Assembly: GCA_020055645.1 (NCBI GenBank) | Contig: CM034546.1 | Coordinates: 46,934,001 to 46,998,000 of the forward strand | Origin: Tomocerus qinae | Lineage: Eukaryota; Arthropoda; Collembola; Entomobryomorpha; Tomoceridae | Direction: 5' to 3' | Length of the DNA: 64,000 bases | In this document: positions 1 to 64,000 of the stretch, one piece after another | Layout: the number at the start of each line of letters is the position of its first letter | Numbering within the stretch: the first letter of the stretch is position 1 | The notes under the pieces: generated by a model | What the model was told of the DNA's origin: nothing | Database searches by the model: none | The model's input: only the letters and a program-made list of their open reading frames with translations | Made by a program: the position numbers and the translations under genes

Positions 1-2648
1 AAAAGGTGCTTTTTTGCCTTTTTTCCAAAAAAGGTTACATTTTTCATGCCCTGGAAAGACTATGTATCATACATAATATAGGTAAGTTGGGGACAAGAGA
101 TTTGTTCACCATTCTTAATGCTCCATATACCAATACTATAATTAAGTGTTCATTTTGGATAAGTGTATTATTGCTTTTTAAGTGATCAAGAGGTTTGCGT
201 TAAATTGATAAGTTCAAAGTTCATAGCAGCAGCCTATTAGGTTGAAGTAAACATCTATATTCGTAAATATAAGTTCATGTCCGTCAGTCCTGAATAAATC
301 AACATTTCCAAAATTCAAACTTCTCATCGTGCGTAGGACGTAAAAAAAGTCTTGTTATCAGAAAAACGATGAAGTAATTTAACGGAGTAACTATTTTAAA
401 AACTGACCAGTAGATACAATGTGAGACGTGTAAACTATAAAAAAGGTGTTCCGAGCATCTAATCTGACGAATTTTTTAAATGAGCCAAAAATTGGAAACT
501 TGTGCTGGCCGAGGCAGCCTTAAGAATTTGTTTGGCGTAGAGTATAGGAACTCTTCCGTACGTCTGTAGTACACCTCAGTAAAATCTAGTGTAACTATAC
601 ATGACATTATGTATACATTGTACTCCAGTTCCGCTGATTCTGTTCTTGTTTTCTCCACTAATAAAGACGCTATCTTCTATACGATGTCATTATAGGTCTT
701 ATAAATTCTTTCTTTCTATTTAGCAAACTATACTGAGGATTTTTACAACTCCAGAAAATGTCAAACATCATTAGATCTAAGAGGAGTACACTATTACAAA
801 AGCAGCTCTTCCCAATTTTCTTGCTCTGTATTTAATTGAGCACCTGTCTGGTTGCCAAATAATCAAGTTGAAGAGGATAAAGAATGTTCTCAACATCAGT
901 TTTGTAATTATTACAAGCTCTTGAAAAGGTTATTTTCTCATAACCTTAATAACACTGCTAAGTTGTACATAGACCATTTAGTATTACGAGGTATAACAAC
1001 GTAAAATTTTCTACAGAGATACGAATTTCAAAGAAAAGCTTGTTTTACCAATTATTATTTAGGTTTTGGCATCATCTATGGCATCATCATACTGTAGGAA
1101 TTGTACAACACTGGAATATTGGTGACTGTGTCATAAAAATGACTTAAGTTAATAATAAATTTCACGTATCTACGGAACTCGCGTAAAATACCGTAATTCA
1201 CACAGAAACAATTTTCATGATACGGAAATACGAATTATCACGACGCTTCGTGTTTGAATAAGGAAGCTTACAGCTAATAACTACCACTCAATTTTGTAAT
1301 GATTCCTAAATGTAGTATATTTCTCATCTCGCCTTCCATAGTTAGCTCAAAGTCCTAATCAAGTGTAAAAGCACACACTAGTGTATGGCAGAAAAATTAA
1401 TCGAATTCTGTAGTGGAATACATCTAACTGTATCTATAAAATCTATTGTTTGCTTGACATTCGGTTACCTCTACATTGTACACTACGTTATAGAATAGTA
1501 GATATCTCTTACCTAAGCTTCAGCAACAATTTGCATTCAGCAAAACAATGCACACATTCATTGGGACAAGCATCAAATGATCCCCGGTAATGCTACAAAG
1601 ATCTTTGGAGGATCGGATGTTAGTAAGATAATCTGTAATGGGAAACTCTCTCTAAATCTCATCATAAGTCTCTTCGTTAGGATCTTTCCAAGGCAAGAGA
1701 GGGTTGATACTGGACTTACTACCAACTACCAAAACGCGATTGTTGCCTTGCCTGATAGATGGAAACTACATTCGCAAAGGTAGCATTTTTCCTACACAAC
1801 AATTCTTCACTATAAGTGGTCGTACTACAGTCAGTCATGTCATGAATGATGAATCGGTTTGAAGTTTCCAGCCCCCCTCTCGTGTCCTACCCTCTGCCCC
1901 CATACTCCAGTTTTCCCGGCACATGCTGCTTATTGCTAAACTAGAACTCATACTAAGGTCAGGGCGGAGATGGCAGTATTTATATCATAAAACTGAGCTT
2001 GTTTTCCTTTGTACCCTCAAACTCAAATGCTCTTTCAATGCCTGTATTCTGAGACTCTACCTCTTTGGTCTCCCTTCCACCCCATATTGTTTTAAAGTTC
2101 TGTTTTTTCTCTACAGTACATTAAATTAATATTAAAACTTAAATGTTAATAGCAATTTTGGCCCATCTTTAGTTTAATCCATATTTGGATAATGAAAATC
2201 GAAGTAAAATTTTATCTTTAGCATTCGCCAAATGGTACGTTATTTAATATGTTTTTGGGCTGAAGAATTCGAAGGAGAAAATTAATACTTGTGAAGATAA
2301 AGAGGAATAACTGGCGGGTATGCAAAAGACAAGTATGGCAAATAAGACGATACAAAACTGCATAATATAATGTTTCCAAAGCGCTTGGTGTTTAAACATT
2401 CTCATTAAAATGGCACGCAAATACAACGGAGTTGTTCTCGTCTCAAAATGAGTAAGAAAGTTACCAGTAGATTTAATTGACCGCAGTCATTTAAAGTCAC
2501 AACTAGAATTCTAGTACTAATTAACTAAAGTCAACAAACAGAACGAGATCAACATTAAATTGTACTACCGTGAGACCCAAAATATACAAACCTAACATTG
2601 AACTTATTGTGATGTTTATAGGAATCGTAGTACATGAGTCATGAGACA
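1..2648. other. AT-rich non-coding stretch
   Basis: No reading frame here has protein-like composition or splice-site support; the short open frames of 60-70 codons look random. Nothing repetitive is obvious. Confidence 0.6.
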
Positions 2649-4257
2649 CATGTGTTGACGGTGAGGTTACAAATGTGTTGACGGTGTAGTTACGAATGTG
2701 TTGACGGCGTGGTTACAAATGTATTGACAGTGTGGTTACGAATGTGTTGACGGTGTGGTTACGAATGTGTTGACGGTGTGGTTACAAATGTGTTGACAGT
2801 GTGGTTACGAATGTGTTGACGGTGAGGTTACAAATGTGTTGACGGTGTAGTTACGAATGTGTTGACGGCGTGGTTACAAATGTATTGACAGTGTGGTTAC
2901 GAATGTGTTGACGGTGAGGTTACAAATGTGTTGACGGTGTAGTTACGAATGTGTTGACGGCGTGGTTACAAATGTATTGACAGTGTGGTTACGAATGTGT
3001 TGACGGTGTGGTTACGAATGTGTTGACGGTGTGGTTACAAATGTGTTGACAGTGTGGATACGAATGTGTTGATGGTGTGGTTACAAATGTGTTGACGGTC
3101 TGGTTACGAATGTGTTGACGGTCTGGTTACGAATGTGTTGACGGTGTGGTTACAAATGTGTGGATACGAATGCATTGACGGTGTGGTTTACGAATGTGTT
3201 GACGGTGGGGTTACAAATGTGTTGACGGTGTGGTTACGAAAGTGTTGACAGTGTGGATACGAATGTGCTGACGGTGTTGTTACAAATGTGTTGATAGTGT
3301 GGTTACAAATGTGTTGACGGTGTGATTACGAATGTGTTGACGGTGTGGTTACAAATGTGTGGATACGAATGCATTGACGGTGTGGTTTACGAATGTGTTG
3401 ACGGTGTGGTTACAAATGTGTTGACAGCGTGGATACGAATGTGTTGACGGTTTGGTTTACGAATGTGTTGACGGTGTGGTTACAAATGTGTTGATGGTGT
3501 GGTTACAAATGTGTTGATGGTGTGGTTACAAATGTGTTGACGGTGTGGTTACAAATGTGTGGATACGAATGCATTGACGGTGTGGTTTACGAATGTGTTG
3601 ACGGTGTGGTTACAAATGTGTTGATGGTGTGGTTACAAATGTGTTGACGGTCTAGTTACGAATGTGTTGACGGTGTGGTTACAAATGTGTGGATACAAAT
3701 GCATTGACGGTGTGGTTTACGAATGTGTTGACGGTGTGGTTACAAATGTGTTGACAGCGTGGATACGAATGTGTTGACGGTTTGGTTTACGAATGTGTTG
3801 ACGGTGTAGTTACAAATGTGTTGACGGTGTAGTTACAAATGTGTTGACGGTGTAGTTACAAATGTGTTGACGGTGTAGTTACAAATGTGTTGACGGTGTA
3901 GTTACAAATGTGTTGACGGTGTAGTTACAAATGTGTTGACGGTGTAGTTACAAATGTGTTGATGGTGTGGTTACGAGTGTGTTGACGGTGTGGATACGAA
4001 TGGGTTGACGGTGTGGTTAAGAATGTGTTGACGGTATGGTTACAAATGTGTCGACGGTGTGGTTACGAATGTGTTGACGGAGTGGTTACAAATGTGTTAA
4101 CGGAGTGGTTACAAGTGTGTTGACGGAGTGGTTACAAGTGTGTTGACGGAGTGGTTACAAATTTGTTAACGGCGTGGTTACACAAGTGGTGATAGTATTG
4201 TTACAAATGTGTTGACGGTGTGGTTACACATATGATGACGGTGTGATTACACATAGC
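2649..4257. repeat. 23-base minisatellite array, about 70 copies
   Basis: The unit is close to TGTGTTGACGGTGTGGTTAC plus three bases (ACGAA or ACAAA at the joint), starting at 2651 and again at 2674. Units differ by point changes (ACGG/ACAG, GTGTGG/GTGTAG, CGAA/CAAA). There are shortened units with GTGTGGATACGAATGCATTG inserted around 3150, 3357, 3560 and 3690. The array degenerates toward its right end (4080-4257, 'ACGGAGTGGTTACAA' variants). It is non-coding and G/T-rich on the + strand. Confidence 0.95.
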
Positions 4258-7200
4258 AAGTAATTACAATTTTCCCTAACCTTATTTATAGTATTAAATT
4301 AATTATAAATAACTATTCAAAAAAGCTGCTTTAAGATCGATTTTTTCTACCGCCTCATAAAACTTATCAGTCTTGCCTTTGGTTTTTATATACTGTATTT
4401 AGGGTTGTTTTACTTCACTTCCACTTACTTTACTTGGTATCAACAGAAAATATTATATTATGGAGAAGAGACTAGGCTCTATTCGTTCGGCCGACATTCT
4501 GTTTAACCTGTTTCCGTATTAACACTTTTAAAGCCAAAGTTAGGACTGTGACTGAGACATGGGTAAATGAAAATGTCTACAGGCATAGAAAAAAATAACG
4601 AATATACACCAAAACACAAAAAATACGAATGCATCATCCCAATTACAGCATACCTGAAGATGCCGATTTATATGTATTTACAACCTTATTTCCCGTCTAG
4701 TGGTTGAACCGTCGCGTCGATTCACTACACTTACACTACTACACCCTCCCTGGCACTATTATATGTGCGAAATCGTCAACTATGTTCATTGTTCAATACA
4801 AAATTCATTGTTCAATACTCAATTCATTGTTCTAACTCAAATGACTAATTTTTAACGAATTTTCCGACCTTCAAGGGCATAACATCTAAGTGTAAAAACT
4901 GAAATCTCAGCTTAAAATGAAGAGGCGAATGCAAGTAAAAGTATTATGTATTAAAGCGATTGTTACTTACTTGCACTATAGCATAGTAAAAGCTTTGCCA
5001 GATTCTCCGATTGTACATTTTTGCCAAACTATCCAACCACCGTCAAAACACCAAACTGACCGACTATTATATACTAACTGGTAAAATTAACGCTTAAACA
5101 GGAAATAAGTCTATCAACTAGCTTTCTGAGAAATGGCACATGTAAGAACTGTATGGCCAGGGCACTGCACCAGAGAACACACGAAGACAGTTGCAAAATG
5201 CAATTGAAAGGAGTCCAGCAAACCACACTAGTTAACATAGGGAAACTGCAGAGTAGAGAAGAAGTTCCAATAGGGAACATCAACTCGAAAAGGATCAAAA
5301 TTAAGAGTAATAAGAAATCGCGGGGGAGTATTCATTGCAACTCCTTTGTGTTAATACAACTTATCTTGTTGTTTTTGAGACAGATGTATGGTCCGAACAA
5401 ATTTAGGTTTGAATGTTACACCTACGCTTATCAAAATTAATAATTATCAATGAAGGTAAATAATAGATTTGTTAGGAGTATGTTAATAATACTCAAGTTT
5501 AAAGTGTATAATATACTATTAATGCTAGCTGACATATAAGGGTAGTAATGATGAAACCTTAAATACATTAATAAGTATGATTACGTAAGACTTAGAATAA
5601 CAAAGACAGATATATATAATTATCAAACGATATGCCTTAATTGGCAGAGTTTATAGAATTACATATATATTCTACGGCTTTAAGATTCAGAGTTTACAGA
5701 TTGAATAGCATAAATTACTTTTCCCGTAGCCAACAGTTTCTTCCTGACAGCAGAAGAGAAAGATTGAAGAAAGTATTAAATTAGATCTAGTTGTATAGCT
5801 ATGGATCAGTGATAACTTTATAGAATATTTTTTCTAAAAGGAACTGACAAAACAGTTTCTATTATATAATTTTCCATGAGACTTAAAGCGTGGGTAGATT
5901 TCAAAGGATGAACCATCGTCATGATGCTTGTCGCCTGGTGCAGACATGCAACATAATATGGCAGCAGAGCAGTTTGTTGATTGAAAGTGATTGTGTTGCA
6001 ACAAGTTCGCAGAAGGATAAATAATTAGATTTACAATAGTGCTTTGTAATAAATGCATGCATAAGTTTTCTCCTTTCCTCTCCATTACAATAAAGTTGAA
6101 ACTTTTCTGTATAGGGAATTATGTATTTACTCATATCAAAATTTTCATCGCTAATTAGCTATCTCTAAATAAATAATCCCCACGTCGAAGTAATTCCACA
6201 ATTAACATGCACATATCAAGTTTAAGTGTAGTAGGAATAACTTAGGTATTTGATATTAGATTAATAAAGGGTATAGTGTACTTGTATGGACCCAAATATT
6301 TGAGGCATAAATACGATAGTGATTAGTGAGTTTATTTCCCGTAATTTAGAGTTGAAAGGCCATTGATATGATTTTAAATTTGGATTGCAAAAGTTACAAT
6401 TAAAAGTTCATCAATAAAAAAATTTCTAGGAGCAACAAAGAGGAATTGTTTCTAGGTGCAAAATTTTAGGGTGAAACATGGCTTTACTGATTTATAATAG
6501 GATTGGTTCGACGCAGAAGAAGTAAGAAGAACTATTTCTTACGGTAAGCCTGAAATCAAAATATGTTATGAGTGTATTTTGATACTGAATGCTTTTAGTT
6601 GTATGTAAGGCTACGCACAGCTAGCGATTTATCATTCCTGCTTTGCCACTGAATCCGAACGCAGCGTCGGTTGAATATAGTTCGCAACAAGTGGTCCAAC
6701 TCACCTGGATTTCTCAATTTCCCTCATCTCCGCTGAAAGTTCAGTAGAAAGTCAATCCGGTCGAGTCCATCAAACACAACCCAAGGACAGTAATAAATTG
6801 GTGGCTAGCTTTGTGGAAAGATTATTGTATCTATTCCTCCTCCTAACAACGATTATGTCAGCTATAAGAGGGTAGTAGAGCTAATGAAATAATAATTATG
6901 TGAATTGGTTAAATCACATAGACGACCATTTTGCATCTACCCAGTTCCTGTAGTCCATTCGAAATACTTAGCCTAACGACTGTTTTCTATGCTAAAAATG
7001 AAGACGCCAATTGCTATTACTAATCCGAACTTACCAATGGAAGAATTCTTTGGAGATAATGATCTGGTAAGTGAAAATTTAAACTTTAAGATAGTTACAA
7101 TAGTTGCATTTTTATTATTGTAAGACTGTAAAGTCGCCACGCCGTAAATTGATTTTATGTGCGGCATGCCGTAATGCCGCAAATTAAGCAAAAATACATT

Positions 7201-8144
7201 TTTGACAGGTAATGAATTGGATTTTTGGCAATATTATTTGATTTAGGATATGGCATACACTACTTTTGTGCGTCAATTATATGGCAGTTTACGATACCTT
7301 GATTTTTAGGAATCTGTCAGAAATTAATAACATTCAGGGTAACTAGATTTTTACTGCGAATTTAAGTATTACTGTCAAACCATTTAACCAAGCCGCCCCT
7401 GCAAAATTTTGTTCTCTTTTGTTGTAACTAACAACCTGAAATAGGCAATAATTGCATGAAGCCCAAAAGTTTGTTTTTTAAAAGAAGAAACAGTATTTTT
7501 CAAATGTTCAAAGGCTTTGGGCTAGAAAGCCGCCTTGTATTTGTTTACAGGTAATTAAATTTTAAAGGTATTTAAATATAATAAACTTAATTATTAGTCA
7601 TTTTCAACTAACTTTGCTCTCTATTGTCTTAAAAATGATGGATAATGAATTGGTAAGTGGTAAAAAGCTACAGTATTTTAACTTGAAATGATTTATATAA
7701 TATTTTCCGTGCTTGTACATATAATATTATATACAAGCACTATCCAGTAGGGGCGGGGAGGGGCCCAGCGCCGGCCTAAATCTGAGAAAAGTAAAAGTTT
7801 GTCTCAAAAAAGGCCAATTTTTTTCATTTTTGTCATCCTTTTTTGGTTGTGCCCCCTTGAACAAATTTCTAGATACTTGCCTGTACATGAATATGTTAAT
7901 TAATACTAGCTGTAGACCTAGCACAATGCGCTAGTAAAATTTTGATTAAGTAAATTTCTAGCGACTGTGCTTTGGCTCGTATTTCATTGATGGACCATTG
8001 ATTATTTAGTAAAACAATTTTTAATGCTTAAGCGTGTTGAAATTTAAAACAAAATCAGTATTCATTACATTTTAACGATTTTAACGATACGGACATAAGG
8101 TACATGGAACGTTCAATTGACATTTTACTTTGAAAAAGAACCTA
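4258..8144. other. AT-rich non-coding stretch
   Basis: No supported gene. A small frame at 5153-5440 (95 codons) has no recognisable motif and no splice-site support, so it is not called. A GC-rich patch at 7742-7780 (starting CAGTAGGGGCGGGGAGGGG) resembles the start of a hAT-type transposon remnant, but no matching inverted end was found. Confidence 0.5.
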
Positions 8145-8330
8145 CTCTTGAGATTTAATCGCTGTGGAATCGGTATGATTTTCGCGCAAATTTTGGGGTT
8201 AGTTTTCTGAGTACTATACACATGCATTTCATGCTGTAGCCACATGGTGATAATAAATATAGTACTTAGAAAACTAACCGCAAAATTTGCGCGAAAATAA
8301 TACCGATTCCACAACATTAAATCTCAAGAG
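8145..8330. mobile_element. 186-base TA-flanked inverted-repeat element (MITE)
   Basis: The two ends are inverted copies of about 75 bases. The left end starts CTCTTGAGATTTAAT and the right end finishes ATTAAATCTCAAGAG. The element is flanked directly by TA on both sides (8143-8144 and 8331-8332), the target duplication of the Tc1/mariner superfamily. The two arms (for example TCGCGCAAATTTT and its complement) meet at a loop of about 35 bases near 8225-8255. There is no coding capacity, so this is a non-autonomous fold-back MITE. Confidence 0.85.
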
Positions 8331-9824
8331 TATATGAGTTTTCGAAAATGTATATTAATTTGTATCGATGGAAAATAACCAGGGTTTCCCCCTGGTGGAG
8401 TTTCCCCTATATTTCCCAGTAAAATTAGAAACCAAAATGTTATAAATTTTGTTCAAATGAATGTAAAAAAGTAGCGGAGGTTAAGTCATTAGATCGCAAA
8501 CATCTTTAGTTGTAACATCCCTAGTCCTTTAGATACATGACATGATCTAAAAGTGTACATTCGATCAAATCAAGCTTTAGCTCACGATTTTCAAAAATGT
8601 TACTATATGACAGTGACAGCTGCTGTTACTTTAAGTGGCGAGCTCCTGTTTTACTCTCCCGCAGCCAGGTTGAACGTAACTTAGAAAAACTGACCCTGAA
8701 CCGCAGTTGATAGTAAAACAGTAGCCTGTTTTCCTTTCTGTCTGCCGGCAAAGGACTAAAGCTAAAATAATAAAGTAGGCAGCCGCCTCATTCTTTGGTT
8801 AGGTTATATTATGATATGCTAAATTAGGTTTGTGTGGTATCCAGTTTGAACCTAAGTGGGAAAGGAAACCTGCTCAGTACAGGATTACTTTTGGAAATAG
8901 CATAATATTTCATGGTTTTAGTGTAAGCAAATATCTAAATTGAGTCCCTATGTCAACATGAAATTGTTGAAAATCTTAGTCATATCATGTCAAAATAGTC
9001 TTGTTTGTAACAAAAATTAGTCAGTCCTACGAGTAACCATCTGAGAGTAAGACGCACAATTTTCTCCGCTCTCCAAATCCGATTTTACCGAAATAAATTT
9101 AATTGCTTTTCGTTGTGTAACATCTCTTGCAACCGAACCGAAGTTATTCTTTTTCTTTAAGATTATACGGGTAGTCTACTTTTAAAAATTACATTTACAA
9201 TCTCCATCTATTTTGATTTTCTAATCGTCCCCTGACAAAACATATTCTTAGTAAGCATTGGACAGACAGACAGATTAAGTACACGCTCACAAAGTAGTCT
9301 TGATCCCAACTTATCCCCTATTCTCTCAATTTCGAAACACTGAAATTTTACAAAATGGCCATGGTGACAGACTATTTAATCGTAATATTAATTCGAAAAT
9401 TCATAATGATATAGGTTATTTTTCAAAGTAAAATCTCAATTATTATACAAGAATACCGACAGAATTCCATTGGCATGTCCCACCTATACACTTTAACGTC
9501 TATGCAGTAGTAAAGATTCATAAATTTTTGCCGTTTAAGTTGAATTTAAAATTATCGCCAGTAGCATTCCCAATTAGCGCGAGAAAATCATAAATTTCAA
9601 TCATTGAGCAAAAATAAACACTGTTTCGGTGTTGAAGAGAGATTAATACGCAAGGGGCCCAATTTCAGTATGGTAACCCTGGTAATATTATTGGCTGTGT
9701 GCATGAATAGAGTCAAGAAAGTAAATAATAATAATATCTCCCAGTTGTAGGCTAGGAGTTTAAATCACGAAAAGATATGTTAAATAAATTCAAATAAGGT
9801 CGATTTTTCTATTTTTCCACATAG
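8331..9824. other. non-coding stretch upstream of the F-box exon
   Basis: AT-rich DNA without a supported gene. Small inverted repeats occur: ACCAGGG/CCCTGGT near 8378-8397, and CTGTTTTACT/AGTAAAACAG near 8647 and 8712. The first exon of the F-box gene (its start codon and the leading part of the F-box) should lie somewhere here, but I could not place it. Confidence 0.45.
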
Positions 9825-11591
9825 ATTCTGGCTAATATATTTCGAAACTTGCATGGAGAAGATTTGAAAACGTGTCGTTTAGTATGTCGCAAATGGCGCG
9901 ATGTTTCTCAGCCCCAATTTAAATCGGAAATGACTATAGTATTTGAAAGAAACGACACAAGAGTAAATTCATTAAGAAATCGCTTAAAAGGCTTTGAATC
10001 ATTTTTCCGAGACTTTCCAAACGACTGCGATGGACTTCCACTGGAATCTGTAAAATTTATCAAAACAAATTGCACTGTAAGAGATAATATGTGGACTGAC
10101 AATTGGCTGGACTTATTTGGAGATGGCATCAAAAATCTGACAGTGGTAGTCGATCATTATCGCTACCATTTGTTGATGCATCAACTGAAAGCTTTCCAAT
10201 ATATCATCTTTAGGTATATTTACAACGTGGAAAACTTGTCATTGATATTTATTGTATTAGACGACCAAAATATTCAAGATGACACGCCAGATTCTTTTGT
10301 GCCCATTTGGCCTAATAAATATGGTAAAATGGTAGGATCTAAATTATACAGCCTGAAATCACTAAAATATTTTGTCCATGAAAAGTTTACTTGGAGTTAT
10401 GACCCGACTAGAGAAGTAGCCCGATGTCTATTCGAAATAATTTCTGCAGCAGAAAATCTCGAAAGTCTTGAAATGAACCTGAACCCGAATCATACTACTA
10501 CTCTGCTGCGGATTCCCCCAGAAAATCTGGTAAGCATAAGAGAACTGTCTCTGGTTGACTGGAAGTCAAATTACCTACAAGTTATCAGAGCTATTAGCAA
10601 GCTGGCAGACGTGGGGCGAAAGGGGAAACTGAAGTTGAATTCATTTACCCTGCAATGCACTTGCCCTCACAATGAACAAAGCAGAGTTGGAGACATTCTT
10701 CTTCATTCCCAATTATTGCTGGTATTTCTTAGGAGCCAGAAAAATTGTCTTAAAAATCTTAATCTCGTACATCCACCATTACCTGGCTCTGCTCTTGTGG
10801 CCGGTGGTAAATATCCTTTCCGTAACATTTTGAAAGGTAAATATACGTATATAAATATACTTAATAATTTCTGTAAGCATTTAGAAATTTTGATTTATTT
10901 ATTTCGTTCTATGTTATCTATAAATCCAGGTCAAGAGGACTTCGTTTTTCCATGTCTGGCAAATTTAGAGAGATTTTCTCTATGTAGTTCATACAAGAAC
11001 GTCGCTTGGATATCATCTGGTTATACTGAATGGAACGAGTTGTTTCCTTCGTTGAAAACATTGGATTATCGTTACTCAGTTGATCCTCTCAATTCAACAT
11101 TTTCACAATTTTTAAAGACCAAGATTGTCCCTAGTCGAAGCGTATCAGAAATTACTTTTGCTGTCAATGCATTTATGTCCGACTCCCATTATTCTGAAAC
11201 TGAAGATGAGGATGTTCAAGCTTTTAGATTGTTACATATGGTAAGGGAACATTTTCCTAACCTGAGACTTTTAAAAGTTTTGAGTAAGGCGACCAAAAGG
11301 TCATGGAAGTACGAAGCAGGATTGAAAGGATTTCTCCAATTTACCCAAACGAGCACGCCGTCTTCAGTCGGAGTCAACAATTTGTTTGTCGGGAAGGGAT
11401 ATGAATATCTCAAGAGGACCAATAAAAAGGATTGTAAAAGAGTTGCTGGGCAAGACAGAGTTACTACTGGTCAAGGAGAAACTTCCACTTCCATGCGACA
11501 AGTTTCCACTGTGGAATACGTTATTGTCCATGTTGTGACTCAAAGAATTGGCCACATGAAGATGAAATTGATAATGCATGTTGAGCTATAG
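9825..11591 (+). CDS. F-box/LRR-like protein (exon, 5' part missing)
   Basis: The sequence reads as a substrate-recognition subunit of an SCF-type ubiquitin ligase. The F-box begins right after a splice acceptor (TTTTTCCACATAG, ends 9824) with ILANIFRNLHGEDLKTCRLV and continues CRKWRDV, which is the usual F-box C-terminal half. The first residues (LP-x-E) must come from an upstream exon. The rest is irregular leucine-rich repeats, for example 'AENLESLEMNLN', 'LKNLNLV', 'LANLERFSL' and 'FPSLKTLDYRYS'. Bases 10837-10929 have consensus splice ends (AAG/GTAAAT...CCAG/GTC), phase 1, 93 bases and AT-rich, so they may be an in-frame intron; they also read 'FCKHLEIL', which is LRR-like. After about 11400 the called frame looks unlike protein, whereas the frame ending at 11536 (KELLGKTELLLVKEKLPLP) is more convincing, suggesting a one-base shift near 11400. 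The substrate is unknown. Confidence 0.75.
   Translation: MLANIFRNLHGEDLKTCRLVCRKWRDVSQPQFKSEMTIVFERNDTRVNSLRNRLKGFESFFRDFPNDCDGLPLESVKFIKTNCTVRDNMWTDNWLDLFGDGIKNLTVVVDHYRYHLLMHQLKAFQYIIFRYIYNVENLSLIFIVLDDQNIQDDTPDSFVPIWPNKYGKMVGSKLYSLKSLKYFVHEKFTWSYDPTREVARCLFEIISAAENLESLEMNLNPNHTTTLLRIPPENLVSIRELSLVDWKSNYLQVIRAISKLADVGRKGKLKLNSFTLQCTCPHNEQSRVGDILLHSQLLLVFLRSQKNCLKNLNLVHPPLPGSALVAGGKYPFRNILKGKYTYINILNNFCKHLEILIYLFRSMLSINPGQEDFVFPCLANLERFSLCSSYKNVAWISSGYTEWNELFPSLKTLDYRYSVDPLNSTFSQFLKTKIVPSRSVSEITFAVNAFMSDSHYSETEDEDVQAFRLLHMVREHFPNLRLLKVLSKATKRSWKYEAGLKGFLQFTQTSTPSSVGVNNLFVGKGYEYLKRTNKKDCKRVAGQDRVTTGQGETSTSMRQVSTVEYVIVHVVTQRIGHMKMKLIMHVEL
10837..10929 (+). other. possible intron inside the F-box gene
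   Basis: GTAAATATACG follows AAAG at the left end and TAAATCCAG precedes GTC at the right end. The length of 93 is divisible by three and no stop occurs, so both spliced and unspliced forms stay open. Splicing would give ILKG-QEDFVF. Confidence 0.45.
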
Positions 11592-13195
11592 GTTATTTAG
11601 AATCCTCATTAAATATATTTAACTGGTAGATAGACAGGTAGGTTAATTGTGCACATTGCATTAGATAGACGTCGTAAATAGGTGGTACATTAATTGATTT
11701 ATAATATTTCCCTTACTCAAGATTTTTATTATTCATTTCGATTGAGTTCCTTAACTACATTAATGTCATAATACTTGGAAAATGTAGGGAATAATTTACC
11801 TATAGTTATTTAAACGTTTAATATGAGTTAGACCCTTTTAAATGTATAATAGGTAGTCACAAACATATGTTGAAAAGCTGGAGGCATAAAAGTAAGCTGG
11901 GCTTGTGAATTTATCAGCTAAATATCTTAGGTATACTGTCAGGAGAAATTTTCCAAGAGTAGTAATAACAACCACAGAACAAATATCGGGAAAATTATAC
12001 TTCAATTCATTATTTTCCAAGAAGACGAATGTTCATTTTAATAAACGGACAGAAAATTAGAAAATCTCTAATAGTAAATACAGGTTGAAAACAGGCTTTG
12101 CAAATCAAGCGCTACTCTTGGAACTACTTCTGATATTTCCTCCAGTCGCAAAACTCTGCAGAGTTCGTGAATCATAAATTTAGTGTGTATTGAAGGTATG
12201 AGTTGGTTCTACGAATGAGTAGGATAATAGTGTAATTGAATCAGTGAGCGGATCTGCAGAAGGAAGTTGCTGCAACGAGATTATCGATTTCTCTGAACTT
12301 GGATGACGGAGTTTGACTAGGCTGCCCACATAAGATACATAAAGAGCAACAAGCAACTCAAGTATCAATCCAGATATCTCATAACCCAAATATGCAAACT
12401 ATCTTTAGGATATCTTTTAGAATATCGCAGAATGGTGTATTTGAAGCGTCTTCATCCGTGGCCTGATTTAATACCATGCAAAGGACTTTTTCAAGTATCA
12501 TGCATACTTTCTCTAATTGTATCGTTCATGTACAAGGTACAAGTTCTAGATTGATTAGCAAAGACGCGCATTCCGTGAGAGAGACAGGGCTTATTGCTCC
12601 TGAAGTTGCTTTATGAAGGTTGAACTAACTCCAAGTGCAGATGGATCGGTAATTAGAAATCATAAAGTTTCCTTATGCATTAAATTCCGGAAATTCACTT
12701 GCTTTTGCTACTCCGGAAAAACTTTATCTGTATCATTTCTCATTTCTCAAATACGGGGAAAACTAGGAGATAGTAAGGATGTACTTACCTCCCTTCCAAT
12801 GCAGTTATAGATACTAGAATCTCTCAACTCTCCTATTCAGTCGCAATTCAGATTCCAAAAGGTAAACTTGGAGTGAAAGTTATAATAGAAGAAAATATTA
12901 CAATGGAGAAATATGGCCAATTATTTTAAATTTTTTCATCTTAAATATTCCATCAAATATATTATCAAAACAAAAATTGGAATAATCTAGTAATAATGTT
13001 ATCGGCTAAGTTCCCTCACTCTCACTAAGTGGGAAGAGAAGTGTATGTGAAAAGAAGCCTATCTCCCGTAAGTTGATACTATTAATCTATCTATGTCTCT
13101 GAAACCAATTACTAAATTGTGAAAATATTGGCTAAACTGTCACAGAACGAGTATGTAATAGATTGGTTTATTAATTGAATGCATTATATTTGCAG
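11592..13195. other. non-coding stretch
   Basis: AT-rich DNA with no supported gene. An ATTAAA at 11608-11613 could serve as the poly(A) signal of the F-box gene. The open frames at 12180-12810 have no recognisable features. Confidence 0.45.
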
Positions 13196-13691
13196 GATGG
13201 CAGGTCTACCACCGACACCAGATGACAAACGCGAGTTTATTCGTCGCTATCTTAAGCAGACGGCAAAGATGAAACCTGAGCTGAAAACCACATCTGATAC
13301 TTTCTTGCACATTAGAAGCTTAGAAAGAAGGGGCACTCCACTGACACTCCAATTTTGGCGTACCTTAAGGAAGTCGTGCAAATCAGAGCCAGACTTTAGT
13401 AAAATCAGACCTCCTAAATTGGTAAATACTACAGGCAATTTTTCTCAGGCACCAACCGACCCTCAAACTCCGCTTATGCTGAAACAATCTTTGGAAAATA
13501 ACGACCAAAATGTTACTCAACACACAAACCGGACTTATGAATCCTCAACAGTCTCCTTTTTACGGTCAGTCTTAGCAATGTATTCTGAATTCTCATCAAG
13601 TAGCAGTTCAAAGGACATTTCCAACCCAAAAATAGATTATGTTGCTTTAGCTCCACAATCAGGAGAAGGCCCAACTGAAATCTCACCGTAA
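13196..13691 (+). CDS. possible exon of an unknown protein
   Basis: An open frame starts just after a good splice acceptor (ATTATATTTGCAG, ends 13195). Its ATG at 13197 begins MAGLPPTPDDKREFIRRYLK and runs 164 codons to a stop at 13691. The N-terminal 75 residues are basic and helix-like (IRRYLKQTAKMKPELK, FLHIRSLERRG, FWRTLRKSCKS). The remainder is low-complexity, rich in Ser, Thr, Asn and Gln, with a run of six serines. I do not recognise a family. Composition is more protein-like than in the surrounding frames, but no second exon could be tied to it. It may be a single-exon gene, a fragment, or a chance frame. Confidence 0.4.
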
Positions 13692-14741
13692 GGACTGCTT
13701 TTTCCGTTTCCAATCAGCATGTTCCCTATAGATGGATATCGTAATCCTCAAACATTCTGCCAAATTCTCCACCCGTCATTCAATTGGTCTCTACCCATGT
13801 ATACGATGCGCCTTATTAACCCGCGGTTCTTCTACCCGGTACGTTATCAACCTTTCTCCCAGCCTCTGTTCATCATTAATGTCCGACATACCAAGAATGT
13901 CTTAGAGGTTGCTCTTGAATCAACTCGACTTGTAAGCTAAGAGTAAATTGCCTATTGTTAAAACGGATCTCTGTGATGCTTGATCTCATTTTGAGTTCGG
14001 AGATGTCTGTAATTAGATTACAAACAACATTATTTCCTTTGCATTCCCTCATACTCTTGCTACTGAATGTCTTGACGCTTCCTGAATTATGCATTGAAGG
14101 TACCTGAATTATGTCTTCATGCTACCAAGTTTACAAAATACCATTTATCACTTACCAGTAGTAAGTGGTTTTTAATGCTATTTAACGTTAAATACCACCA
14201 TTTAAAAAGTAGTGGCATAAATGGTAAAAATGGTTAAAAAATAGTTTCATTCAAATTTCGTGCTGAATTTTGAATAATTTTTGGTGCCAAAGTATGAAAT
14301 AGATTAGCAATTAGCAACTGATAGTTGATGTCACAGATTGATAACTGTTCTTCAATCAGAGTTGAATTTAAGCAATGTGGGTACTAAACGCCCTAATTAT
14401 TTGTCGATTGAGAAATTAATTGTAATTAAATTATGGCACATTCTTATCAATTTTAAAGTGGAGATACCAAATCCATTAATTTTTGTTTTAGTAACATTGT
14501 TGTTATAATCAAAAATAGGGTTAATTTAGTCAATTAATGGGCTAATTCGAAATATTTCATAGAAACTAAAGTTTTAAAACCTATATTTTGGTAAGTCTAG
14601 TGTATCTGTACTAATTTGACTATAATCAATCGCTAAAATTTACCATTTTTACCATTAAATGCATTCATAACATTCAGTGCGTTTTTACCACTGTTGTGAT
14701 GGCAAAAAAGCCTAATGTTAAATTTCGTACACTAAATTAGC
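13692..14741. other. non-coding stretch with small inverted motifs
   Basis: AT-rich. One copy of the downstream minisatellite unit (CCTGAATTATGTCTTCATGC) lies at 14103, separated from the main array. CACTTACCAGTAGTAAGTG at 14149-14167 is a short hairpin. AAATGGTAAAAATGGTTAAA near 14219 and TTTACCATTTTTACCATTAAA near 14640 are inverted relative to each other, so 14219-14660 may be an old fold-back element. Confidence 0.4.
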
Positions 14742-15041
14742 TACCTGAATTATGTCTTAATGCTACCTGAATTATGTCTTAGTCTTAATGCTACCTGAAT
14801 TATGTCTTAGTCTTAATGCTACCTGAATTATGTCTTAGTCTTAATGCTACCTGAATTATGTCTTAGTCTTAATGCTACCTGAATTATGTCTTAATGCTAC
14901 CTGAATTTTGTCTTAATGCTACCTGAATTATGTCTTAATGCTACCTGAATTATGTCCTAATGCTACCTGAATTATGTCTTAATGCTACCTGAATTATGTC
15001 TTAATGCTACCTGAATTATGTCTTAATGCTACCTGAATCAT
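14742..15041. repeat. 22/28-base minisatellite
   Basis: The basic unit is CTACCTGAATTATGTCTTAATG (22 bases, quoted here as CTACCTGAATTATGTC plus TTAATG). A 28-base form with an extra TCTTAG appears in the left half. There are about 12 units. The array ends next to an inverted-repeat element. Confidence 0.92.
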
Positions 15042-15063
15042 GGGTTGATGTCTCTATAACATA

Positions 15064-15247
15064 TCGTCCCTTAAGAATGCAAAAGACCTCAATCCACTTA
15101 TCGTTTGGTAGTGAAAATAGACTCTCTCCATTTTTCGTTTTACATTGAAAAAGACTTTAATCCAACGAATATACAATGGATTAAGCCATTTTCACTGCCA
15201 AACGAAAGTGGAGTAAGGTCTTTTTTGCATCTTTATTTAAGGGACGA
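15064..15247. mobile_element. 184-base TA-flanked inverted-repeat element (MITE)
   Basis: The left end TCGTCCCTTAAGAATGCAAA and the right end TTTAAGGGACGA are inverted copies, and the similarity extends inward about 60 bases on each side (AAAAGACCT/AGGTCTTTT, TCGTTTGG/CCAAACGA). TA flanks the element at 15062-15063 and 15248-15249, as in Tc1/mariner-type MITEs. There is no coding capacity. It differs in sequence from the MITE at 8145 but is nearly the same length. Confidence 0.85.
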
Positions 15248-18200
15248 TATTTCACATATTTACCTACGAAATACAAATGTATAAAACTAATCTAACATTC
15301 GTAAATTGACTTAGCTCTAGTGATTTACAGAATTATTTACATGTTTTACTATCTAGGATCTAATTTTTTAAACTCTAGAATAAGTTACCAAAGTATTAAG
15401 TTTCTAAGTATGAATTTCTTTTTTTATAAATGGTAATTTTTGACTTATTAATTACTTTTTGTGAACTAAAATAGTTTGAAAGTCTGTAAATGGTGCCAAA
15501 TAAATGCACATAAGTGTCTGTAATAAAAATGGTAATTATTTTCCAATTTCCTGTAATTTACAGCATTTGGTGCAGTAAAAATGAGTTTGATGTATCAATG
15601 ACCCAAGTATGGAATATATAAAACATAATGAACCAAGATTAGTACTTTTAAGTTAAAATATGTAATTATTATCTCACGAATGGGTTTAAATCGTGAATCG
15701 CGATGCACGGAAATTAGTTACCGAAGAAAATACACAAGTACCTCACTTCTAAATACTTAAAATGCCGATTGGTATGTAGTTTTCAATAGGATTCAGATGA
15801 CATCTTTTCTTTGAATCAATTTCTGTAATTGTGTTTTCAAATACGAGAAATATAGACATTTAAAGTATATCTAAATCTTACAAATAAGAATTCTTACATC
15901 ATAGAGATCTACATAATGGCGTGTCTCACAATTGCTTTATTCTTTTACAGCTGGGCCTTCAGCTGTGACGCAAAAGACCATCTTGTCTTATATGAATTGC
16001 CTAACATATACCATTTCAAACTCATGGCATAAAATCATAGTTTTTCTACTAGTATGTCTTTGTGATATCATGTATTGTCATATCGCACCTAAACGTATCT
16101 AATTCAGATTGGTAATCGAAATGAGCAATATGCATGAGCATCATTTTTCACAATTCCAATACCTAAACTATTTTCCACTATAAAAAAGGTCATCTTACTT
16201 AGAATTAAATTTTTTCTCATTTTATCAATCTCAATTCGCCCCTTATTTGCAAATTGTGTATTTTTCTTACCAGCCATAAAATTAATTTGAGCATTATCAT
16301 TACCAACCTAAAAATGCATATTGCGCTGTTGATACCTTAAGGTGAGATATTATGTATTTATGGTATTACTATTCAGTGATCATAATTATGCTACAAACGA
16401 GGTAAATGACGATACTTTCTGATGGAGCTCCAAGTTTTGGTAACGTATTACTATAGTTAGTACAGTTAGCACAATACAGGGTTTGACTGCATATAATTAG
16501 CGTAATGGGTATTGTCTACGTAATTTTTCAAAGGTTTAGCCTTTCCATTAAATAAAACACTTTTTTCAGTCCAGCTCTGATATGTAATTATCGCTTTTTG
16601 TTTGTATTTCAACCCAGAAGATATGAAAATAAATCTACTTTGCAAATACACTACATTTAATCATAAATTTCACTATGCAATAATTATTAATAGTCATAAA
16701 TTATCATGAACTATTTACTAGGTGAAAATTATTGTGAATATATCAGTGATATGTCAAAGTGTTATTCAAACAAGATGGATTTAGCATTGCATGATAATGT
16801 ATAGTGTCCTAAATTTGATTTTAGGAGAAATCTAACAATGACTAAAAGTAACTTTGTCGGAGTCAGTCATTTTCTAGCAGCATATGAGTAGAAAGCAACA
16901 TTTCGGAGAATAATAGAGAACAACGACTCTCTCTTTAGAATATTCCAACACAGGTTGCAAGTGGTCCTTATATCTGTATTATTCATCCTACTCCTAGTTT
17001 AGTTCATAGAAATGCCAACAAATAGACACACTTGGAGTTCATATATGTAGAAGTATAATATACCTAAATAAATTCTATTCAGTAACTTTCTCTCAGAATT
17101 GAAATCAGAAGAAGTGCAAACCTGTAAACCTGGATTTCCACTTGCATTTGACTGTTTCGCATTTACTCCCTTTTGATATCATTTACTACCTATAGGATTT
17201 ACTTATATATCTACACTTTCAATTCCGATCACTGATCTATTGTGTTTTGTATTTGTTACTAGGTAAGTTTATAGTGATCTACGATACAATACAACTACAA
17301 TAGAATACGTAAACTATTCAGGCGTGTAATAATAGTGAACGAAGGAAGATGCCTTTTACAAACACTTGTGCTAACTTTTTGACGTTGCTGGATCATATTA
17401 TTCTTTTCTAAACTCAGCTAAACTTGCAATGCAAATAGTAACAATATGCATTTCATATGGACTCATATGGTGTGAATTATATCTTACTTGCAATACATAC
17501 ATAAATATTAATCTAGCTACTCAAAACAGAGTTAATAAAAAGTACACGACTACTGATAGACCAAATTATTAAATAATTACTTATCACCTACATAATATGA
17601 GAAACTTTTGTCTGGTGGCAAAGAGTATCCTAGAATAGAGCTGAAAATCATTAGTTGTTGACTTACATTAAATGTTAACAGTTAAATTCAAAAAGATTAT
17701 TTTGCTTAAAAACTAGTTTCTTTGCCATGAATTAAGAAAGGACTGATTGTAGCAGTCATAGTTCCTCAGCCAGATGCATGTCAAACAGACAAAATGATGG
17801 TATATCATTATTAACTGACAAGTCGATTGCTTCGAAAGTTTGCAGAAACATAGAAAAATAGATTTCGAAGAGTCTTTTCTATCATTCGATCCCTGAACGG
17901 TAGTGTGACCATATGAATCAATCCATCATCTGCGACACTAACTGAGAAAAATTTCCGTCCCCGACTCAAGCTCCTGGGTTACTTCAGATTCAGATCGTAG
18001 ATTAGATAATTACCTATTGAAATGTTTTTGTGAGTTTTGAGAATTATCTTTATGAAGATGAATGTGTCCTGCAGGAGCAAATACTGAGATGTTCGAGTCC
18101 TACCGGTTTTCAAATGTTCTGGTCTTCAAATATCATAAACTACGATGTGTCATTTTTAATCTTCATAAGCTTTTGTCATCTATGATGCTCTATCATGCAA

Positions 18201-19183
18201 TAAAATGGAGATATCATTACTAAAACAAGTAAAGTACAGCTCTTTAGTGTTCTCAGGCTTATGACTATTACACAAGGTAGCCTCACGGTATTCTATTTTG
18301 GCTCTCATTAACTGCTCTTCTGCCACCCCATGTGAGCCGACCCTATCCAAAATCCACCCACACAATCGGAAGCGACAAGTCGAACCAAACAATTATACGT
18401 TTGGGTATCAGTTACACCGACCAAGCACACTAGGTGTATCGACTCACACTATGACAGTCCAGCCGAGTAGTTATACGAAGCTATTTTACTTAGATATAGT
18501 TATTATTTGTTTAGGTTTAAATATAATAATCGTGCAATTCATTTAGGCAATCAAATTTTAAATATATGCGTTCACATTCAGCCAGTTTTGTATTAGCTCA
18601 ACATATAGGCCATAGGATGTCACAGATACCGGTATAATTCAATAGAAAATAAATAGTGTAATTTGTTATATTGGAAACATCTGAATATTTGTGCTATAAT
18701 GTCATGCTTCTATATGACTCATACAGACGTAATTAAATAAAACTTCTAGAAACCCTAGAAACTCAAAATGTCATGTGAATTACATATTATTCCATTTGTA
18801 GTGCAAATAAATCGATGAAGATACCAATATGATTGTCAAGAATGCTCACTGGGGCTGTTATTTTTTCAAGTGGCCATTTTATTAAATAATAATTATGTGT
18901 CATTTATGTTCCTAAATTTACATCCATTACTCGATAAAATATTACTAGACATATTGTTTGCATTTTCCTGTTGTTAAAGAAGATACTACACATTACAATA
19001 TTCCAGTTATTTATAGTAATTTCCTCCAGCGAACTATTTTGTTACAGATATCGACATTACAGACAAAGTTACAAGCCCAATTACGTATTACTTATTTTAC
19101 ATTAGAGAGGGCATTATTCATTTCCCGTACTCATCTGCAAATGTAATGTTACAGCTATTTGAATTTATAAATGAACTATCTAA
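15248..19183. other. AT-rich non-coding stretch
   Basis: About 4 kb without a supported gene. The longest frames (60-80 codons, such as 18298-18546) show no motif, no convincing splice site and no low-complexity bias. I see no repeats above background. Confidence 0.5.
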
Positions 19184-19634
19184 AGTGTGTCAAATGTCTA
19201 TTGAGGCCCCCTGTACCGAAAGAACCGGAAGTAGGACTGCAAAACTGTTGATACCAAAGGAAAGGTCATACAAAGTTACACTAATTGGGGTACTTTAATC
19301 AATGTCATTTGACCTTAAGGGATTCAAAAAGTCACTAAAATAAAAAACGGAAAAATATGCCCGTTTTCCAAGTTTCTGGATTTTTCCTGGCCACGAAACT
19401 TTATTTCCAAATGGGAGTTTCAAAACCTTTCTTACAAACGGGCATAATTTATTTTAATATTTTATTTTCATTTTTACTTTTTATTTTTAGTAATTTTTTT
19501 GAATCCCTTAAGGGCAAGTTACAATGATCAAAGTACCCACATTAATGTAACTTTGGAAGGCCTTTCCATTGATATCAACAGTGTTGATGTACTACTTCCA
19601 GTTCTTCAGATACTATAGACATTTGACACTCTGA
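19184..19634. mobile_element. fold-back element with about 150-base inverted arms
   Basis: The left arm starts AGTGTGTCAAATGTCTATTG and the right arm ends ATAGACATTTGACACTCT. Further inward, GGTACTTTAATCA pairs with TGATCAAAGTACC, and GACCTTAAGGGATTCAAAAA pairs with TTTTTTGAATCCCTTAAGGG. The central 150 bases hold a second inverted motif (ATGCCCGTTTTCC against CAAACGGGCAT). There is no reading frame. GAACT occurs near both ends (19173 and 19633), but a clean target duplication is not obvious. Confidence 0.75.
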
Positions 19635-19942
19635 ACTTTTTACAGAGTATGAATGTCATTTAACCCAATAATACCATTTAAGGTTGGCCCCAAAAAAGAT
19701 ACATTACAAACTATTTATGTTGTACACTTATTTTTTCTCGTAATTAATATTAATCCATGATGAACATAATATGCATCATATTATTATACAGAGGTCTATA
19801 TCTATGACTAAGACTACCACGCACAGCATAACAATAATCCAAAAGTTAATTAATGTTTTTAATAATCCAAAGGCATTTTAATATGCTTTTACAGGCCCAT
19901 ATGATGAGACCGTTTGCAAACAAAATACATATTTCATAATAT
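19635..19942. other. non-coding stretch
   Basis: AT-rich DNA between the fold-back element and the satellite flank; nothing recognised. Confidence 0.5.
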
Positions 19943-20062
19943 TGTCGGGTAGGAGTAGGATATGGTGGAAGCATGTAGATAAATGTAAATGTTAGCGGGG
20001 CTGTCGTGGCCAATCAACGAGAAGCAGCCCGTAGGCGGCTTCGAGTTGACGGACCAAGCCAG
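19943..20062 (+). repeat. 120-base isolated copy of part of the 4.93 kb unit
   Basis: Read by eye, this segment (TGTCGGGTAGGAGTAGGATA at the left end, ACGGACCAAGCCAG at the right end) matches 40431-40550, and the equivalent place in every other 4.93 kb copy, with no mismatch found. Similarity stops abruptly at both ends: ...GGGG|TGTC against ...AATAT|TGTC on the left, and CCAG|GCTC against CCAG|ATTT on the right. In the large array it covers about 60 bases before, and 25 codons of, a conserved open frame. Here it directly precedes the 166-base satellite. Confidence 0.9.
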
Positions 20063-20254
20063 ATTTCCGTTAAGAAATAGAACGTCTGATAGCAGTTGGC
20101 ACCCACGGGCAGCCGCCGTCAAAATTTTTTTCCAAAAACTTACTGTATGATATTTCCCCCGTTTAAAAACCAAAAAAATGCGCGCGCGCGCTCAAAGCAA
20201 GTTACCCCAACAGGGCCACAGTGCCCCCAATTCATTCCAAATAAAAATAACTCA
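20063..20254. other. satellite left flank with alternating CG run
   Basis: Non-repetitive spacer containing TGCGCGCGCGCGC at about 20178-20190, an alternating purine-pyrimidine run that can adopt Z-DNA. A C-rich stretch (TATTTCCCCCGTTT) lies just before it. No gene. Confidence 0.55.
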
Positions 20255-23200
20255 AATCACATCTCCCGCCTTAACGGCTTAACCAATTTGGACGATGATT
20301 AACCAAAGTGTACTTTTACATGCTACATACCCGACAGCCGCGCACCAATGCCGCACACTGCCCGGTTTGCGCGCAATAGCATTTCAAAAGTTAATACATA
20401 TTGTATATCATACTGAATGTAATCACATCTCCCGCCTAAACGGCTTAACGAATTTGGACGATAATGGACCAAACTACGGTACTATATGTTACCTACCTGT
20501 CACCCGCGCACCAATGCCGCACACTGCCCGGTTTCCGCGCAACACAATTTCAAAAGTTGATACATATGGTATATCCCACTGAATGTAATCACATCTCCCG
20601 CCTAAACGGCTTAACGAATTTGGACGATAATTAACCAAACTGTAGTAGTATATGCTACCTACCTGCCAGCCGCGCACCAATGCCGCACACTGCCCGGTTT
20701 GCGCGCAACTCAATTTCATAAATTTAAACATATGGTATATCACACTGAATGTAATCACATCTCCCGCCTAAACGGCTTAACGAATTTGGACAATAATAGA
20801 CTAAACTGCAGTACTATATGTTACCTACCTGTCAACTGCGCACCAATGCCGCACACTGCCCGGTTTGCGCGCAACACAATTTCAAAAGTTGATACATATG
20901 GTATATCCCACTGAATGTAATCACATCTCCCGCCTAAACGGCTTAACGAATTTGGACGAAAATTAACCAAACTGTAGTAGTATATGCTCCTTACCTGCCA
21001 GCCGCGCACCAATGCCGCACACTGCCCGGTTTGCGCGCAACTCAATTTCAAAAGTTGATACATCTGGTATATCATACTGAATGTAATCACATCTCCCGCC
21101 TAAACAGCTTAACGAATTTGGACGATAATTAACCAAACTGTAGTAGTATATGCTAACTACCTGCCAGCCGCGCACCAATGCCGCACACTGCCCGGTTTGC
21201 GCGCAACTCAATTTCATAAATTTAAACATATGGTATATCACACTGAATGTAATCACATCTCCCGCCTAAACGGCTTAACGAATTTGGACAATAATAGACT
21301 AAACTGCAGAACTATATGTTACCTACCTGTCAACTGCGCACCAATGCCGCACACTGCCCGGTTTGCGCGCAACACAATTTCAAAAGTTGATACATATGGT
21401 ATATCCCACTGAATGTAATCACATCTCCCGCCTAAACGGCTTAACGAATTTGGACGATAATTCACCAAACTACGGTACTATATGTTACCTACCTGTCACC
21501 CGCGCACCAATGCCGCACACTGCCCGGTTTCCGCGCAACACAATTTCAAAAGTTGATACATATGGTATATCCCACTGAATGTAATCACATCTCCCGCCTA
21601 AACGGCTTAACGAATTTGGACGATAATTAACCAAACTGTAGTAGTATATGCTACCTACCTGCCAGCCGCGCACCAATGCCGCACACTGCCCGGTTTGCGC
21701 GCAACTCAATTTCATAAATTTAAACATATGGTATATCACACTGAATGTAATCACATCTCCCGCCTAAACGGCTTAACGAATTTGGACGATAATTAACCAA
21801 ACTACGGTACTATATGTTACCTACCTGTCAACTGCGCACCAATGCCGCACACTGCCCGGTTTGCGCGCAACACAATTTCAAAAGTTGATACATATGGTAT
21901 ATCCCACTGAATGTAATCACATCTCCCGCCTAAACGGCTTAACGAATTTGGACGATAATTAACCAAACTACGGTACTATATGTTACCTACCTGTCACCCG
22001 CGCACCAATGCCGCACACTGCCCGGTTTCCGCGCAACACAATTTCAAAAGTTGATACATATGGTATATCCCACTGAATGTAATCACATCTCCCGCCTAAA
22101 CGGCTTAACGAATTTGGAAGATAATTCACCAAACTGTACTACTATATGTTACCTACCTGTCACCCGCGCACCAATGCCGCACATTGCCCGGTTTGCGCGC
22201 AACACAATTTCAAAAGTTGATACATATGGTATATCCCACTGAATGTAATCACATCTCCCGCCTAAACGGCTTAACGAATTTGGACGAAAATTAACCAAAC
22301 TGTAGTAGTATATGCTCCTTACCTGCCAGCCGCGCACCAATGCCGCACACTGCCCGGTTTGCGCGCAACTCAATTTCAAAAGTTGATACATCTGGTATAT
22401 CATACTGAATGTAATCACATCTCCCGCCTAAACAGCTTAACGAATTTGGACGATAATTAACCAAACTGCAGTACTATATGTTACCTACCTGCCAGCCGCG
22501 CACTGCCCGGTTTGCGCGCAACTCAATTTCAAAATTGATACATCTGGTATATCATACTGATTGTAATCACATCTCCCGCCTAAACAGCTTAACGAATTTG
22601 GACGATAATTAACCAAACTGCAGTACTATATGTTACCTACCTGCCAGCCGCGCACCAATGCCGCACACTGCCCGGTTTGCGCGCAACTCAATTTCAAAAG
22701 TTGATACATATGGTATATCCCACTGAATGTAATCACATCTCCCGCCTAAACAGCTTAACGAATTTGGACGATAATTAACCAAACTGCAGTACTATATGTT
22801 ACCTACCTGCCAGCCGCGCACTGCCCGGTTTGCGCGCAACTCAATTTCAAAATTGATACATCTGGTATATCATACTGATTGTAATCACATCTCCCGCCTA
22901 AACAGCTTAACGAATTTGGACGATAATTAACCAAACTGCAGTACTATATGTTACCTACCTGTCACCCGCGCACCAATGCCGCACACTGCCCGGTTTCCGC
23001 GCAACACAATTTCAAAAGTTGATACATATGGTATATCCCACTGAATGTAATCACATCTCCCGCCTAAACGGCTTAACGAATTTGGAAGATAATTCACCAA
23101 ACTGTACTACTATATGTTACCTACCTGTCACCCGCGCACCAATGCCGCACATTGCCCGGTTTGCGCGCAACACAATTTCAAAAGTTGATACATATGGTAT

Positions 23201-24040
23201 ATCCCACTGAATGTAATCACATCTCCCGCCTAAACGGCTTAACGAATTTGGACGAAAATTAACCAAACTGTAGTAGTATATGCTCCTTACCTGCCAGCCG
23301 CGCACCAATGCCGCACACTGCCCGGTTTGCGCGCAACTCAATTTCAAAAGTTGATACATCTGGTATATCATACTGAATGTAATCACATCTCCCGCCTAAA
23401 CAGCTTAACGAATTTGGACGATAATTAACCAAACTGCAGTACTATATGTTACCTACCTGCCAGCCGCGCACTGCCCGGTTTGCGCGCAACTCAATTTCAA
23501 AATTGATACATCTGGTATATCATACTGATTGTAATCACATCTCCCGCCTAAACAGCTTAACGAATTTGGACGATAATTAACCAAACTGCAGTACTATATG
23601 TTACCTACCTGCCAGCCGCGCACCAATGCCGCACACTGCCCGGTTTGCGCGCAACTCAATTTCAAAAGTTGATACATATGGTATATCCCACTGAATGTAA
23701 TCACATCTCCCGCCTAAACGGCTTAACGAATTTGGACGATAACTGACCAAACTGTGGTACTGTATGTTACCTACCCGCCAGCCGCGCACCAATGCCGCAC
23801 ACTTCCCGGTTTGCCCGGAACAAAAGTTTCAAAAATATATACATATTGTATATCCCACTGAATGTAATCACATCTCCCGCCTAAACAGCTTAACGAATTT
23901 GGACAATAATGGACCAAACTTTACTACTATATGTTACCTACCTGCCAGCCGCACATCAATGCCGCACACTGCCCGGTATGCGCGCAACAAAATTTCAAAT
24001 ATTTATACATATGGTATATCCTACTAAACTTAATCACATC
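20255..24040. repeat. 166-base satellite array, about 23 units
   Basis: The unit starts at AATCACATCTCCCGCC and includes AACGGCTTAACGAATTTGGA, CCAGCCGCGCACCAATGCCG, CACTGCCCGGTTTGCGCGC and a TGATACATATGGTATATC end. GAATGTAATC recurs at 20415, 20581 and 20747, a period of exactly 166. Shorter units lacking CAATGCCGCAC and a few bases occur near 22490, 22810 and 23460. Higher-order structure is present: a 498-base trimer repeats at 20699 and 21197, and a 968-base block repeats at about 22051 and 23019. Edge units (20255-20415 and 23750-24040) are the most diverged. All open frames within it are by-products of the repeat. Confidence 0.96.
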
Positions 24041-25791
24041 TAGTAATATTATTGTAAAATCCTTTGACTGGCCAGTGTTAGTATATCATTGTAGATAATA
24101 TTTGGTTTTAATTAATTTTATTCTCATTTTCATATTATTTTGTTCAATTTTGAAAAAATCTATACTACCTATGTCGCTTTTAGTTTAAAGGGGCAGCACC
24201 TCGGCAAGGGCATACGATCTGTATTATATAGAATACAGATAGTATACAAAAGCGACTCGCCACCCGCCTACCTAACTCTAGTTCATTTAAAAAGATTATT
24301 GCGAACCGGTTTTCCTAAATTGAGGCGATTCTTTAAAATATAACCTACCTTAATCTTGCATTTGAGTTTATCTAGTAACATCTACGGGAGTTTGCCTGTA
24401 TATACTGTAAAAATATTTTTTATCTCTATTTTTCACGTCATTGTTGGGTATTTTATTATATTTACCTTGCTTAAAATTTTAACTATTTTTGTTTAAAGAA
24501 CTTTTTTTATATTACTATCCAAAAATCTTTATATGACTACATATTAGTGTTTAAAGCGGAGATGCCTAAAGTTATTACTTATTATTTTAACCAATTACCT
24601 CATTCGGATATGAGGGCTAGTGGTAACCTGTTGTTACCGCTAGCCCTCTCCGTCGATGCATAGACGAACCCATCACGGTGGAGTGTAGGGAACAGTTCAT
24701 CCAAACACCGTACTGGACAATCCGAGTGGCCGCCCCTACACCCTTAATAAATCAAAGTTCTACTGTTGCGGCTTCAAGTCTCTAATAGAATATTTTAATT
24801 TTGTTACTATTACATCTTATTTCCCTTAATTGTCGTGTTCTACATACATGCTACATAAATAAATAATACATCACCTTCTCTTAAGCCTTCCATCGAGTGG
24901 CTCCCTTTCACCTCAGGAATAAACTTTATCGCCTGGGATTCACGAGGACGAGGAACTACCTTAAAAAATTAAGTCTCATTCATACATTCTACCCAGCCAT
25001 ATACTTAAAACATCAAACATAAGACAGCTTCCTTTAACTTACGCGGGAGCACCAATTGGTAATTACTATAACAATTTTACTTTCAACTGTGCGATCAGTT
25101 GTTTTTAACATGACCAATTTCCATTCTCGAGCACCAAGTAGTAAAACTAGGTAGTAAAAAGCAGATGCAATTTGCAATGAAACGTAAATTTTATCCCCAG
25201 ATAACAATATAGAAGATTTGAACTGATATTTAACCATTCTAAAATTGTCGTACTAACGAACAGATAGAAAGACAAATCAGGCAATTGGGTCATTTCTAAA
25301 ATTCAACCCCTCTTCTTAATGACGGACCAATTTTTGTAGTGTCTTAACCGAAATATCCAAACGATGTTAACGACCACTTTTCTGTGAATTGCTTGTAGGA
25401 TTTTCAAAGAACTTTATTATCCATTATATATAAATGAATATATTGCTTTTTTCAAAATCAGATTCATAAAATGAGATACATTTGTCGGCAGTCGAGTAAA
25501 ACAGGATTGTAGACTTTCAATTTCCTCTTCTAAGCCCGGCACTAATGTCACCTTAGGAAATAACATTAAAGTTATCAAGGCTCTATATCATGAAAGCAAC
25601 TGTTATGGTCGTATTGGTTTACCTCTGGTTCAATTGAATCGTAATAAACCCACGAAATAGCCCTGTCTTCTCCTAGCCGTCTTAAAAAACACGTAAAATG
25701 AGCCCCACTCAAGATGATTATGCTATGTAATGTTTTTCAAGGAGTTCTCCATGAACAGCAACATCTGTAGTAATTATATGTTTAAACCAGA
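24041..25791. other. non-coding stretch with hairpins and a GC-rich tract
   Basis: ATCTGTATT and AATACAGAT form a short perfect hairpin at 24219-24242. A strong hairpin at 24612-24648 is listed separately and is followed by a GC-rich tract to about 24745 and then AT-rich DNA. No gene is supported. Confidence 0.45.
24612..24648 (+). other. strong 16-pair hairpin
   Basis: GAGGGCTAGTGGTAAC, loop CTGTT, then GTTACCGCTAGCCCTC. All sixteen pairs form in RNA (one is G-U). It opens a GC-rich block of about 130 bases in AT-rich surroundings. It could be the 3' structure of a retroelement or a structured RNA; nothing decides between these. Confidence 0.7.
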
Positions 25792-26463
25792 TCAATTGGT
25801 ATGATTATTTTTCAAATAAACTATACCAATACCCAATTTAAGCGAAGGAATAATGTGAATGTTGCCATCTAAAAATTGTTGACGAAATCCATTGTCAATG
25901 ATTAGCGGATGTGGGTCAGCATCAAACTCGACTTTTGCTTCTGACAAACTGAAATCAAGGGCATCTTGAAGATGTACTCCATGTCGACCCCTGGGATTAG
26001 CATCATGGAGTAAAACTTGAACGTATTCAGTAAACGGGGTTTTAGATAAGTAGTGGATAAAGGAGGTAGACCCAGTAGGTCTCTGAAGAATGCAGACATT
26101 AAGAGCCCTGAATCTGGTAATTTTTTGTGATATTTAGTTATACGTTTAAAGTAAAGATAAACATGAAATAGGGTATATCCATCTACCGACATAACCGCCA
26201 TCAAATGCTGAATTAATTGTGGCAAGACGTTGCCTAAGACCACTTGTTTTGAGATGTGGCACATAATTTTGAATGCGCAAGGTAAGTTTAATGACATCTA
26301 ACTCCATTTTTGCAACGAAATTCGGTGACGTATCCAACAGATCGTCAAAATGGTTTCCATTGAACAAGAGGCACATTAAAAGGCAGTCTAATGCGCAAGA
26401 ATTGTTGCTCCATTGTATACCGACTTTCTTTCCTGTGGTCATACCTACGACATACGAAACCAT
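25792..26463 (-). CDS. small protein with USPL1-like Cys-box (broken)
   Basis: The N-terminus has IQWSNNSCALDCLLMCLLF (from residue 16), which resembles the catalytic Cys-box of the USPL1/C98 cysteine peptidases (W-x-N...C-x-L-D-C-x-L). A role as a ubiquitin- or SUMO-deconjugating enzyme is inferred from this motif alone. The frame closes after residue 92, but a 73-base intron (26114-26186, GTAGAT...TTACCAG, phase 1) joins it to DSGLLMSAFFRDLLGLPP. A one-base shift near 26060 then gives YLSKTPFTEYVQVLLHDANP, ending at a TGA at 25792. The expected length after splicing is about 199 residues. No catalytic His could be assigned. The upstream region is disrupted by an inserted element, so the true start may be lost. 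Confidence 0.5.
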
Positions 26464-26480
26464 TGATTTAATATTAGATA

Positions 26481-26873
26481 ATAGGCAGTTAGTTTTATCC
26501 CTTAGTGTAACTTTGGGCTTTGCGTAGGGTAAGTCTTTACGCGGCTTCCTTTTCGAAGCTTACTTACACTACGGTTACGTAGAATAGTTAGTGATTTTCC
26601 GTAAGTATTTGGTTGCTAGGTTCCATAATTTCGAAAATTAACTTTGTAGAAAAACATGAATAATGCCAGTCGCCTGGGTAACTACATCCTGGGAGGGCAC
26701 AAGGGCACTGCGTATGCCCGTAAGTCTGAAACGTATTGTAGTCATTTTTACGTTTCGTAACTCAATTTTTTTTGGCGTAGCCTAGGATTTTTACGGAAAG
26801 GGGAGGGGTTTGACGTAAGACTTACACTACGGGAGGCTCATTTTTACACTACGGGAAAAAACTAACTGCCTAA
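26481..26873. mobile_element. 393-base inverted-repeat element inserted in the transposon locus
   Basis: The left end TAGGCAGTTAGTTTTATCCC and the right end GGGAAAAAACTAACTGCCTA are inverted copies. Inside lie sub-terminal copies of a CCCGTAGTGTAAG-like motif in both orientations (near 26506, 26565, 26832 and 26850). TAGATA is present immediately outside both ends (26475-26480 and 26874-26879), a possible 6-base target duplication. No coding frame. It separates the Cys-box frame from the unknown acidic protein. Confidence 0.75.
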
Positions 26874-27043
26874 TAGATATTTGCACTGTTATTTAAATCA
26901 TATGTATATTTTTACATGATCGTCTGTTGTGCCTAAATTTATAATCACGTCTTTCTGCTCTTCTTTCCATTTGACCAACTAAGTGTTGGTAGCGCATTTC
27001 CCCTAAGGAAGACTAAAAAGGGAGGCAAGCGTTAGTAGCATCT

Positions 27044-27976
27044 CTATTCATTCTTTTTGTTTAATAAATATATTACGTCAAACTGCAGTGAGGAATGAAA
27101 TTTGCCGACCAAGTCTTCGGTTTGTAAGATTTCAGCACTGGAGCCAGCTTCCTTGAGTTTCAGTTCGATATAAAGATGCAACAGACCCAGGTTTCTATAG
27201 GAAGTTGAACGTACAGCAAAATCCACAGAACTGATGTTATTTTGTACATCTGTAGTCCAATTTAGGAAGGCGGTGTGAAAAAGTGAAAGCTGCCTAGCAG
27301 TGTATATCCAGTTAAGTCCCACCGTCAGGGGACGTAGGGGAACAAGGTTTAAATGTCGGGCTCTTCGGTCATTGTCCATATTTAGTGCAATATCTCTAAG
27401 ATATTCAAAAGTTTCTTCAAGGGCCCTTGTGAATATGTCATCGCGTATGTAATAGACAGAATCAGGATTTTTTAACCGAACGTTGACATAAACATTAAGA
27501 TTTGGTGTTGTCACTGGTCTAGATGTTTGAACAACCGGTGCTACATCCGGAGGATTAGTGGCATTAGCCTTTTTTGAATGTCCTAAAACGTCATCGACAA
27601 GGTCATTATTGTCATATTCCCAATCTTTGCCCCATGCGTTTAAGTTCTCTTCGCAAATGTCAGCTTCTGTAAGAAAGCGCTTGCACCATTCTTCAATAGA
27701 TCCAATTTCTTCTTCCCGACACCCTGACCGAGGAAATGATAATACCAATTTAAAATTTTTAGATGTGCGTTTATTACCCATACTTGCGCTGCTGCCATTA
27801 CCTGTAGTAACTTTAGCTTCGTTATTAGTTGAAATTCCTGTTTCAGCTACAAGCTCCTTGACTAGATTTTCTAACTCTGCTTCCACATCTTCGGTAATGA
27901 TCAAATCCGCATCTACATCTTCCGCGATTTGTATTGCACCACAGTCCAAATTAACATCTTCAAAGACAAAAGCCAT
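27044..27976 (-). CDS. unknown acidic protein of the transposon locus
   Basis: This open frame of about 310 codons starts at the ATG at 27976 (MAFVFEDVNLDCGAIQIAED); the frame extends three codons further upstream without another ATG. The first 60 residues are strongly acidic (EDVDADLIITEDVEAELENL). A Ser/Asn/Gly-rich linker follows, then a mixed region with WCKRFLTEADICEENLNAWG. The C-terminal 170 residues look folded and helical (DDIFTRALEETFEYLRDIAL, LNWIYTARQLSLFHTAFLNW). I do not recognise a family. It begins 71 bases after the transposase stop and is the only coding block in the locus without a frame break. A role as an accessory transposition or host-interaction protein is a guess from position. 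Confidence 0.65.
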   Translation of the reverse strand: MAFVFEDVNLDCGAIQIAEDVDADLIITEDVEAELENLVKELVAETGISTNNEAKVTTGNGSSASMGNKRTSKNFKLVLSFPRSGCREEEIGSIEEWCKRFLTEADICEENLNAWGKDWEYDNNDLVDDVLGHSKKANATNPPDVAPVVQTSRPVTTPNLNVYVNVRLKNPDSVYYIRDDIFTRALEETFEYLRDIALNMDNDRRARHLNLVPLRPLTVGLNWIYTARQLSLFHTAFLNWTTDVQNNISSVDFAVRSTSYRNLGLLHLYIELKLKEAGSSAEILQTEDLVGKFHSSLQFDVIYLLNKKNE

Positions 27977-28047
27977 TAAAATCACTTAATACATTACAAC
28001 ATTTGTTGTTTTTACATTTGATGGACCTCTTACCATTAGAGATATTA

Positions 28048-30942
28048 CTAGCTTCGCAAGAAACAGAAACGATTCCCAAATAATCTTCTCCCACGTCGCC
28101 TCTCCTTCCAAGATTCAACGATCTCCTTTAGTCGTGGTACTTTGCTTACCTCGTCATCCATAGTAGTGTTTTCGCTTTCACAATCTTCATTTCTTTTCCT
28201 TTTTGGTCGGGATGTTGGAATTCGATTTCCTCTTGCTCGAAAGTGTTGTAACATGTAGGTCGTCAGTATGTCTACCATAACGGCCAGTCGAGAAGGGGAC
28301 ACAATTTTGTGTCTAAGCACATTTTTCAGAATGCTGTTAAATATAATTTTTACGTCATTTGTTGGACTTATTGTTTAGGAATATGAAATACTTTATCTGT
28401 TTGGTAACTACCCAAAAAACTTTTCGACAAGTCCGTTGGTGAGTGCTTTTGCACTTGAATCTACAGCTCTAAAACAGAAATTTGCCCAAAGTGGAATATA
28501 TGGAGCATATGTCTGAAAAATGGTACACCAATTAATAATACCAAGGTATTAGCACATAGTAATGGCCCATTCAATGAGTGGTATTTACCTTTAAGAACGC
28601 TTTTAATAAATCGGGATTCCAAAATACACTGGGCTCCAGACCATCGACATCCATTCCTAGACATTTAGCTTCCTCTGCCATAATATGCATATATTGGCAT
28701 ATAACATTACATTGTTGATATGTTCTTGTTTTGCTTTGTGGCATTCCAATCTGAAATGACCGCTTAAAGTATTCCGTAGCGGGGGTCATATTCATACAAT
28801 TTAGTATATTTTCTTTTCCACATAGTTGACGGACGTAACTAGAAACAGTTGCTGACAGATATTGCATGTGTGAAACATGACACCACATGTAATAAACCCA
28901 TAAAAATCTTCAATGGTTTCGGCATCTATCATTAAAGCAAATGCATTGAGTGCAAGTTTTCTCTGTTGGGCAAGAATTACTTTGTCTTTTCCTAACTCTC
29001 GTGACAAGTTGTCGCTTAAGCTCTTCATCAGGTGAGAGCTGCACAGTGTGTGTAATACCTTATGAGGATAATCTTCTATTTTGATCAATCCTGCCGCCAG
29101 CATTGTAAGTTGATATATATATTCGTAAGGATCCATAGAGCAAAATACAGAAATGACGCTGTTCACAAGTGCCATTGAAAAATCACTATTTATTCTGAGA
29201 ATGTAATTGTTTGGCGAGATTTGCTCATCTAATGCAGATTTTAAAAGTTGAAGCCTATCACTGATAGCTTTAATATTATGGACCGAATTAACGAAAGTGA
29301 AGGCGGGGAGTATAAATCCTTTTCCCAGGCCATCACTGTGAGGCGTTGCTGCAGTATAAACCATGCTATATAAGTAAATAGGAGTTACAACTTGTGGATG
29401 CCGAGTAACGCTTCCAGTGCTGTCAAAATAGATTGTAGCATTTTTGCTTTTTAATATGTGTTTCACAAGTAGGTCAACAGCCGTTGTCGACAACATGGAA
29501 AATCGAAATCCTAGTGTATCGTTGTGGGGTTTTACATCTTTAATACTTGTTGTTAGTTCCCCTCTTTTGATAAGATCGGTAGTTGGGTCTTTGTCTAGCT
29601 TGCTATCTTGCCTTACTTCATGTAATATGGTCCGGCCAACGTTAATCCCAGGATACATTCCAATACTAGTTTTGTTGCGTCCAACGTCTTTGCTTGCCCT
29701 AATGCTCCAAACCATTGAACCTATGTCCTCAATAATAGCTTTGGCATTATCTCTGTCTACACCGGTACATCTGTAAGCATGTGCATCCTCATCTGGAAGA
29801 AGGTAATGATTTCGAGTTCCCTGTTCTGTCACGGAAATTTTTACCTCTGAACCTTCTTGCGGCATTTCCTTAAGGTGGCATGAAAATGCCACTTTACACC
29901 TTCCAGCCTTGTAGGAACAACCGCCATAAAATTTTATCGCGGCCCCAACGCTATTGGGATTTTTTAATTTTCTAGCTCCAGTAGACCTAGCGAACTCGAT
30001 TCCCTCATGATGTTCTTCTAGTAAAGGCCTCATGATGCTGGTAAGTTTTAAATGTTTCGGCTTTCTCGTAATGTCATCGATTGCTTTTGTAAATTGATTA
30101 TTTCGGAAGTCCCAAATGTTTCTCCAATTCTCCGCAGAAACTGTAACACTGTATTTTTTACTTCGAGCATTTATTGCAGTGTTACATTCTACAGAAGGTG
30201 TTTGTTCACATTCTTCTTGTTGCACAACCGTCTCGTTTGACTTTCTAAGCGATGGGGATCTGATGTCATTGGCCGAATTTTTTGGTAAATTATTGTTTTC
30301 TCTGGTAGACTCCTCTTCGCGACATTCTTGCGGTTCTGAAACTGTTGCGATTGGATCATCTGTGGGGCATACAGATGAAGCTTTAACTGTCGTCACTGAC
30401 TGAACCCATTGTTGGAATTTTGCATTACGCTTGAAAGACACAGCCATTAGTTTTGATCTACTCTCTGCTTCAGTTTTCTTTAACACGAATACAGTGTCAA
30501 TTAGTTTTTTCCAATCTGTCCTGCTCCACTTCTCAATGTCCTTAAGGTCATAATCTTTGATGTAGTTTTCTATTGCTGGTATAGCACATGTTTGTGTACA
30601 AAATTTTTTATTTGCTATTTTGCACTTGCATACCTTGGTGGAATGTAGAGCATGGTGCTTGTCCATATCATAAAATTGTGGTGTGCGTAGATGTTCCAGT
30701 GCCGTAGGAGCTGCAATTTTTATTTGCAAAGGTATACTCATCTGGACACCCGTGGTTAGGTTTATTGGCAATGCGGGAGGTCTGTTAACCTGTAGGTCTC
30801 TAAACTGTTCAAATCTAGGTATATATGGAGTTTGGCGATTAGATTTGGGTATTAAAGGGACAAAATGGTTGCAAGCCGAACCAAATGAAATGTCAGCTGG
30901 ACGCATATGTAATGCCAGAGGTGGTCTTAGAGCCCATTCCTA
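28048..30942 (-). CDS. Mutator-like (MULE) DDE transposase, spliced, with frameshifts
   Basis: The enzyme would cut and join DNA at the element's ends. Its N-terminal part carries Cys clusters (KVCKCKIANKKFCTQTC) and a WRKY/GCM1-like DNA-binding pattern (FYGGCSYKAGRCKVAFSC...NH). The catalytic core shows D1 in IYFDSTGSV (codon at 29424), D2 in SDFSMALVNSV (29184), the C-x2-H of the MULE family in CSSHLMKSL (29043-29032), and E in NGLVEKFFG (28425). The exon to 28589 is followed by introns 28513-28588 (76 bases, phase 0) and 28334-28411 (78 bases, phase 2). Both keep the frame and restore the E motif. The frame ends at 28048 after a basic tail (KERRRGRR). A one-base shift near 28900 interrupts the core between C-x2-H and E. 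The start of this frame carries the OTU catalytic His, so it was probably fused to the preceding OTU frame. Confidence 0.8.
28334..28411 (-). other. intron 2 of the MULE transposase
   Basis: Donor TTTTTTGG/GTAGTT, acceptor TATTTAACAG/CATT, 78 bases, phase 2. It joins VEKFFG to ILKNVL across a split glycine codon. Confidence 0.85.
28513..28588 (-). other. intron 1 of the MULE transposase
   Basis: Donor AAG/GTAAATACC, acceptor TTTTTCAG/ACA, 76 bases, phase 0. It joins KAFLK to TYAPYIPLW. Confidence 0.85.
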
Positions 30943-31640
30943 TTTTGAAGAAATTTCCAACTCGTTTCCATGTAGTTCTCTAATCGTTCAGACGTTAAGC
31001 TATTGGGAAGGTTTAAATAAATGTACACAGGGCACTGAAAAAGCATCGAGGCAGCCAAAACATGTTCGCTTTCGCCCCAGTTTGGACTTTTAAGTGCTTT
31101 AATAACCAACTCCGATATAGGATTCACTGGTGACTCTAAAACTTGTCCGGCATTTTCATGAAGCGCAACAGCTTTAAAATAATCCTCGTTATATATTATT
31201 ATGGCCGCAATCAAGAATCTCATTGCATTTGAGTAGGCAATGGTGCCGGTACTTAACATGGAGAGACTATCATAAAAACAGTCACCCTGAGCCCTTACAG
31301 TGCATGGTTGTAAGTCCGTAGTTAGTTGACCTGGGAGCATTCCAAACGACTCAGGATCAACTGGTATGTCACTTGCAAGTACTCGACTGACTCCACAAAT
31401 TTTCATGAGAAGATCTACGTCTTCCTTCCAAGTTTTCATAATGTTTTTTAATCGACGTACGTCTGACCCAACAGAAGGCAATTGCCTGAGAGCCATGCGG
31501 TGATAACTGTTACCTAAATCCTTGAAACCAGGTGTATTAATAATATCTTTAACTACTGATTCGCATTTGGCATTGTTGGTATTATCGTCATCTTCGTCAG
31601 CAACTTCATTGTTTTCAATATGTTTCCACCCTATTTTCAT
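30927..31640 (-). CDS. OTU-type cysteine peptidase domain
   Basis: The catalytic Asp-Cys loop of OTU deubiquitinases is visible as VRAQGDCFYDSLSML (Cys codon 31280-31278). It is followed by the expected helix (AMRFLIAAIIIY) and by WGESEHVLAASMLFQCPVYI, which matches the OTU 'WGg..el.AlA..l...I.vy' stretch. The catalytic His (CNHFVPLIP, codon 30867) lies in the first residues of the next frame, so a one-base shift at 30930-30942 splits the domain. About 90 acidic and basic residues precede it. Its frame is open from about 31700 and overlaps the end of the upstream repeat protein by about 85 bases in another frame. Together these blocks look like one long protein broken by indels, or joined by splicing I could not resolve. 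The role is cleavage of ubiquitin-like tags; the target is unknown. Confidence 0.75.
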   Translation of the reverse strand: MKIGWKHIENNEVADEDDDNTNNAKCESVVKDIINTPGFKDLGNSYHRMALRQLPSVGSDVRRLKNIMKTWKEDVDLLMKICGVSRVLASDIPVDPESFGMLPGQLTTDLQPCTVRAQGDCFYDSLSMLSTGTIAYSNAMRFLIAAIIIYNEDYFKAVALHENAGQVLESPVNPISELVIKALKSPNWGESEHVLAASMLFQCPVYIYLNLPNSLTSERLENYMETSWKFLQNRNGL

Positions 31641-33826
31641 TGGCTGTTGGCAAGTGGTAGGCGGTATTGCAAGAAGGATTAGCTTCGGGAAAGTTTGTCA
31701 CATTTTCGATTTTCGACAGATTCGTTGATTCATATTGTAGCTGCTGTGATCTTGAACGAGTCACTTGTTGCAAGTAGTCTACCATTTTTTTAAAATTTGT
31801 AGAAATCGTTTTGAGATATGGGTTAACTTCTTCTACTGGGGTAGTATGCCCTACCTCATTCCCAACATGCTGGGCATTTTCTTGTGAACTTATGTCAATC
31901 GGATTTTCTGTATTTTTTTCGACATTGACAATATCTTTTTCAAACTGTTCGGTTTCGTTGCCAACATCAGCACCGAAATGAACCCGCCTGCGCCTGAAAG
32001 ACGACGTATTTCTATTTTGTCTAGCAGTGGCTGTTTGTCCATCTTGTTGGTTTGAAGATGACGTGTTTCTATTTTGTCTAGCAGTGGCTGTTTGTCCATC
32101 TTGTTGGTTTGCAGTTGACGTGTTTCTATTTTGTCTAGCAGTGGCTGTTTGTCCATCTTGTTGGTTTGAAGATGACGTGTTTCTATTTTGTCTAGCAGTG
32201 GCTGTTTGTCCATCTTGTTGGTTTGAAGATGACGTGTTTCTATTTTGTCTAGCAGTGGCTGTTTGTCCATCTTGTTGGTTTGAAGATGACGCGGTTCTAT
32301 TTTGTCTAGCAGTGGCTGTTTGTCCATCTTGTTGGTTTGAAGATGACGCGTTTCTATTTTGTCTAGCAGTGGCTGTTTGTCCATCTTGTTGGTTTGAAGA
32401 TGACGTGTTTCTATTTTGTCTAGCAGTGGCTGTTTGTCCATCTTGTTGGTTTGAAGATGACGCGTTTCTATTTTGTCTAGCAGTGGCGGTTTGTCTATTT
32501 GGTTGGTTTACAGATGCGAGATTGCTGTTAACTTGATTAGCAGCTGCTGATTGTTCAAATTGTCCACTTACATGGGACTGACCGCTTTGATATTCGCGGC
32601 TGTGACTCAAAAAGGATTCATTCCTGTTATCACCAGCTGTAGCTGTTAGCACACCTCGGCGAGTAGACGACCCATTACTTTGGTTCCTGCCAATAGAAGC
32701 TGTGTTAACATCTCGCCTATTAGCAGATAAGTCATTTCTTACATTTTCACCAGTAGTAACACTGTGGTGGTCAAACATTAATTTCTCTTCTAGGTTAAAT
32801 AAATTAGCTCCTAACTGACTTCTCCGATTGTGGTTGTCAATCAATGGGACATTTTCTTGTCTGTTTTGAGCTCTGTTAAATCTTCGAATAAATCTTTCTT
32901 TTGCAGCAGCTACCCTTTCTTTGATAACAGCTGCCCTTTCAGAGGCAGACTTCCACCATTGATTTTGACGAATCCACTCAGTTGGTCTTAGAAACATTTC
33001 TCTATCTCCTCCAGGGCTCCAATGATCTGGATCAATGAAATTCAGCTTTTCCATCAAATTTTTACTTAAATGACCTAATTTCTCCCATACTTCGTCTTTC
33101 ACACTATGGACATGGTTGTCTATAGAAGCTGTTCTGGGTATTTCAGCTTCTCTTGGTAGTCGACTTTCTTTGGCCAATTCCCGCAACCATTCACGTTCTA
33201 ATCTTAATAGCCTTTCTTGCTCTTTCTGAAAATCTTGGTTCCCTGTGCATGGGGAAGCGGCTTCTTTATGGTCAAAGTAAGATGCATAATATGGCCGACC
33301 ATCATCCTTTTTGTATTTATCTTCGTTGAAATATGATGCAAAATACGGTGCGTCATCTCTATAAATACTGTTGTTGGAGGTACTTGTAGAATAAGGAATA
33401 TGAGATGGTGCAGCCTTTTTCTTGCTATTTGCTTGCTTTTCCTGATTCCTGAAGTACTGCATTTGACGGTCAAAATTTGAAGTATTTCCTTTGAATGGAG
33501 ACAGGCTAACTTTCTGTCTTCGACGAGTTTCTGCACTGTCGGGGATAGACGGCATCCGAAACCGGTTTGCTGTTGCTAACTCTTGCTGATGGACGGCTTT
33601 CATTGTTATCAGTGGAATGGAAATCATTCTTTTTGTGCTTCGCCGTTTCATTTTCAGCAAACCCTCCAAAAATTATTGCTGCTTCAGCAGTCTCTGTTAT
33701 TTCATGTACAATGTACTCGTATTCTTCAGGTATAGGCGGTAAAGGCCTATCTTGAAAATCTGGTTTGCTAATGGCCGTGATTGTACCGTACCCAGTTGAA
33801 AAGGATTTGATGGATTCATAATCGTT
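31615..33826 (-). CDS. disordered protein with 19-residue tandem repeats
   Basis: The main frame runs from about 33669 (no ATG at that point; first ATG at 33651) to a stop at 31615. An upstream frame (33826-33600, beginning AENDYESIKSF and including DFQDRPLPPIPEEYEY) also reads as protein and starts at a possible acceptor (TTTTACGCAG). The real N-terminus is therefore probably further upstream, joined by a one-base shift near 33590. The protein is hydrophilic and rich in Asn, Gln, Arg and Ser. Its centre holds about nine copies of DGQTATARQNRNTSSSNQQ (31990-32510). N-terminal features include three 'APYFASYF'-like motifs (YFASYFNEDKYKK, YYASYFDHKEA) and a Trp-rich stretch (WIRQNQWWKSASERAAVIKE). 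No enzymatic domain is seen. It could be a scaffold or DNA-binding N-terminal part of the transposition protein. Confidence 0.6.
31990..32510 (-). repeat. 57-base in-frame coding minisatellite
   Basis: About nine copies of a 57-base unit (TAGCAGTGGCTGTTTGTCCA recurs every 57 bases from 32022 on the + strand). It encodes the 19-residue repeat of the disordered protein. Copy differences are few: GTG/GCG in the Thr/Ala codon and one GCAGTT unit at 32111. Confidence 0.95.
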
Positions 33827-33830
33827 CTCT

Positions 33831-34114
33831 GCGTAAAAATCATAATAATTTCGTTATGCCAAAAATTTCTAATTCATATTTAATTTTGATAGTCAAAATT
33901 AAGGTATTTTAATAATGACTGTCATAACTATTGCATCTTCCTGTTAGTCAATATTAATCAACTTTAGCAGGTAAAGTAGGTGGGTGGGAGTGCCCAATTT
34001 GGCTTATTTCTGAATTTATTTTTGCGGTGTGGGTGCTGGTAGAACCTATTTCACGACTTTGCACGGTGAGAATGGCCAAAATTACAACGATTTTTATTCA
34101 TTTCGTATTTAGCT
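33831..34114. other. spacer 5' of the transposon locus
   Basis: AT-rich DNA; probable promoter or 5' intron region of the - strand locus. No clear TATA or initiator was identified. Confidence 0.35.
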
Positions 34115-34398
34115 GTTGTGTGCAATTAGTTTCAAATGCGTTGTGTGAAATTAGTTTCAAATGCGTTGTGTGAAATTAGTTTCCAATGTGTAGGGTGCAA
34201 TTAGTTTCAAATGCGTTGTGTGCAATTAGTTTCCAATGTGTTGGGTGCAATTAGTTTCAAATGCGTAGTGTGCAATTAGTTTCCAAAGTGTAGGGTGCAA
34301 TTAGTTTCAAATGCGTTGTGTGCAATTAGTTTCCAATGTGTTGGGTGCAATTAGTTTCAAATGCGTAGTGTGCAATTAGTTTCCAAAGTGTAGGGTGG
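34115..34398. repeat. 25-base minisatellite with 100-base higher-order unit
   Basis: The basic unit TGCAATTAGTTTCAAATGCG plus five bases (TTGTG or TAGTG) repeats about 11 times. Variants alternate (CAAATGCG, CCAATGTG, CAAATGCG, CCAAAGTG), giving a 100-base block present twice in a row at about 34199-34298 and 34299-34398. Confidence 0.93.
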
Positions 34399-34668
34399 AA
34401 TTTAAAACTCCAATACCAAACATTTAAGGCTTACCCAAGTATTGGCAAATCAAAATATATGTTAGCACTAGCAGCATAAAAATCTGATGAGTACAGCTGA
34501 AGAAATTCAGCTGGATGTGAAACCTTAACATGCTATTTGATAGTCGGTATGTATTTTAATTAATTGGTGTTTTGGTAAAAAAGTTTCTATCTTGGATTTC
34601 GAGGAGGGACAGGGAGGACATTTACCCCCTAAAACCTTAAAACTTTTCTCCTTTTCCTTTCTTGCTTT
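34399..34668. other. spacer between the transposon locus and the Penelope-like element
   Basis: AT-rich DNA with no gene. A purine-rich stretch (GGAGGGACAGGGAGGACA, about 34602) is the only notable feature. Confidence 0.4.
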
Positions 34669-35024
34669 TATGCTTTTTAGTTTTCCTTAGATAAATAAAT
34701 GAAAGATGAAAACCGAAATCAATCCAAATCCCGACAGCTTGTTTACTCAACCAGTCATCAACATGTCTTTTTTAATTTATTCAGTAATCGATTTCGCATA
34801 GGGCATCATCAGACTGTTGAAAATAATTACATTATAATACATAAATTAAAAATGAGGATTTTATAAATGAATAATAATTGTTCAATCAGAACATCGAATC
34901 AGTCATATGCTACACTTGTACTTTGTATTTTTTATGTATTATTACCATTAGTAGAAAAACTCATAACACTAACCTTATTATGTAAATTAACAATGTTGGA
35001 GGTAAGAGTAGTTAGTAATTTTGA
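34669..35024 (-). repeat. Penelope-like element terminal repeat, copy A (356 bases)
   Basis: Starts TATGCTTTTTAGTTTTCCTT and ends GTTAGTAATTTTGA (+ strand). It is repeated directly at 35025 with only a few differences (for example AATCAGTCA against AATCAGCCA, CAATGTTGG against CAATGATGG). It contains a hammerhead-like motif. Confidence 0.93.
34748..34819 (-). ncRNA. hammerhead-ribozyme-like fold, copy A
   Basis: On the - strand, CAACAGT is followed by the core CTGATGA, a short helix II with loop (GCCCTATGC), and GAAA. Then ATCGA and, 26 bases later, TTGAT form helix III, and ACTGGTTG closes helix I with the first segment. The order and pairing match a type I hammerhead. Degenerate points are an extra T after CTGATGA, only two pairs in helix II, and a G at the cleavage-site position, which normally blocks cleavage. 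Hammerhead motifs are known in the terminal repeats of Penelope-like elements. Confidence 0.55.
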
Positions 35025-35380
35025 TATGCTTTTTAGTTTTCCTTAGATAAATAAATGAAAGATGAAAACCGAAATCAATCCAAATCCCGACAGCTTGTTT
35101 ACTCAACCAGTCATCAACATGTCTTTTTTAATTTATTCAGTAATCGATTTCGCATAGGGCATCATCAGACTGTTGAAAATAATTACATTATAATACATAA
35201 ATTAAAAATGAGGATTTTATAAATGAATAATAATTGTTCAATCAGAACATCGAATCAGCCATATGCTACACTTGTACTTTGTATTTTTTATGTATTATTA
35301 CCATTAGTAGAAAAACTCATAACACTAACCTTATTATGTAAATTAACAATGATGGAGGTAAGAGTAGTTAGTAATTTTGA
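35025..35380 (-). repeat. Penelope-like element terminal repeat, copy B (356 bases)
   Basis: Direct tandem copy of 34669-35024. It joins the 3' untranslated region of the RT frame at 35381. Copy A is the outer one. Confidence 0.93.
35104..35175 (-). ncRNA. hammerhead-ribozyme-like fold, copy B
   Basis: Same motif 356 bases away, with all paired segments and the CTGATGA...GAAA core conserved and the same G at the cleavage-site position. Confidence 0.55.
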
Positions 35381-35536
35381 GATCCTTACATCAGTTAATT
35401 TAGAATTTAGAATTTAGTTCACATTTTAATTCAATACAGGTTTAGACTTACAACATCCTGATTTGTCTTCACATTGGTAAGTAATTAAGCGGGACAATTG
35501 CATAAAAGCTATAAACAAAAATCATATCATGTATCA
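35381..35536 (-). other. 3' untranslated stretch of the Penelope-like element
   Basis: AT-rich and without coding frame. No GIY-YIG domain is encoded between the RT frame stop and the terminal repeat. Confidence 0.6.
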
Positions 35537-37625
35537 CTAAGTGTAATCCTTGACAATCATAGTAGTGAGACCATTTACTTTGGAGAATGAGACAATTATC
35601 TGTAGGCTATTTACAGCTAATTTATATTCATAATTTTCACATTTAAGAGACTCTTTCATTATAGTATCTAATATAATACGTTTATAATTCTTAATATTCT
35701 TATAAAAAGGCATGACAAAATAACAGGTGTTATTAAAACTCTGATCGTACTTAATTACATTTACAGGTGTAATTTCTAACTTTGATAAAATTTCCGGGTT
35801 ATGAATAGATAAGTTCGTAATTAAAAGATGTTTTTTAGGTGTTAATAATTCCGATCTATTGATCGTGTTCAATTTATAACGTGTTTCCTCTAATAGGTTA
35901 TCGGGGTACATTCGCAATTTGAATTTATGGAATAAATTATCTAATTCATCATTTCTGTCAGTAAAACTACTACATGTTCTTATTACCCTTAAGCCTTGTG
36001 CATATGGGATGGATTTAAGTAAACTTTTACTGTGGTTCGAATAGTAGTGGAGTGGTTGGGCTTTTTGACATCGGTTTACGATACAGTTTTGTTATTATAG
36101 TATTGTCGGATGTTAAAGTAATGTCTAAATCTAGAAATGATGTACGTGTATCCTGGATATCAAAAGGTAAATTCTAGGAAATTATGTGTAAGTGTATCAG
36201 ATAACCATTCATTTGGATTAGATAAATCTGTGGTATCCAAAATTATAAAAATATCGTCTAGAAATCGTTTACGAAAAGTTATCTCCTTCTTATCAGTAAA
36301 CAAATTTTCAATTTCCTTGTATACAGTAATATTTGCGATAGAAGGAGAGCTAGATCCTCCCATCTGGATACCTTTAAATTGGTAGAAATATTCCCTTTTA
36401 TACTTTACAAAACTATGATCTAAGCTTAAATCTAAAAGTTTACGCATCTGTATGGTGGTGATATCAAAAGGTACATTAATTTTGTTATGAAATTCCTCAT
36501 ACATATTACAGCAGTGAGTTTTACATGACTTAAGTGGTAGATTTGTATATAAAGATACAATGTCTATAGTGATTAGTTTGTAGGTACGATTAGAATCTAG
36601 CGTTAAATTATCAAGTAAAATTAGCAAATGCGTAGTGTCTAGAATTAAATCGGGTACAAAATTCATTATAGGTTGCAAAAATAAATCCAGTAGTTTACTT
36701 ATGTTTCTATTGACTGTGTAAATAGTAGAACTGATGGGTCTCCCTTTGGAAATATTTCAAATGGCTTATGGATCTTTGGTAAAATATAGAAATTCGCAGG
36801 TTTATAATTATTTGGTATTAATTTTGATAATTTACAATTGGGTGGAAATGTTTTCTCTAGAATACAAACCTGATCCCTAAATGTAAGTACATCTAAATTG
36901 TAATGCATTTCAGTACTCGGGTAATATACATTTTCATCATATAATTGATTAAATATTTCTTGATCGTATAGACCCTCTTCCATGAAACAAATACCTGCAT
37001 TTTTGTCCGACTATTTCACTATAATATTATTATCGTTACAGTATTTACTAAAGTCTTTACATAAATTAGGGGGTAATAGCTTAGGCCTAGATGAACATTT
37101 TTTGATTTCGCTAATAAGATTGTCATACAGATTTTTGTCAGGGAACATAACATATTCGTCCTCGCAATGTACCTTTTCTGTTCGTTCTACCTTTTGTTTG
37201 TGTTTTTTACAATTAATTATAAATTTTTGTAAATCGTTATTCGTTTCGCTCGTGTCACTTAAAATTGAGAAGTAAGCATTCCAAGCTACTTTTCGAATAC
37301 CTTCACAAAAAGCTTTCTTTATATTATTAAAATTAGGAAAGGTAGGTACAGAGAATTTAAGACCTAAACTTAACAGTGCTTTAAACTTATCAGGAATTTT
37401 AATTGTAGTCAGATTGTGTATTGTGTTTTGTGTTTGTCGAACTGAACAGAATAATTTGTATAATCTATTGTAATTTTCACCATTCAATTCTTTCACATCA
37501 AAAACTCTATTCATGTTATAAAATCTCCTATTTCTCTTTTTAGTTGTATTTAAGGTTGTATTGGGAGTATAAAATATTTGTGAATCATTATCACTTATTG
37601 CAGTTGTGTAAGAGTCAGATGTCAT
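35537..37625 (-). pseudogene. Penelope-like reverse transcriptase (ORF2), broken
   Basis: ORF2 starts at the ATG at 37625 (MTSDSYTTAISDNDSQIFYT). It has a basic N-terminal domain with LLSLGLKFSVPTFPNF and then an in-frame TAG at about 37011; the frame continues SDKNAGICFMEEGLYD. PANFYILPKIHKPFEIF leads to a one-base shift at about 36735, where KGRPISSTIY resumes. The palm motifs are DIVSLYTNLP (first Asp codon 36564), GIQMGGSSSPSIAN, and FLDDIFIIL (Asp pair 36258-36253), with F-L-D-D in place of the usual Y/F-V-D-D. Shifts near 36160 and 36050 separate SFLDLDITL and KSIPYAQGLRVIRTCSSF, and the last part runs to a stop at 35537. The C-terminal region (YKNIKNYKRIILDTI) is typical of the family before a nuclease, but no nuclease follows. 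All RT blocks are present in order. Confidence 0.85.
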
Positions 37626-37652
37626 ACTGTCATTTCTACTAATGGCAACTTG

Positions 37653-38759
37653 TCAGTTATCAGTTCCAGCAGTGTGCTTGGGGGGATGATGAGAATTTTT
37701 CCGTCTATTTTGTCTTCTTGCTCGTTTTTTGGGTCTGGTGATGTAATTCGTATTTTCAGAATCGTCATCTGTATTTTGGGTTGTAGTTAGTTGATTTAGT
37801 TTTTCTAACAATGTTCGATGAATATTTTTAACGGTATCAGGGTCAAAGGATTCCACTTTACGGGTTATTCTATCTTCTATACGATTAGAATAGAAATTGT
37901 ATGGTTTCGCTGGTGGCAATTGATTGTTTTTTCTCCATGATGGAACAATGTGTTGAACTTTGCCTTTCTTCTTTTTCCAATCAATTTCTTTGATTTTAAA
38001 TACCGAAAGAAATTCGGTTTTTGCTTTGATATACATTAACGAAAAGTTGAACCAGAAATAGTCCCTCAATACCTCCTTCTCGAATTCCAGTTTCTTAATC
38101 TCTTCACATAGTAATTTGCAATTACGAGATATGAGTAGCTCAGCTGTGAAATCGGATCCTTCCGCATAATGACTTTGAACTAAAGATGCCACAAGTTTTT
38201 TTGTTTCGGTAATTTCTTCAAAAGTTTTGTTGGGTAGTAGTTGGTAGCTGGGAACAGAGAATTTCAAGATGGGATTAACTAGTGGAACTTTATTCTTTGT
38301 AGCTTCTGTTATATTATTCTTGAAGTAAACGCACTGCGAGTAGCTCATAAAGTTTTTTATGATATCTATGGAAGCCTCGTCAGTCAGCGTTATTTTCATT
38401 CGATTATTTATTAGGTATTCATCAATTGCTTCATCTGATGGGATCATGGGAAGAATTTCGGTTTCAAGAACTGTGTCTACGTATTCTCTAATCAGTACGT
38501 CAGTGTCATAGTCATCTAAATACTTATAAATCGACAACTCTTTTTTGGGATCAATAATTTTAAGTTTAGACAGAAATAAATCTACGCTAGATTTCGATTT
38601 TTTAAAAACATCGTTACTTACAGTATTATTAACTCTTTTACGAGAAAGGCGAGATAGACGAGGACCATTAGATGTATTGTTACTGGAAGTAGATCTTATT
38701 GTACTATTCGATTCAGGTGTTGGCAATGACGATCCAGATTTTTCTTCTTGAAATGACAT
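37653..38759 (-). CDS. ORF1 of the Penelope-like element
   Basis: An intact frame of about 368 codons starts at the ATG at 38759 (MSFQEEKSGSSLPTPESNST). The N-terminus is Ser/Arg-rich and disordered. The middle is acidic and helical (KYLDDYDTDVLIREYVDTVL, CEEIKKLEFEKEVLRDYFWF, a possible coiled coil), and the C-terminus is strongly basic (RPKKRARRQNRRKN), suggesting nucleic-acid binding. I do not recognise a domain. It ends with TGA at 37653, and ORF2 begins in the same frame 10 codons later, so the two could be linked by stop-codon readthrough or by re-initiation. A role comparable to ORF1 nucleic-acid chaperones of other retroelements is inference. No frame breaks, unlike ORF2. Confidence 0.7.
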   Translation of the reverse strand: MSFQEEKSGSSLPTPESNSTIRSTSSNNTSNGPRLSRLSRKRVNNTVSNDVFKKSKSSVDLFLSKLKIIDPKKELSIYKYLDDYDTDVLIREYVDTVLETEILPMIPSDEAIDEYLINNRMKITLTDEASIDIIKNFMSYSQCVYFKNNITEATKNKVPLVNPILKFSVPSYQLLPNKTFEEITETKKLVASLVQSHYAEGSDFTAELLISRNCKLLCEEIKKLEFEKEVLRDYFWFNFSLMYIKAKTEFLSVFKIKEIDWKKKKGKVQHIVPSWRKNNQLPPAKPYNFYSNRIEDRITRKVESFDPDTVKNIHRTLLEKLNQLTTTQNTDDDSENTNYITRPKKRARRQNRRKNSHHPPKHTAGTDN

Positions 38760-38792
38760 TTTGAGAGCGGGAGATAACAGCAATGAAGAGAG

Positions 38793-41700
38793 ATACTAAC
38801 ACTTTTTGAGGAAAGACAGTACTAACATCTTCGGTACGATTGAGTTGTTTAAATCGCAAATTCCTTCAAATGAAATTAGCTGGACTCGCAATGTAATAAG
38901 TAAATGCATCGAAATCAATAAATGGAATTTCTTTTTGTTTTGAGAGTTAAATGTATGATAATGCCAATTGAAATGAAATGTGGAAAAATGAAAGTAAGTA
39001 TTTGCTATGGTTATTTAATTGAAATCCTAATTTACTTTGGAGTAAAGTAAAGGAATTATGTTTTGTTTTGTGGAAAGAAGTGCATATAGTTTTTAAGGAA
39101 CACTTCTATCTGTGGGATTCTGAAACAGGCTTTGGGAATATACATGCTACTGTGATCTATTCTTGCTAAGTAGGATTTCTGCAGAGAGATAGTAATTTAT
39201 AGTTTTAAGATGAGTTATATCTTTCGGGTTGCGATTCGAAAGATGAAAATGATTTAGGTTAAGGAATGAATTAAATTCCAATTCAGGGATTTATTATATT
39301 GTTTAGTATTTAAGTGATTGAATTAAGGACCCTAGGAGTAATTCGTAGAAGTTAGCTAGAGGTTACAGTTTGGAATTATATGTATTCTTGGGAGAAACAG
39401 AGAGGGTTACCACAAAGTTACATACGGATGGAGTAAACTGATGTACAAGGGTTTCCCGGGTTTTGCTTTGATAACTGTTTGTGTATTTTTTGGGAATATC
39501 TGTGATTACTCACTATAGGTAGTATGAGTTGTGCCTGATGGTTGATGCCAGGTTTAGTAAGGTGAAGTGATGAATTTATGCCTGATGGTTGATTCCAGGT
39601 TATAGTGTTAAGTGAAACCTGATGGTTGATTCAGGTTATAATTATTATGTTAGATTTAGGAAAGGTGTTTGAAAAGTGCAATGCACTAAAGAAATAATGT
39701 GTTTGATGTTGTATGGTTTTTGAGATTTTTGAGTTAATGTTTGATTTTGTTGATGATTATTGTTTGGTTTATTTTTGATGAAATATTTGATTGATGTTGT
39801 AAAAGGAAGTAATAATAATAATTATTTGATTTTGTGTTGAAACGTGTATGCCCATGACAGTAAGAAACAGTAGGGACTCCGGGTAAAAATAAAAAGTAAT
39901 AGTATTTGATTATTTGATAAAGGGTTAAAGAGTTTTTGGAGTAAAGAAGTTTAATGTTGATTTAATTATTGGAAATGTTCTTATTGAATTTTATTTGCTG
40001 AATTCTAGTTTTGTTGCGGTTTTGATGAGTCTAATTGAGTGATTACTTCTATGAGCGATAAGGCCAGAGCTGTTGAGCTTCAGTGGCAGTCGCATAAGCC
40101 CGCGAGGAGAAGTATAATGCCTCCTGGGAATTTTGTCTCATCATGTGTTCCGTGCAACAATTCCGAGCAAGCGAAGAATTCATCAATTATATTATTTAAT
40201 TTTGGATATTATTTGAATTTTTGAATGTTTATGATTTATTATTTGATGATTGGATATGATGTGAAATTATGGATACGTGTATTTTATATTGTGAATAGTG
40301 TTATGGGAATTTTATTTGGATGTTATAAGATAAGGAATTTTTTTGGATGTTATTTTTTGTACACCTTCTAACACTTCTTGGTAAATTAGGAGGTTTACGT
40401 CTGAGGGACCAGACGTCTAAGTTGACGGGGTGTCGGGTAGGAGTAGGATATGGTGGAAGCATGTAGATAAATGTAAATGTTAGCGGGGCTGTCGTGGCCA
40501 ATCAACGAGAAGCAGCCCGTAGGCGGCTTCGAGTTGACGGACCAAGCCAGGCTCGCAGAGTTGAGAAAAGATTGTGTAGTGAGTGTGAGGTATTCAGTCT
40601 GGGTCGGTCGGTTGGAGAGATTCAGTCTGGATCACGCAGTCTTGGTGAGTCGGTGGAGGATCTCCTGCGGGAGAGTCCTCGAATAAAGAGTGACAAAGGA
40701 GATCTTGTCTTGGGTTTGGAGTTATTGGCACCTAGGCATTGTTGGCATCTTTGGGACTTGACTGACACTGACCTGACCGAAAGAAGGATATTCGGAGGAT
40801 CCTCTCCTAATTACCCGTGGCATTACCTGAAGAGCGCATCACCCACATAGGAAGTCTATTCCCTTACGACTAAGAGTCTAACTTCCTTACGACAAGCTGC
40901 TGGATCGAAAATTGGGACTAGGAATTTTTCGGATTTACGTTTTTCGGGTAAGTAAAGTGTCAACATTTCAAAAACAGCATTTTTATTATGGGGGCATAAA
41001 TAATTGATGTGAAATTTGGATGGGGAATACGAAAATTGTTGTCTGTGAGGGATCTTGGTACTGTGCATTGTGATAGGTACATGTTGTATGTGTCGTTCAT
41101 GGCCATAAATGATAATTTTTGTTTTTTGAGAATAAAATAATTCTGTCGTTGGTGGGGTTAATTTTCTGTTAACGACTATCTTATGGGCTATTCAGAAAAA
41201 TAATTTTTACCATTATAAAGATAATACTATTTCATTTTTCGAGAAAAAAAGTTATGGTGATTTCGACATACCACACACTACACAAGCGCCGGATGCCTAA
41301 AACTCCATAAAAATAGTGTAAAATGGGGAGATAGGGTGTATTAAAATAGTTATTATAAGTTGGGGGATATTTAGAATCATTTTTATTGATTTTTTTGGGA
41401 ATATTTTGTGTATAATATAGGCACGTATTTTATGTGACGTGCCAGGGTTTCGATTATCCCAGTGGGAAAAAAGGTCTGTTTGGCCATATGATATTGATTT
41501 TTATATTGATTTGGTCTTACTTAAAATATGATTTGGCATTAATTTAAAGAACAGTAAATTGGGGAGACTGTCATATAAAAGTTTGGCTTTAAAATATTCA
41601 TTACTTTTTGAGAAATTTGAGATTTTATATTTTGATTTATTTATGCCTGGGAAAGTATATTATGGGAAACCTTGGATAACGTGTCAATAATTGTAATTGA

Positions 41701-43726
41701 TTATGGGAATGTGCCTAATGTTAAAAATAGATTGTAAAGCATGCAGTTGGAGTGAAAATGCGTAAGTTAGTTAGAGATTAATGAGATAAGCCTAGGAAAT
41801 TTAGGAAAATTTTGTGTTTTGCCTTACTAAATTGAATTTGGTGTGTTAAATTTAAAGTAAGTTTAATTAAATTAAAGTTTAAAGAATGGGCATTTGTGAT
41901 GAATCTAAAGTAATATTTTGGTCATCATTTCATTTTCTTGTTTTGCCCCAGTCAAAAGTAAAATAATAGAATGTAAGATTCTATTATGAGGTGGCTTATG
42001 CGGAACTTTGCCTTGATCTCACAAGTTAAGCGAGAGCTAGACATGTTAATTCTGGCGACAGTTGGTCGGAGAATTTTGTGACTTGTAGACTAAGCCATAG
42101 CATAAAGATGGTAGTCCAAGTCAACGCTCTAAAGTATATTTGAATTTTTGTTGTCTTCGAGTCTTATTACGCAAATCGTTATCGCGAGTGGCACGTAAAA
42201 AGTTGAATGTTAGCTTGATTACGAGTAAAATTAGTAATGCAAGTTAGTAAAAAGTCAGATAGGAACATGAAACATGCATAACTAATGAACTATAATTAAT
42301 TTATTTTAATTTGTAAAAGTTTTGCCTAATCTAAATGATAAAATATGATGTCTAATGTGATTTTCTTTGTTCTGAGCCTAACTAGAAGTAACTAATAATC
42401 TGGTGCCATGCTAATTATTACCTAATCTACGTGTGGCGAGACATTCCAATCTTTTTAGCGAACCAATCCTGAGAGAGGTCAACTTAGAGGACAAGCCAAA
42501 GTCAGCGGACATTGTCCTCAAGCCAAAGGAAAGCGCAGAATTCTGGATTGGGACACCAAAGAAGACACGAGGAGAGACTCAAAGGAAACGGACGTACTGA
42601 AGTTGAGCTGCGTTGACTAACAACGGAGAGGCATGGAAAGTGACGACGACGAGGATGAAGTTGTACATCGACTTCAACATTGAGTCATACTGGGACATGG
42701 AGTTTTCGTATCATTTAATAATTTTTTGATTTATTGGCTTAAAGTATTTATAGTCTAAAATTTATATTGAGTTGAATTTATTTGGTGAATTTGAGAAGTT
42801 AATTTAATTTGGGAAATAATTTTGAGTTGATATTGGGCATTGATTTAATTTGTTTGAATTTATTTGAGAGTTTAATTTAATTTTGAATTATTTGGTTGAA
42901 ATGAGGATGTGTATAATTATGGGGGAATAGGTATAAAATAGTAATGATTTTAGTATGGTTAAGAAACACATACAAATACAGTATCCGAGTTAAAGAGAAT
43001 TTTAATTTTGATTTTGTTTTTGAGTGAATTTGGAAGGGTAGAATTAATTTGTTGATTTTTGATTTTGTTGCAGAGAAAAGAAGGGAGAATAACTACTGTT
43101 TCTGAAGATGGGCTATTACTATGTTTTCATGAATAATTTTGAGTTGAAATATTTAATTGATTTATGATTTTGGTTGATAATTTTGAGTTTGTTGATTTAT
43201 GTAATGAGTAATTTTGTATTTTTTGTTGGTTTATAGGAATAATTGGATAATTTGAGTTTAAAATTATAGGAAAGGGAATCGAATAGAGGATAGCTAATGG
43301 GGTTTTATTATTTTGGAGTATTTAAAGAAAGGCGACAGAATAACAGACAGTTGCACAATCTTATAATAATTCCTTTTGTTCTCTTTTAATTGATGATTTC
43401 CCTAACATGACCTAGCTATGCTGATAGATTTTGGAACATGAAAGTAAATTGGCATTCAGTATTTATAATTTTATTTCTTGGTGTGACATTGAATACGGGT
43501 CACTACGATATCAAAAGGGGCGACAACTATTCGTAAACTTCAGAATATTATTAATTACAGTACCAGCAGAGATGGGAGACCCTTGGGTAAACTGAGATAT
43601 TGAATTATCACCACCTGACGGAATCTTTTTGCCTGAGTTGCCATATAGCTAAGTTTAGTTGGGCAAGGGCAGTACTGACATAGACCCGGCCACAATTGGA
43701 TATTAATTTATCACGGCCGCGGGGTC
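38793..43726 (+). repeat. 4.93 kb unit, copy 1
   Basis: Starts directly after the 5' side of the Penelope-like element (GAAGAGAG|ATACTAAC against GCGGGGTC|ATACTAAC inside the array). Contents by offset: three copies of a CCTGATGGTTGATTCCAGG motif (39535-39640), a 61-codon frame (40039-40224), a GC-rich island with a 118-codon frame (40494-40850), the TTCTGGCGACAGTTGGTCGG motif (42049), a GC-rich island (42430-42700), a purine tract after TTGTTGCAG (43071-43092), and a final GC-rich island (43490-43726). Confidence 0.95.
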
Positions 43727-44970
43727 ATACTAACACTTTTTGAGGAAAGACAGTACTAACATCTTCGGTACGATTGAGTTGTTTAAATCGCAAATTCCTT
43801 CAAATGAAATTAGCTGGACTCGCAATGTAATAAGTAAATGCATCGAAATCAATAAATGGAATTTCTTTTTGTTTTGAGAGTTAAATGTATGATAATGCCA
43901 ATTGAAATGAAATGTGGAAAAATGAAAGTAAGTATTTGCTATGGTTATTTAATTGAAATCCTAATTTACTTTGGAGTAAAGTAAAGGAATTATGTTTTGT
44001 TTTGTGGAAAGAAGTGCATATAGTTTTTAAGGAACACTTCTATCTGTGGGATTCTGAAACAGGCTTTGGGAATATACATGCTACTGTGATCTATTCTTGC
44101 TAAGTAGGATTTCTGCAGAGAGATAGTAATTTATAGTTTTAAGATGAGTTATATCTTTCGGGTTGCGATTCGAAAGATGAAAATGATTTAGGTTAAGGAA
44201 TGAATTAAATTCCAATTCAGGGATTTATTATATTGTTTAGTATTTAAGTGATTGAATTAAGGACCCTAGGAGTAATTCGTAGAAGTTAGCTAGAGGTTAC
44301 AGTTTGGAATTATATGTATTCTTGGGAGAAACAGAGAGGGTTACCACAAAGTTACATACGGATGGAGTAAACTGATGTACAAGGGTTTCGGGTTTTGCTT
44401 TGATAACTGTTTGTGTATTTTTTGGGAATATCTGTGATTACTCACTATAGGTAGTATGAGTTGTGCCTGATGGTTGATGCCAGGTTTAGTAAGGTGAAGT
44501 GATGAATTTATGCCTGATGGTTGATTCCAGGTTATAGTGTTAAGTGAAACCTGATGGTTGATTCAGGTTATAATTATTATGTTAGATTTAGGAAAGGTGT
44601 TTGAAAAGTGCAATGCACTAAAGAAATAATGTGTTTGATGTTGTATGGTTTTTGAGATTTTTGAGTTAATGTTTGATTTTGTTGATGATTATTGTTTGGT
44701 TTATTTTTGATGAAATATTTGATTGATGTTGTAAAAGGAAGTAATAATAATAATTATTTGATTTTGTGTTGAAACGTGTATGCCCATGACAGTAAGAAAC
44801 AGTAGGGACTCCGGGTAAAAATAAAAAGTAATAGTATTTGATTATTTGATAAAGGGTTAAAGAGTTTTTGGAGTAAAGAAGTTTAATGTTGATTTAATTA
44901 TTGGAAATGTTCTTATTGAATTTTATTTGCTGAATTCTAGTTTTGTTGCGGTTTTGATGAGTCTAATTGA

Positions 44971-45156
44971 GTGATTACTTCTATGAGCGATAAGGCCAGA
45001 GCTGTTGAGCTTCAGTGGCAGTCGCATAAGCCCGCGAGGAGAAGTATAATGCCTCCTGGGAATTTTGTCTCATCATGTGTTCCGTGCAACAATTCCGAGC
45101 AAGCGAAGAATTCATCAATTATATTATTTAATTTTGGATATTATTTGAATTTTTGA
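44971..45156 (+). other. conserved 61-codon frame of the 4.93 kb unit
   Basis: MITSMSDKARAVELQWQSHK... is present in copies 1, 2, 4 and 5 (40039, 44971, 54847, 59781) and broken in copy 3 by one inserted A. It sits in a small GC-rich island. No motif is seen; it may be an exon of a non-coding transcript or chance. Confidence 0.2.
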
Positions 45157-45408
45157 ATGTTTATGATTTATTATTTGATGATTGGATATGATGTGAAATT
45201 ATGGATACGTGTATTTTGTATTGTGAATAGTGTTATGGGAATTTTATTTGGATGTTATAAGATAAGGAATTTTTTTGGATGTTATTTTTTGTACACCTTC
45301 TAACACTTCTTGGTAAATTAGGAGGTTTACGTCTGAGGGACCAGACGTCTAAGTTGACGGGGTGTCGGGTAGGAGTAGGATATGGTGGAAGCATGTAGAT
45401 AAATGTAA

Positions 45409-45783
45409 ATGTTAGCGGGGCTGTCGTGGCCAATCAACGAGAAGCAGCCCGTAGGCGGCTTCGAGTTGACGGACCAAGCCAGGCTCGCAGAGTTGAGAAA
45501 AAGATTGTGTAGTGAGTGTGAGGTATTCAGTCTGGGTCGGTCGGTTGGAGAGATTCAGTCTGGATCACGCAGTCTTGGTGAGTCGGTGGAGGATCTCCTG
45601 CGGGAGAGTCCTCGAATAAAGAGTGACAAAGGAGATCTTGTCTTGGGTTTGGAGTTATTGGCACCTAGGCATTGTTGGCATCTTTGGGACTTGACTGACA
45701 CTGACCTGACCGAAAGAAGGATATTCGGAGGATCCTCTCCTAATTACCCGTGGCATTACCTGAAGAGCGCATCACCCACATAG
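45409..45783 (+). CDS. conserved 124-codon frame of the 4.93 kb unit (copy 2)
   Basis: The frame begins MLAGLSWPINEKQPVGGFEL, continues LAELRKRLCSECEVFSLGRS and ends WHYLKSASPT at a TAG. It lies in the most GC-rich part of the unit. The identical frame occurs at 60219-60593 (copy 5). In copies 1 and 4 an A4 run replaces A5, so the first 31 codons fall out of frame; the common downstream part is then entered from another ATG (MANQREAARRRL..., 118 codons at 40494-40850 and 55302-55658). In copy 3 an extra A stops it (50345-50563). No family is recognised. High sequence identity alone explains its conservation, so coding status is doubtful. Confidence 0.3.
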   Translation: MLAGLSWPINEKQPVGGFELTDQARLAELRKRLCSECEVFSLGRSVGEIQSGSRSLGESVEDLLRESPRIKSDKGDLVLGLELLAPRHCWHLWDLTDTDLTERRIFGGSSPNYPWHYLKSASPT

Positions 45784-48658
45784 GAAGTCTATTCCCTTAC
45801 GACTAAGAGTCTAACTTCCTTACGACAAGCTGCTGGATCGAAAATTGGGACTAGGAATTTTTCGGATTTACGTTTTTCGGGTAAGTAAAGTGTCAACATT
45901 TCAAAAACAGCATTTTTATTATGGGGGCATAAATAATTGATGTGAAATTTGGATGGGGAATACGAAAATTGTTGTCTGTGAGGGATCTTGGTACTGTGCA
46001 TTGTGATAGGTACATGTTGTATGTGTCGTTCATGGCCATAAATGATAATTTTTGTTTTTTGAGAATAAAATAATTCTGTCGTTGGTGGGGTTAATTTTCT
46101 GTTAACGACTATCTTATGGGCTATTCAGAAAAATAATTTTTACCATTATAAAGATAATACTATTTCATTTTTCGAGAAAAAAGTTATGGTGATTTCGACA
46201 TACCACACACTACACAAGCGCCGGATGCCTAAAACTCCATAAAAATAGTGTAAAATGGGGAGATAGGGTGTATTAAAATAGTTATTATAAGTTGGGGGAT
46301 ATTTAGAATCATTTTTATTGATTTTTTTGGGAATATTTTGTGTATAATATAGGCACGTATTTTATGTGACGTGCCAGGGTTTCGATTATCCCAGTGGGAA
46401 AAAAGGTCTGTTTGGCCATATGATATTGATTTTTATATTGATTTGGTCTTACTTAAAATATGATTTGGCATTAATTTAAAGAACAGTAAATTGGGGAGAC
46501 TGTCATATAAAAGTTTGGCTTTAAAATATTCATTACTTTTTGAGAAATTTGAGATTTTATATTTTGATTTATTTATGCCTGGGAAAGTATATTATGGGAA
46601 ACCTTGGATAACGTGTCAATAATTGTAATTGATTATGGGAATGTGCCTAATGTTAAAAATAGATTGTAAAGCATGCAGTTGGAGTGAAAATGCGTAAGTT
46701 AGTTAGAGATTAATGAGATAAGCCTAGGAAATTTAGGAAAATTTTGTGTTTTGCCTTACTAAATTGAATTTGGTGTGTTAAATTTAAAGTAAGTTTAATT
46801 AAATTAAAGTTTAAAGAATGGGCATTTGTGATGAATCTAAAGTAATATTTTGGTCATCATTTCATTTTCTTGTTTTGCCCCAGTCAAAAGTAAAATAATA
46901 GAATGTAAGATTCTATTATGAGGTGGCTTATGCGGAACTTTGCCTTGATCTCACAAGTTAAGCGAGAGCTAGACATGTTAATTCTGGCGACAGTTGGTCG
47001 GAGAATTTTGTGACTTGTAGACTAAGCCATAGCATAAAGATGGTAGTCCAAGTCAACGCTCTAAAGTATATTTGAATTTTTGTTGTCTTCGAGTCTTATT
47101 ACGCAAATCGTTATCGCGAGTGGCACGTAAAAAGTTGAATGTTAGCTTGATTACGAGTAAAATTAGTAATGCAAGTTAGTAAAAAGTCAGATAGGAACAT
47201 GAAACATGCATAACTAATGAACTATAATTAATTTATTTTAATTTGTAAAAGTTTTGCCTAATCTAAATGATAAAATATGATGTCTAATGTGATTTTCTTT
47301 GTTCTGAGCCTAACTAGAAGTAACTAATAATCTGGTGCCATGCTAATTATTACCTAATCTACGTGTGGCGAGACATTCCAATCTTTTTTAGCGAACCAAT
47401 CCTGAGAGAGGTCAACTTAGAGGACAAGCCAAAGTCAGCGGACATTGTCCTCAAGCCAAAGGAAAGCGCAGAATTCTGGATTGGGACACCAAAGAAGACA
47501 CGAGGAGAGACTCAAAGGAAACGGACGTACTGAAGTTGAGCTGCGTTGACTAACAACGGAGAGGCATGGAAAGTGACGACGACGAGGATGAAGTTGTACA
47601 TCGACTTCAACATTGAGTCATACTGGGACATGGAGTTTTCGTATCATTTAATAATTTTTTGATTTATTGGCTTAAAGTATTTATAGTCTAAAATTTATAT
47701 TGAGTTGAATTTATTTGGTGAATTTGAGAAGTTAATTTAATTTGGGAAATAATTTTGAGTTGATATTGGGCATTGATTTAATTTGTTTGAATTTATTTGA
47801 GAGTTTAATTTAATTTTGAATTATTTGGTTGAAATGAGGATGTGTATAATTATGGGGGAATAGGTATAAAATAGTAATGATTTTAGTATGGTTAAGAAAC
47901 ACATACAAATACAGTATCCGAGTTAAAGAGAATTTTAATTTTGATTTTGTTTTTGAGTGAATTTGGAAGGGTAGAATTAATTTGTTGATTTTTGATTTTG
48001 TTGCAGAGAAAAGAAGGAGAATAACTACTGTTTCTGAAGATGGGCTATTACTATGTTTTCATGAATAATTTTGAGTTGAAATATTTAATTGATTTATGAT
48101 TTTGGTTGATAATTTTGAGTTTGTTGATTTATGTAATGAGTAATTTTGTATTTTTTGTTGGTTTATAGGAATAATTGGATAATTTGAGTTTAAAATTATA
48201 GGAAAGGGAATCGAATAGAGGATAGCTAATGGGGTTTTATTATTTTGGAGTATTTAAAGAAAGGCGACAGAATAACAGACAGTTGCACAATCTTATAATA
48301 ATTCCTTTTGTTCTCTTTTAATTGATGATTTCCCTAACATGACCTAGCTATGCTGATAGATTTTGGAACATGAAAGTAAATTGGCATTCAGTATTTATAA
48401 TTTTATTTCTTGGTGTGACATTGAATACGGGTCACTACGATATCAAAAGGGGCGACAACTATTCGTAAACTTCAGAATATTATTAATTACAGTACCAGCA
48501 GAGATGGGAGACCCTTGGGTAAACTGAGATATTGAATTATCACCACCTGACGGAATCTTTTTGCCTGAGTTGCCATATAGCTAAGTTTAGTTGGGCAAGG
48601 GCAGTACTGACATAGACCCGGCCACAATTGGATATTAATTTATCACGGCCGCGGGGTC

Positions 48659-51600
48659 ATACTAACACTTTTTGAGGAAAGACAGTACTAACATCTTCGG
48701 TACGATTGAGTTGTTTAAATCGCAAATTCCTTCAAATGAAATTAGCTGGACTCGCAATGTAATAAGTAAATGCATCGAAATCAATAAATGGAATTTCTTT
48801 TTGTTTTGAGAGTTAAATGTATGATAATGCCAATTGAAATGAAATGTGGAAAAATGAAAGTAAGTATTTGCTATGGTTATTTAATTGAAATCCTAATTTA
48901 CTTTGGAGTAAAGTAAAGGAATTATGTTTTGTTTTGTGGAAAGAAGTGCATATAGTTTTTAAGGAACACTTCTATCTGTGGGATTCTGAAACAGGCTTTG
49001 GGAATATACATGCTACTGTGATCTATTCTTGCTAAGTAGGATTTCTGCAGAGAGATAGTAATTTATAGTTTTAAGATGAGTTATATCTTTCGGGTTGCGA
49101 TTCGAAAGATGAAAATGATTTAGGTTAAGGAATGAATTAAATTCCAATTCAGGGATTTATTATATTGTTTAGTATTTAAGTGATTGAATTAAGGACCCTA
49201 GGAGTAATTCGTAGAAGTTAGCTAGAGGTTACAGTTTGGAATTATATGTATTCTTGGGAGAAACAGAGAGGGTTACCACAAAGTTACATACGGATGGAGT
49301 AAACTGATGTACAAGGGTTTCCCGGGTTTTGCTTTGATAACTGTTTGTGTATTTTTTGGGAATATCTGTGATTACTCACTATAGGTAGTATGAGTTGTGC
49401 CTGATGGTTGATGCCAGGTTTAGTAAGGTGAAGTGATGAATTTATGCCTGATGGTTGATTCCAGGTTATAGTGTTAAGTGAAACCTGATGGTTGATTCCA
49501 GGTTATAATTATTATGTTAGATTTAGGAAAGGTGTTTGAAAAGTGCAATGCACTAAAGAAATAATGTGTTTGATGTTGTATGGTTTTTGAGATTTTTGAG
49601 TTAATGTTTGATTTTGTTGATGATTATTGTTTGGTTTATTTTTGATGAAATATTTGATTGATGTTGTAAAAGGAAGTAATAATAATAATTATTTGATTTT
49701 GTGTTGAAACGTGTATGCCCATGACAGTAAGAAACAGTAGGGACTCCGGGTAAAAATAAAAAGTAATAGTATTTGATTATTTGATAAAGGGTTAAAGAGT
49801 TTTTGGAGTAAAGAAGTTTAATGTTGATTTAATTATTGGAAATGTTCTTATTGAATTTTATTTGCTGAATTCTAGTTTTGTTGCGGTTTTGATGAGTCTA
49901 ATTGAGTGATTACTTCTATGAGCGATAAGGCCAGAGCTGTTGAGCTTCAGTGGCAGTCGCATAAGCCCGCGAGGAGAAGTATAATGCCTCACTGGGAATT
50001 TTGTCTCATCATGTGTTCCGTGCAACAATTCCGAGCAAGCGAAGAATTCATCAATTATATTATTTAATTTTGGATATTATTTGAATTTTTGAATGTTTAT
50101 GATTTATTATTTGATGATTGGATATGATGTGAAATTATGGATACGTGTATTTTGTATTGTGAATAGTGTTATGGGAATTTTATTTGGATGTTATAAGATA
50201 AGGAATTTTTTTGGATGTTATTTTTTGTACACCTTCTAACACTTCTTGGTAAATTAGGAGGTTTACGTCTGAGGGACCAGACGTCTAAGTTGACGGGGTG
50301 TCGGGTAGGAGTAGGATATGGTGGAAGCATGTAGATAAATGTAAATGTTAGCGGGGCTGTCGTGGCCAATCAACGAGAAGCAGCCCGTAGGCGGCTTCGA
50401 GTTGACGGACCAAGCCAGGCTCGCAGAGTTGAGAAAAAGATTGTGTAGTGAGTGTGAGGTATTCAGTCTGGGTCGGTCGGTTGGAGAGATTCAGTCTGGA
50501 TCACGCAGTCTTGGTGAGTCGGTGGAGGATCTCCTGCGGGAGAGTCCTCGAATAAAGAAGTGACAAAGGAGATCTTGTCTTGGGTTTTGGAGTTATTGGC
50601 ACCTAGGCATTGTTGGCATCTTTGGGACTTGACTGACACTGACCTGACCGAAAGAAGGATATTCGGAGGATCCTCTCCTAATTACCCGTGGCATTACCTG
50701 AAGAGCGCATCACCCACATAGGAAGTCTATTCCCTTACGACTAAGAGTCTAACTTCCTTACGACAAGCTGCTGGATCGAAAATTGGGACTAGGAATTTTT
50801 CGGATTTACGTTTTTCGGGTAAGTAAAGTGTCAACATTTCAAAAACAGCATTTTTATTATGGGGGCATAAATAATTGATGTGAAATTTGGATGGGGAATA
50901 CGAAAATTGTTGTCTGTGAGGGATCTTGGTACTGTGCATTGTGATAGGTACATGTTGTATGTGTCGTTCATGGCCATAAATGATAATTTTTGTTTTTTGA
51001 GAATAAAAATAATTCTGTCGTTGGTGGGGTTAATTTTCTGTTAACGACTATCTTATGGGCTATTCAGAAAAATAATTTTTACCATTATAAAGATAATACT
51101 ATTTCATTTTTCGAGAAAAAAGTTATGGTGATTTCGACATACCACACACTACACAAGCGCCGGATGCCTAAAACTCCATAAAAATAGTGTAAAATGGGGA
51201 GATAGGGTGTATTAAAATAGTTATTATAAGTTGGGGGATATTTAGAATCATTTTTATTGATTTTTTTGGGAATATTTTGTGTATAATATAGGCACGTATT
51301 TTATGTGACGTGCCAGGGTTTCGATTATCCCAGTGGGAAAAAAGGTCTGTTTGGCCATATGATATTGATTTTTATATTGATTTGGTCTTACTTAAAATAT
51401 GATTTGGCATTAATTTAAAGAACAGTAAATTGGGGAGACTGTCATATAAAAGTTTGGCTTTAAAATATTCATTACTTTTTGAGAAATTTGAGATTTTATA
51501 TTTTGATTTATTTATGCCTGGGAAAGTATATTATGGGAAACCTTGGATAACGTGTCAATAATTGTAATTGATTATGGGAATGTGCCTAATGTTAAAAATA

Positions 51601-53599
51601 GATTGTAAAGCATGCAGTTGGAGTGAAAATGCGTAAGTTAGTTAGAGATTAATGAGATAAGCCTAGGAAATTTAGGAAAATTTTGTGTTTTGCCTTACTA
51701 AATTGAATTTGGTGTGTTAAATTTAAAGTAAGTTTAATTAAATTAAAGTTTAAAGAATGGGCATTTGTGATGAATCTAAAGTAATATTTTGGTCATCATT
51801 TCATTTTCTTGTTTTGCCCCAGTCAAAAGTAAAATAATAGAATGTAAGATTCTATTATGAGGTGGCTTATGCGGAACTTTGCCTTGATCTCACAAGTTAA
51901 GCGAGAGCTAGACATGTTAATTCTGGCGACAGTTGGTCGGAGAATTTTGTGACTTGTAGACTAAGCCATAGCATAAAGATGGTAGTCCAAGTCAACGCTC
52001 TAAAGTATATTTGAATTTTTGTTGTCTTCGAGTCTTATTACGCAAATCGTTATCGCGAGTGGCACGTAAAAAGTTGAATGTTAGCTTGATTACGAGTAAA
52101 ATTAGTAATGCAAGTTAGTAAAAAGTCAGATAGGAACATGAAACATGCATAACTAATGAACTATAATTAATTTATTTTAATTTGTAAAAGTTTTGCCTAA
52201 TCTAAATGATAAAATATGATGTCTAATGTGATTTTCTTTGTTCTGAGCCTAACTAGAAGTAACTAATAATCTGGTGCCATGCTAATTATTACCTAATCTA
52301 CGTGTGGCGAGACATTCCAATCTTTTTTAGCGAACCAATCCTGAGAGAGGTCAACTTAGAGGACAAGCCAAAGTCAGCGGACATTGTCCTCAAGCCAAAG
52401 GAAAGCGCAGAATTCTGGATTGGGACACCAAAGAAGACACGAGGAGAGACTCAAAGGAAACGGACGTACTGAAGTTGAGCTGCGTTGACTAACAACGGAG
52501 AGGCATGGAAAGTGACGACGACGAGGATGAAGTTGTACATCGACTTCAACATTGAGTCATACTGGGACATGGAGTTTTCGTATCATTTAATAATTTTTTG
52601 ATTTATTGGCTTAAAGTATTTATAGTCTAAAATTTATATTGAGTTGAATTTATTTGGTGAATTTGAGAAGTTAATTTAATTTGGGAAATAATTTTGAGTT
52701 GATATTGGGCATTGATTTAATTTGTTTGAATTTATTTGAGAGTTTAATTTAATTTTGAATTATTTGGTTGAAATGAGGATGTGTATAATTATGGGGGAAT
52801 AGGTATAAAAATAGTAATGATTTTAGTATGGTTAAGAAACACATACAAATACAGTATCCGAGTTAAAGAGAATTTTAATTTTGATTTTGTTTTTGAGTGA
52901 ATTTGGAAGGGTAGAATTAATTTGTTGATTTTTGATTTTGTTGCAGAGAAAAGAAGGGAGAATAACTACTGTTTCTGAAGATGGGCTATTACTATGTTTT
53001 CATGAATAATTTTGAGTTGAAATATTTAATTGATTTATGATTTTGGTTGATAATTTTGAGTTTGTTGATTTATGTAATGAGTAATTTTGTATTTTTTGTT
53101 GGTTTATAGGAATAATTGGATAATTTGAGTTTAAAATTATAGGAAAGGGAATCGAATAGAGGATAGCTAATGGGGTTTTATTATTTTGGAGTATTTAAAG
53201 AAAGGCGACAGAATAACAGACAGTTGCACAATCTTATAATAATTCCTTTTGTTCTCTTTTAATTGATGATTTCCCTAACATGACCTAGCTATGCTGATAG
53301 ATTTTGGAACATGAAAGTAAATTGGCATTCAGTATTTATAATTTTATTTCTTGGTGTGACATTGAATACGGGTCACTACGATATCAAAAGGGGCGACAAC
53401 TATTCGTAAACTTCAGAATATTATTAATTACAGTACCAGCAGAGATGGGAGACCCTTGGGTAAACTGAGATATTGAATTATCACCACCTGACGGAATCTT
53501 TTTGCCTGAGTTGCCATATAACTAAGTTCAGTTGGGCAAGGGCAGTACTGACATAGACCCGGCCACAATTGGATATTAATTTATCACGGCCGCGGGGTC
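48659..53599 (+). repeat. 4.93 kb unit, copy 3 (both small frames broken)
   Basis: Carries private insertions: GCCTCACTGGG (extra A) in the 61-codon frame, AAAGAAGTGAC (extra A) and GGGTTTTGG (extra T) in the longer frame. Its end carries ATATAACTAAGTTCAG, shared only with copy 4. Confidence 0.95.
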
Positions 53600-56500
53600 A
53601 TACTAACACTTTTTGAGGAAAGACAGTACTAACATCTTCGGTACGATTGAGTTGTTTAAATCGCAAATTCCTTCAAATGAAATTAGCTGGACTCGCAATG
53701 TAATAAGTAAATGCATCGAAATCAATAAATGGAATTTCTTTTTGTTTTGAGAGTTAAATGTATGATAATGCCAATTGAAATGAAATGTGGAAAAATGAAA
53801 GTAAGTATTTGCTATGGTTATTTAATTGAAATCCTAATTTACTTTGGAGTAAAGTAAAGGAATTATGTTTTGTTTTGTGGAAAGAAGTGCATATAGTTTT
53901 TAAGGAACACTTCTATCTGTGGGATTCTGAAACAGGCTTTGGGAATATACATGCTACTGTGATCTATTCTTGCTAAGTAGGATTTCTGCAGAGAGATAGT
54001 AATTTATAGTTTTAAGATGAGTTATATCTTTCGGGTTGCGATTCGAAAGATGAAAATGATTTAGGTTAAGGAATGAATTAAATTCCAATTCAGGGATTTA
54101 TTATATTGTTTAGTATTTAAGTGATTGAATTAAGGACCCTAGGAGTAATTCGTAGAAGTTAGCTAGAGGTTACAGTTTGGAATTATATGTATTCTTGGGA
54201 GAAACAGAGAGGGTTACCACAAAGTTACATACGGATGGAGTAAACTGATGTACAAGGGTTTCCCGGGTTTTGCTTTGATAACTGTTTGTGTATTTTTTGG
54301 GAATATCTGTGATTACTCACTATAGGTAGTATGAGTTGTGCCTGATGGTTGATGCCAGGTTTAGTAAGGTGAAGTGATGAATTTATGCCTGATGGTTGAT
54401 TCCAGGTTATAGTGTTAAGTGAAACCTGATGGTTGATTCCAGGTTATAATTATTATGTTAGATTTAGGAAAGGTGTTTGAAAAGTGCAATGCACTAAAGA
54501 AATAATGTGTTTGATGTTGTATGGTTTTTGAGATTTTTGAGTTAATGTTTGATTTTGTTGATGATTATTGTTTGGTTTATTTTTGATGAAATATTTGATT
54601 GATGTTGTAAAAGGAAGTAATAATAATAATTATTTGATTTTGTGTTGAAACGTGTATGCCCATGACAGTAAGAAACAGTAGGGACTCCGGGTAAAAATAA
54701 AAAGTAATGGTATTTGATTATTTGATAAAGGGTTAAAGAGTTTTTGGAGTAAAGAAGTTTAATGTTGATTTAATTATTGGAAATGTTCTTATTGAATTTT
54801 ATTTGCTGAATTCTAGTTTTGTTGCGGTTTTGATGAGTCTAATTGAGTGATTACTTCTATGAGCGATAAGGCCAGAGCTGTTGAGCTTCAGTGGCAGTCG
54901 CATAAGCCCGCGAGGAGAAGTATAATGCCTCCTGGGAATTTTGTCTCATCATGTGTTCCGTGCAACAATTCCGAGCAAGCGAAGAATTCATCAATTATAT
55001 TATTTAATTTTGGATATTATTTGAATTTTTGAATGTTTATGATTTATTATTTGATGATTGGATATGATGTGAAATTATGGATACGTGTATTTTGTATTGT
55101 GAATAGTGTTATGGGAATTTTATTTGGATGTTATAAGATAAGGAATTTTTTTGGATGTTATTTTTTGTACACCTTCTAACACTTCTTGGTAAATTAGGAG
55201 GTTTACGTCTGAGGGACCAGACGTCTAAGTTGACGGGGTGTCGGGTAGGAGTAGGATATGGTGGAAGCATGTAGATAAATGTAAATGTTAGCGGGGCTGT
55301 CGTGGCCAATCAACGAGAAGCAGCCCGTAGGCGGCTTCGAGTTGACGGACCAAGCCAGGCTCGCAGAGTTGAGAAAAGATTGTGTAGTGAGTGTGAGGTA
55401 TTCAGTCTGGGTCGGTCGGTTGGAGAGATTCAGTCTGGATCACGCAGTCTTGGTGAGTCGGTGGAGGATCTCCTGCGGGAGAGTCCTCGAATAAAGAGTG
55501 ACAAAGGAGATCTTGTCTTGGGTTTGGAGTTATTGGCACCTAGGCATTGTTGGCATCTTTGGGACTTGACTGACACTGACCTGACCGAAAGAAGGATATT
55601 CGGAGGATCCTCTCCTAATTACCCGTGGCATTACCTGAAGAGCGCATCACCCACATAGGAAGTCTATTCCCTTACGACTAAGAGTCTAACTTCCTTACGA
55701 CAAGCTGCTGGATCGAAAATTGGGACTAGGAATTTTTCGGATTTACGTTTTTCGGGTAAGTAAAGTGTCAACATTTCAAAAACAGCATTTTTATTATGGG
55801 GGCATAAATAATTGATGTGAAATTTGGATGGGGAATACGAAAATTGTTGTCTGTGAGGGATCTTGGTACTGTGCATTGTGATAGGTACATGTTGTATGTG
55901 TCGTTCATGGCCATAAATGATAATTTTTGTTTTTTGAGAATAAAATAATTCTGTCGTTGGTGGGGTTAATTTTCTGTTAACGACTATCTTATGGGCTATT
56001 CAGAAAAATAATTTTTACCATTATAAAGATAATACTATTTCATTTTTCGAGAAAAAAGTTATGGTGATTTCGACATACCACACACTACACAAGCGCCGGA
56101 TGCCTAAAACTCCATAAAAATAGTGTAAAATGGGGAGATAGGGTGTATTAAAATAGTTATTATAAGTTGGGGGATATTTAGAATCATTTTTATTGATTTT
56201 TTTGGGAATATTTTGTGTATAATATAGGCACGTATTTTATGTGACGTGCCAGGGTTTCGATTATCCCAGTGGGAAAAAAGGTCTGTTTGGCCATATGATA
56301 TTGATTTTTATATTGATTTGGTCTTACTTAAAATATGATTTGGCATTAATTTAAAGAACAGTAAATTGGGGAGACTGTCATATAAAAGTTTGGCTTTAAA
56401 ATATTCATTACTTTTTGAGAAATTTGAGATTTTATATTTTGATTTATTTATGCCTGGGAAAGTATATTATGGGAAACCTTGGATAACGTGTCAATAATTG

Positions 56501-58533
56501 TAATTGATTATGGGAATGTGCCTAATGTTAAAAATAGATTGTAAAGCATGCAGTTGGAGTGAAAATGCGTAAGTTAGTTAGAGATTAATGAGATAAGCCT
56601 AGGAAATTTAGGAAAATTTTGTGTTTTGCCTTACTAAATTGAATTTGGTGTGTTAAATTTAAAGTAAGTTTAATTAAATTAAAGTTTAAAGAATGGGCAT
56701 TTGTGATGAATCTAAAGTAATATTTTGGTCATCATTTCATTTTCTTGTTTTGCCCCAGTCAAAAGTAAAATAATAGAATGTAAGATTCTATTATGAGGTG
56801 GCTTATGCGGAACTTTGCCTTGATCTCACAAGTTAAGCGAGAGCTAGACATGTTAATTCTGGCGACAGTTGGTCGGAGAATTTTGTGACTTGTAGACTAA
56901 GCCATAGCATAAAGATGGTAGTCCAAGTCAACGCTCTAAAGTATATTTGAATTTTGTTGTCTTCGAGTCTTATTACGCAAATCGTTATCGCGAGTGGCAC
57001 GTAAAAAGTTGAATGTTAGCTTGATTACGAGTAAAATTAGTAATGCAAGTTAGTAAAAAGTCAGATAGGAACATGAAACATGCATAACTAATGAACTATA
57101 ATTAATTTATTTTAATTTGTAAAAGTTTTGCCTAATCTAAATGATAAAATATGATGTCTAATGTGATTTTCTTTGTTCTGAGCCTAACTAGAAGTAACTA
57201 ATAATCTGGTGCCATGCTAATTATTACCTAATCTACGTGTGGCGAGACATTCCAATCTTTTTAGCGAACCAATCCTGAGAGAGGTCAACTTAGAGGACAA
57301 GCCAAAGTCAGCGGACATTGTCCTCAAGCCAAAGGAAAGCGCAGAATTCTGGATTGGGACACCAAAGAAGACACGAGGAGAGACTCAAAGGAAACGGACG
57401 TACTGAAGTTGAGCTGCGTTGACTAACAACGGAGAGGCATGGAAAGTGACGACGACGAGGATGAAGTTGTACATCGACTTCAACATTGAGTCATACTGGG
57501 ACATGGAGTTTTCGTATCATTTAATAATTTTTTGATTTATTGGCTTAAAGTATTTATAGTCTAAAATTTATATTGAGTTGAATTTATTTGGTGAATTTGA
57601 GAAGTTAATTTAATTTGGGAAATAATTTTGAGTTGATATTGGGCATTGATTTAATTTGTTTGAATTTATTTGAGAGTTTAATTTAATTTTGAATTATTTG
57701 GTTGAAATGAGGATGTGTATAATTATGGGGGAATAGGTATAAAATAGTAATGATTTTAGTATGGTTAAGAAACACATACAAATACAGTATCCGAGTTAAA
57801 GAGAATTTTAATTTTGATTTTGTTTTTGAGTGAATTTGGAAGGGTAGAATTAATTTGTTGATTTTTGATTTTGTTGCAGAGAAAAGAAGGGAGAATAACT
57901 ACTGTTTCTGAAGATGGGCTATTACTATGTTTTCATGAATAATTTTGAGTTGAAATATTTAATTGATTTATGATTTTGGTTGATAATTTTGAGTTTGTTG
58001 ATTTATGTAATGAGTAATTTTTGTATTTTTTGTTGGTTTATAGGAATAATTGGATAATTTGAGTTTAAAATTATAGGAAAGGGAATCGAATAGAGGATAG
58101 CTAATGGGGTTTTATTATTTTGGAGTATTTAAAGAAAGGCGACAGAATAACAGACAGTTGCACAATCTTATAATAATTCCTTTTGTTCTCTTTTAATTGA
58201 TGATTTCCCTAACATGACCTAGCTATGCTGATAGATTTTGGAACATGAAAGTAAATTGGCATTCAGTATTTATAATTTTATTTCTTGGTGTGACATTGAA
58301 TACGGGTCACTACGATATCAAAAGGGGCGACAACTATTCGTAAACTTCAGAATATTATTAATTACAGTACCAGCAGAGATGGGAGACCCTTGGGTAAACT
58401 GAGATATTGAATTATCACCACCTGACGGAATCTTTTTGCCTGAGTTGCCATATAACTAAGTTCAGTTGGGCAAGGGCAGTACTGACATAGACCCGGCCAC
58501 AATTGGATATTAATTTATCACGGCCGCGGGGTC
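53600..58533 (+). repeat. 4.93 kb unit, copy 4
   Basis: Shares the A4 run (55374-55377) and the T5 run before AGCGAACC with copy 1, but the ATATAACTAAGTTCAG end with copy 3. Confidence 0.95.
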
Positions 58534-61500
58534 ATACTAACACTTTTTGAGGAAAGACAGTACTAACATCTTCGGTACGATTGAGTTGTTTAAATCGCAA
58601 ATTCCTTCAAATGAAATTAGCTGGACTCGCAATGTAATAAGTAAATGCATCGAAATCAATAAATGGAATTTCTTTTTGTTTTGAGAGTTAAATGTATGAT
58701 AATGCCAATTGAAATGAAATGTGGAAAAATGAAAGTAAGTATTTGCTATGGTTATTTAATTGAAATCCTAATTTACTTTGGAGTAAAGTAAAAGGAATTA
58801 TGTTTTGTTTTGTGGAAAGAAGTGCATATAGTTTTTAAGGAACACTTCTATCTGTGGGATTCTGAAACAGGCTTTGGGAATATACATGCTAATGTGATCT
58901 ATTCTTGCTAAGTAGGATTTCTGCAGAGAGATAGTAATTTATAGTTTTAAGATGAGTTATATCTTTCGGGTTGCGATTCGAAAGATGAAAATGATTTAGG
59001 TTAAGGAATGAATTAAATTCCAATTCAGGGATTTATTATATTGTTTAGTATTTAAGTGATTGAATTAAGGACCCTAGGAGTAATTCGTAGAAGTTAGCTA
59101 GAGGTTACAGTTTGGAATTATATGTATTCTTGGGAGAAACAGAGAGGGTTACCACAAAGTTACATACGGATGGAGTAAACTGATGTACAAGGGTTTCCGG
59201 GTTTTGCTTTGATAACTGTTTGTGTATTTTTTGGGAATATCTGTGATTACTCACTATAGGTAGTATGAGTTGTGCCTGATGGTTGATGCCAGGTTTAGTA
59301 AGGTGAAGTGATGAATTTATGCCTGATGGTTGATTCCAGGTTATAGTGTTAAGTGAAACCTGATGGTTGATTCCAGGTTATAATTATTATGTTAGATTTA
59401 GGAAAGGTGTTTGAAAAGTGCAATGCACTAAAGAAATAATGTGTTTGATGTTGTATGGTTTTTGAGATTTTTGAGTTAATGTTTGATTTTGTTGATGATT
59501 ATTGTTTGGTTTATTTTTGATGAAATATTTGATTGATGTTGTAAAAGGAAGTAATAATAATAATTATTTGATTTTGTGTTGAAACGTGTATGCCCATGAC
59601 AGTAAGAAACAGTAGGGACTCCGGGTAAAAATAAAAAGTAATAGTATTTGATTATTTGATAAAGGGTTAAAGAGTTTTTGGAGTAAAGAAGTTTAATGTT
59701 GATTTAATTATTGGAAATGTTCTTATTGAATTTTATTTGCTGAATTCTAGTTTTGTTGCGGTTTTGATGAGTCTAATTGAGTGATTACTTCTATGAGCGA
59801 TAAGGCCAGAGCTGTTGAGCTTCAGTGGCAGTCGCATAAGCCCGCGAGGAGAAGTATAATGCCTCCTGGGAATTTTGTCTCATCATGTGTTCCGTGCAAC
59901 AATTCCGAGCAAGCGAAGAATTCATCAATTATATTATTTAATTTTGGATATTATTTGAATTTTTGAATGTTTATGATTTATTATTTGATGATTGGATATG
60001 ATGTGAAATTATGGATACGTGTATTTTATATTGTGAATAGTGTTATGGGAATTTTATTTGGATGTTATAAGATAAGGAATTTTTTTGGATGTTATTTTTT
60101 GTACACCTTCTAACACTTCTTGGTAAATTAGGAGGTTTACGTCTGAGGGACCAGACGTCTAAGTTGACGGGGTGTCGGGTAGGAGTAGGATATGGTGGAA
60201 GCATGTAGATAAATGTAAATGTTAGCGGGGCTGTCGTGGCCAATCAACGAGAAGCAGCCCGTAGGCGGCTTCGAGTTGACGGACCAAGCCAGGCTCGCAG
60301 AGTTGAGAAAAAGATTGTGTAGTGAGTGTGAGGTATTCAGTCTGGGTCGGTCGGTTGGAGAGATTCAGTCTGGATCACGCAGTCTTGGTGAGTCGGTGGA
60401 GGATCTCCTGCGGGAGAGTCCTCGAATAAAGAGTGACAAAGGAGATCTTGTCTTGGGTTTGGAGTTATTGGCACCTAGGCATTGTTGGCATCTTTGGGAC
60501 TTGACTGACACTGACCTGACCGAAAGAAGGATATTCGGAGGATCCTCTCCTAATTACCCGTGGCATTACCTGAAGAGCGCATCACCCACATAGGAAGTCT
60601 ATTCCCTTACGACTAAGAGTCTAACTTCCTTACGACAAGCTGCTGGATCGAAAATTGGGACTAGGAATTTTTCGGATTTACGTTTTTCGGGTAAGTAAAG
60701 TGTCAACATTTCAAAAACAGCATTTTTATTATGGGGGCATAAATAATTGATGTGAAATTTGGATGGGGAATACGAAAATTGTTGTCTGTGAGGGATCTTG
60801 GTACTGTGCATTGTGATAGGTACATGTTGTATGTGTCGTTCATGGCCATAAATGATAATTTTTGTTTTTTGAGAATAAAATAATTCTGTCGTTGGTGGGG
60901 TTAATTTTCTGTTAACGACTATCTTATGGGCTATTCAGAAAAATAATTTTTACCATTATAAAGATAATACTATTTCATTTTTCGAGAAAAAAGTTATGGT
61001 GATTTCGACATACCACACACTACACAAGCGCCGGATGCCTAAAACTCCATAAAAATAGTGTAAAATGGGGAGATAGGGTGTATTAAAATAGTTATTATAA
61101 GTTGGGGGATATTTAGAATCATTTTTATTGATTTTTTTGGGAATATTTTGTGTATAATATAGGCACGTATTTTATGTGACGTGCCAGGGTTTCGATTATC
61201 CCAGTGGGAAAAAAGGTCTGTTTGGCCATATGATATTGATTTTTATATTGATTTGGTCTTACTTAAAATATGATTTGGCATTAATTTAAAGAACAGTAAA
61301 TTGGGAGACTGTCATATAAAAGTTTGGCTTTAAAATATTCATTACTTTTTGAGAAATTTGAGATTTTATATTTTGATTTATTTATGCCTGGGAAAGTATA
61401 TTATGGGAAACCTTGGATAACGTGTCAATAATTGTAATTGATTATGGGAATGTGCCTAATGTTAAAAATAGATTGTAAAGCATGCAGTTGGAGTGAAAAT

Positions 61501-63469
61501 GCGTAAGTTAGTTAGAGATTAATGAGATAAGCCTAGGAAATTTAGGAAAATTTTGTGTTTTGCCTTACTAAATTGAATTTGGTGTGTTAAATTTAAAGTA
61601 AGTTTAATTAAATTAAAGTTTAAAGAATGGGCATTTGTGATGAATCTAAAGTAATATTTTGGTCATCATTTCATTTTCTTGTTTTGCCCCAGTCAAAAGT
61701 AAAATAATAGAATGTAAGATTCTATTATGAGGTGGCTTATGCGGAACTTTGCCTTGATCTCACAAGTTAAGCGAGAGCTAGACATGTTAATTCTGGCGAC
61801 AGTTGGTCGGAGAATTTTGTGACTTGTAGACTAAGCCATAGCATAAAGATGGTAGTCCAAGTCAACGCTCTAAAGTATATTTGAATTTTTGTTGTCTTCG
61901 AGTCTTATTACGCAAATCGTTATCGCGAGTGGCACGTAAAAAGTTGAATGTTAGCTTGATTACGAGTAAAATTAGTAATGCAAGTTAGTAAAAAGTCAGA
62001 TAGGAACATGAAACATGCATAACTAATGAACTATAATTAATTTATTTTAATTTGTAAAAGTTTTGCCTAATCTAAATGATAAAATATGATGTCTAATGTG
62101 ATTTTCTTTGTTCTGAGCCTAACTAGAAGTAACTAATAATCTGGTGCCATGCTAATTATTACCTAATCTACGTGTGGCGAGACATTCCAATCTTTTTTAG
62201 CGAACCAATCCTGAGAGAGGTCAACTTAGAGGACAAGCCAAAGTCAGCGGACATTGTCCTCAAGCCAAAGGAAAGCGCAGAATTCTGGATTGGGACACCA
62301 AAGAAGACACGAGGAGAGACTCAAAGGAAACGGACGTACTGAAGTTGAGCTGCGTTGACTAACAACGGAGAGGCATGGAAAGTGACGACGACGAGGATGA
62401 AGTTGTACATCGACTTCAACATTGAGTCATACTGGGACATGGAGTTTTCGTATCATTTAATAATTTTTTGATTTATTGGCTTAAAGTATTTATAGTCTAA
62501 AATTTATATTGAGTTGAATTTATTTGGTGAATTTGAGAAGTTAATTTAATTTGGGAAATAATTTTGAGTTGATATTGGGCATTGATTTAATTTGTTTGAA
62601 TTTATTTGAGAGTTTAATTTAATTTTGAATTATTTGGTTGAAATGAGGATGTGTATAATTATGGGGGAATAGGTATAAAATAGTAATGATTTTAGTATGG
62701 TTAAGAAACACATACAAATACAGTATCCGAGTTAAAGAGAATTTTAATTTTGATTTTGTTTTTGAGTGAATTTGGAAGGGTAGAATTAATTTGTTGATTT
62801 TTGATTTTGTTGCAGAGAAAAGAAGGGAGAATAACTACTGTTTCTGAAGATGGGCTATTACTATGTTTTCATGAATAATTTTGAGTTGAAATATTTAATT
62901 GATTTATGATTTTGGTTGATAATTTTGAGTTTGTTGATTTATGTAATGAGTAATTTTGTATTTTTTGTTGGTTTATAGGAATAATTGGATAATTTGAGTT
63001 TAAAATTATAGGAAAGGGAATCGAATAGAGGATAGCTAATGGGGTTTTATTATTTTGGAGTATTTAAAGAAAGGCGACAGAATAACAGACAGTTGCACAA
63101 TCTTATAATAATTCCTTTTTGTTCTCTTTTAATTGATGATTTCCCTAACATGACCTAGCTATGCTGATAGATTTTGGAACATGAAAGTAAATTGGCATTC
63201 AGTATTTATAATTTTATTTCTTGGTGTGACATTGAATACGGGTCACTACGATATCAAAAGGGGCGACAACTATTCGTAAACTTCAGAATATTATTAATTA
63301 CAGTACCAGCAGAGATGGGAGACCCTTGGGTAAACTGAGATATTGAATTATCACCACCTGACGGAATCTTTTTGCCTGAGTTGCCATATAGCTAAGTTTA
63401 GTTGGGCAAGGGCAGTACTGACATAGACCCGGCCACAATTGGATATTAATTTATCACGGCCGCGGGGTC
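58534..63469 (+). repeat. 4.93 kb unit, copy 5
   Basis: Shares GTATTTTATATTG with copy 1 only, but the A5 and T6 runs with copies 2 and 3. Private changes include ATGCTAATGTGATC (A for C) and AAATTGGGAGACTG (one G fewer). Confidence 0.95.
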
Positions 63470-64000
63470 ATACTAACACTTTTTGAGGAAAGACAGTACT
63501 AACATCTTCGGTACGATTGAGTTGTTTAAATCGCAAATTCCTTCAAATGAAATTAGCTGGACTCGCAATGTAATAAGTAAATGCATCGAAATCAATAAAT
63601 GGAATTTCTTTTTGTTTTGAGAGTTAAATGTATGATAATGCCAATTGAAATGAAATGTGGAAAAATGAAAGTAAGTATTTGCTATGGTTATTTAATTGAA
63701 ATCCTAATTTACTTTGGAGTAAAGTAAAGGAATTATGTTTTGTTTTGTGGAAAGAAGTGCATATAGTTTTTAAGGAACACTTCTATCTGTGGGATTCTGA
63801 AACAGGCTTTGGGAATATACATGCTACTGTGATCTATTCTTGCTAAGTAGGATTTCTGCAGAGAGATAGTAATTTATAGTTTTAAGATGAGTTATATCTT
63901 TCGGGTTGCGATTCGAAAGATGAAAATGATTTAGGTTAAGGAATGAATTAAATTCCAATTCAGGGATTTATTATATTGTTTAGTATTTAAGTGATTGAAT
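63470..64000 (+). repeat. 4.93 kb unit, copy 6 (cut by the window end)
   Basis: The first 531 bases of a further copy, which continues beyond the window. Confidence 0.95.

Follow-up and report, generated by a model that had tools for sequence, protein, structure and literature searches.

A young foldback-type DNA transposon of Tomocerus qinae with an OTU-like domain joined to its transposase and a CYLD-like gene

The window analysed here, a stretch of 64,000 nucleotides from Tomocerus qinae contig CM034546.1, contains a truncated copy of a young cut-and-paste DNA transposon of about 25 kb, with foldback-type ends and target site duplications (TSDs) of 8-9 bp. The first-pass annotation had noticed an OTU motif beside a D...D...C-x2-H...E core, with a W-x-N...C-x-L-D-C motif further on, and all of these are real, as judged by a PF02338 match, the sequence itself and the relatives; the extent it gave (25792..33830) was too small, gene 2 running to about 25422 and the element starting at 20063. 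Its proposal that two different deconjugating-enzyme domains travel with one transposase is supported, and the pair is kept in a diverged second family (family B).

Ends and copies of the element

The left boundary was fixed at 20063 because the flank at 19943-20062 (120 bp) is identical to one unit of a 4.94-kb array. The window copy is missing its right part, terminus included, and the inverted counterpart of its left terminus was found at the opposite end of copies c1, c7 and c57. Near-identical DNA is present at a minimum of six places in the genome, window counted (family A). Copy c1 (25,118 bp) has both ends and a perfect 9-bp TSD, GCGATGTGT; c7 (23,801 bp) has both ends and the TSD TTTAAAAAA, and c57 (about 25.5 kb) both ends and the TSD CGTTTCAT(A). 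Terminal inverted repeats (TIRs) and target duplications of 8-11 bp had been suggested as a check: TIRs were present in these three copies, their halves 91.2-92.6% alike across 1.9-2.9 kb, and TSDs of 8-9 bp at three of the four copies having both ends, while none was found when looked for at the deleted copy c10. The long inverted termini of c1, c7 and c57 are built of 166-bp tandem units at both ends, as in foldback-type elements.

Copies c1 and c2_5M are 99.8% identical across 11.8 kb and the element is therefore recent. Copy c10 is an internally deleted form of 7.7 kb, in which the CYLD-like exons are kept and the transposase is gone. The window copy has frame changes in both genes and longer open frames occur in other copies, with both genes fully open in none of the six family A copies read. 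The small inverted-repeat element inside gene 2 was found in all six near-identical copies, with dozens more copies elsewhere. No relative of the transposon was found in the viral contigs scanned, and Rfam gave no match in the window at the gathering threshold.

Table 1. Positions in the window of the features of the transposon copy
Feature	Position	Strand	Remarks
Left terminal inverted repeat	20063..24041	.	Terminus ATTTCCGTTAAGAAATAG, then array of 166-bp tandem repeats at 20255-24041 (TRF)
Gene 2, CYLD-like	25422..26997	-	Exons about 26997-26916, 26444-26187, 26113-25833, 25764-25623, 25551-25422
Gene 2 Cys box W-x-N-N-S-C-A-L-D-C	exon 26444-26187	-	Sequence
Gene 2 His/Asp boxes GAHFTCF...WVYYDSI	exon 25764-25623	-	Sequence
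397-bp non-autonomous inverted-repeat element	26479..26875	.	59-bp arms, 81% complementary; lies in first intron (inferred) of gene 2
3' exon of gene 1 with conserved C-terminal domain	27044..27985	-	By eye, similar exon in family B, spliced in frame
Gene 1 exon past catalytic E, basic and acidic stretch	28048..28333	-	Inferred splice sites, 3' end approximate; family B counterpart
Catalytic-Glu exon of gene 1 (NGLVEKFFG)	28412..28512	-	Sequence; counterpart exon in family B
Gene 1 DDE transposase core	28589..30864	-	ORF 28801-30906 and overlapping frame 28571-28888
Catalytic residues	D 29424-29422, D 29184-29182, C 29043-29041, H 29034-29032, E 28425-28423	-	Sequence; motifs recur in relatives
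Gene 1 OTU-like domain	30865..31330	-	Cys 31280-31278, His 30867-30865; PF02338
Gene 1 N-terminal Gln/Asn/Thr-rich region	31331..33840	-	Start codon approximate; in frame with OTU in c7 (1283 aa)
End of match between window copy and others	34669..34687	.	c1, c2_5M and c7 alike beyond, window different

The two genes of the element

Gene 1 runs from a repeat-rich N-terminus through the OTU domain and the D/D/C-x2-H/E transposase core to a conserved C-terminal domain, the splice sites in both genes being predicted from DNA. The N-terminus has nine 19-residue repeats at 31998-32516 (TRF: 57-bp unit, 9.1 copies); two other frames, 31890-32507 on the minus and 32027-32536 on the plus strand, were judged shadows of this 57-bp repeat. 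Rather than the neighbouring genes for which they had been taken, the OTU-like domain and the transposase are, going by their single reading frame in c1 (1072 aa) and in family B (1503 aa, free of stops), predicted to form one polypeptide. The window OTU matches PF02338 over 31292-30957 (E=3.9e-5, 24.6 bits against a curated cut-off of 23.3). All six family A loci that have a transposase match also gave one to PF02338; it fell below the cut-off at one of these loci, as it did in families C (20.7 bits) and B (16.9 bits). The OTU Cys and His are invariant across families A, B and C; the residue three before the catalytic Cys, where Asp is expected, is Gln in A, Asn in B and Asp in C, and this replacement in A and B makes the catalytic activity of the domain uncertain. 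Against solved OTU structures the OTU profile matched weakly (best OTUD5, E=0.031), the window OTU sequence by itself had no PDB match at E<=1, and an AlphaFold model built from three sequences (pLDDT 38) was too poor to support the fold.

The same was true of the transposase model (five sequences, pLDDT 49), an RNase H-type order of strands and helices being seen only in this low-confidence model; the transposase profile had no PDB match at E<=5, and NCBIfam gave nothing useful with three transposase pieces. There was no Pfam match for the C-terminal domain of gene 1, which a 190-aa frame in family C resembles by eye. The D, D, C-x2-H, E pattern is present, also by eye, in families A, B, C and D. 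Target duplications, termini and motif order all fit the Mutator type given in the first-pass annotation, but of the 92 hits that the Pfam MULE profile (PF10551) has across the genome at E<=10 not one falls on a locus of families A-G, and no MULE match was found at E<=1 for eight transposase pieces of families A-E; the basis of the assignment is thus the target duplications together with the termini and motifs. The transposase pieces of families A-E had no Pfam integrase family match either, and membership of Ginger1 was rejected on this ground and because the OTU precedes the transposase core.

Exons 2-5 of gene 2 are open through the inferred junctions in c1, c57 and c10, the splice site after exon 4 is changed in c57, exon 1 is the least certain, and the introns lie at matching places in family B. 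A profile of gene 2 searched against PDB matched CYLD (2vhf, E=1.1e-16; 3wxe, 3wxf and 3wxg, about 1e-15), which was also the top match in single-sequence searches with A (8.3e-6) and B (8.3e-5). In the alignment the gene 2 Cys falls at the Cys position of CYLD, where the 3wxf row has Ser, and the His and Asp (Asn in B) align with the five CYLD rows covering them, so that gene 2 is predicted to encode a CYLD-type catalytic domain, with Cys, His and Asp boxes in common with this USP-family deubiquitinase (2vhf). It is nevertheless very divergent from CYLD, with long branches; G and Y of the CYLD Cys box are W and A in gene 2, which also lacks the Cys-rich insert of the host CYLD genes L047, L048 and L049.

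The W-x-N...C-x-L-D motif of gene 2, which we take to resemble the C98 signature, fits the USPL1/C98-type SUMO protease that the first-pass annotation had made of it, but that identity is now very improbable, as CYLD was the first and only good match in profile and single-sequence searches (judged by PDB and Pfam matches) and an intron is in common with host CYLD genes. Gene 2 had no Pfam match at E<=10, a weak test by itself, since the UCH family was also missed, though a host CYLD control matches UCH. By its sequence and this common intron gene 2 is identified as kin to the CYLD genes of the host, in which 23 CYLD-like stretches were found at E<=1e-3. The intron, of phase 1 and before the conserved Asp, is common to A, B and all five host CYLD paralogues read, and therefore points to capture of a host CYLD gene by the element as the probable direction; in a tree A and B grouped together (100/98), with long branches and a placement among host genes that is unsure.

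Related families and possible roles of the enzymes

In family B, with a transposase 40% identical to that of A and a CYLD-like gene 36% identical, every part is kept in unchanged order, and this matching order, together with the six near-identical places, argues that the parts of the element are not assembled by chance. Intact relatives lacking one of the genes had been named as evidence against the pairing; B keeps both, but family C, with its OTU kept in frame with the transposase, has no CYLD-like gene within the 15 kb read, family D has two Ulp1-type (C48) genes in place of the OTU and CYLD-like ones, and family E, by profile matches and position, has two C48 matches 6-8 kb downstream of the transposase. 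The exact OTU/CYLD pair is therefore not obligatory. Family F has an OTU match (by profile) upstream on the same strand as its transposase, and profile scans of family C87 and of two decayed loci (C1:61.39M and 63.34M) gave no OTU or C48 match. Some deconjugase thus accompanies six of seven transposase families, or six of nine counting the decayed loci, which are known from scans only. A UPF0236 (PF06782) match in family C (E=0.055) was given no weight.

It is probable, from these sequences, that the OTU tethered to the transposase and the host-derived CYLD-like enzyme of this transposon both serve transposition via ubiquitin. The transposase would bind the repeat-built ends and move the element, the tethered OTU module would act in cis, deubiquitinating the transposase or the complex at the DNA ends, and the free CYLD-like enzyme would trim chains on host factors in trans, which could spare the transposase from degradation or dampen repair or immune signalling. 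In related families two Ulp1-type (SUMO-protease-like) genes seem to serve this purpose. The element may in this way turn the ubiquitin system of the cell to its own use. An unlikely alternative is Pack-type capture, by which the CYLD-like gene would be a chance host fragment carried as a passenger that plays no part in transposition: the capture of genes by Mutator-type elements is known from two papers (PMC6446971, PMC6431247), c10 holds the CYLD-like exons in 7.7 kb lacking a transposase, and the 15-kb read of family C is without the gene. However, with identity down to 36%, the domain, its catalytic Cys and His and the places of the introns are preserved in both A and B, as would not be expected of a neutral passenger, and D, and E by position, carry other deconjugases instead.

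CYLD removes K63- and M1-linked chains in signalling, which would suit captured enzymes aimed not at the transposase but at host defence (ubiquitin/SUMO-dependent silencing, DNA-damage or NF-kB-type immune signalling). We regard this target as possible, if doubtful: the host has several CYLD-like genes (the 23 stretches above), and the portions available of the Ginger paper (PMC2836005) and the VTD paper (PMC9741609) respectively suggest ubiquitin/SUMO-repair links during transposition and speculate on a male-germline role of transposon deubiquitinases, but the fusion of the OTU to the transposase speaks for a target within the transposition complex or close to it. Returning to enzymes that serve transposition, a bolder form, which we think has a slim chance of being right, is a lineage of giant foldback elements whose transposase obligately needs a ubiquitin-family deconjugase and which has acquired three kinds of it (OTU fused in, CYLD taken from the host and paired Ulp1 genes), the CYLD type acting against host repair or immune signalling. 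The CYLD-derived enzyme would then be a cutter of K63/M1 chains and the several host CYLD genes a possible counter-move. The swapping of OTU, CYLD and Ulp1 types beside related transposases in one genome opens to testing the question of which ubiquitin or SUMO step a transposon must overcome, and a CYLD-derived enzyme would be an instance of host signalling machinery, here an enzyme, taken over by a mobile element.

Comparison with known transposons

Several transposons that are not related to one another (Ginger, Mutator and Helitron) carry deconjugating enzymes, of putative role, and such enzymes are thus already known; the CYLD-derived one predicted here appears new to the searched literature, in which, subscription journals and Repbase aside, no report of such an enzyme was found. 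The Phantom subclass is reportedly due to Marquez and Pritham (2010).

In the part available of its description (PMC2836005), Ginger1 resembles the present element in having an OTU or Ulp1 protease domain added to the transposase protein, one or the other by family within the lineage, but its core is Gypsy-integrase-like with a C-terminal protease, whereas here a D/D/C-x2-H/E core follows an N-terminal OTU, and the elements tabulated there measure 2.6-7.1 kb, compared to about 25 kb with a CYLD-like gene here. The same partial text cites Mutator elements with Ulp1, the SUMO-protease-type domain of families D and E, from hydra, lancelet, Arabidopsis and other plants, and mentions there neither an OTU fusion nor a CYLD-like gene (PMC2836005); the present transposase further differs in being missed by the Pfam MULE profile. 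Helitrons with VTD and OTU likewise have two deubiquitinase classes per transposon, and some of the VTD enzymes tested active, but these are rolling-circle elements with a different deubiquitinase class, and the name CYLD does not occur in the text of that paper (PMC9741609).

MULEs have TSDs of 8-11 bp and often long TIRs, by the available part of PMC6446971. The foldback/Mutator elements Tm1 (PMC3169594) and Tetris (PMC4079207) are, in those parts of their descriptions to hand, like the present element in their long composite TIRs, which in Tetris contain tandem repeats, and TSDs of 8-10 bp. Unlike it, Tm1 is of the Phantom subclass (FLYWCH and MULE domain), the word protease not occurring in the text of its paper (PMC3169594), and the Tetris copies described have no coding capacity (PMC4079207). 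Beside families B, C and D tandem arrays of 156-, 153- and 167-bp units respectively were seen, on the downstream side only.

Copies, ends and superfamily of the element

The window spans C1:46934001-46998000; its predicted introns, together with CYLD paralogues and numerous matches to the MULE profile, indicate a eukaryotic and probably animal genome. A DNA search with window positions 26000-27500 against the 334-Mb genome (115 contigs; counts are lower bounds) found at least five further copies of most of this stretch at 99-100% identity, and both ends of the element were present in the copies c1, c7 and c57 once their flanks were extended. These ends are inverted repeats, 91.2-92.6% alike across 1.9-2.9 kb, consisting of tandem units of about 166 bp and carrying the tip sequence ATTTCCGTTAAGAAATAG. 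The first-pass annotation had proposed looking for terminal inverted repeats and target duplications, and duplications were indeed found at three of the four two-tipped copies: GCGATGTGT at c1, TTTAAAAAA at c7 and CGTTTCAT(A) at c57, the last being 9 bp when one tip base is assigned to the target. None was found at c10, an internally deleted copy with two tips. The near-identical copies and the target duplications show that the element was mobile in the recent past.

The match of the window copy to the others reaches 20063 leftward and 34669-34687 rightward, where it ends while the other copies run on. The left boundary is exact, because the 120 bp bordering the tip on its left match, at every base, a unit of a 4.94-kb tandem array further right. 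The array has a strong G over C skew and no Rfam match, and the longest frame in the unit read is at most 124 aa.

The same annotation had called the transposase Mutator-like, and this holds for the anatomy: the target duplication length (8-11 bp in MULEs; PMC6446971), the foldback-type ends (as in the foldback elements Tm1 and Tetris; PMC3169594, PMC4079207) and the D/D/C-x2-H/E order all fit Mutator-type elements. However, none of the 92 MULE profile matches across the genome falls at any of the seven transposase families described below, and the transposase matched no PDB chain, so we use "Mutator-type" as a label by anatomy, with membership unproven.

An OTU-transposase fusion and a CYLD-like gene

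The OTU, transposase and CYLD-like domains are linked in the element, and are conserved in family B, whose transposase is 40% identical. Gene 1, which encodes the OTU domain and transposase, is interrupted by frame changes in the window, but OTU domain and transposase core share a single 1072-aa frame in c1, and the repeat-rich N-terminus and OTU domain a single 1283-aa frame in c7. In family B the N-terminus, OTU domain and transposase core lie in one 1503-aa frame, after which plausible predicted splice sites, worked out by eye, join three further parts in frame: the exon with the catalytic Glu, a basic/acidic exon and the C-terminal "ORF2" domain. The OTU profile PF02338 matched the window at E=3.9e-5 and families B and C below its curated cut-off (0.0091 and 0.00062). 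The OTU Cys and His are invariant across A, B and C. At the Asp position, three residues ahead of the Cys, family C has Asp, family A has Gln and family B has Asn. An OTU profile ranked OTUD5 first among PDB chains, but only with an E of about 0.03; the window OTU sequence alone matched none.

Gene 2 had been labelled USPL1-like, and this label gives way to CYLD: a profile of the A and B proteins matched the CYLD catalytic domain (2vhf, E=1.1e-16; 3wxe/f/g, around 1e-15), and CYLD also came first in single-sequence searches with A (8.3e-6) and B (8.3e-5). Exons 2-5 are open through inferred splice junctions in c1, c57 and c10; the last exon is split off by the insertion in c7, the splice site following exon 4 is altered in c57, and there are frame changes in the window and c2_5M copies. 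Intron positions in family B match those of A, and a phase-1 intron lies directly ahead of the conserved Asp in A, B and all five host CYLD-like genes read. The proteins are divergent, since Pfam at E<=10 gave no match for either yet recognised a host CYLD control (called UCH, 1.7e-7). The host has several CYLD-like genes, with 23 stretches matching at E<=1e-3. Counting against an easy kinship, the element copies were not among the matches of this CYLD query, and the element gene reached a known host CYLD paralogue at just E=0.0016. In a nine-sequence tree A and B grouped together (100/98) on very long branches, and thus the place of gene 2 among host CYLD genes is unsure.

Deconjugases in related transposase families

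Searches of the genome with the transposase distinguished seven families, A to G, and decayed pieces at C1:61.39M and 63.34M. An OTU match was present at all six family A loci (one under cut-off), and a CYLD-like gene in six of seven family A copies, including c10, with the C4 copy the exception. The proposed pairing of OTU and Cys-box genes recurs in family B, but no CYLD-like gene was found in family C within the 15 kb read. Ulp1-type genes adjoin the related transposase of family D, where two C48/Ulp1 genes stand side by side (E=7.7e-12 and 4.4e-17). By position in the profile scan, family E has two C48 matches on the same strand 6-8 kb downstream of the transposase, and family F an OTU match upstream of it on the same strand. 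OTU (E<=1) and C48 (E<=0.01) were absent from the genome-scan matches at G and both decayed loci. By frame or position, a deconjugase is therefore linked in six of seven families, or six of nine counting the decayed loci. Families B, C and D have tandem arrays on their downstream side, of 156, 153 and 167 bp.

According to the paper on Ginger elements (PMC2836005), Ginger1 transposases can carry an OTU or a Ulp1 domain; Ulp1 also occurs in Mutator elements from hydra, lancelet and plants, OTU also occurs in Helitrons, and Trichomonas has a C19 peptidase together with a transposase. VTD deubiquitinases are reported from Helitrons, 121 of them also carrying OTU (PMC9741609). The main text of a 2026 survey of arthropod MULEs contains no occurrence of OTU, ubiquitin, protease or Ulp1 (PMC13359780), and the literature searches turned up no transposon described as carrying CYLD. 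The kind of gene is therefore known; within the literature searched, what looks new is the CYLD-derived gene and the fact that it is paired with an N-terminal OTU fusion.

If the element proteins are made, they may cleave ubiquitin or SUMO, and such deconjugases could assist transposition, either through effects on repair, silencing or immune signalling in the host or because the transposase is spared. Fusion of the OTU domain to the transposase points to the transposition complex as the place of its target; the CYLD-like enzyme, as a separate protein, would have room for targets in trans.

Neighbouring and similar sequences

The 397-bp inverted-repeat element lies inside the copy-search query and has at least dozens of genomic copies, mostly 93-100% identical, some adjoining each other. 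The reverse-transcriptase-like frames of the window, which may be of Penelope type, resemble one at L039:6282-7394, which in family E separates the transposase from the two C48 matches. Further Ulp1/C48 frame pairs are arranged much as in family D; among the matches listed for the transposase, none of the family D type lies in their vicinity, and they perhaps belong to another transposon family.

Features of the window, element copies and related loci
Feature	Position	Description
Minisatellite	2646-4251	23-bp unit, ~69 copies, strongly G over C
Open frame	9825-11591	588 aa; F-box PF12937, E=1.1e-6; RhoGEF match weak, under cut-off
Piece of 4.94-kb array	19943-20062	120 bp, at the transposon's insertion point
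Inverted-repeat element	26479-26875	397 bp; tips GGCAGTTAG...
Tandem pair	34669-35387	356-bp copies, 98% identical, abutting the transposon break
Reverse-transcriptase-like frames	35540-36500	minus strand
4.94-kb array	38793-64000	~5 unit copies in view, 99.8% identical
c1	C1:83.08M	25,118 bp; both ends
c7		23,801 bp; both ends; gene 1 with gap, gene 2 with insertion
c57		~25.5 kb, including 100 N; both ends
Family A		6 loci
Family B	C1:14.22M	
Family C	C1:139.5M	
Family D	C1:128.86M	
Family E	C1:82.84M	
Family F	C9	
Family G	C87	
Ulp1/C48 pair	C21:80492-83477	
Ulp1/C48 pair	C21:55386-58373	
Ulp1/C48 pair	C1:18005712-18007281
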